Shown here: piece after piece, positions 1 to 31,603 of the stretch
Layout of the letters: every line of letters begins with the position of its first letter
Position numbering within the stretch: the stretch's first letter is position 1
Source: a virus
Reading direction: 5' to 3' (one strand)
DNA: 31,603 nt
IMG/VR virus record: IMGVR_UViG_3300032676_000591
Location: 1-31,603 of that record
Translations under genes and position numbers: made by a program
Notes under the pieces: model-generated
What the model saw: only the letters and a program-made list of their open reading frames with translations
Told to the model about the DNA's origin: nothing
Database searches by the model: none

Positions 1-1262
1 CAAAAATCACAGGTGCTGTGGTTTCTGTGCCGCAGTTTGATCTGGTTCGATATGTTGTAACTGTGGATACAGTGACTACAAGTGGTCCAACGATTGGTGA
101 GTCCGAGTTCAAACAGTTGACAACTGCAGGTGGAACAGAGCAAATTCAAGTGCTTCCAAAAGATGCTGCAAAACCTTTTACGTTGGATTCGATCACACCA
201 GCGACAGCAACGACTAATGGAGATAAAATCATCATTGTTGGAAGTGGTGGTGGTTTTAACGTCCGTATGACGCAATCTGGTGGTTCGGTGGTTATAAGCT
301 CGTCGCTAGCGTCAGGTGCGTTTGTTTTAACCCTTTGGAATAAGTTTACGGCTGGAAGTAACTCGGACAAACTATCGAGCGATCTTTTTAGACGAATGTT
401 AGCCGATAAAGATGCGACACTTTTTGCAAATGATCCTTTAGTTGCAGCGATTCCAGAATGGAATATGAACTGCGTTTTAGGTGATATCGATTTGTCTGGC
501 ATTCCGTTTGCAACGACGCTTTTTGGTGTGTGGTCAGCGGCCAATCGTGGCGCGGCTATAACTAAACGTCACGTGGTTGGCAATCGCCATTGGCAGTATT
601 CATATCCTACGCCGGGTGCAACGTCGGGTGGCTATGCGATTGGACAAAGTTTTAAGTTTTTAGATAAATTTGGCATTGTTCATGAGCGAAAGATTATTGG
701 TGTCGGTTATGCGATGAATGATGTAGTAGTTGCCATGTTGGATTCAGACTTGCCTGACTCGGTAACACCATTACAAATTGCGGGTGATTGGTTTGTTCGC
801 AATGTGGTTCAAGGTGCATCTTCTTGCTCTTGTTTTGTCGGATCGGCGATGTTTTTCATTGATCAATTCGCCAATTGTTGTATTCAGTTGGGGGAAAGTG
901 GACAAAATAACACACAAACTTTTATCGAGAATGGTCATACTTACACGAATAGTATGGATCAAATTCATTTTCGTAATCTCGAATTCTATAGTAGCACTTT
1001 TCCGACGGTTACTTTTACACCTGACACTTTTGCAGGTAAAAAAGACTTGCGTAAGACTGGAATCGTGGGAGATTCTGGAAGTGCTTGTTGCATTTTAAGT
1101 GGAACTACTCCTATTCTTCTCGGCACCATGTGGTATGGTAACGCCTGCACGAACCTTTCGAGTTACAATGGTGCACTTGTGAATGAAGCGATTGTGAACG
1201 TTGATACAAACGCGGGTATTTCCACAGGTTACACAGTGACAATTTTTGCGTCGCCACTTTAA
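1..1262 (+). CDS. Virion/tail protein with trypsin-like serine protease domain (5' end outside window)
   Basis: The reading frame is open to the left edge, so the N-terminus is missing. The first usable start inside the window is GTG at 18, and residue numbers count from there. The C-terminal half carries a recognisable chymotrypsin-fold triad: a histidine in ITKRHVVGN (His185), an aspartate in a hydrophobic strand (Asp235 in MNDVVVAM, or Asp242), and the nucleophile in GDSGSACC (Ser353). The stretch after it (TPILLGTMWYGN) fits the strand that normally follows the serine. Residues 1-110 are Thr/Ser/Gly-rich and look like beta-structured virion protein. There is no signal peptide in the visible part. 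It precedes the lysis genes, so a tail fibre, spike or other distal virion protein that cleaves itself or a surface protein is the likely role. The protease fold is well supported; virion location is inferred. Confidence 0.7.
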   Translation, partial: KITGAVVSVPQFDLVRYVVTVDTVTTSGPTIGESEFKQLTTAGGTEQIQVLPKDAAKPFTLDSITPATATTNGDKIIIVGSGGGFNVRMTQSGGSVVISSSLASGAFVLTLWNKFTAGSNSDKLSSDLFRRMLADKDATLFANDPLVAAIPEWNMNCVLGDIDLSGIPFATTLFGVWSAANRGAAITKRHVVGNRHWQYSYPTPGATSGGYAIGQSFKFLDKFGIVHERKIIGVGYAMNDVVVAMLDSDLPDSVTPLQIAGDWFVRNVVQGASSCSCFVGSAMFFIDQFANCCIQLGESGQNNTQTFIENGHTYTNSMDQIHFRNLEFYSSTFPTVTFTPDTFAGKKDLRKTGIVGDSGSACCILSGTTPILLGTMWYGNACTNLSSYNGALVNEAIVNVDTNAGISTGYTVTIFASPL

Positions 1263-1263
1263 T

Positions 1264-1599
1264 ATGTCTAAAACCGACACAGAACGTCTCGAAGAAGAAA
1301 TGCAAAAACTACCGCGAATTGCTAATTTGTGGGGTTTGCTTGCATATGTTCTCGGGCATAATGGCATTTTTGTCACCGCTTGTATCGTTCTGATCGGTGT
1401 TCAGATTGCTGAAAAACGCGAGTGCGACGTACAGATTTTAGCTGTCCTGACCTCAAACGGACGTATTCTTGCAGATCTTACCAAGTCAGTGTCTGAAAAT
1501 GATCTTCGCGATCAGCGGAGTCTCGAGGATATGAAACCAATAGTCACTCACATTGAATCCGAATTGAGAGATATTAAATCTGAACTACAAAAACGATGA
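1264..1599 (+). CDS. Single-pass membrane protein with C-terminal coiled coil, inner-membrane spanin or holin candidate
   Basis: This 111-residue protein starts at the ATG one base after the stop of the protease gene. An in-frame ATG at 1246 would overlap that gene and is less likely. A charged N-terminus of about 32 residues is followed by one hydrophobic segment (residues 33-49, GIFVTACIVLIGVQIA). The charged, heptad-like tail ends in ELRDIKSELQKR. That layout fits an i-spanin, or a membrane protein that oligomerises through its tail. It overlaps the next gene, a lipoprotein, by four bases (ATGA), which suggests translational coupling and resembles paired i-spanin/o-spanin genes. No sequence family was recognised, and a holin cannot be excluded. 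Confidence 0.6.
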   Translation: MSKTDTERLEEEMQKLPRIANLWGLLAYVLGHNGIFVTACIVLIGVQIAEKRECDVQILAVLTSNGRILADLTKSVSENDLRDQRSLEDMKPIVTHIESELRDIKSELQKR

Positions 1600-1811
1600 A
1601 ACAAAAATTGATGATCCTTCTTGCCGCTGTTGTGACTACGAGTTGTGTTAATTCGACTGATTCGACTACGAAAATTACTACAAAATCTGTCGATCCCGCA
1701 GTGTTGAGTGCGTCACTTGCCATCGGCAAAGTACTCGTTTCGAGTGTGCAAGCACTGATCGAAGCTGAAGTTGCAAAACAAGTGGCAAAGATCAACCCGC
1801 CTGCGAAATGA
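1596..1811 (+). CDS. Small lipoprotein, outer-membrane spanin candidate
   Basis: This 71-residue protein begins with a Lys-containing N-terminus, a hydrophobic stretch (LMILLAAVVTTS) and a cysteine at residue 17 in a lipobox-like context (VTTSC), so it should be exported and lipidated. The mature part is about 55 residues, Ser/Thr/Val/Ala-rich, with a likely amphipathic helix (ALIEAEVAKQVAKI). Its start overlaps the stop of the upstream membrane protein by four bases, and its stop overlaps the next start in the same way. A lipoprotein beside a membrane-anchored coiled-coil protein in a lysis cassette suggests an o-spanin for disrupting the outer membrane of a Gram-negative host. Function is inferred from architecture and position. 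Confidence 0.6.
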   Translation: MKQKLMILLAAVVTTSCVNSTDSTTKITTKSVDPAVLSASLAIGKVLVSSVQALIEAEVAKQVAKINPPAK

Positions 1812-1987
1812 ACTGGAAACACTACAAAACAACTGCTGCCGGCGTTGTCTGCATTGTCGGTACAATTTGCGTTGCACTCTTCTCGCTTTATCAGGGTGAG
1901 CACGTTGATTGGTCGTCAGTTGCAGTTCGTTTATCCATTGGCTGGGGGTTGATCAAAGCGGCAGATGCACCTAACCCAAAGCCGTGA
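1808..1987 (+). CDS. Very small membrane protein, holin candidate
   Basis: This 59-residue ORF is easily missed by length cut-offs. It starts at ATG 1808, overlapping the lipoprotein stop (ATGA), and ends at TGA 1985-1987, overlapping the next start (GTGA). It contains a hydrophobic segment near residues 11-26 (AGVVCIVGTICVALFSLY) and a second weaker one around SVAVRLSIGWGLIKAA. Two short hydrophobic helices with a charged N-terminus (MNWKHYK) fit a class II-type holin. The unbroken chain of four-base overlaps on both sides is the best evidence that it is real. Confidence 0.6.
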   Translation: MNWKHYKTTAAGVVCIVGTICVALFSLYQGEHVDWSSVAVRLSIGWGLIKAADAPNPKP

Positions 1988-2298
1988 TACCTGCAATTAT
2001 TACGACTGTTCTCGAAACCGTGATTGCTCTTGCAAAAGCATACACGGTCAACATCGAGTTCAAGACAAAAGAATCAGTTTATCTCCACAATGAAAACCTT
2101 ATCAAACAAGATACTGAACTTGCGGTCATGGCTGCTAGTATCACTCCTGACACTGCTCAGTCTGTCATGCTCGAATACGACCGGCTTGAGCAAGGCCGCA
2201 ACCGCCTCTGTGAACTCATCCGCTCTTCGGGCGCCACTATCAGTGATTCTCCAACCCCACGTGCCATACCAGTTCAAGGAGGGAGTTCTAACGCTTGA
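1984..2298 (+). CDS. Hypothetical protein in the lysis cassette
   Basis: This 104-residue protein is read from GTG at 1984, whose GTGA overlaps the preceding stop. No ATG alternative preserves the chain of overlaps. The N-terminus is hydrophobic or amphipathic (MIPAIITTVLETVIALAKAY). It is followed by a helical charged region (residues 25-80, ending RLEQGRNRLCELIRSS) that could form a coiled coil, and a Pro/Ser-rich tail. A second ORF with a lipoprotein signal lies in the +1 frame of its 3' two thirds and runs past its stop. The pair resembles embedded Rz/Rz1 spanin genes, with this as the inner-membrane partner. However, the N-terminal segment is only weakly membrane-like, so the role stays open. 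Confidence 0.5.
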   Translation: MIPAIITTVLETVIALAKAYTVNIEFKTKESVYLHNENLIKQDTELAVMAASITPDTAQSVMLEYDRLEQGRNRLCELIRSSGATISDSPTPRAIPVQGGSSNA

Positions 2299-2371
2299 TG
2301 AAGAGCAACAGTTTTACTCCAAGGCTGCGTGGCTTTGGGCGCTTCAAACTGGCCAAGAACGTAAAAAATAA
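2090..2371 (+). CDS. Nested +1-frame lipoprotein candidate (Rz1-like)
   Basis: This is a 93-residue ORF starting at ATG 2090, in the +1 frame relative to the 1984-2298 gene. It begins with a basic N-terminus (MKTLSNKILNLR), a 12-15 residue hydrophobic core (SWLLVSLLTLLSLS) and a cysteine, a recognisable type II signal peptide with a slightly non-canonical lipobox (LSLSC). It extends 73 bases beyond the host gene's stop and ends 5 bases before the next gene, filling a stretch that would otherwise be empty. Embedding a lipoprotein in the +1 frame of a neighbour is the classical o-spanin (Rz1) arrangement. A chance frame is possible, because no codon-level test was done. If real, the cassette encodes two lipoproteins. 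Confidence 0.45.
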   Translation: MKTLSNKILNLRSWLLVSLLTLLSLSCSNTTGLSKAATASVNSSALRAPLSVILQPHVPYQFKEGVLTLDEEQQFYSKAAWLWALQTGQERKK

Positions 2372-2376
2372 CTACC

Positions 2377-2889
2377 ATGACTCTCGAAGAACGAATTGAT
2401 CTCATGCGACACGGTCGCCTGCTTAAGATACTCGACAACGGTTCGATCGTTTTTTGCGTTGACGATGCAATTCGTTTCATCGGGGACATGGACATTGACT
2501 CCGACGGTGGACCAAACGTCGATCACGATCCTTGCTGGCAACCTGACACAACCCTCCACTTCAATGGACACGCAATCAACTCACAGATTGTCCCCTACGT
2601 TGTCGCTCCTATCGGATTGTTCGAGAAGGTTAAAGGCATTGGTCTTGGTTGCAAATGCATCATTACCCATCTTAAAAACAAACTCTCATGCGATGCCGTA
2701 TGCGCAGATCTCGGACCAGCAACCAAAGACGGTGAAGGTTCTGCGGCACTGGCACGGCGACTTGGCGTCAATCCAAACTCACGCACTGGTGGTGAAGACC
2801 GCCCGGTGGTGTTTTACGAACTCTACGTTGGCATTCCGGCAATAATCGACGGCGTGACATATGATCTTCAACCTCTGCATTCGAGATAG
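2377..2889 (+). CDS. GH75 (chitosanase-like) hydrolase, putative endolysin
   Basis: This 170-residue protein resembles glycoside hydrolase family 75. It has the acidic DMDIDSDGGP segment (37-46), then DPCWQPDTTLHF, then VPYVVAP (72-78), then a strand ending in ADLGP (110-114), the DGEGSAALARRLGV helix (118-131) and a closing FYELYVGIPA strand. Asp111 and Glu120 are the likeliest acidic catalytic residues by analogy with the family. Known GH75 enzymes cleave beta-1,4-glucosamine polymers. In a phage lysis cassette, directly after holin- and spanin-like genes, peptidoglycan glycan is the expected substrate. There is no signal peptide, so release would depend on the holin. Four cysteines lie at 27, 53, 92 and 94, with more at 105 and 109. 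Family assignment is by motif recognition and should be tested by a profile search. Confidence 0.65.
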   Translation: MTLEERIDLMRHGRLLKILDNGSIVFCVDDAIRFIGDMDIDSDGGPNVDHDPCWQPDTTLHFNGHAINSQIVPYVVAPIGLFEKVKGIGLGCKCIITHLKNKLSCDAVCADLGPATKDGEGSAALARRLGVNPNSRTGGEDRPVVFYELYVGIPAIIDGVTYDLQPLHSR

Positions 2890-2893
2890 TCCT

Positions 2894-2908
2894 ATTAAGG
2901 CGCTTAAC
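2894..2908 (+). repeat. Skew-switch palindrome, site 1 (ATTAAGGCGCTTAAC)
   Basis: This is an imperfect inverted repeat with arms TTAAG/CTTAA around an asymmetric centre, lying in the 23-base gap between the GH75 gene and the terminase start. By hand count, 2341-2880 contains about 123 G to 145 C, and 2941-3300 contains about 118 G to 61 C, so the skew jumps at the site. It matches the other five sites at all ten invariant positions. It occupies the place where a ribosome binding site for the terminase gene would be expected. Confidence 0.85.
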
Positions 2909-2912
2909 AAGT

Positions 2913-4436
2913 ATGGTTTCCGCATTACAACAGATTGAAAGTATCCGTGATTTGAGGCGCTTGGAGCAACTCAAGACGGATTTTGGTCTGTTGTTTTATG
3001 AGCCGCATAAAAAGCAGTGCGAGTTTCACGAGGCTGGGGCGATTAAGCGACGGTATGTGAGGACGGGGAATCGATTTGGAAAGTCTACGATGGGTGCCGC
3101 CGAGGATTGTGCATGGGCGTTGGGAGAACGTCCTTGGTACAAGAAAGGTGATCCTCGACGGCACGTTGGGATTCCGCAGCATAGCACCAAGGGATTGATT
3201 ATTGTCGCTGACTGGGATAAGGTGCACGAAATTTTCACCAATCCTGTAAAGGGTGTCGGTCAAGGGAAGTTGTTCAAGTTTTTGCCGAAGGATAAGATTG
3301 TTAAGTTTAATCGGCATAACTCTGGGATGATCGCGGAGATCACGGTGATGAATATATGGGGCGGTGAGAGTACGATCGTGATGGATACGGTGAAGTCGTA
3401 TCAGGCGAATCCGATGGGACAGGAGAGTTCGGACTGGGATTGGATTCATATTGATGAGCCGTGTCCGAAGGATATGTGGGTGGCGAATAGTCGTGGTTTG
3501 ATTGACAGAAATGGAAGTGCGTGGTTTACGTGCACGCCGATCAATCATCCGTGGATCAATGATATGTTTGTACCGAGAGATCAGTTTCGGTTGAATAGTG
3601 GTGAGGTGATTAAGAAGGACTTGAATCACTGGATGTGTGTTGGGACGTCATTTGATAATCCGTATAATCCGGTCGAGGCGATCGATATGTTTATGGATAA
3701 TCTGACAGACGCGGAGAAAGGGTGTCGAATTCAAGGAATTCCACTCGCGCTTTCTGGGTTAGTTTATAAGGAGTTTCACCCTTCGGACTCGTTGTATAGA
3801 GGGACGCCAAGTGGATGGGAGGGGCCAATGACGCCTCCGGAGAACTATACGATTCGACTCGCAATAGATCCACATCCTCAGGTTCCTCATGCCGTGTTGT
3901 TTGCAGCGACGAGTCCGGAGGGGATTGTGTATTTCTTCGCTGAGATTTTTCGGAAGTTGAGTGCACAGCAGTTGTGTGAAGCGATTCATGAGATTACGGC
4001 GGGTCGTTATGTGCATATTAATCTTTGTGATCCTGCGGCTTATATTCCCTCGAATATAGATCAGAGCGTTATGGCCGACGTTTTAATAGAAGGAGGTGTA
4101 TTCGTTGAAAAGGCCAGTAAGGATTTGAGCCGCGGGATCATTACCACGCAGACTGCATTGAATGAGACGCTCACGAGTCCGTTGGGTGTGAAGTCGCGTA
4201 AGATTTTGTTTGGCGAACATTTGCAAGAGACGAGGTGGGAGTTTGATCATTATACGTGGAATCCCGCGAGGCCGAATAAGCCGATTGATAAGCATGATCA
4301 TATGATGGAGAATTTGTATCGACTTGTGCTTGAGGGGTTAGATTATGTAAAACCTGATTCTGACGCGGAGTATATGTATATTTCGAATGGCGTTCCGCAA
4401 CATAGCAAATTTACTATACCACAAAATGGACGATAG
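2913..4436 (+). CDS. terL: Terminase large subunit
   Basis: This 507-residue protein is the ATP-driven DNA packaging motor with a nuclease that cuts genome concatemers. The ATPase half has a Walker A motif TGNRFGKST (51-59), a Walker B strand ending in IHIDEP (178-183) with the catalytic Glu after Asp, and a coupling motif FTCTP (205-209). The C-terminal RNase H-like nuclease shows LAIDP (Asp319), an acidic strand FFAEIF (Glu344), LCDPAA (Asp373) and a His/Asp-rich end (DKHDHMMEN). Length is typical for TerL. No small terminase subunit is recognisable next to it. The start is ATG 2913, with no Shine-Dalgarno but the palindrome 4 bases upstream. The 3' end overlaps the portal start. Confidence 0.93.
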   Translation: MVSALQQIESIRDLRRLEQLKTDFGLLFYEPHKKQCEFHEAGAIKRRYVRTGNRFGKSTMGAAEDCAWALGERPWYKKGDPRRHVGIPQHSTKGLIIVADWDKVHEIFTNPVKGVGQGKLFKFLPKDKIVKFNRHNSGMIAEITVMNIWGGESTIVMDTVKSYQANPMGQESSDWDWIHIDEPCPKDMWVANSRGLIDRNGSAWFTCTPINHPWINDMFVPRDQFRLNSGEVIKKDLNHWMCVGTSFDNPYNPVEAIDMFMDNLTDAEKGCRIQGIPLALSGLVYKEFHPSDSLYRGTPSGWEGPMTPPENYTIRLAIDPHPQVPHAVLFAATSPEGIVYFFAEIFRKLSAQQLCEAIHEITAGRYVHINLCDPAAYIPSNIDQSVMADVLIEGGVFVEKASKDLSRGIITTQTALNETLTSPLGVKSRKILFGEHLQETRWEFDHYTWNPARPNKPIDKHDHMMENLYRLVLEGLDYVKPDSDAEYMYISNGVPQHSKFTIPQNGR

Positions 4437-6366
4437 AATTTTTAATGAATTGAATCAACAGACGATGACGGACTTTCACGTTCGTTTGTTGGAGCATTGT
4501 CGGACACGGATCAATCGTTCGCGTACGAAGATGAGTACGTATTTTGATGGTTGGGATTTGCGGCATAATACATATAAATCAACACGTGCTCAGGATAAAC
4601 AAGATCGAAAGGCGAAGGAGGAGGGACGGCCAGAAAAGCAGGTGTTACCCTTTACGTATGCGAAGGTTAATACGTTCCAGAGTTTTGTTATGTCGTTGTA
4701 CACGCAGCGACCCGGTGTGTTTGAACTCGAGCCGCAAGGTGGTGAAGATCAGGACTATCGGATTCTGGCAGAGAAGATGCTTAACTATGATATACGAACC
4801 AATGGATTTACGCGCGTACTCCGACAGCATGTTAAAGATATTGCGAAGTTTGGTGTCGGTATTCTCAAGCATTCGTGGGAAGAGGATTATGTGTATGTTC
4901 CGAAGGAGACGAGTGAGACAAAGACGATCTTCGGGATTCCGTGGAAGGCTGGGACGTCTAAGACGGTGGATAAGGTTTGCAAGCGGAAGGGGAACAAGGT
5001 AACTGCGACGAGTCCATATAACTTCTTGCCTGATCCGCGATATACGTTGGTTGATTTTCAGAAGGGTGAGTTTTGCGCCGACGAGTGCGATTACTCGCGT
5101 GGAGAGTTGCTGCGTATGGAGAATGAAAAGAAGGTCGCTGGCGTGGAATTTATCACTCCAATGCCGACGAATCTTTCATATTCGTTTGCGCCTTATTTGA
5201 AACGTTCGCAGCTCAATTGGGACAATCCGGAAAAGACTCCGAATATTGTGCGGTTGACGGAAGTGCAGATCAAACTCACGCCGTGTGATTTTTTGTTGGT
5301 TGACGGAACTCCGATGGGAGAGGAAAAGTTTCCAGTCTTGTTTTTGGTTTGGATGACGAATAGTTCTCGTATCGTTCGCTGCGAACCTATGGGTTACTTG
5401 CACGGTGAGTTTACATACGAGGTCGCGCAATATGACGAAGACTCGCATGAGTTTGTTGGTCAATCGCTTCCGGAGATTCTTGACCGCCTGCAGGAAACTG
5501 CTGATTGGTTTATGAATGCGCGGGTTGAAAGCGTGACTCGTACGATTGATAATCAACTTGTTGTCGATCCTCTCGGTGTGGAAATGGCCACGATCACGAA
5601 TCGCTCGCGGGTGATTTTGTTAAAGAAAGGTGCGGCTCGCACGGGCGTTGATCGTTATATTAAACAGCTTGAGGTTCAAGACGTTACCGCACGGCACATG
5701 GAAGATATTTCCGGAATTCATGGTTTTATGGACACAGTGTCTGGTGTGAATGAAAATGCACAAGGCCAGTATAATGCGGGACGGCGTTCGGCGACTGAAG
5801 CACGTGTTGTCACGCAAGGTGCAGCAGCCCGTCTTAAAGGCACCGCACTTGCGATCTGGGACGCTTCGGTGGCAGCAAGCGGATATAAGATGCTTTTGAA
5901 TCTTCGTCAAGGTTTAACTCCCGAAGATGTGATTCAAATTGCCGGGCAAGAATACGCGCAAAAGCCTGAGTTGATCGCGGCTTTTCTCGCAGATTCCGCG
6001 ACCCTTGCTCGGCAAACTGATTTCTTTGTTTATGATGGCACACTTGCAAGTGAGAAAGCCTACCTCGCACAAACTCTCAAAGAACTGTTCCAAGAAGTTC
6101 TTGCACTCGGTCCGCAAGGTCTTGTCAATCTCGACATCTCTCCGAAACTCATCCTCGAAAACATTTACGAACTCCTCGGTGTCGGTGCAATCTCACAATT
6201 TGCACTTTCCAAAGATCCTCAGACTTTGCAAAACGCCGTAGCACAGATCGTCCAACAACAAGTTCAACAAGCAATACAACAATATGTCCAACAACTCTCA
6301 AGTGGTCAGGGTGCAGGCGGATCTGGACAAGGACCAAATGCGCCGGCTCCAGCAGGAACTGTATGA
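4426..6366 (+). CDS. Portal protein
   Basis: This 646-residue protein forms the dodecameric ring through which DNA enters and leaves the capsid. The chosen start, ATG 4426, overlaps the terminase by 11 bases; an in-frame ATG at 4387 would give a 50-base overlap and adds a poor N-terminus. The size, the position right after TerL and the layout fit podovirus portals. There is an Arg/Lys-rich N-terminus (RTRINRSRTKMSTYFDGWD), a long mixed alpha/beta core, a helical region rich in Ala/Gln (residues about 480-540), and a Gln-rich low-complexity tail (QQQVQQAIQQYVQQL) ending in Gly/Pro/Ala. The tail overlaps the next gene by 83 bases, which may explain its biased composition. Assignment rests on position and architecture more than on a signature motif. 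Confidence 0.85.
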   Translation: MDDRIFNELNQQTMTDFHVRLLEHCRTRINRSRTKMSTYFDGWDLRHNTYKSTRAQDKQDRKAKEEGRPEKQVLPFTYAKVNTFQSFVMSLYTQRPGVFELEPQGGEDQDYRILAEKMLNYDIRTNGFTRVLRQHVKDIAKFGVGILKHSWEEDYVYVPKETSETKTIFGIPWKAGTSKTVDKVCKRKGNKVTATSPYNFLPDPRYTLVDFQKGEFCADECDYSRGELLRMENEKKVAGVEFITPMPTNLSYSFAPYLKRSQLNWDNPEKTPNIVRLTEVQIKLTPCDFLLVDGTPMGEEKFPVLFLVWMTNSSRIVRCEPMGYLHGEFTYEVAQYDEDSHEFVGQSLPEILDRLQETADWFMNARVESVTRTIDNQLVVDPLGVEMATITNRSRVILLKKGAARTGVDRYIKQLEVQDVTARHMEDISGIHGFMDTVSGVNENAQGQYNAGRRSATEARVVTQGAAARLKGTALAIWDASVAASGYKMLLNLRQGLTPEDVIQIAGQEYAQKPELIAAFLADSATLARQTDFFVYDGTLASEKAYLAQTLKELFQEVLALGPQGLVNLDISPKLILENIYELLGVGAISQFALSKDPQTLQNAVAQIVQQQVQQAIQQYVQQLSSGQGAGGSGQGPNAPAPAGTV

Positions 6367-6601
6367 TTTCAAAAAGACGTCTCTCTATCAACACTGGAAA
6401 GACCACTTTCAAACTCTCATTGACTCGACGATCGAGAACATTCTCGAGGTCGATCTCAAAGGACCAGAAACCCTTTATGCACGCGAAGGGTGGATAGGTG
6501 AAGCTCGAAGTGCGAGACTGCAAATCGGATGGTTTGAAGTTCTCGAACTCGAACTCGAACAACAACTGCGTGATCTGCAAACAACACAAAACGAATCCTA
6601 G
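6284..6601 (+). CDS. Small helical protein between portal and scaffold
   Basis: This 105-residue, strongly helical protein (DKDQMRRLQQELYDFKKTS, ELELEQQLRDLQ) has no recognised family. Start ATG 6284 gives an 83-base overlap with the portal gene. An alternative ATG at 6338 shortens the overlap to 29 bases and removes 18 residues. The longer form is preferred because the segment before residue 19 continues the same charged helical character and the overlapping portal tail is low-complexity. A short run of near-identical hexamers at 6542-6560 encodes LELELE. Short proteins in this position in other podoviruses are often linked to capsid assembly or closure, but nothing in the sequence proves that here. 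Confidence 0.65.
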   Translation: MSNNSQVVRVQADLDKDQMRRLQQELYDFKKTSLYQHWKDHFQTLIDSTIENILEVDLKGPETLYAREGWIGEARSARLQIGWFEVLELELEQQLRDLQTTQNES

Positions 6602-6603
6602 AT

Positions 6604-7374
6604 ATGAACCTCGACGACCTAGACGATGACGAAATCATCGACGACTCCTCCAATCTCAATGCCGATGGCAATGTGATTGTCAAAGTGCCTGACGATGATG
6701 CGTCAACCACAAAATCGCCCGCATTCGATCCAACCTCTCTTGCGACTGCAGTTTCCGAAGCTGTTGCAACGCAACTCCAAGCACACGCCTCCTCGCAACC
6801 TGCACCGCAAATGACGCCTCAGCAACTTGCTGAGCACTATGCCATTTGGGATCCGAATGAAGGTTTCATTAATGGGCTTAATGCGTTGACGGACGCTGAT
6901 GCAACACCTGCGCAGAAGAAGAAGATCTTCGAGGATATGCGGGATGGGATTATGCAGCAGGCGTTTCGTGCGTCGCAGTTGGTGGTGGCGCAGGAGACAC
7001 AGAAGATGCGGGCTGAGTTGGCACCGGCGGTGCAGTATGCGCAACAGCGGCAAGCGAAGAATGTGATGAAGGAATTTGTTACAAAGTATCCTGCGTTGAA
7101 TGGGCAGACTGAGTTGGTTGATGCGGTGATTGCGAACCTCGCGCAGCAGAATTTCAAGCCTAAGTCGAAAGACGAGGCTTACGAGAAAGTGGCGAAGATT
7201 GCGGAGAAGATCCTGCAAGGGGTTAATCCACAATTTTCGTTGAAAACCAGTGGCGGCTCTGGCGGGAAACCCGGCATGGCTAGTACTAATATGGGTGGTG
7301 TTGGTGGTGGTGGGAAACCGAATGCGCCAGTGAATGGCGAGAGAGGTAAACTTGCTGCCTTCTGGCAACGTTAA
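6604..7374 (+). CDS. Scaffold-like capsid assembly protein
   Basis: This 256-residue protein lies immediately before the capsid gene, the usual place for a scaffold. It has a very acidic N-terminus (NLDDLDDDEIIDDSS), a low-complexity Ala/Gln/Pro region (about 45-75), a long charged helical middle (residues 100-150, 170-210) rich in Gln and Lys, and a Gly/Asn-rich linker (about 215-245) leading to a basic end (ERGKLAAFWQR) of the kind that contacts capsid protein in other phages. Residues 89-93 (INGLN) are encoded by the skew-switch palindrome at 6868. Codon choice changes sharply there: C-ending codons before, G-ending codons after. No protease motif was seen. Confidence 0.75.
   Translation: MNLDDLDDDEIIDDSSNLNADGNVIVKVPDDDASTTKSPAFDPTSLATAVSEAVATQLQAHASSQPAPQMTPQQLAEHYAIWDPNEGFINGLNALTDADATPAQKKKIFEDMRDGIMQQAFRASQLVVAQETQKMRAELAPAVQYAQQRQAKNVMKEFVTKYPALNGQTELVDAVIANLAQQNFKPKSKDEAYEKVAKIAEKILQGVNPQFSLKTSGGSGGKPGMASTNMGGVGGGGKPNAPVNGERGKLAAFWQR
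6868..6882 (+). repeat. Skew-switch palindrome, site 2 (ATTAATGGGCTTAAT)
   Basis: This copy lies inside the scaffold-like gene, in frame as Ile-Asn-Gly-Leu-Asn. Hand counts give about 56 G to 95 C in 6541-6840 and about 104 G to 54 C in 6901-7200, a sharp inversion of strand composition within one continuous reading frame. It is the most divergent copy (centre GGG, final T) but keeps the invariant TTAA and GCTTAA blocks. Confidence 0.8.
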
Positions 7375-7417
7375 GTTGCGAAGTTAGTTAACAAAAGAAA
7401 CAAAGAAACAAAGAAAT
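7375..7417 (+). promoter_or_regulatory. A-rich leader of the capsid gene, no Shine-Dalgarno
   Basis: The 43 bases before the capsid start contain three near-repeats of a purine/A-rich unit (AACAAAAGAAACAAAGAAAC and onward to the ATG) and no GGAG-like element. Similar AACAA-rich leaders precede the 8830 gene and the 29166 gene. A-rich unstructured leaders can replace the SD element in SD-independent translation, as known for Bacteroidota. No confident promoter box or terminator hairpin is visible here. Confidence 0.5.
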
Positions 7418-8788
7418 ATGGACCATGCAATATTGGGTTTAGTCAGTGGTAAGACTTTTACAGATCAAGCCTTCCACAATCGTAATAATCGCCGGCGAAT
7501 CTTTCATGATTTCCCGGTCGGCCAGTTCCCGTTGACGGGATTGCTGAGTTTGATGGACAGCGAAGAAACGGATTCGTTCGACTTTGGCTGGTGGGAGAAG
7601 CGCTTTGAAACGCCGCAGACGACGATTGCGTCTGGTGCTGCGCCGTTCCAAACTGCTGTTGGTGGTGCGTTGGCTGATGCGACGTTTGTTGCGGGTACGG
7701 AGTTTATCGTGCTTGTGGCGGATTCGAGCATGTTCCAAGTGCGTCAGCAGGTGTGGTTCCCGAGTTTGTCGATCTATGGAGCGGCGACGACTTATGCTGA
7801 GCTGAAGGGTGTTGTGACTGCGGTTGCGACTGGTTCGATTAAGTTCCAATGCTCGGAGAGTACAGTGCGTTTGGTGAATACGGACACGGCGATGCCGAAT
7901 GGTGCGACGGGTTGCGATGTGATTTGTGCAGGTAATGCGGTTGGTGAAGGTGCGAGTACGACTTCGGGTCGGACGCTTCTTCCAGTGAATCCGCATAACT
8001 TTACGCAGATCTTTCGTAACGGGATGAGTTTCACACGTACGGCAATGAAGGTTCCGACCAACTTCGACAAGACTGGTATCTATCGCGAGTCTGCGGAAGA
8101 AGCCTGTCGGAATCATATGGTTGACATAGAGATGGCGTTCTTGTTCGGGTCGAAGCGCACAGACAATGTCGTGGAGAACGGCGAGACTGTGCCACGTCGT
8201 CAGACTGGTGGTGTCACATGGTATCTGAAGCAGTGGGAAGCCGCGGATTCGATCTATCGTGGCGGTACTGGTACCGCGGCGGTTACGGACAATGCGAACG
8301 ACAACAAGCGGATTATCTTGTCAACGGCAGGTAATATCGTTTGGTCGACGATGAATACGTACCTTGAACGTGCGTTCCGCGTGACGAATGACAAGGCGTT
8401 CGAGAAACTGTTCCTTTGCGGGAGTGGTATTCTTGGTGCGTTCAATGCGTATCTGGAAGGGAAAGCGCAACTGCAGAAACAGTTCAGTGTGCAGACCGTG
8501 TATGGTATGAATGTGGTTTCTTGGGAAACTCCATTCGGGACTATTCACTTCAAGACGCATCCGTTGTTCTCGCGGCAGGCGGCACTCCGTTACAACGGGT
8601 TGCTGTTGGACGTGCAGAATCTGAAACATCGCCCGCTGAACGATAGCGATACCACGTTGCTCACCAACCGTCAGGCGAATGACTACGACGGCCGCAAGGA
8701 CGAGTGGATGACGGAAGCTGGTCTGGAACTTCGGTTCCCAGAGTCGTGTATGTATTTCCAAAACCTGAAGACGTTCTCGGCGACGTAA
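7418..8788 (+). CDS. Major capsid protein
   Basis: This 456-residue protein follows the scaffold-like gene and has the size, even composition and lack of low-complexity sequence expected of a major capsid protein. The N-terminal part (GKTFTDQAFHNRNNRRRIFHD) is basic. The middle is rich in Ala/Gly/Thr/Val strands, and the C-terminal third contains aromatic-rich segments (TVYGMNVVSWETPFGTIHF). The preceding A-rich leader suggests high translation. I infer the HK97-type fold from context, with no motif proving it. The call rests on position between scaffold and neck genes. Confidence 0.8.
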   Translation: MDHAILGLVSGKTFTDQAFHNRNNRRRIFHDFPVGQFPLTGLLSLMDSEETDSFDFGWWEKRFETPQTTIASGAAPFQTAVGGALADATFVAGTEFIVLVADSSMFQVRQQVWFPSLSIYGAATTYAELKGVVTAVATGSIKFQCSESTVRLVNTDTAMPNGATGCDVICAGNAVGEGASTTSGRTLLPVNPHNFTQIFRNGMSFTRTAMKVPTNFDKTGIYRESAEEACRNHMVDIEMAFLFGSKRTDNVVENGETVPRRQTGGVTWYLKQWEAADSIYRGGTGTAAVTDNANDNKRIILSTAGNIVWSTMNTYLERAFRVTNDKAFEKLFLCGSGILGAFNAYLEGKAQLQKQFSVQTVYGMNVVSWETPFGTIHFKTHPLFSRQAALRYNGLLLDVQNLKHRPLNDSDTTLLTNRQANDYDGRKDEWMTEAGLELRFPESCMYFQNLKTFSAT

Positions 8789-8829
8789 GGTAGTGGGATT
8801 AAACAACAAACAACAAGAAACAAAACATT
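8789..8829 (+). promoter_or_regulatory. A/C-rich leader without Shine-Dalgarno
   Basis: The gap between the capsid gene and the next small gene is dominated by AAACAAC/AACAAG repeats up to the ATG at 8830. There is no hairpin to suggest a terminator after the capsid gene and no SD element. It closely resembles the leader of the capsid gene, which points to a shared translation signal for abundant virion proteins. Confidence 0.45.
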
Positions 8830-9039
8830 ATGGCTGATGCAAAAAGTCTGCGTGCCAATCCAATTGGCCAAGGGAATAGTCAGAAGGGTGTATGTGCATG
8901 TGACTCTCCGGGGTTGCAGAATACTTCCGCCCGCACTACGCCCGATCACGACATGCCTACGAATGTGCTGACCAAGGAAACCTCGACTCATAAGCCGTTT
9001 GGTGAACTTGGCGGCCAAGGGATGGGTGGAGCGGAGTAA
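8830..9039 (+). CDS. Small virion-associated protein, possible capsid decoration protein
   Basis: This 69-residue hydrophilic protein lies directly after the capsid gene. It has two cysteines close together (CACD, residues 22 and 24), a Ser/Thr/Asn-rich middle and a Gly-rich end (GELGGQGMGGAE), with no membrane segment. Its A/C-rich leader matches that of the capsid gene, suggesting strong expression. Position and size fit a decoration or head-stabilising protein, but no family was recognised. Confidence 0.6.
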   Translation: MADAKSLRANPIGQGNSQKGVCACDSPGLQNTSARTTPDHDMPTNVLTKETSTHKPFGELGGQGMGGAE

Positions 9040-9062
9040 GTAGGAATCTAGTTTAGCCAGTC

Positions 9063-10082
9063 ATGAAAACGTTCGAAGATCTTAAATCGCAGGTTAAACG
9101 CTATCTCACCAGCAACACGAATCTCGTGAATGCATGGCCGGGACAAGCGGGTGACACTAATGCACTGATGGCGGAAATTGACAGCGCGATTTTGGTCGCC
9201 GCGAATAATGCACGTCGTCAAGCTGAAATGCGACATGATTTTGGGATTAGTATCATGACTGGCTACGCTACTTTAGTGGTTGGCGGGTCAGTGGACCTCG
9301 ACCACATTGCGGTGGATGAAGTGGGAGGGACAGATTTTCGGAGCTTTAAGACGCTTCGAGAGGTTTTTGTAGTCAACACGGATGGCACGATGTATCCGGT
9401 GAAGATCGTTAGTCAGAAGACGAAATCGATCCAATTGTTCAAGCAACAAGATTTAGGAAAGCACACGTATCAAGAGGGATATATTGCGGTGGTGAGTGGA
9501 AGGCAGTTGACGATGGAGCGACAAGCAGTCAGTGTGACGTTGTCACTTGCGATAACGGGGAGTGTGTGGTTGGAAGAGTTTACTGCGGAAGTTGCTACAA
9601 CGGGAATTTATATTGGTGGACTCTTGTCGCCTGATATCACTGGAGATTGCGCGGTAGTTGTTTCACTGAATGAATATGCTGCGTGGTCGCGAGGAACACA
9701 AGGTTCAGCGGCGGCAAATATTAGCTATACTTTGGGTGCGTGGCGGATCAATCCGATGTCAAGTTTGGGACAATACAGTGCGTATAAATCTAGCACGGAA
9801 TCCTCGCCTATTGGTTTGACTGATTGGACAATGGTTCGTGGTGCGGGGCAACCTATTTTGACGCAAGCAGTAACGCCTGTGGTGTTTAATTGGTTTCTCG
9901 AACGTGGATTTGAGTACCTGCAATGGGCAGTGATTTGCGAGTTAAATCACATGTTACTCAAGTTTGTTCCGCGACAAGAAGGAACGCTCGGGCCGCCTGA
10001 CAGTGCCCGAGACAAAGCACTTGACGCATTGATTGTTAATGATGCTTATGCCACTGATGGCGATATCTATCACGATCTTTAA
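9063..10082 (+). CDS. Head-tail connector or neck protein candidate
   Basis: This 339-residue soluble protein has a helical N-terminus (KTFEDLKSQVKRYLTS, then AEIDSAILVAANNARRQAEMRHDF), followed by a long beta-rich part containing Gly/Thr/Val strands. An N-terminal helical bundle with YLTSNTNLVNAWPG and an Arg/Glu-rich helix is typical of adaptor proteins that join portal to tail. Its place three genes after the portal and directly after the capsid genes supports this. ATG 9063 is the only convincing start; no SD precedes it. Specific family not recognised. Confidence 0.6.
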   Translation: MKTFEDLKSQVKRYLTSNTNLVNAWPGQAGDTNALMAEIDSAILVAANNARRQAEMRHDFGISIMTGYATLVVGGSVDLDHIAVDEVGGTDFRSFKTLREVFVVNTDGTMYPVKIVSQKTKSIQLFKQQDLGKHTYQEGYIAVVSGRQLTMERQAVSVTLSLAITGSVWLEEFTAEVATTGIYIGGLLSPDITGDCAVVVSLNEYAAWSRGTQGSAAANISYTLGAWRINPMSSLGQYSAYKSSTESSPIGLTDWTMVRGAGQPILTQAVTPVVFNWFLERGFEYLQWAVICELNHMLLKFVPRQEGTLGPPDSARDKALDALIVNDAYATDGDIYHDL

Positions 10083-10084
10083 GT

Positions 10085-11230
10085 ATGTCTTTTCAAATTA
10101 ACATCGCACAGAATATCCTCACCCAACAACTCGTCGGTACCCTCATGGGCCCGGTGATGATTGGACAGACTTACGTCGAAGGGCTTCTGACGACGATGAC
10201 GACAATGGAATGGAAAGTGGCAAATGGCTCGCAACTTACACATCCTTTGCCGTATGGAGTTTTTGCGAATATTGAGAATCGTCACAACATGACGCAGTCA
10301 TACCTCGTTGCGCATTTTGCACCGGGATTTTTTGACACGCCCAGCGCACCGGTTTTTAACGAAGTTTGCTGTAAGAAACAAGACATTCATGAGTTTATTT
10401 GCTCAGCAACAGTTTGCAAAAAGGTCGTTCCGATCGCGAGTAATCTCGAGACTGACTCAGGCGGAACAGTGATCTGGTCATGCAATATCGAACCGATCGA
10501 CGAGGTTCACGGATTGATGACGACGATCAAAAATCCCTATCTTCTCGAACAGGAAGGTTCGGTCTGGGATGAAGTGTTGCATCAGTTTATTATCCTCAAG
10601 CGCTTGTTGACGAAAACTTTCGCCGCTTCATCAATAGGCGTCGTCAGTACGACAATGACGTATATTAATTACACACCACTCAAATGTGGTTGGTGGATTA
10701 AAAATACGGAAGTTTTCTCGGGTTTCTCACTTGCATACTCAACCACGATCAACTATGACTGGCCTGCAGTTTTGAAGAAACTCTATGTTGACATTTGGCC
10801 GCTCGTCGAGGGTGGTGCACATGAATTTGGTTTTCCGGTGTATTCAAAACCACATTACTCTGGTCCTTGTAAAGCAGACGTCACTGAAAGTTTCGAGGTC
10901 GGTGCACCGAGTGTGGATATCCCGACTCCAATGCTTCCAAGGTCGATTCAACTTAATTGTCCTTTCTATAACATCACCGAACTACCTTCACTTCACGGTC
11001 GTGGAGCGATCACAACCTACTCTGGCGATGATAGTCCTGTTTGGTTACCGGCATATGCGATCTTTGATGTTCCCGCGACTACGCCAACTGACTGGCCGGA
11101 TTTCGTCATCGACATGACACAGGTGCAACCTTACAAAGGTGGATTTATCAAGAAGAAATATAAGGTCTATCCGCCTGTCGAAGATGCACAACCAACAGCT
11201 TCTAATTGGTCCGGAGTTCTGCCACCATGA
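10085..11230 (+). CDS. Virion structural protein (tail/neck), unknown family
   Basis: This 381-residue, mostly beta-rich protein starts 3 bases after the upstream stop, within TAAGTATG. The N-terminus (SFQINIAQNILTQQLVGTLMGPVMIGQTYVEG) is followed by aromatic and Asn/Thr-rich segments, with Cys residues clustered near 95-115 (EVCCKKQDIHEFICSATVCKK). The C-terminus is Pro-rich. The ATGA overlap with the next gene implies coupled expression. Within this operon of virion genes it is probably a tail component, but no domain can be named. Confidence 0.6.
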   Translation: MSFQINIAQNILTQQLVGTLMGPVMIGQTYVEGLLTTMTTMEWKVANGSQLTHPLPYGVFANIENRHNMTQSYLVAHFAPGFFDTPSAPVFNEVCCKKQDIHEFICSATVCKKVVPIASNLETDSGGTVIWSCNIEPIDEVHGLMTTIKNPYLLEQEGSVWDEVLHQFIILKRLLTKTFAASSIGVVSTTMTYINYTPLKCGWWIKNTEVFSGFSLAYSTTINYDWPAVLKKLYVDIWPLVEGGAHEFGFPVYSKPHYSGPCKADVTESFEVGAPSVDIPTPMLPRSIQLNCPFYNITELPSLHGRGAITTYSGDDSPVWLPAYAIFDVPATTPTDWPDFVIDMTQVQPYKGGFIKKKYKVYPPVEDAQPTASNWSGVLPP

Positions 11231-12096
11231 TCAAACCAGATCATAATCGTCCGTTTGTCTCACGACTCGATGAAAGTCCATTCATCGAACACAAAGATTT
11301 GTCGCTTAGTCAGCCTGTGACACACAAGCAACAGGCGATGAACATTCCTTGCTTGGTAAATCCAAACTTCGTTGCACCACCGCGAATCCCGCAAAGTTAT
11401 AAACCTTTCTCCTTTGCACTTGCCGCTGGGCCCGCAGGTAAGATGCACGTTTATTATGGACAGTTGATTCAACTCGTCACATTCCCAAACTTCAAACGTA
11501 ACATTGTCAACGCAGTTCATTTCAACGTCCTTGCATCGCAAGACGAAATTCAACAACCTGTGATTTGGGTGCCTGACAATCTTCGCACAGATCATGGATT
11601 CTTACGCGCAACACTTCTTAACTGGCGTGGTAACGCTTATCTCTACTGGGAAACCAACGCAAATGGAGTAATCACACTTTGCCGTATTGTTGGTCCTGAC
11701 GTTCCGACACTTAAAAATATTCCTGAACTCAATTCAGACCTCATTCGCGATTGGGGCGAAGATGAACCAGTCGGAAAATACTGTGCATTTATTGGTTCAG
11801 TTTCAGACTCAGGCGAGATTACACAAAAGATTTCCTCCGACTACTTCTGGTCGCCTTGTGTCATCCCCGAAGGTTCTGATGGTACAACGATCACCACAGA
11901 CGGTGGTTATGGTGGTGTCGCAATCGTCGGTGGCACTGGTAAAATTACAGTCACAATTTACGATACTGACACTATCTACATTCTCTCCGAATGGCATAAC
12001 GGTATCGAAACCATAAACAACTGGACAAATCTCACCTTTAACACACTCGCTGGTGGAGGCAAACTCATCTCCATCGATTCTCACGGATTTCCTTAA
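11227..12096 (+). CDS. Virion structural protein, unknown family
   Basis: This 289-residue protein is started at ATG 11227, whose ATGA overlaps the upstream stop; an upstream in-frame GTG/ATG at 11206 would overlap more. The N-terminal 60 residues are Pro/His-rich. A beta-rich core follows, with a Gly-rich segment near the C-terminus (TTDGGYGGVAIVGGTGKITV) that reads like a small beta-sandwich. Position suggests a tail or fibre-associated protein. It lies wholly in the C-rich arm before skew-switch site 3, which explains its heavy use of C-ending codons. Confidence 0.6.
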   Translation: MIKPDHNRPFVSRLDESPFIEHKDLSLSQPVTHKQQAMNIPCLVNPNFVAPPRIPQSYKPFSFALAAGPAGKMHVYYGQLIQLVTFPNFKRNIVNAVHFNVLASQDEIQQPVIWVPDNLRTDHGFLRATLLNWRGNAYLYWETNANGVITLCRIVGPDVPTLKNIPELNSDLIRDWGEDEPVGKYCAFIGSVSDSGEITQKISSDYFWSPCVIPEGSDGTTITTDGGYGGVAIVGGTGKITVTIYDTDTIYILSEWHNGIETINNWTNLTFNTLAGGGKLISIDSHGFP

Positions 12097-12107
12097 CTAA
12101 TATTCTC

Positions 12108-12743
12108 ATGCAAAGTCGTCGTATACAACAACAACAAGAAGAAACTCTTCGTAACGTCGAGATCCTCCGCGGTCTAGGCCTCACCGAGTCACCAATCTCG
12201 CAGTTCGGTAGTCTCATTAATGCGCTTAACAGCACCGATGCGCCAGCGATTCAACAGGGACAGTTTGAAAAGACGTTTGGGTTGCAACAGTCTGGTCAAC
12301 AGCAGCAGGCGAGCGAGTTTGCGCAGAGTCATGCGTTAGCGCAACAGAATTATGCGTTAGCGCAACAGGGGCAGGACTGGCAGCATTGGGGGATGGAAAA
12401 TGACATGAATCAGAAGGCGTGGGAGCAGTATTTACAAAGCAAGAAGTTTGAACAAGAGCAAGGGAATCATAATGATATGATGCAACATTATGGAGCAGCA
12501 TTAGCACAACAGGGAGAGCAAGGTGGTTTGCAGGCTTTGTTACATATGTTTGGATTGAATCAAGAGTCGACGTCGCGTGGGATGCCGGCGTTGTTTAATC
12601 AGGATGTGCTTGGGTCGCTTGCGTCACAGCATGGGTTTTCTAATTTGCTTAACAGTGTTTCAAACGTGAGTACGCTTGGGCCTAAAGCAAGTTGGAGTGA
12701 TGCTGAGGTTGCTGCAGCGCGGCAGAAGTTGGGATTGAAGTGA
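12108..12743 (+). CDS. Gln-rich internal virion protein candidate
   Basis: This 211-residue protein is extremely rich in Gln (RRIQQQQEETLR, QQSGQQQQASEF, SHALAQQNYALAQQGQDW) and largely helical, with no signal peptide or membrane segment. A short internal sequence repeat encodes ALAQQNY/ALAQQG. Gln/Ala-rich helical proteins just before a giant virion protein are a common feature of podovirus ejection-protein clusters, so an internal core protein is the best guess. Residues 37-41 (INALN) are encoded by skew-switch site 3, and codon use flips there from C-ending to G-ending. Confidence 0.6.
   Translation: MQSRRIQQQQEETLRNVEILRGLGLTESPISQFGSLINALNSTDAPAIQQGQFEKTFGLQQSGQQQQASEFAQSHALAQQNYALAQQGQDWQHWGMENDMNQKAWEQYLQSKKFEQEQGNHNDMMQHYGAALAQQGEQGGLQALLHMFGLNQESTSRGMPALFNQDVLGSLASQHGFSNLLNSVSNVSTLGPKASWSDAEVAAARQKLGLK
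12216..12230 (+). repeat. Skew-switch palindrome, site 3 (ATTAATGCGCTTAAC)
   Basis: This copy is inside the Gln-rich protein gene, in frame as Ile-Asn-Ala-Leu-Asn. Hand counts give about 43 G to 76 C across 11941-12220 and about 95 G to 51 C across 12241-12540. It is preceded by CTC, as at sites 4 and 6. Confidence 0.85.
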
Positions 12744-12762
12744 GTTTTAACTAAATACAAAA

Positions 12763-13839
12763 ATGGCTGATATCAATGCAATTATGAAGTTGTTTGCTGG
12801 AATCCAACAGGGACAGCAGGCTTTGGTCAATTCTGTGCAGAAACCGCGTGGGATTATGCGGCATAATGATGATATGACCAATATGGGGACGCCGGGGATG
12901 AGTGGGACTCCGGGATTGGATCAGTGGTATCGGAACAATCCGGGGTATCAGAACACTCCGGTGGTTGCGGATACTGGGCAGGCACAGAGGGATCATCAGC
13001 TGTTTTTGGATCAGATCGCACGGAGTACAGAGGAGATCAATGCGTATGATGAACATGCGAAGTTGGCAGGGTTGCCGACGTATAAGGAGAAGATGGCACA
13101 AGATCAACAGTCAAATGTTAAGTCTATTGCGGATGAGTGGAATCAGACACAGAGTCAGTGGCAGGGTGCACAAAATCCGGGTGGTGCTGGAGGGTTGAAT
13201 TTTAATCTTGTTAATGGCCCTATGGATGTGTTTGCACAGAATAGTGAGAATGCATTGAATTGGGCGAAGATCCAAGGACAAGAGATGGTGGGAAGAGGTT
13301 TGAAGGCTGATACGAGCGGTTTTGGGAATTATGCGCCGATTGCGTCTGTGACGAGTCCGAGTAGGACTCCGACTACACCGAGTGCGTTGCCGGGAAGTTT
13401 GGCAAGTGTTGGACAAGATCCTTTTGCGGATATTAAGATTGGAGGTATTCCACGGCAACCAAATGCTTTAACCAATGCATTTAATGCGCCAGATAAAACA
13501 AATATGGCGCAAGGCATGGAAAGTTTGTTGTTTGGGCGTGCTGCAATGCCACAAGTTACACAACAAGGGATTGCGGCTGCAATGCCACAAGTTACACAAC
13601 AAGGGATTGCGGCTGGGATGACACGAGAACCGACAGTTTCTCCTGCATTGTTAATGGCGGCTGGGATGAATCCATTAGCTGCACAATTTTATGGTGCGTT
13701 ACCGCCTGAGATGCCACTGGGCAACTTTATGGATCAAATCATGTCGAAGTTTAACGCAAGGAATCGCGAACGTGCAAATAGCGCTGCGGACGATGCTGCA
13801 ATTGGCAGGATGATTAAGATACTGCAAACCAGTAAGTAA
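12763..13839 (+). CDS. Internal virion (ejection) protein candidate with tandem repeat
   Basis: This 358-residue hydrophilic protein is rich in Gln, Gly, Pro, Asn and Met. It has a helical N-terminus (AIMKLFAGIQQGQQALVNSV), Gly/Pro-rich spacers (NMGTPGMSGTPGLDQWYR), a helical middle and an Ala/Met-rich end. Two identical copies of a 12-residue unit (AAMPQVTQQGIA) lie at about residues 260-283, encoded by a perfect DNA tandem duplication. It sits between the Gln-rich protein and the giant ejection protein and may be packed with them. The leader contains ACTAAATACAAAA with no SD. Function not identified. Confidence 0.6.
   Translation: MADINAIMKLFAGIQQGQQALVNSVQKPRGIMRHNDDMTNMGTPGMSGTPGLDQWYRNNPGYQNTPVVADTGQAQRDHQLFLDQIARSTEEINAYDEHAKLAGLPTYKEKMAQDQQSNVKSIADEWNQTQSQWQGAQNPGGAGGLNFNLVNGPMDVFAQNSENALNWAKIQGQEMVGRGLKADTSGFGNYAPIASVTSPSRTPTTPSALPGSLASVGQDPFADIKIGGIPRQPNALTNAFNAPDKTNMAQGMESLLFGRAAMPQVTQQGIAAAMPQVTQQGIAAGMTREPTVSPALLMAAGMNPLAAQFYGALPPEMPLGNFMDQIMSKFNARNRERANSAADDAAIGRMIKILQTSK
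13540..13611 (+). repeat. Perfect 36-bp tandem duplication
   Basis: Two identical 36-base units, 13540-13575 and 13576-13611, lie in frame in the 12763-13839 gene. Sequence identity at synonymous positions indicates a recent slippage or duplication event. Copy number may vary among relatives. Confidence 0.95.
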
Positions 13840-13843
13840 CTCT

Positions 13844-16800
13844 ATGGACACCTATCAAGATTTTCTAAAACAGAATCCTGTGGATGAGTTTAACTCGCCG
13901 CGGCAGATTCAACAAGACTTTGTGGACAATATCCGCAAGGCTGATCCACGTTTTAGTGACTTGACAGAAGGGCAGACTGGTCAGGTGTTGGCGCAGTTGA
14001 CCGGAGAGCAGGGGTTTAATAGATTTTCGGCTGGTGCGTTGAATCGTGGGTTTGATTGGTTAGGTGATAAGTTTACGAATACGCTTAACGAATTGCCTGT
14101 CGGTGGTGGTCTGACTGCGAGTCAATATGCTGGTGAAGGAGCACAAGGATTTGCGCAAATTTTTGGTGCTGGAGAGGATACACAACAAGCGTTTAAGAGT
14201 GGTGGTGAGCAATTGCCAACGATTATCGGGATGCTTGGGTTGGGCGGTGTTGGAAGTGTGATTGGTGGTATTGCTGGTGCGATTGGTGGTATTGGAAGTG
14301 TGATTGGTGGTATTGCTAGTGCAGGTATGACTGGTTTGATGGGTGCGACTATGTACGGACAAGGCGTAGGTAGCGCATATGAACAAGGCGCTACTGGACT
14401 TGCGCCGACTGCAGTTGGTGCAACGAGTTTGGCGACACTTGCGATTCCGATGGTGTTCAGTCGTGCGATTGCTGATGTTGCGGGGACTGCAGCGTTGAAA
14501 CTTACTGCGAGTGGTGCGTTGAAGGATTTGACTGCAGAAGCGGTTAAGGATGGAGTGAAGTTCAGTGGATCAGAGGCGGTGAATTTGATCACTGGGAATC
14601 CTGCAGTGTCGACTTTGCGCCGAAGTGCGTTGAAGACGGTGCAGGAAAGCATTGCAATGAGCACGGCGAGTGCATTGAGTATTTCTAGTGCGGTTGCTGG
14701 GCAGTTGATCATTAATCCGAAGAAGTTTGTTGAAGATCAGTTGACGAGTAAGCAGTTCTGGATTCCGACGTTGATTGGTGAAACTTTCAACGGTGTGGGT
14801 GGTGTGATGATGGGGAGGATGCGGGAACCAGTTAAGAGTTATAAGACACTGACTGAAGAACAGGCAGCACTGAAAGCAAAGTTGCATGGTAGTGAGCAAG
14901 CGAGTGCCGAGGAAGGTGCAAAGTCACTTGTGGGGATTTTGCCGGATAAGACTGCGGGGACGGAACCTTCATTGACTGTTCCGTTAGATGAGACGATGTA
15001 TCCGGAAAGTATTTACAGTTCGAAGATTAAGAAGCAACTTGGAATTCCTGCAGGTCCTGAAAGCGATCAGGCATTACTTTCGCATTATAGTGCGATTCGT
15101 CAAGCAAATGCGGAAGCGATTGTTGCGGAGACAAATAAGGCGTCTACTGATACACCTGAAAGTCCTGCGGTTAAAGATCGTGTGATTAACACTCCAGACG
15201 AAGCGTACGCTGCGATTGCTGATGTAATGGCAGCGCATGATCCGTCGAGTGATCAGTTGAACATGCTTGGAATGGCAGTGCAACATCTGCAAGAAGCGAT
15301 GGAAAGTACGCATCCAGAAGTGTCGACAGATGAAGCATTCATGCATGCAGTAGAGGAGATTCACGCGCGTGCTTATGATCCTAACGTGCAGAATTATGAG
15401 CATATTGTCACGACGGATGATGGAAATCATATTGCGTTTCATAATCCCGGGACGAAGGAAGTTGGGACGTTTGTTCAAGTGATGCGGACAGGAGAGGATG
15501 GCAAAGTTCATCCTGTGGGTAAGCAATTCATTGAAAACGTTCCCGGCACGGCGACGATTTTGCGCCTGCATGACGTGTTACAGCTTGCGAAACTTGACGC
15601 GCCAGCGTTGAAACCTGCACTAGACAAACACTTTGGAGTTGATGTGACGCCGAAGGAACTTGAAGTTTTTCATCGTGTCTTTCAGCGGACTGCACAAGCG
15701 GAAGCCGAGATGCCGTATGGCGTGAGTTTTCATGAAGATTATCATGCTCAAGATCCGAGGCGAGCTGCTGGGATTGCTGAGATGTTGCATCGGACGGGGA
15801 TGCAGAAGGCGCTAGTTGCGCTTAAGCAGAAGTTACGTTTTACTGCGAGTTCTGCATGCCTTGATCCAAAGGCGTTAGATAACGCGACGTTTGATTATTT
15901 TGGCGCGAAGAATATTGCGGCGCATTCGTTGGTTGAGAATACGAATGGTGAACTCGTGCACGTGATTTCACGTAACAATACGTATGGTCCTGATGTGGAT
16001 ATTCATGAATTAGGACACGTGTTGCATGTGCTTATCGACTCAGGTGGTTATGGGAAAGAGATGAAGGCTGAGGTCGATAAGTGGCTTGGTGACATTATTA
16101 ACCCAGATAGCGAGTGGAATAAGGGGAAGGAACGTGGTAAGCAACGAGCGGAAGATGTTAAGCACGCTGCAGAAACCGGCGCGACGATTGCGTCAAAGGT
16201 TCAGGCAGGAACTAAACGCGCACAAGGTTTGCCAGATACAGAAGAGATTCGTCAGCATTACTTGTCATACTATGAAACATTCGCGCAAACCTTTCATGGC
16301 TATATGATGTCTGCTGGGAATAAGTTCTCAGACTTTATGGCAAAACACTTTCCGACTTTGCATGGATTCTTTTCGGAGTATGCAAAAGCTTTTAAGACTG
16401 GTGGACCGCTTAATCGTTACTCGCCGGGTTATAGTGTTGGCAAGTCGATTTTGAAAACCTACCTCGATGCACATTATGATGCAACTGAAGCACCTGCGAA
16501 ACGTCTGCATGCACTCATGGATGCGACACCGGGAATGTCTTCTCGAGTTGCAGAAGCGTTAGTTCACGAGTGGTTTCAAGCGAAAGGTGTTGGTATTCGT
16601 GATGCACTCGAGACGACGGTCAAGCAGTTGAAAGAGACTGGCGAAGGTGTGAGTGATTCTTCTGTGATCGATTTGCTTTCGAGCATCGGACGCGTGAACG
16701 GAGAAACGAATATGTTCTCTCCAATGGAAGGTTACGATGGACAGTTAAATTCCAAGGCGTTTATTCTTGCACCTTGGATTAGCCATCTTGTCGGTGAAAC

Positions 16801-19800
16801 ACATCTCGGTTGGGATAAGATGCTGAGTGCTGCGAAGGAACTTGCGGCAAAAACAGGTAAACCTTTCAAGAGTGAAAAGTGGTTTAACTCGCACACACTT
16901 GCAACAGAACTTGGATTCAAACCCGGCACACCACGTCACGCAGAAGCGCAATCCTATCTCAATGGACGGTGCTTCATTATGAAGAACATTGAACGTCTTC
17001 AACGCGTGGTTGATGTAATTTTGAATCCTGCGGAAACTGAGCGATATACGCAGGCCGACGTGTTAAAGCAGATTTATAAACTCGATGGAGTTTTACGTGA
17101 CTGGTATCTGGGTCGCTTGGATTACCAGAAAGGTAAGCCAATGTACGAGCCGACTTGGGACAAACTTAGTTCGTCTGTCGAAGCTGGTCGTCAACATACA
17201 ATCGAACTTCCAGAACGCGAGGCTGCGTTTGTTGAAAAATCACATAAGTCTTGGTTCCCAGACCTCACCGATGCGTTGATGAAACGCGTGAAGAACACTG
17301 CGAAACCACCAAAATCTCACCTTGACATTGATGGTAATTTTGACTTCGAGACAAAGCAACGCGAGTCAGGTACGAAACGTCCTGAGTTGAAGTCTTTCTC
17401 ATCTGAGCAAGAAGCTCGAGATTATGTTGACTCGATTCAAAACTCGAGTAAGTACGCGATGGTCGAACTTTCGACTGAGCATTATACCAAGCGTACAGTT
17501 GCAAAAACTCGCGAAGAAAAACTTGTTGCACAAGGTAAATACAAACTCACCGATGCGTGGCGTATCGTTGCAAAAGACACAACGAATCGCCTTCGTCTCG
17601 CCTCCGAAGATTCCACTTGGCGCGCTTCAAAACAAGCGTTCGAGGCTGCTGCGTTTGAACAAGCGCCCGAGCATGTGCAAGAATCGCAGTCCGAACTCGA
17701 GTCCATCGCCGCTCCACGTCCACAGCCTACGAAAGAAAAGCGGGTCGTCGCTCAGTTGTCACCTGAAAGTGCAAAACAATTTTGGGCCGAACTTGAAAAA
17801 ACTGGTGCTCCTGCACTTCACAAACTTCGTGACATAGTTCCGAATCACGTGGAGAAAGCTCTGCAAGACATCCTCGCAGGCACAGATCAACCACATACGA
17901 ACGTCAATGAATTTGCGACGTTGAAAAAGCATTTTCTTGGAATGCTCGAGTGGCGTAAGGCGAATCCGGGCATCTTCAACGATCTCTTACATGAACACGG
18001 TGTTGATCTATTGCCTACGCAAAATGGTCTAATCACGATGGTCAAGGCATATGTTAATTCGTTGCACACCTTCACGCCTGATCTTAACGCAAAACAAATC
18101 CAATCTGAACACCTTCGCAATCTCAGTAAGATGATCGCGTTTGGTGAAGACGTCGCCAACGCAAGTAACAAACCAAGCGCAGCATACGATCCTGACACTG
18201 TAACAAACTTCTACAAGTCTCTCACAAACTATGTGAAAGATTTGCAGTCTCAATATCTCAACGAAAGTGCTGCTGACACTGGTCGCGGTATGATTCCGCA
18301 AGTCACACCTTCCGAGCAAGGTCGTCAAGCTGGCACGACAGCATTCGCAACACCACTTTCTAATCCAACAGTCCAAGCAAACGTCGCAGCTGTTCTCAAC
18401 ACACAAGAAGGCAACCTCGGACGTCCACATGACGTCGCACATGAACGTAGTGCGATCGGAAAGATCTTCGGAGCCGTCCTAGGTAAACCACTCAGTGTCG
18501 CACAAAAAATCCACTCCGCAATCGGCCAAGGCCCGCTACAACGAGCCGTGCAAGATCCAAACTTTTATTGGGCTTCTAAAGCATTCTACGACGAAACTGT
18601 TAATGTCTCCGGTAACACAACAGGTGCACTCAAGCATTTGCACTGCGCAGGCAAACTAGTCTCGCAACTCGAACTCATACCGCCCGATGAACGTGCAAAT
18701 CTAAAACCCGAGGAAATTGCACACCTTGAAGCGCTTCCAAAGATTTTCAAACTCGACGAAGGTGACAGCATGGATCCAAACCGTACTGTCCGTACAATGT
18801 TAGCGAACCCTCGTCTGCGTGACATCTTCAATCGCATTGGACTTCTGGAGAACCAAGGTTCAGACTTCTATGAAAACATAATCAACAAACCTCTTGATCC
18901 GAACGACGAAATTTCGGTTAGTGCTTATGCGTACAAGAAAGAACTCTCAAACCCAAAAGAGGCAGCACTCATGGAAGAATGCCTTAAGCGTTTTTACGCC
19001 TCTCACAAGTACTCGGTCCAAGTCCAAACTGTTCAAAGCATGCGAAACTTCATTGCTTCGCATGCCACCTCACTAATCTCTCGTCCCGAGTTCGGCAACT
19101 CCGCCGAAAAAGCGATGGATTTTGCTACACGCTTCAACGCTGCCAGCACTCCAGATCGTCTACAATTACTCGTTAAGGAGCTTAACAAGACTCCGAGAGA
19201 GATGACGAATGCGCAACAGGCAAAGATGACTGAGGAGGAGTTTCACCAGTCGCAGAGTACGACGATGACGTTGGATGATGCGGAGAGATTGCTTAAGCCG
19301 TATATGGAAGCGGAGCAAGGGGTGTTGAAGCAGAATCAGATGCTGTTACACAATTCGTTTTATACGAGTGAGGTGCGGTATGGTGCGTGGCATGTGAGGG
19401 TGGTGTTTAAGGAGGATGGGAGAATGCCAGCGAGTAAGACGGAACGGATGGGGTATTATGGGTTTAATTCGTTGGAGGAGGCACAGAAGTTTGCTGCGGA
19501 ACAGCGGGTACTTGGAAATACTTCAGGCACGCCGTGGGACTTTGGACGGGCGAAGCGTAATTATCGTGAGATTAATGGGACGTATGAAGATGCGTTGAAT
19601 GATGTTACGAAGACGACGCGAGTGATGTTGGAGTTGTTTTTAGAAGGGAAAGGGTTGGATGAAGAGACGTTGAATACTGTATCGAATGCTATTGGTGACT
19701 TGCCTGATAAGGTGACAATGCAGAATGAGGCAGTGAAGATTAATTCGTTGACTGCTAGAAAGCGTTCGTTTACGAAAGGGCGGGAAGAATTGGATCGGTT

Positions 19801-21850
19801 TGAACAGCATTTGGAAAGCGTTCGGCGTCGTCTTGCGGCGAGTGGACGTAAGGAGACTGATATTAAGTTCAAACTTTACTCGCGGGATAAAGGGACGCTT
19901 GCGAATAATGATTTGTATGAAAAGTTGGATGAGTTCAAATCTGGCATGCGTTTGAAGGATAGTGAGTATCAGAAGCAGATTGGGATGCTTGGGTATAATG
20001 CGTGTATGTTGGGGAACTTGTCTTCGGGGATTATGGAAATGCAGCAGGGTCCGATTATTACTGCGGCGAGTTTGATGGCTCATGGTGGGAGTTTGAAGGA
20101 TGCGTTTTTGGTTCCGACGCAAGTGGTGAAGTATGCGTATCAGTCTGCGATGAAGCGGTTAGTGAGAGGGGATCAGACTAGCGTTTGGGATAATCCTGAA
20201 GAGCGTGCATTCATTCGTGATGCGGTGAATAAGAATAGGCTGGCACAGAGATTGCATCATGATATTGATCAAACGAGCACGGATCGTGTGATGGAGCAGT
20301 ATCGAAATCTTGATGGGTTTGAGGATCAGACGACGAAGGATAAGATTAAATCTGTTGGACAGCATGTGTTCAATGGGTTGAATAATATGTATGGAGCGAT
20401 GAATCGTTTCAACATGGAGGTGTCGTTGATCTCGCATTATAGACTGTTGAGGAAATTGCAGTATGGGAACGTGCCGACGATGACTGCGGAGCAGATGCAG
20501 ACGAACGGGCATCCGCAGTTTACTAAACGCCAGTTTGCCGAACTTTCCAACAAGGTAATGATGGCCAGTGACATGGCGAATGGTACGTTGCAGAGGTTGG
20601 GAAGACCTGAGTTTTTCAATACGAAATCAGAGATGCTGCGGAATGCAGCGAGTACGTATTGGAGTTTGCAGAGTTTTGTGAATGCGCAGGTCGCGAATCA
20701 GTTACTCTATATGAGTAAGGCGTTGAACGCGAAGGGGATTTACTCGAGGTCGGAGAGTATCGCAGCGAGAAAAGCGATGGCGACGTTGCTTGGAATGCAA
20801 TTTCTCGCGATGGGAACGGCAGGATTTACTTTGTGGCCTAGTGCGAACAAGGCAATTAAACTCGCGACTGGGTTTGATCCGGAGGAAGAAATGCGTGATG
20901 CGTTTTTGTCGAATAAGAATTGGAGTGACAGTGACCGTCAATTCATGGCAGATTTTGCTGCGAATGGATTAGCGACTGCGGCAGGTGTTCCGATTGATTA
21001 TGGAACTCGTTTGAGCGTACAGGGTTTAGGTCCAATGAGTCCGTATGCTGGGTTTGATGCGAAACAACTTGGTGGGCCGGTCATCGGTTTGGTCACGCAG
21101 GCGATGAGTGATTTGAAGAAGGTGCAGGAAGGAACGTTGGGTATTGGCGAAGCTGTTACACTCAATATGCTGCCTGTTGGACTTCGTCGTGGTTTGCGCA
21201 TGGAGATGTTCGATCATGGTGATATCTATGATGGAAATAAGAAGTTCATGTTCACACCAACCGCAGTTGAACGTGTTGGTATGTGGACTGGATTTAACAC
21301 TGTCCGTGCGCGTGAGGAAATGGAAGCGCGGATGAAGAGTACGGAGGCGATTGACGCTGGTGCGAGGTTGAAGATGACACGTGCAAATGCGGTGATTGAT
21401 GCGCAAGCGAGTGGGAATTTGCCCGAGGCCATGCGGATCATGCGGCAGACGGCGACTGACTTTCAAGAGAAGGTTCCAGCCTTTGCAAAGTATGTCGCAG
21501 AGTTGAAGGTGTCGAAAGATATGGGACAACTCGTACGCGAGGGAAGTGGTCCAGAAGCTGATCGAGTCGCACGTTTGTATCAGACTTTGAATCCACCGCA
21601 GGAGATGTTACGGAAAGCAAAAACTGATAACTACATGCAACAACTTGGTGTACCAGTGGTTCCAAACTTCCAAGCCTACCGACATGCGGCAGCGTTTGAC
21701 TCGATAATGCAAAACAACCCCGGAATTACTTCCGGAGCTGCGTCTAAGATGTTGTCCGATCCAATGCGGCGCGGAACGATATATGGAGCACTTGATCCTA
21801 ACTCTGCAACTGAAGCATTTCAGTCGAATTTCCCATCAGTAGCTTGGTGA
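13844..21850 (+). CDS. Giant internal virion/ejection protein with zinc-metallopeptidase motifs
   Basis: This 2668-residue protein is by far the largest gene. A Gly/Ile-rich hydrophobic stretch (about 127-175) could insert in membranes. Two HExxH motifs, HEDYH (630-634) and HELGH in DIHELGHVLH (721-725), suggest zinc-peptidase activity; the second has the better helix context. From about residue 1970 the sequence is helical and Ala/Met/Asn-rich (LGYNACMLGNLSSGIMEM, ASTYWSLQSFVNAQVANQ), resembling the C-terminal regions of phage large polyvalent or ejection proteins. T7- or N4-type RNA polymerase motifs were not seen. It ends the structural operon and overlaps the convergent ATPase gene by 53 bases. 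The likely role is ejection with the DNA, with cell-wall or membrane passage. Codon use changes abruptly at 19172. Confidence 0.75.
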   Translation: MDTYQDFLKQNPVDEFNSPRQIQQDFVDNIRKADPRFSDLTEGQTGQVLAQLTGEQGFNRFSAGALNRGFDWLGDKFTNTLNELPVGGGLTASQYAGEGAQGFAQIFGAGEDTQQAFKSGGEQLPTIIGMLGLGGVGSVIGGIAGAIGGIGSVIGGIASAGMTGLMGATMYGQGVGSAYEQGATGLAPTAVGATSLATLAIPMVFSRAIADVAGTAALKLTASGALKDLTAEAVKDGVKFSGSEAVNLITGNPAVSTLRRSALKTVQESIAMSTASALSISSAVAGQLIINPKKFVEDQLTSKQFWIPTLIGETFNGVGGVMMGRMREPVKSYKTLTEEQAALKAKLHGSEQASAEEGAKSLVGILPDKTAGTEPSLTVPLDETMYPESIYSSKIKKQLGIPAGPESDQALLSHYSAIRQANAEAIVAETNKASTDTPESPAVKDRVINTPDEAYAAIADVMAAHDPSSDQLNMLGMAVQHLQEAMESTHPEVSTDEAFMHAVEEIHARAYDPNVQNYEHIVTTDDGNHIAFHNPGTKEVGTFVQVMRTGEDGKVHPVGKQFIENVPGTATILRLHDVLQLAKLDAPALKPALDKHFGVDVTPKELEVFHRVFQRTAQAEAEMPYGVSFHEDYHAQDPRRAAGIAEMLHRTGMQKALVALKQKLRFTASSACLDPKALDNATFDYFGAKNIAAHSLVENTNGELVHVISRNNTYGPDVDIHELGHVLHVLIDSGGYGKEMKAEVDKWLGDIINPDSEWNKGKERGKQRAEDVKHAAETGATIASKVQAGTKRAQGLPDTEEIRQHYLSYYETFAQTFHGYMMSAGNKFSDFMAKHFPTLHGFFSEYAKAFKTGGPLNRYSPGYSVGKSILKTYLDAHYDATEAPAKRLHALMDATPGMSSRVAEALVHEWFQAKGVGIRDALETTVKQLKETGEGVSDSSVIDLLSSIGRVNGETNMFSPMEGYDGQLNSKAFILAPWISHLVGETHLGWDKMLSAAKELAAKTGKPFKSEKWFNSHTLATELGFKPGTPRHAEAQSYLNGRCFIMKNIERLQRVVDVILNPAETERYTQADVLKQIYKLDGVLRDWYLGRLDYQKGKPMYEPTWDKLSSSVEAGRQHTIELPEREAAFVEKSHKSWFPDLTDALMKRVKNTAKPPKSHLDIDGNFDFETKQRESGTKRPELKSFSSEQEARDYVDSIQNSSKYAMVELSTEHYTKRTVAKTREEKLVAQGKYKLTDAWRIVAKDTTNRLRLASEDSTWRASKQAFEAAAFEQAPEHVQESQSELESIAAPRPQPTKEKRVVAQLSPESAKQFWAELEKTGAPALHKLRDIVPNHVEKALQDILAGTDQPHTNVNEFATLKKHFLGMLEWRKANPGIFNDLLHEHGVDLLPTQNGLITMVKAYVNSLHTFTPDLNAKQIQSEHLRNLSKMIAFGEDVANASNKPSAAYDPDTVTNFYKSLTNYVKDLQSQYLNESAADTGRGMIPQVTPSEQGRQAGTTAFATPLSNPTVQANVAAVLNTQEGNLGRPHDVAHERSAIGKIFGAVLGKPLSVAQKIHSAIGQGPLQRAVQDPNFYWASKAFYDETVNVSGNTTGALKHLHCAGKLVSQLELIPPDERANLKPEEIAHLEALPKIFKLDEGDSMDPNRTVRTMLANPRLRDIFNRIGLLENQGSDFYENIINKPLDPNDEISVSAYAYKKELSNPKEAALMEECLKRFYASHKYSVQVQTVQSMRNFIASHATSLISRPEFGNSAEKAMDFATRFNAASTPDRLQLLVKELNKTPREMTNAQQAKMTEEEFHQSQSTTMTLDDAERLLKPYMEAEQGVLKQNQMLLHNSFYTSEVRYGAWHVRVVFKEDGRMPASKTERMGYYGFNSLEEAQKFAAEQRVLGNTSGTPWDFGRAKRNYREINGTYEDALNDVTKTTRVMLELFLEGKGLDEETLNTVSNAIGDLPDKVTMQNEAVKINSLTARKRSFTKGREELDRFEQHLESVRRRLAASGRKETDIKFKLYSRDKGTLANNDLYEKLDEFKSGMRLKDSEYQKQIGMLGYNACMLGNLSSGIMEMQQGPIITAASLMAHGGSLKDAFLVPTQVVKYAYQSAMKRLVRGDQTSVWDNPEERAFIRDAVNKNRLAQRLHHDIDQTSTDRVMEQYRNLDGFEDQTTKDKIKSVGQHVFNGLNNMYGAMNRFNMEVSLISHYRLLRKLQYGNVPTMTAEQMQTNGHPQFTKRQFAELSNKVMMASDMANGTLQRLGRPEFFNTKSEMLRNAASTYWSLQSFVNAQVANQLLYMSKALNAKGIYSRSESIAARKAMATLLGMQFLAMGTAGFTLWPSANKAIKLATGFDPEEEMRDAFLSNKNWSDSDRQFMADFAANGLATAAGVPIDYGTRLSVQGLGPMSPYAGFDAKQLGGPVIGLVTQAMSDLKKVQEGTLGIGEAVTLNMLPVGLRRGLRMEMFDHGDIYDGNKKFMFTPTAVERVGMWTGFNTVRAREEMEARMKSTEAIDAGARLKMTRANAVIDAQASGNLPEAMRIMRQTATDFQEKVPAFAKYVAELKVSKDMGQLVREGSGPEADRVARLYQTLNPPQEMLRKAKTDNYMQQLGVPVVPNFQAYRHAAAFDSIMQNNPGITSGAASKMLSDPMRRGTIYGALDPNSATEAFQSNFPSVAW
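14251..14322 (+). repeat. Near-perfect 30-bp direct repeat, period 42 bp
   Basis: The 30 bases at 14251-14280 recur at 14293-14322 with one mismatch. They encode Gly-Ser-Val-Ile-Gly-Gly-Ile-Ala twice within the Gly-rich hydrophobic segment of the giant protein, with a third partial unit between. The expansion lengthens the putative membrane-active stretch. Confidence 0.9.
19172..19186 (+). repeat. Skew-switch palindrome, site 4 (GTTAAGGAGCTTAAC)
   Basis: This copy is inside the giant ORF, in frame as Val-Lys-Glu-Leu-Asn at residues 1777-1781. Hand counts give about 51 G to 77 C in 18901-19170 and about 115 G to 43 C in 19191-19500, the clearest demonstration that the switch occurs within one uninterrupted coding sequence. 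The centre is GAG, one base from consensus. Confidence 0.85.
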
Positions 21851-22982
21851 CGACATCTGTACGAACTAGATAATCAAGAGCTTTTTCAGTCTGCTCAATA
21901 TCTCCGGACTCCCAGAGCGCCGAAATGATTTGCTTTTTCGAAAGCATTTTGTTCGGCGCTTCTTCGAGTCTAGAGTAAATGAGATATGCAAGTTCGGCGA
22001 GTGGGTTTTTACCTGCACCAGCTAGGACTTTGTTGAGATGAAGTTCGACCGCATCGAGCATGACAAGCGCATCTCGGAAAAGTGCTTCGGTGAGAAGGCC
22101 AGTCATATCGCTCGCGAGGTCAAGAAGCATTGCGCATTTGATGAGTTGTGTGTCTTTTGTGCGCAACCAGTTCTTGAACACATTCGTATGCGGCATCGCC
22201 ATCTGTTTATACTTCTCGTTATACCAAGGGACGAAGAAGTTTTCACCGTCGCGTGAGAGTTTGTACTCGCAAGCGAAGGATTTGACTTTACGCAAGTGCG
22301 CAAGACATCGAACGTGAGCGTCGACTTGCTCTTGCGTTTCCTGTGGAAGTGCGACCGGGTTGCCGTGTCGCTTTCCCCAGACAAAGATACCACGGCGTGA
22401 GAAACCACCTGTGATGAGTTTTTCTTTGAGTAGCTGACCGGTTTGCTCGGGAGTCATACAAGCGAGCATTGTCACGTAAGGGGAGAAGATGATGTCGGTG
22501 CCTTTGTTTTTCGTGGCGACTTCATAAGCCTCTTGGTCATAAATGTCCGTAAAGAACGTAATGAGGCCAGAGGGATTACCACCCGCCGAGAGCATAGTAA
22601 CAATTTCATTTGCGAAAAATGAAAACTGCGAGACTTCGACTGGCATGATGCCGTGAATGAACTTGAGGTGACACTTTGATGCTTCATTGGTTTTTGACAT
22701 TAAGACAGAGATTTGCTGTAACGTGATGGATGGTGGCGCGATTGGAGTCTCAAGTTTCTGACACATCCGCCGCGCTTTGTTCATCGCAGTCGACTTTCCG
22801 TCGCCGGGTTCACCGACAAGCACAACATAAAGATTTGGATAGATTTTACAAACGTGTTGATCGAAAAAGACTTTACGCGACACGACCGCGGAGAGTACAC
22901 TCAACGCACTCCACGTATGAAAGAGTGGCGAGGCTTCTCCACCGGAAGTGTACAGCATGTAATCGTCGATGAAGTTATTCAT
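21798..22982 (-). CDS. DUF3987-like P-loop ATPase, putative replicative helicase
   Basis: This 394-residue protein has a clear Walker A motif, GEPGDGKST (57-65), preceded by a hydrophobic strand (LYVVLV). An acidic strand-end FFANEI (Glu126) is a plausible Walker B, and further conserved-looking segments are TDIYDQEAYE and GGFSRRGIFVWGKR, the latter offering an arginine finger. This layout resembles DUF3987 ATPases found next to phage polymerases, thought to act as replicative helicases or loaders. The C-terminal 80 residues look like a winged helix. It is the last gene of the minus-strand block. Its start overlaps the ligase stop by 8 bases, and its end overlaps the giant structural gene by 53 bases with no room for a terminator. 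Primase catalytic motifs are not visible. Confidence 0.75.
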   Translation of the reverse strand: MNNFIDDYMLYTSGGEASPLFHTWSALSVLSAVVSRKVFFDQHVCKIYPNLYVVLVGEPGDGKSTAMNKARRMCQKLETPIAPPSITLQQISVLMSKTNEASKCHLKFIHGIMPVEVSQFSFFANEIVTMLSAGGNPSGLITFFTDIYDQEAYEVATKNKGTDIIFSPYVTMLACMTPEQTGQLLKEKLITGGFSRRGIFVWGKRHGNPVALPQETQEQVDAHVRCLAHLRKVKSFACEYKLSRDGENFFVPWYNEKYKQMAMPHTNVFKNWLRTKDTQLIKCAMLLDLASDMTGLLTEALFRDALVMLDAVELHLNKVLAGAGKNPLAELAYLIYSRLEEAPNKMLSKKQIISALWESGDIEQTEKALDYLVRTDVVTKLLMGNSTEMLQLQS

Positions 22983-23817
22983 GTACGCAGGCGATGATGG
23001 GTTTTAGTGGAATTCCTGTGTCTGAAAGCATTTCATACTCTATATGTACGCGTTTACCCATAACACGCTCAGGGTTATGCCAGTAGTCGTAGCGTTGTTG
23101 CATAGTTAAACCACTGCCAGCAGTGAACAGTGCGCCATTGTCTGCGCGAAGTTCAAACGCGCCGAGAGTGTCCTTATCACCTTTCGTCTTACTATCCACC
23201 ATCGCGATAAGATCAGTAATCGTAGCATCCATATCTAAGCACTCCTTGCGTTTCTGCAAGCACCACCAACGGTTTTCCTTGTTACCGCACTGCGACTCGA
23301 GGCCATAGTGTGCCTCCGCATCCCGATACATCATTCCCTCAAAGCCATGGATATTTTTCCACTGGTTATACCAATGTTCAGCTTCGATCGGAGTAAAAAT
23401 TTCGTGCGTTTCAACGAACTGCACATACTCATTCCCTTCTAAACTCTGCCCCAGCCACCGCATAATCTCCGCACGCTTCCGAAACGGGACTCTCACAATA
23501 ACATCAAACACATGAAACTGTATCAACGTACTCTCCGCATGCACTCCCGAACGAACCACACTAATCCGCGAGTTGATCTCCTGCAAAGAAAATCCATGCC
23601 TATAAAACTCACCGTCAAGAAATACATTACCTAGTTTCGTTAAGGCGCTTAACGCGTGGTTGACTACTGCGTTCGTCCAGCGTTCGCCTTGGCGAGACTG
23701 GAAGTGAGGGGAGCGTGGGTCGTAGATTCCGCGAACGCCGTTGAGTTTGGGTTGGACGAAGCATGGGAAGGTGATGCGAGAGGGATTGTAGTGGAAGGCG
23801 AGCATTGGTTTGATCAT
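22975..23817 (-). CDS. ATP-dependent DNA ligase
   Basis: This 280-residue ligase seals nicks using ATP. It has motif I QPKLNGVRG with the AMP-accepting Lys24, motif III LDGEF (67-71), motif IV HGFEGMMYR (157-165) and motif V around LQKRK (187-191), followed by a compact OB-fold-sized C-terminus. It is shorter than T4 or T7 ligases and lacks an N-terminal DNA-binding domain, as in other minimal phage ligases. It overlaps the PLD-like gene upstream by 4 bases and the ATPase gene downstream by 8, so all three are probably co-translated. Skew-switch site 5 lies within codons 55-60 (ALSALT). A nick-sealing enzyme would be needed if the palindromes are sites of single-strand interruption. Confidence 0.92.
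   Translation of the reverse strand: MIKPMLAFHYNPSRITFPCFVQPKLNGVRGIYDPRSPHFQSRQGERWTNAVVNHALSALTKLGNVFLDGEFYRHGFSLQEINSRISVVRSGVHAESTLIQFHVFDVIVRVPFRKRAEIMRWLGQSLEGNEYVQFVETHEIFTPIEAEHWYNQWKNIHGFEGMMYRDAEAHYGLESQCGNKENRWWCLQKRKECLDMDATITDLIAMVDSKTKGDKDTLGAFELRADNGALFTAGSGLTMQQRYDYWHNPERVMGKRVHIEYEMLSDTGIPLKPIIACVHE
23639..23653 (+). repeat. Skew-switch palindrome, site 5 (GTTAAGGCGCTTAAC)
   Basis: This is the best palindrome: CGTTAAG and CTTAACG arms (23638-23654) around a GCG centre that breaks symmetry and sets the orientation. It lies inside the ligase gene, which is read on the opposite strand, yet the motif orientation and skew direction are the same as in the plus-strand genes. Hand counts give about 42 G to 90 C in 23341-23638 and about 115 G to 41 C in 23701-24000. 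A/C-rich sequence on the left becomes G/T-rich on the right. Confidence 0.9.
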
Positions 23818-24233
23818 GGTGCTTTGTAGTTATTGGCCCAGAGTTCTGTGAAATATTCTTGAAGTGCTTTTGCTTGAGAGGGTGACACTTTGTACATGAG
23901 TTCGTGAAGAGTCATTGCGGTGGCGTTAGCAGAGCCGATGAAGACGTCGGGGATGGCAGAGTGTTTGGGATAGGCCAGCCAGAGTTTCATGTGGGTGGCG
24001 GTGACACGGCAGGAGAGTGCTGCGCGTGGTGGAATGCCTTCGACGTAGATTACGCGGCGGAGGTTTGTGACGTGAGGAGAGACGGAGTAGGTGACAACGT
24101 CGAGGTGATCGTAGCGACAGATTGCGTGGATGAAGTTGGTGGAGTCGTAGAAGCCATTGGGAAGCCAGCAATCTGTAAGATTGATGGGTGGTGGAGTGAC
24201 GATGTGATTGAGGGATGGGAAGTCGTGTTTCAT
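23814..24233 (-). CDS. Phospholipase D-fold (HKD) miniprotein, putative nuclease
   Basis: This 139-residue protein has an HKD-type signature of the phospholipase D superfamily: HMK (His81, Lys83), then Asp96 leading into VFIGSANAT (97-105), matching the H-x-K ... D ... G-S-x-N pattern. The preceding half has the expected strands (HLDVVTYSVSP, RRVIYVEGIPP). Single-HKD proteins of this size act as dimers, and many are nucleases. No signal peptide is present, so a role on DNA or RNA inside the cell is more likely than a lipase. It is locked between polymerase and ligase by four-base overlaps, which suggests a role in replication, recombination or nick processing. The HKD call is good; substrate unknown. 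Confidence 0.65.
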   Translation of the reverse strand: MKHDFPSLNHIVTPPPINLTDCWLPNGFYDSTNFIHAICRYDHLDVVTYSVSPHVTNLRRVIYVEGIPPRAALSCRVTATHMKLWLAYPKHSAIPDVFIGSANATAMTLHELMYKVSPSQAKALQEYFTELWANNYKAP

Positions 24234-26758
24234 ATTGGATTAGAAGTGTTGCCCCATGAATCGCCGTAAGCGCCTTCGAATGGAATGTTTATGAGTTGAC
24301 CGGAGATGAGGATTTTGTCAGAGAAGTAAGTACGTAGTTTTTGAATCGCCCAATCACGAGTCTCCAATGGCCATTGTCCGCACATCGCGTCATGTACATG
24401 GTGAAGTGGTTCGATGATGAGGGAATTGTTTGGCCGACGATTCTCAGGATCGTACCAGAGGTTGCGAAGGGCACGGTTCGTTGCATAGGTGGTGTTTGCC
24501 TGAGGTTCATGGGCGACGGCGGATCGGAGAGTTTCGTGTGACGCACGACGCCCGAAGAATGTTCGAGTGTGACCAGAAGCGCATTGAAGTTTTCCTTTCG
24601 TTCGTAACTCTTGCTCGACCCAAGTCTGCCAAGCAGCGACTCCCTTATAGCGAAGTCGGTAAAGTTTTTGTAAAGCCATGCATGTCTTGTTGTCGGCATA
24701 AATTGGATTGCCGGTAAGTTTGAATGAATCTTTGAGGATTTGATCTGCCATGGTAGATGGTCCCAGCAGATAATTTGTCCCATGTTGTACTCGTTTGCAG
24801 ATGAAATACAACGCAGCAACTTCATTCGTGTTAAGTGGGGACTGGTCATTGCCTATGTATTTTGAGACTTTGTAGAGTTCTTCGCGCGAGAGACGGAGGG
24901 CCTCCACTCCGTGAAGATAGAGGTAGGCGATGACTCGAGCGGGTTTGATGCCGTATAGGTAATCGTCCAACATGGTTCGGTCGCCAAACTTGGCACAGTG
25001 TGCAGCAACTGTCCAACCATCCGCGCCAGCAAGGTCAAGCTGAAAGAATTCGCATCCCGGATCAGCTCGGAATAGATGGCGTAACTTTTTGGTGACAGTT
25101 GTAAGATTCGATCCAACGTCTTTTTCTTCACCTTTCTTATCGAGGACGTCAGAGTTTTCAGCGGAGTGCTGACAGTTAAGCCGCCCGGTGTCGGTCCCGA
25201 CAATATTGTAAGAGCAACGGACCCGTCGATCTCGACTTGAAGTTGGCATAGCGAGGGTCTGCATGAGTTTTTCGCATTTGCGCCACGAGATGAGGTCGCG
25301 AATAAGGGCTGCATCGTGAATCCGATTAATTTCAAGCAAGGCGTCGATGTTCGTGGTGAGTTTTGTTTTGTCGATACGGCCACCTTTTTTGGGATGTTGT
25401 TTCGGGAAGTGCTTTTCTTTATAGAGGACATTGCATAGTTGGGTTGGAGAGTTTACATTAACTTTTTTGCCGCATTCCAAGTTGATACGAAGTTGGATTT
25501 CATCTTGCTTGATTTTAGTGAAGTTATAAAGTTCGTCAGCTCGCGCTTTATCAAAGACCATTCCGCGCAGTTGCATGTAGTTGATCGCGGGGAGGAGTGA
25601 CATGTTGAACTTAAAATGTTCAAGAGCGTTTCCGGACATTGCCGTAAGATGCCGTTCTGCGATTTCGTAGGTAACGCAGGAGTCGGTGCAACAGTAGGTC
25701 CAGTGGGTGACAGTGTCGTCGACTTTTCGTTGGAACTTGTAGTAAGGTTCACGAGTCCAGATGGTAGTTTGAGTACCTAGTCCCTTGGGTAACTCTGAGT
25801 ATATTTCCCATCCTGAAACCATCGTATCCATAATAATGTTGGCAAGGTGGATGTGATATCGGTACGCGAGAACAAAGTAGTCATAAATACAGTTTTGTAA
25901 GATTTTAGGCAGATCATCACGAGCCATCGTGATACGAAGTTGTTCGATTACTAGTGCGTCCTCGGCGGGTGTGAACACTCCAAAAGGAATAATAAAAGCG
26001 TGATGAGGATCAGTTGCAATGGAAAGACATGAGATCCATGAGACATATCCTTCAATGTCCAAGGCAATAGGAATCCCAGCAGGCAGATTACGCAGACGAT
26101 CAATAATCTGATAAGCGGAAAGATGGAGTTCATAGTGACGCTCGGGGAGGTTAAGTTCAGGAAAGGTTGACTCTTCGGCAGCGCGAGATAAATCGAAACG
26201 GAGCAAAGGCATCCATTCATACATGCGGAGTACATTCTCCATGTCGTATGTTGGAATGCACTTGAAACCCACGCAAGGCGATCCGATGGTGTTTGAACGG
26301 AAGAGTGATCCGTGCCAGTTAGAGACAGACTCACCGCGTTTGCCAGACATCCAAAGCGGAACGTCGCCTGCGAGGACGATGATGTTCGGTTTGAAAAGCT
26401 GCAAATCTTGCTTGAGCTGATCGCACGAATCGACGACTTCCGGATCACTCCATGGAAAGAGAGTGGCGTCTTTCATCTTCACCTTGCCGTTGTACTTGCG
26501 TTGTACGCAAGAGACGTTCGCATACATCACGGACATTGGTGAGATGCCAGCGGAAGAAAGAACGTTCCGCATGATCTGTCCAGACGTTCCGACGAACGGA
26601 CGAGATTCAGCGAGTTCTTGTTCGTTTGGACAGTCTCCAATCACTGCCACGCGCATAGGCGAGTCGATGCCGGGAAACTCGGTTTGAACTCTACGCCGAT
26701 CCTTTGGGACGGTGGAGATTGCGTTGAGATCAAAGAGTGCTGGAGTCAGTTGGGACAT
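24230..26758 (-). CDS. UDG-like / 3'-5' exonuclease / family A DNA polymerase fusion
   Basis: This 842-residue protein starts at ATG 26758 (MSQLTPALF); an upstream ATG at 26884 would overlap another gene widely. Residues about 36-190 resemble family 4 uracil-DNA glycosylase (GDCPNEQE 41-48, PFVG 54-57), but the usual C-terminal His motif reads TYDMENVL, so activity is doubtful. The exonuclease is intact: LDIEG (Asp234, Glu236), NCIYD (Asp293) and CTDSC (Asp359). The polymerase has TGRLN (524-528), motif A FFQLDLAGAD (Asp575), a divergent motif B KRVQHGTNY (655-663) and motif C VHDAM (His789, Asp790), where the usual Glu is Ala. It is the probable replicative polymerase. Its 3' end overlaps the PLD-like gene (ATGA). 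Confidence 0.87.
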   Translation of the reverse strand: MSQLTPALFDLNAISTVPKDRRRVQTEFPGIDSPMRVAVIGDCPNEQELAESRPFVGTSGQIMRNVLSSAGISPMSVMYANVSCVQRKYNGKVKMKDATLFPWSDPEVVDSCDQLKQDLQLFKPNIIVLAGDVPLWMSGKRGESVSNWHGSLFRSNTIGSPCVGFKCIPTYDMENVLRMYEWMPLLRFDLSRAAEESTFPELNLPERHYELHLSAYQIIDRLRNLPAGIPIALDIEGYVSWISCLSIATDPHHAFIIPFGVFTPAEDALVIEQLRITMARDDLPKILQNCIYDYFVLAYRYHIHLANIIMDTMVSGWEIYSELPKGLGTQTTIWTREPYYKFQRKVDDTVTHWTYCCTDSCVTYEIAERHLTAMSGNALEHFKFNMSLLPAINYMQLRGMVFDKARADELYNFTKIKQDEIQLRINLECGKKVNVNSPTQLCNVLYKEKHFPKQHPKKGGRIDKTKLTTNIDALLEINRIHDAALIRDLISWRKCEKLMQTLAMPTSSRDRRVRCSYNIVGTDTGRLNCQHSAENSDVLDKKGEEKDVGSNLTTVTKKLRHLFRADPGCEFFQLDLAGADGWTVAAHCAKFGDRTMLDDYLYGIKPARVIAYLYLHGVEALRLSREELYKVSKYIGNDQSPLNTNEVAALYFICKRVQHGTNYLLGPSTMADQILKDSFKLTGNPIYADNKTCMALQKLYRLRYKGVAAWQTWVEQELRTKGKLQCASGHTRTFFGRRASHETLRSAVAHEPQANTTYATNRALRNLWYDPENRRPNNSLIIEPLHHVHDAMCGQWPLETRDWAIQKLRTYFSDKILISGQLINIPFEGAYGDSWGNTSNPI

Positions 26759-26960
26759 CGTTGAGAGAGAAGTTAAAGTGTTTTTTGAGGAGTTGTTTAA
26801 CACCAGCATGTGACTTGTACTTCGACGTAGGATTACTCCACGTGCGACGATAGTCACCAGCGTCTCGCGCCTTATAATATTCATCGAGACGTCTGTATAT
26901 CCGCTTGCATTTACGCAGGCGACGTTGGGATAATCCTGTTGGTGTGGTTTCGTTTTGCAT
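26730..26960 (-). CDS. Small basic protein, unknown function
   Basis: This 76-residue protein starts at ATG 26960 (MQNETTPTGL), 4 bases after the upstream stop; an in-frame ATG at 27005 would overlap the upstream gene by 41 bases. It is strongly basic and helical (RRLRKCKRIYRRLDEYYK, KQLLKKHFNF), suggesting nucleic-acid binding. Its 3' end overlaps the polymerase start by 29 bases, implying coupled translation. No family recognised. Confidence 0.55.
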   Translation of the reverse strand: MQNETTPTGLSQRRLRKCKRIYRRLDEYYKARDAGDYRRTWSNPTSKYKSHAGVKQLLKKHFNFSLNDVPTDSSTL

Positions 26961-26964
26961 AAAG

Positions 26965-27153
26965 TTACTTACAGAAGTGTGTTTCAAAAGCATGTTTAAC
27001 CTCATTCGGAAGTTCGTTCCAAGTGAGTTCGATACACTGTGTTTCCATCATTGGATAAATGCGAATACTAATCACCTCTACCGCTTCGGTGTAAAAGAAG
27101 CGATATAGATCTCCATCGAACGGGAGAGTGAAAGTTTTAACGCGTTTTTCCAT
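26965..27153 (-). CDS. Small acidic protein, unknown function
   Basis: This 62-residue protein overlaps the ParB-methyltransferase stop by 17 bases and ends 4 bases before the next start. The first half is predicted beta (KTFTLPFDGDLYRFFYTEAV, ISIRIYP) and the end helical (WNELPNEVKHAFETHF). It is hydrophilic with no signal or membrane segment. Its place in the replication operon is all that can be said about function. Confidence 0.55.
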   Translation of the reverse strand: MEKRVKTFTLPFDGDLYRFFYTEAVEVISIRIYPMMETQCIELTWNELPNEVKHAFETHFCK

Positions 27154-28627
27154 TGATTTCGTTGATGAGTTTGGAAAGGTTTAGCATTCCTTTATTGAAG
27201 TGATCGACGTCTATCTCGATACCCATCGGAATCATGCGCATGTTGATGACAGTGCGAAGACAAGACGCCTGACCTGCGTACGGGTCGAGGATCGTTTGTC
27301 CTTCACGCGCAATCGCTTCAAGCAGATATCTCCACACAGCCATTGGTTTTGCGAAGGGGTTGTCATAGAGCTTGCGCTCGGCACTTCCGTCGGCGTCGAT
27401 GAATGAGGAGTTCTGTGGGCAGCATAGGAAAGACGACGATGACTTGCGCAACAGCATCGCAAATTCCATGTTTTTTGTGGTGTTATATCTCGGAGCGTTA
27501 TTCAAGCACGGATGAAGTTTCCTCCAGATCACTGGCCACCGCTGAGCTTTATAGCCAATCTTAAGTGCGAGGGCTTGCAGTTTTTCGTGGTGCGAGATAT
27601 CATACCAGAATGCGCAATAGCCTGAGGGCTTGAGCAAACGAAAAACTTCGGTCAAAAACGGTTCAAACATAGAGATGTTCTGATCGACCTGATGTGTGTC
27701 GATCACGGTGTCGATGTTTTTCAATCCTGTCATCTGTTCAAGGTCAATTCCATACGGCGGATCGGTTACAACGTGATCAATACATTCATCAGGCATCGAG
27801 CGCATGACGTCTAAGCAATCGCCGAGACGGAAGAGCGCGGAGAGATTAAAATCTAGTTTGCCTGACAACTCAGGCTGCTCAATGATCCCAGCCTTAGCTT
27901 TCACGTCAACATCATTCAGATCAAAGATCGAATCCACGTCATCTGCCTGTGTGATAAACCCCATACGCGTGACAGACCTCGCAGCAGTTTCGTTAAGATC
28001 TTTCGAAAGCATCGCAGTGACGAGATCGTCCTTCTTTTTTAGAAGCACTTCATATGCTGCAAAAAGACTACTTGCTGCGAGAACATCATCATCGCCTTTG
28101 AGGATATATTCCGCAACCTGCGTGGCGTGAGAGACATGCGCATTACTCACACCAAGTAACGATCCCGTCTCACTCGTTCCCCACGAGATCATATCTTTCG
28201 ACGCAGCAGCAACTTTCAATCTATGCGTCCGTGCAATTAATACACACTTCTCTTGCCACCGCATTTCCTTGCGATGTAAATTTTCCATGAGTTCTAACTC
28301 TCTCACCTCATGCTCGGGCATTTCCTCGCGAATGTTCACCGGAAACTCCTCAAGTCCAATCAACTTCATCGCCTGCATTCTCCGCTCTCCACCCACCAAC
28401 CGATACGGCTTGGTGCCTCCGGACAATTTACTAACCAGCGGCGGATGAATCAGACCATTTTTCAATATCCCATTCGCCAGCTCCTCCAAGTTTCCAAAAT
28501 CCGCTCTTGCGCGTCCGCTCATTTCAATATCATCCCACGCGACAAGTATCGCATTCTCCGGATACCGGATCGCTCCGACTTGTGCCCACGTTTCGACTGC
28601 CGCTGTTTCAATATCTTGGTTATTCAT
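27137..28627 (-). CDS. ParB-like domain fused to DNA adenine/cytosine-N4 methyltransferase
   Basis: In this 496-residue fusion, residues about 25-175 are ParB/Srx-like: nucleotide-binding VGGERRMQAM (78-87), ENLHR (115-119), and a helix-turn-helix around TGSLLGVSNAHVSHATQVAEYI (154-175). Residues about 262-485 are a beta-class amino-methyltransferase: catalytic motif IV VTDPPYGID (287-295) precedes the SAM-binding motif I ILDPYAGQAS (446-455), the order typical of that class. The target-recognition region lies between. Such fusions are known from phages and mobile elements and can modify DNA against restriction. Its specificity is unknown. The HTH raises the possibility that it binds a palindromic site in this genome. 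The start lies about 20 bases after a terminator-like hairpin. Confidence 0.85.
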   Translation of the reverse strand: MNNQDIETAAVETWAQVGAIRYPENAILVAWDDIEMSGRARADFGNLEELANGILKNGLIHPPLVSKLSGGTKPYRLVGGERRMQAMKLIGLEEFPVNIREEMPEHEVRELELMENLHRKEMRWQEKCVLIARTHRLKVAAASKDMISWGTSETGSLLGVSNAHVSHATQVAEYILKGDDDVLAASSLFAAYEVLLKKKDDLVTAMLSKDLNETAARSVTRMGFITQADDVDSIFDLNDVDVKAKAGIIEQPELSGKLDFNLSALFRLGDCLDVMRSMPDECIDHVVTDPPYGIDLEQMTGLKNIDTVIDTHQVDQNISMFEPFLTEVFRLLKPSGYCAFWYDISHHEKLQALALKIGYKAQRWPVIWRKLHPCLNNAPRYNTTKNMEFAMLLRKSSSSFLCCPQNSSFIDADGSAERKLYDNPFAKPMAVWRYLLEAIAREGQTILDPYAGQASCLRTVINMRMIPMGIEIDVDHFNKGMLNLSKLINEINGKTR

Positions 28628-28647
28628 AATAGCTTAAATTTTTCACC

Positions 28648-28678
28648 GAAAAATGGCGAGGCCGTTTCCGACCCCGCC
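28648..28678 (-). terminator. Rho-independent terminator (minus strand)
   Basis: Read on the minus strand, GGCGGGGTCG and CGGCCTCGCC form a 10-base stem with two G-U pairs, closed by a GAAA tetraloop and followed by ATTTTT. It lies between the SSB-like gene and the ParB-methyltransferase gene. Readthrough or a nearby promoter must supply the downstream operon, so partial termination or attenuation to favour SSB-like protein expression is plausible. The plus strand lacks a T-tract after the stem. Confidence 0.75.
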
Positions 28679-28695
28679 TCTAACTAACGGCAGCG

Positions 28696-29166
28696 TTACG
28701 CTGTCAATGTTTCCAGCTTCGCAATATCATTCTGCGCGCCGAACTCGCCATCATCCGCACGAACCTTCAGTTTCGCCATCACGCGCTGACCGACATAGTT
28801 GAACGGATTGAACGGAGGACGCTCGCCTTGTTTGGTCCCTTCGACTGCATCTTGCAGAAACGCCAAGTCGCGCTTGAAGTCCGGTGCCTTGTCGTTGTCC
28901 GACTGTTGCAACGGATAGTACTTCGTCACGATATAACCCGCGTTGATTTGTTTCGTCCCCGTCACATCCATCGCTTCCGCCGTAGTCTCAAACGTCACGA
29001 CAAGGTTTTTCTTGTCGGCGTCCTTCTTACTCGGCTGCACTTTCACGTCCTTGATGTTCAGGACATACAACGCTTCCGGCAACACCGGGCGACTGGTATC
29101 AACCTGTGAAAGGTCGAGTCCAAGGCCTAGGGGATCACCGCCGTTAATTCCAGTATCTTCTGACAT
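28696..29166 (-). CDS. DUF669-like single-stranded DNA-binding protein candidate
   Basis: This 156-residue acidic protein has an N-terminal flexible part (MSEDTGINGGDPLGLG), then a beta-rich core (EALYVLNIKDVKVQ, KNLVVTFETTAEAMD, INAGYIVTKYYPLQ) ending in a strand such as VMAKLKVRADD and AQNDIAKL. This pattern resembles DUF669/SSB-like phage proteins. Pairing with a Sak4-like ATPase in the same block is typical of phage single-strand annealing modules. Its own A/C-rich leader and the terminator directly behind it suggest separate, strong expression, as expected of an SSB. A general OB-fold assignment is inferred, not shown. Confidence 0.55.
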   Translation of the reverse strand: MSEDTGINGGDPLGLGLDLSQVDTSRPVLPEALYVLNIKDVKVQPSKKDADKKNLVVTFETTAEAMDVTGTKQINAGYIVTKYYPLQQSDNDKAPDFKRDLAFLQDAVEGTKQGERPPFNPFNYVGQRVMAKLKVRADDGEFGAQNDIAKLETLTA

Positions 29167-29234
29167 ATATGTTTTGTTTTCGTTTGTTCGTTGTTTGGTC
29201 GTGTTATATCACGTTTTCTTTTGCAGGACGTCTC
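29167..29234 (-). promoter_or_regulatory. A/C-rich leader and possible promoter of the SSB-like gene
   Basis: Read on the minus strand, the 35 bases before the start are AACAAACGAAAACAAAACAT-like, with no Shine-Dalgarno, matching the leaders at 7375 and 8789 on the other strand. A TATAAC hexamer (complement of 29203-29208) could be a -10 element, but no good -35 was found. Skew-switch site 6 is immediately upstream. Confidence 0.35.
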
Positions 29235-29249
29235 GTTAATACGCTTAAC
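29235..29249 (+). repeat. Skew-switch palindrome, site 6 (GTTAATACGCTTAAC)
   Basis: This copy is intergenic, upstream of the SSB-like gene, with outer arms extended to CGTTAA/TTAACG. Hand counts give about 52 G to 73 C in 28921-29160 and about 88 G to 26 C in 29281-29520, the strongest G-rich side in the window. The centre is TAC rather than GGC, showing that the middle bases tolerate change while TTAA and GCTTAA do not. Confidence 0.85.
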
Positions 29250-29265
29250 GAAACATCGGAAAGGG

Positions 29266-29295
29266 GAGGTTAGGTGAGGTTAGGTGAGGTTAGGT
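29266..29295 (+). repeat. Three tandem copies of GAGGTTAGGT
   Basis: Three perfect 10-base units begin 16 bases right of skew-switch site 6. They form the 3' end and stop codon of the small minus-strand ORF at 29280-29438. The G-rich, TTAGG-like strand is the plus strand. They could be a simple slippage product, or an accessory element of the site such as a protein-binding iteron. Confidence 0.9.
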
Positions 29296-29438
29296 TCGGG
29301 AATTTCGAGTGGTTCGACGGAGATGATGTTGTCGTCGTCGAATTCTGTTTGAAGAACTGCTATGATGTCGAGGATGGTGTCGCTGGATGATTCATCGTCG
29401 GCGAGGTTTAGGGTGATTTTGAATGCACGTTGGATCAT
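29280..29438 (-). CDS. Small acidic protein (52 residues)
   Basis: This short minus-strand ORF fills the gap between the 29468-29707 gene and site 6. It begins MIQRAFKITLNLADDESSS and ends with the stop in the GAGGTTAGGT array. It is rich in Asp, Glu, Ile and Ser, with no Cys and no membrane segment. Codon choice (C-ending on the coding strand) matches neighbouring minus-strand genes in this G-rich plus-strand region, but that same composition could also produce a chance ORF. No function is suggested. Confidence 0.45.
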   Translation of the reverse strand: MIQRAFKITLNLADDESSSDTILDIIAVLQTEFDDDNIISVEPLEIPEPNLT

Positions 29439-29446
29439 GGTGGTGG

Positions 29447-29486
29447 TTTAGTGTTGGGATTCGAGTTTTAGTGTTGGGATTCGAGT
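29447..29486 (+). repeat. Perfect 20-bp tandem duplication at a gene 3' end
   Basis: TTTAGTGTTGGGATTCGAGT occurs at 29447-29466 and again at 29467-29486. The right copy encodes the last codons and stop of the minus-strand gene 29468-29707. The left copy is a silent duplicate after the stop. A recent slippage event is the simplest explanation. Confidence 0.93.
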
Positions 29487-29707
29487 TTGGTAATGTGAGC
29501 GTCTAGTTGTTTGGCTGACGTGGGCTCACTTCCATGCCAGACAAAGCGATCGGTGACGAATTTGTAATAACCGCGGACCATTTGGCAGCGTTTATTGGGG
29601 CGAGAGTGATCGTATTCGAAGATTGTGGTGATGTGGATAATGGTGTCTGGTGAATGTTTGGCTGTACTAGCGTTGTGGAATGGACCACCATGAAATGTAT
29701 GTAGCAT
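29468..29707 (-). CDS. Small hypothetical protein
   Basis: This 79-residue hydrophilic protein is rich in His (MLHTFHGGPFHNAS, HSPDTIIHITTIFEYDHS) with aromatic strands (GYYKFVTDRFVWHG). A compact beta-rich fold is likely. It starts 3 bases after the stop of the Sak4-like gene, so it is in the same operon. No family recognised. Its 3' end has been duplicated in tandem. Confidence 0.6.
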   Translation of the reverse strand: MLHTFHGGPFHNASTAKHSPDTIIHITTIFEYDHSRPNKRCQMVRGYYKFVTDRFVWHGSEPTSAKQLDAHITKLESQH

Positions 29708-29710
29708 AGG

Positions 29711-30475
29711 TTAGTGGAATTTCCTGATTTCAGCGACGACAGCTTCGAAGGTTGCCATACGCCCGAGGGCGGGGAAGCTAGATTTGATTCCGCGGTGGTC
29801 GTTGTCGCCGAGGGGGAGTGTACGGATGGGGAACTCGTGCTTCTGCGCCGCACCGATGCCAGTGACTACGCAACGGGTGTTCCAGCAGTCGGTGAAAAGG
29901 CTGGAGAGCGTGTTCTTCGCTTGGCCGGGAACGTTGAGAAATGTTTTGTATCTCGCATCAGTTTCGTCTTTGTCGATCGCGTTGTGTGCAATTACGACGA
30001 GAGTCTTGCCACAGGTGCGGAGTTTCGAGAAGAAGTTTTTCACCAACTTCGCAAACTTACCCCAGTCTTGAATGCGCATGGTCTTGAAGTCAGCTGCGTC
30101 TTTGGCTGAATCTGTGACAGCAGCAGTGCCAAATTCCTGACGTAATACTTCAGATAGTATGATATCTGATAGCGTTGTGAGGGAGTCAATGACGATCGTT
30201 TTGATTCGGGGATCGATAACAGCGACGTTGAGACACTTAACGCACCACAGAAAGCGATCAGCAGGATGAATGAGTTTCCCATCGTCGTCACGGATTGCAG
30301 AGTCATAGAAGAAGTCGCGAATTCTGGTTTGTTCGACAGGAGCGGCCATGTTTCCGTCGCAGTCGAGAAAGTATGGAGATGGAAAGTGCAACGCAAGGGT
30401 TGTCTTACGTGTTCCGGGATCGCCGACAATGATAATTGCACGGTCGGTAGGTTGAAGTTCATTGCCGTGTTTCAT
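29711..30475 (-). CDS. Sak4-like RecA-fold ATPase (recombination/annealing)
   Basis: In this 254-residue protein the RecA-type core shows Walker A GDPGTRKTT (18-26, Lys24), an FLDCDGN strand typical of phage AAA_24/Sak4 proteins, and Walker B IKTIVIDSLT (91-100). A long loop with an AADFKTMRIQDWG-like helix follows, then a sensor strand TLVVIAHN. Proteins of this type promote single-strand annealing or strand exchange, usually with a phage SSB encoded close by, here probably the 28696-29166 product. The start overlaps the upstream stop by four bases (ATGA). Distinction from other RecA-like NTPases needs a profile search. Confidence 0.8.
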   Translation of the reverse strand: MKHGNELQPTDRAIIIVGDPGTRKTTLALHFPSPYFLDCDGNMAAPVEQTRIRDFFYDSAIRDDDGKLIHPADRFLWCVKCLNVAVIDPRIKTIVIDSLTTLSDIILSEVLRQEFGTAAVTDSAKDAADFKTMRIQDWGKFAKLVKNFFSKLRTCGKTLVVIAHNAIDKDETDARYKTFLNVPGQAKNTLSSLFTDCWNTRCVVTGIGAAQKHEFPIRTLPLGDNDHRGIKSSFPALGRMATFEAVVAEIRKFH

Positions 30476-30900
30476 AAGTTTAAGTGTTTGTCCTCCTGTT
30501 CGGATTCGTGTTTTGCTTCGAGAGTGTCATCGCGTTCTTCGATATCTTTGATCGCTTGGTTGTCGCGATAGAGTTGGTAGTCGTAGTCGGGGTCGGGTTC
30601 GCGTTCGTTATCGCTTTCAGGAATAGGCTGTGCGGCGGAGAATTGATAAGCGGCGCAGGCTGGGCTATCTGCTGTGAAGCACAATACACACTTGAAAGCA
30701 TATTTACAAGTGGTAGGAATAGGTTGATCGATGGCTGTGATGATACCTGTGACAACTTTGCCACGAGCATCGACTTCAACTTCGTCTCCGACTGCGCAGG
30801 GCTTGTCGAAAATGTAGGTGTACGAGTTTTGCGTGCCGGAAAGGCGGACGTTGACGAAGGAATGTGAGGGAGTTAAGTCTCGATGGAATAGTGTTTTCAT
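30472..30900 (-). CDS. Small beta-barrel-like protein with Cys cluster
   Basis: This 142-residue protein starts at ATG 30900 (MKTLFHRDLTPSHSFV); an upstream in-frame ATG at 30948 lacks coding character. The first 60 residues look like a small barrel (YIFDKPCAVGDEVEVDARG then VVTGIITAID), similar in style to the SH3/PriA-type 'VGDxVxVxxxxxxxTGxV' pattern. Four cysteines follow in about 20 residues (TCKYAFKCVLCF...AC), possibly a zinc site. The C-terminus is very acidic (SDNEREPDPDYDYQ, then EERDDTLEAKHESEQED), as in proteins that interact with SSB or DNA-mimic tails. Role unknown; probably replication-associated. Confidence 0.6.
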   Translation of the reverse strand: MKTLFHRDLTPSHSFVNVRLSGTQNSYTYIFDKPCAVGDEVEVDARGKVVTGIITAIDQPIPTTCKYAFKCVLCFTADSPACAAYQFSAAQPIPESDNEREPDPDYDYQLYRDNQAIKDIEERDDTLEAKHESEQEDKHLNL

Positions 30901-31081
30901 AGTTTCGGTTTGGTTTGGAGAGAGGTGAGAAGGTGCCAACACGTTCAAATTGGCAACAAGGAAAAATCTTGTTCAGCATAGTGTCCGTTAATTGCTGTTC
31001 TAGGACAATCCCTAGCCTTCTCGTTAAATAGTATACTCATAACGACGGTATGCCAGCGTCGTGTTTCCTAGTGCGCTAACA
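30901..31081 (-). promoter_or_regulatory. Intergenic region with possible minus-strand promoter
   Basis: This is the longest gap in the window (181 bases). On the minus strand a TATACT hexamer (complement of 31030-31035) is preceded at 15 bases by CTGGCA, a poor sigma70-like pair. A short palindrome CTAGG...CCTAG (31000-31015) lies downstream and could be an operator or weak hairpin. It would drive the whole operon from 30900 leftwards. No T-tract terminator for the HAD gene was seen. Motif quality is low, so only its position upstream of a long operon supports it. Confidence 0.35.
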
Positions 31082-31603
31082 TTAGGGAGAGTTTTTAAGA
31101 TGCGTCTGAATCGGACGCCAGATTTGCTTGAAGTCGAGGTTCAGTGTATTCCAATTCGATGGTACGCAGACTGCATCACCACCAGCCGTACGAAACGCTT
31201 CGACGTTTTTCGGATAATCGTCGATAAGTAATGCGCCGGGTTTGGCCATGAGATGTTTTGCAGAGCCGAACATACATTGTGGTGTGCGAATTTTAAAATG
31301 TGTTTGCAACCATGCTTTCTTTTCAACAATACAATGTGCTTTTGCAGACGGCGAAGTTGCAATGTAAATCGGAACTCTTAAGTCCTTAAGACAATCCATA
31401 AGCATGTGCGCCCAAGGCATTACATGCATATCACGCCAGAAGTTTTCGTTGTCGATCACTGTCCAAAAAGCATTAAGTGACATCTCAAACGGCACTTCCA
31501 TTGCAAATTCACCATAGTATTTAACATAGTTTCGATGACTAAGTTGTCGACCAGTGTATTCATTCAAGCGAAATAACGCGGCTGAGAAAAAATCGCTCAG
31601 CAC
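31082..31603 (-). CDS. HAD-superfamily phosphatase, 5'-nucleotidase-like (N-terminus outside window)
   Basis: This is a C-terminal fragment of at least 173 residues; the frame is open to the right edge, so the catalytic DxDxT motif near the N-terminus is not visible. What remains shows HAD motif II IYIATSPS, a lysine-containing motif III (EKKAWLQTHF), and motif IV GALLIDDYPKNVEAF with the metal-binding Asp pair, then GGDAVCVP. This resembles phage and bacterial 5'(3')-deoxyribonucleotidases, which adjust nucleotide pools. A polynucleotide 3'-phosphatase is an alternative. It is separated from the replication operon by the 181-base gap. Confidence 0.7.
   Translation of the reverse strand: MLSDFFSAALFRLNEYTGRQLSHRNYVKYYGEFAMEVPFEMSLNAFWTVIDNENFWRDMHVMPWAHMLMDCLKDLRVPIYIATSPSAKAHCIVEKKAWLQTHFKIRTPQCMFGSAKHLMAKPGALLIDDYPKNVEAFRTAGGDAVCVPSNWNTLNLDFKQIWRPIQTHLKNSP

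Follow-up and report, generated by a model that had tools for sequence, protein, structure and literature searches.

A predicted trypsin-fold protease domain in a putative phage tail protein, and its family in uncultured viruses and Verrucomicrobiota

Our analysis of IMG/VR virus record IMGVR_UViG_3300032676_000591 indicates that the first protein encoded there ends in a domain which, judging from the predicted structure, almost certainly adopts the trypsin fold (residues 136-412), and profile comparison places this protein in a large family of viral and bacterial proteins that was previously without annotation. From the conservation of its active site, the domain is very probably an active serine endoprotease, and the protein that carries it is probably a component of the virion. 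As a reading for which we see about equal weight on either side, we propose a C-terminal trypsin-fold endoprotease of a phage tail protein that would cut a host surface protein at adsorption. The window here means the whole stretch of 31,603 nucleotides that was analysed.

Results

Layout of the gene and its neighbours

The protease-bearing ORF (window:3-1262, plus strand) is open at the first base of the contig, and its true N-terminus lies outside it. The features of this gene and of those that follow are:

3..1262 (+): protease-bearing protein ORF, 419 residues readable, 5'-truncated, stop at 1260-1262; from the ORF reading and family membership
3..347 (+): N-terminal beta-rich, putatively Ig-like region, residues 1-115; from the secondary structure of the model
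360..398 (+): linker helix, residues 120-132, preceding the protease in the model; its FxxGS....H region is aligned in the family
408..1238 (+): predicted trypsin-fold serine protease domain, residues 136-412; from the profile match, the model, Foldseek and VIA
1264..1599 (+): gene downstream, coding for a small protein with a membrane-like segment, without a Pfam match that reaches cut-off
1596..1811 (+): small lipoprotein-like ORF in a spanin-like position, as its sequence suggests
2377..2889 (+): putative endolysin; GH75 PF07335 at E=0.0016 and 19.1 bits, below the cut-off of 27
2913..4436 (+): terminase large subunit; phrog_2 at E=3.4e-8

The original prediction had located a protease domain at 530-1262; the domain is present but starts earlier, near nt 408 (residue 136). 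Its placement of a GDSGS motif in the protein just before the lysis genes agrees with the motif at nt 1068-1082 and with a lysis-type cassette from 1264, which the gene at 1264-1599 appears to open. The product of 2377-2889 is perhaps an unusual, GH75 chitosanase-like endolysin, to judge from its weak domain match. The putative Ig-like region gave weak BIG2-type matches when the model was used for structure searches.

Several other genes of the window have unusual features. A family A DNA polymerase (E=2.1e-17) is fused to an N-terminal uracil-DNA-glycosylase domain (E=1.6e-8) at 24230-26884 (-), and an N6/N4 DNA methyltransferase to a ParB N-terminal domain at 27137-28627 (-). The structural genes are followed by a 2668-residue protein (13844-21850, +) with no Pfam family and three chance-level rows, which is a candidate internal virion or ejection protein.

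Library searches and recovery of relatives

With the window protein as query, neither Pfam (E up to 5) nor PHROGs (E up to 0.1) gave a family, PF00089 and PF13365 did not match, and a plain sequence search of IMG/VR returned nothing useful. A PF00089 search of the whole record gave none, with a control matching in 11 of 14 genomes. We attribute to chance the PDB sequence rows at E ~0.3 (a methyltransferase subunit), those in NCBIfam (E 0.03-0.1) and the matches to two Klebsiella phage records among 50,697 GenBank phages (E=7). For the protease domain of the family members tried, too, no model of Pfam, PHROGs or NCBIfam exceeded its cut-off, the best member reaching E=0.008 and 17.3 bits against PF13365 (cut-off 27.6).

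The terminase (2913-4436) served as query for syntenic contigs. In one of these (L004 among our locus labels), the corresponding slot, followed by two small ORFs and the terminase, is occupied by an ORF of 346 residues that is cut at its 5' end and has both GDSGSP and a His block; it aligned weakly with the window protein (E=0.005 in a single comparison). Two further loci with GDSG near a terminase (L045, L096) were glycine-rich or beta-helix-like, lacked the His block and were rejected. A two-row alignment (A1) used as query returned no relatives in viral or genome contigs.

Both the GDSGS motif (nt 1068-1082) and an acidic block, NDVVVAMLDSD, are present in the window ORF. On its own the GDSGS motif is suggestive only, and GDSG[SGN] appeared by chance in 1007 of 200,000 shuffles of the window protein. 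A loose His..Asp..GDSG signature appeared in 28 of 200,000 such shuffles and in none of the 942 ORFs of at least 200 aa from the loci fetched by then; it was dropped as a classifier, since it misses the true relative L004, whose motifs differ slightly.

The His block of L004 resembles [ST]PxHxxxxxH[YWF]xPx[ILV]G, which we take to be a motif of unannotated phage proteins. Scanning IMG/VR with it as a DNA pattern returned 27 stretches, the L004 contig included, with 23 in open frames and four by chance. G[DN]SG follows 123-175 residues downstream in 19 of the 23; three others (L103, L111, L112) have no G[DN]SG in the piece read, and L113 has lost its GDSG. Used as a profile, four pattern-found members led to 28 viral loci and three genome loci, the latter from one Puniceicoccaceae and two Planctomycetota MAGs.

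Membership of the window protein was assessed with profiles that left it out. A 10-member profile without the window and L004 matched them at E=1.9e-14 and 3e-21, the alignment behind it having included both. A 31-member profile, aligned without either, gave E=4e-22 (77.5 bits) for the window and 7.9e-23 for L004 among 6459 ORFs, followed by a fragment of L103 (0.043), probably itself a family member, and an unrelated ORF (0.21); the best reversed-ORF decoy scored 0.039. Because its E value lies far below the decoys, the profile comparison identifies the window protein as a true but distant member of the family.

Predicted fold

AlphaFold, given the window protein and 32 relatives (33 rows), returned a model with pLDDT 78 and pTM 0.77, in which pLDDT exceeds 85 for the greater part of residues 141-260 and for much of 351-412, and residues 298-339 are uncertain; on a two-row alignment the pLDDT was 28. 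The model has the two-beta-barrel chymotrypsin fold of S1 / clan PA. A Foldseek search of the PDB gave 77 matches at E<=0.001, and the best 50 of these are all trypsin-fold proteins, mainly coagulation-type S1 proteases, with HGF and the Umb1 particle also among them. VIA alignment, a second look at Foldseek's own list, matched model residues 137-408 to thrombin over 209 residues (Z 16.8, rmsd 3.4).

The original prediction had named structure prediction as its check and a wide separation of the three catalytic residues as the outcome that would speak against it. The model gives no sign of such a separation as far as its alignment with thrombin shows, residues 136-412 matching at Z about 16. 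Homology (E=4e-22), the predicted trypsin fold and the conservation of the triad agree on the trypsin-like protease domain that had been claimed.

Active site

Conservation was read from 45 non-redundant members that cover the core, obtained from 77 profile hits that were reduced to 46 at 90% identity and from which the partial L144 was dropped. The positions concerned are:

570..572 (+): H190 (chymotrypsin position 51; earlier His185), 42/45 members; starts a strand in the model
588..590 (+): H196, predicted catalytic His (His57), 45/45; aligns with 'LITPNHVLTAAH' of chymotrypsinogen C; helical turn 195-197
720..722 (+): D240, predicted catalytic Asp (Asp102), 45/45
1068..1082 (+): GDSGS with S358 (nt 1074-1076; predicted nucleophile, Ser195), 45/45, and the oxyanion G356, 44/45

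Of the columns filled in 36 or more of the 45 rows, H196, D240 and S358 alone show no variation at all. Since both rounds of search patterns contain both histidines, H190 and H196 owe part of their conservation to the way members were selected; D240 and S358 occur in no search pattern.

The triad first suggested was His185, Asp235 or Asp242, and Ser353, in a numbering based on a GTG reading of 414 residues that corresponds to our H190, D240, D247 and S358. Asp235 and Ser353 were borne out, whereas the catalytic His is predicted six residues further on, at H196, and the alternative Asp242 was discarded, as this position is D in only 32 of 45 members. Three members that keep H196 (L162, L156, L161) have Leu, Gln or Cys in place of H190. 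Furthermore, the family profile stretch 'gtlItPrHvigarH' aligns with 'GTLITPNHVLTAAH' of chymotrypsinogen C (a weak PDB row, E 0.98), and the second His of this chymotrypsinogen C stretch is the catalytic His57. H190 was rejected as the catalytic His owing to its loss in 3/45 members and to this alignment, which points to H196; though conserved, it is probably not catalytic. The triad is thus predicted to be H196-D240-S358 (191, 235 and 353 in the earlier numbering), because of its invariance, the chymotrypsinogen C alignment and the position of H196 in a helical turn as opposed to the strand of H190.

With G356 and D357 conserved in 44/45 members, the family has a GDSG motif with the equivalents of oxyanion Gly193 and Asp194, the latter present in the window as well. 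Zymogens of chymotrypsin-subtype S1 proteases are activated when a new N-terminus (Ile16) pairs with Asp194; no site for such activation was identified. Position 361 is Ala in the window versus the usual Pro (38/45), which, like the long branch of the window in the tree, counts against the reading proposed here. The residue aligned with specificity position 189, which we infer to be its structural equivalent, takes 14 different letters in the 45 members.

Taken from sequence conservation, the domain is very probably catalytic. A silent trypsin fold used for binding only, as in UmbA of Streptomyces umbrella toxins, would fit the Umb1 chains among the top Foldseek matches and the minus-strand copy L113:11459-12709, in which the triad letters are kept and the GDSG context is lost, G and D both being aligned with Thr; that copy is perhaps decaying or binding-only. 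For the family we consider such a role very improbable, because the triad (45/45) and the oxyanion glycine (44/45) are conserved, which speaks for strong purifying selection on catalysis. UmbA (PDB 8w20) shares the trypsin fold and is part of a large bacterial particle with spokes; its trypsin-like domain binds UmbB and is without catalytic activity (PMC11062931), in contrast to the invariant triad found here.

Distribution and phylogeny

At E<=1e-8 the family profile matched 26 of 240 sampled Verrucomicrobiota genomes (the phylum of L152), 12 of them below 1e-40, and 3 of 199 Planctomycetota genomes (the phylum of L153), the latter including two seeds; the weaker genome matches may be ordinary S1 proteases. 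Among 50,697 GenBank phage records, tblastn with the window, L004, L121, L118, L131, L114, L100 and L151 as queries found one credible relative (MW202510). The original statement that such proteases are uncommon in phage tails consequently holds for annotated phages (1/50,697 records) and less so for metagenomic viruses.

In the tree the window grouped with L151 and L004 (support 99/94). We regard this grouping as weak evidence, because the window (branch length 3.06, among the longest in the tree) and L004 both sit on long branches. Viral and cellular rows are mixed, with seven label changes as drawn and two forced by well-supported branches, which suggests gene exchange between hosts and phages. 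Cellular-looking, secreted-looking relatives occur in Verrucomicrobiota (L157, L160, L163, L166). From the distribution of the family and the mixing of host and phage rows, we infer that the phage of the window infects a Verrucomicrobiota-type bacterium. Some viruses carry two family protease genes close together (L126:7965-9185 and 10487-11797; L147/L148; L111).

Protein architecture and virion context

Of 31 viral members, 27 have a protease match that ends at most 35 residues from the C-terminus, and 21 have at least 100 residues ahead of it. These preceding regions include a sub-cut-off Big_2 match in L118 and DUF285 in L097, L100 and L101. L161, a bacterial-genome row, has a collagen-type tail-fibre stalk on the same polypeptide as the protease, and L135 shows a weak laminin-G-like stretch after it.

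A PHROG scan of the neighbours at ten loci found tail fibre, collar or structural genes beside L145, L151 and L125 and a tail protein beside L131; L150 adjoins portal and major head protein genes, L152 precedes the tape measure, the tape-measure match at L141 is weak, and L142, L148 and L135 have no tail-type neighbour. The gene in MW202510, the sole GenBank phage that has it, lies downstream of structural genes and upstream of an FN3 protein. Four Verrucomicrobiota regions (L161, L162, L164, L165), picked for phage-like architecture from 14 'cell' rows, all have a major head protein within about 7 kb, one a portal and one a tape measure.

Two things therefore back the idea of a phage tail or virion protein: the gene precedes the lysis cassette and the terminase, and several relatives lie near genes for a tail fibre, tape measure, portal or capsid. 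Against it, the window protein has no visible anchor and lacks its N-terminus, so that a virion role cannot be read from the window gene itself. On balance the window protease is probably a virion component.

A protease exported by the infected or lysogenic cell, secreted or on the cell surface, would instead have as its targets the proteins around it, competitors or the envelope of the producing cell. By eye and hydropathy score, signal-peptide-like N-termini were noted in L132, L134, L135, L161, L162, L163 and L166, and these fit export better than assembly into virions, for which such leaders are odd, virion proteins being assembled in the cytoplasm. Members that seem to be cellular and have lipoprotein-type leaders or a TSP3-like repeat point the same way, as do the members in 26/240 Verrucomicrobiota genomes (12 below 1e-40). 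However, many viral members start without a hydrophobic leader (L121, L148, L151, L126, L107, L104 and L114 among others), and several members adjoin tail fibre genes; we consider secretion unlikely, though an alternative to be taken seriously. Signal-like leaders were also seen on tail-type proteins of Verrucomicrobiota prophage-like regions (L161, L162, L165 and neighbours in L170-L172).

Discussion

We propose that the ORF is the C-terminal part of a tail protein of fibre or tip type, whose last ~275 residues would form a catalytically competent trypsin/chymotrypsin-fold endoprotease, with H196-D240-S358 as its triad and G356 in the oxyanion hole. Carried on the virion, the protease would at adsorption nick or strip host protein, be it a surface layer, a pilus or an adhesin, in parallel to the depolymerases on other tails that strip polysaccharide. 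A host surface protein as the substrate is an even call. That different phages cut different host proteins would fit the family, because specificity position 189 varies and the triad never does.

Both this role and maturation of the protein itself had been suggested at the outset, and digestion of the host surface is favoured here. In maturation, the protease would act while the virion is assembled, cleaving the protein that carries it or another virion protein next to it. Autoproteolytic modules at the C-termini of tail proteins are known and act as intramolecular chaperones, and the trypsin fold is able to cleave itself. However, the domain occurs in one contig besides the window among the terminase-fetched loci, many of which are cut before the slot. 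L008, a close terminase relative, has at this place (1142-2890), upstream of the lysis genes, an unrelated protein with chitobiase C-terminal/Fn3-associated domains, which would fit a slot for host contact whose content varies. Because of this near-absence and the different occupant in L008, and with a specificity position that varies widely, we regard maturation as rather unlikely.

The fold and catalytic chemistry of the family are already known. Its predicted double beta-barrel, His-Asp-Ser order, GDSG, oxyanion Gly and LITPxHVxxAxH block are those of S1 clan PA (PF00089, PF13365). It differs in having an aromatic residue after the catalytic His, not the Cys of AAHC, and in flanks of its own, RNxxCWAxDxDLT before and GYxLTxxDLSxF after, with the motif outline RNxxCWA..ITPRH.....H. 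The closest predicted viral structure in BFVD is A0A6J7XEP5, an uncharacterized protein of an uncultured Caudovirales phage (E=1.7e-15, TM 0.55/0.52), with 16% identity to the window over 495 columns.

Neither the family nor its tail context or spread among uncultured phages seems to have been described in the libraries and papers that we searched. The open-access literature yielded no description of trypsin-fold proteases of this kind in phage tail proteins, which leaves their absence from print unproven; a 'trypsin-like serine protease' is named among the shared genes of one alphaproteobacterial phage cluster in PMC10783043. As long as library models are lacking, such genes remain 'hypothetical' in annotated phages, for example in MW202510.

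Known phage-tail enzymes mostly attack sugars or peptidoglycan, and the tail-borne depolymerases are polysaccharide-degrading tailspikes. Like these, members of the family would sit as enzymes on the exposed tip of a tail protein and could be swapped between related phages; unlike them, they have a protease fold and not that of a glycosidase or lyase. Exchangeable tail-end proteases would, if this is true, be the protein-cutting counterpart of polysaccharide depolymerases. More tentatively, and a little short of an even chance, phages of Verrucomicrobiota-type bacteria may carry a diversified set of such proteases, with a pocket that varies by phage and a family shared with secreted proteases of their hosts. 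If tail-associated and widespread, the trypsin-fold family would suggest hosts whose outer barrier consists of protein, and it would supply a large natural collection of proteases in which a single triad is invariant and specificities are many. It would also provide a handle on the host range of uncultured phages (26/240 Verrucomicrobiota versus 3/199 Planctomycetota genomes).
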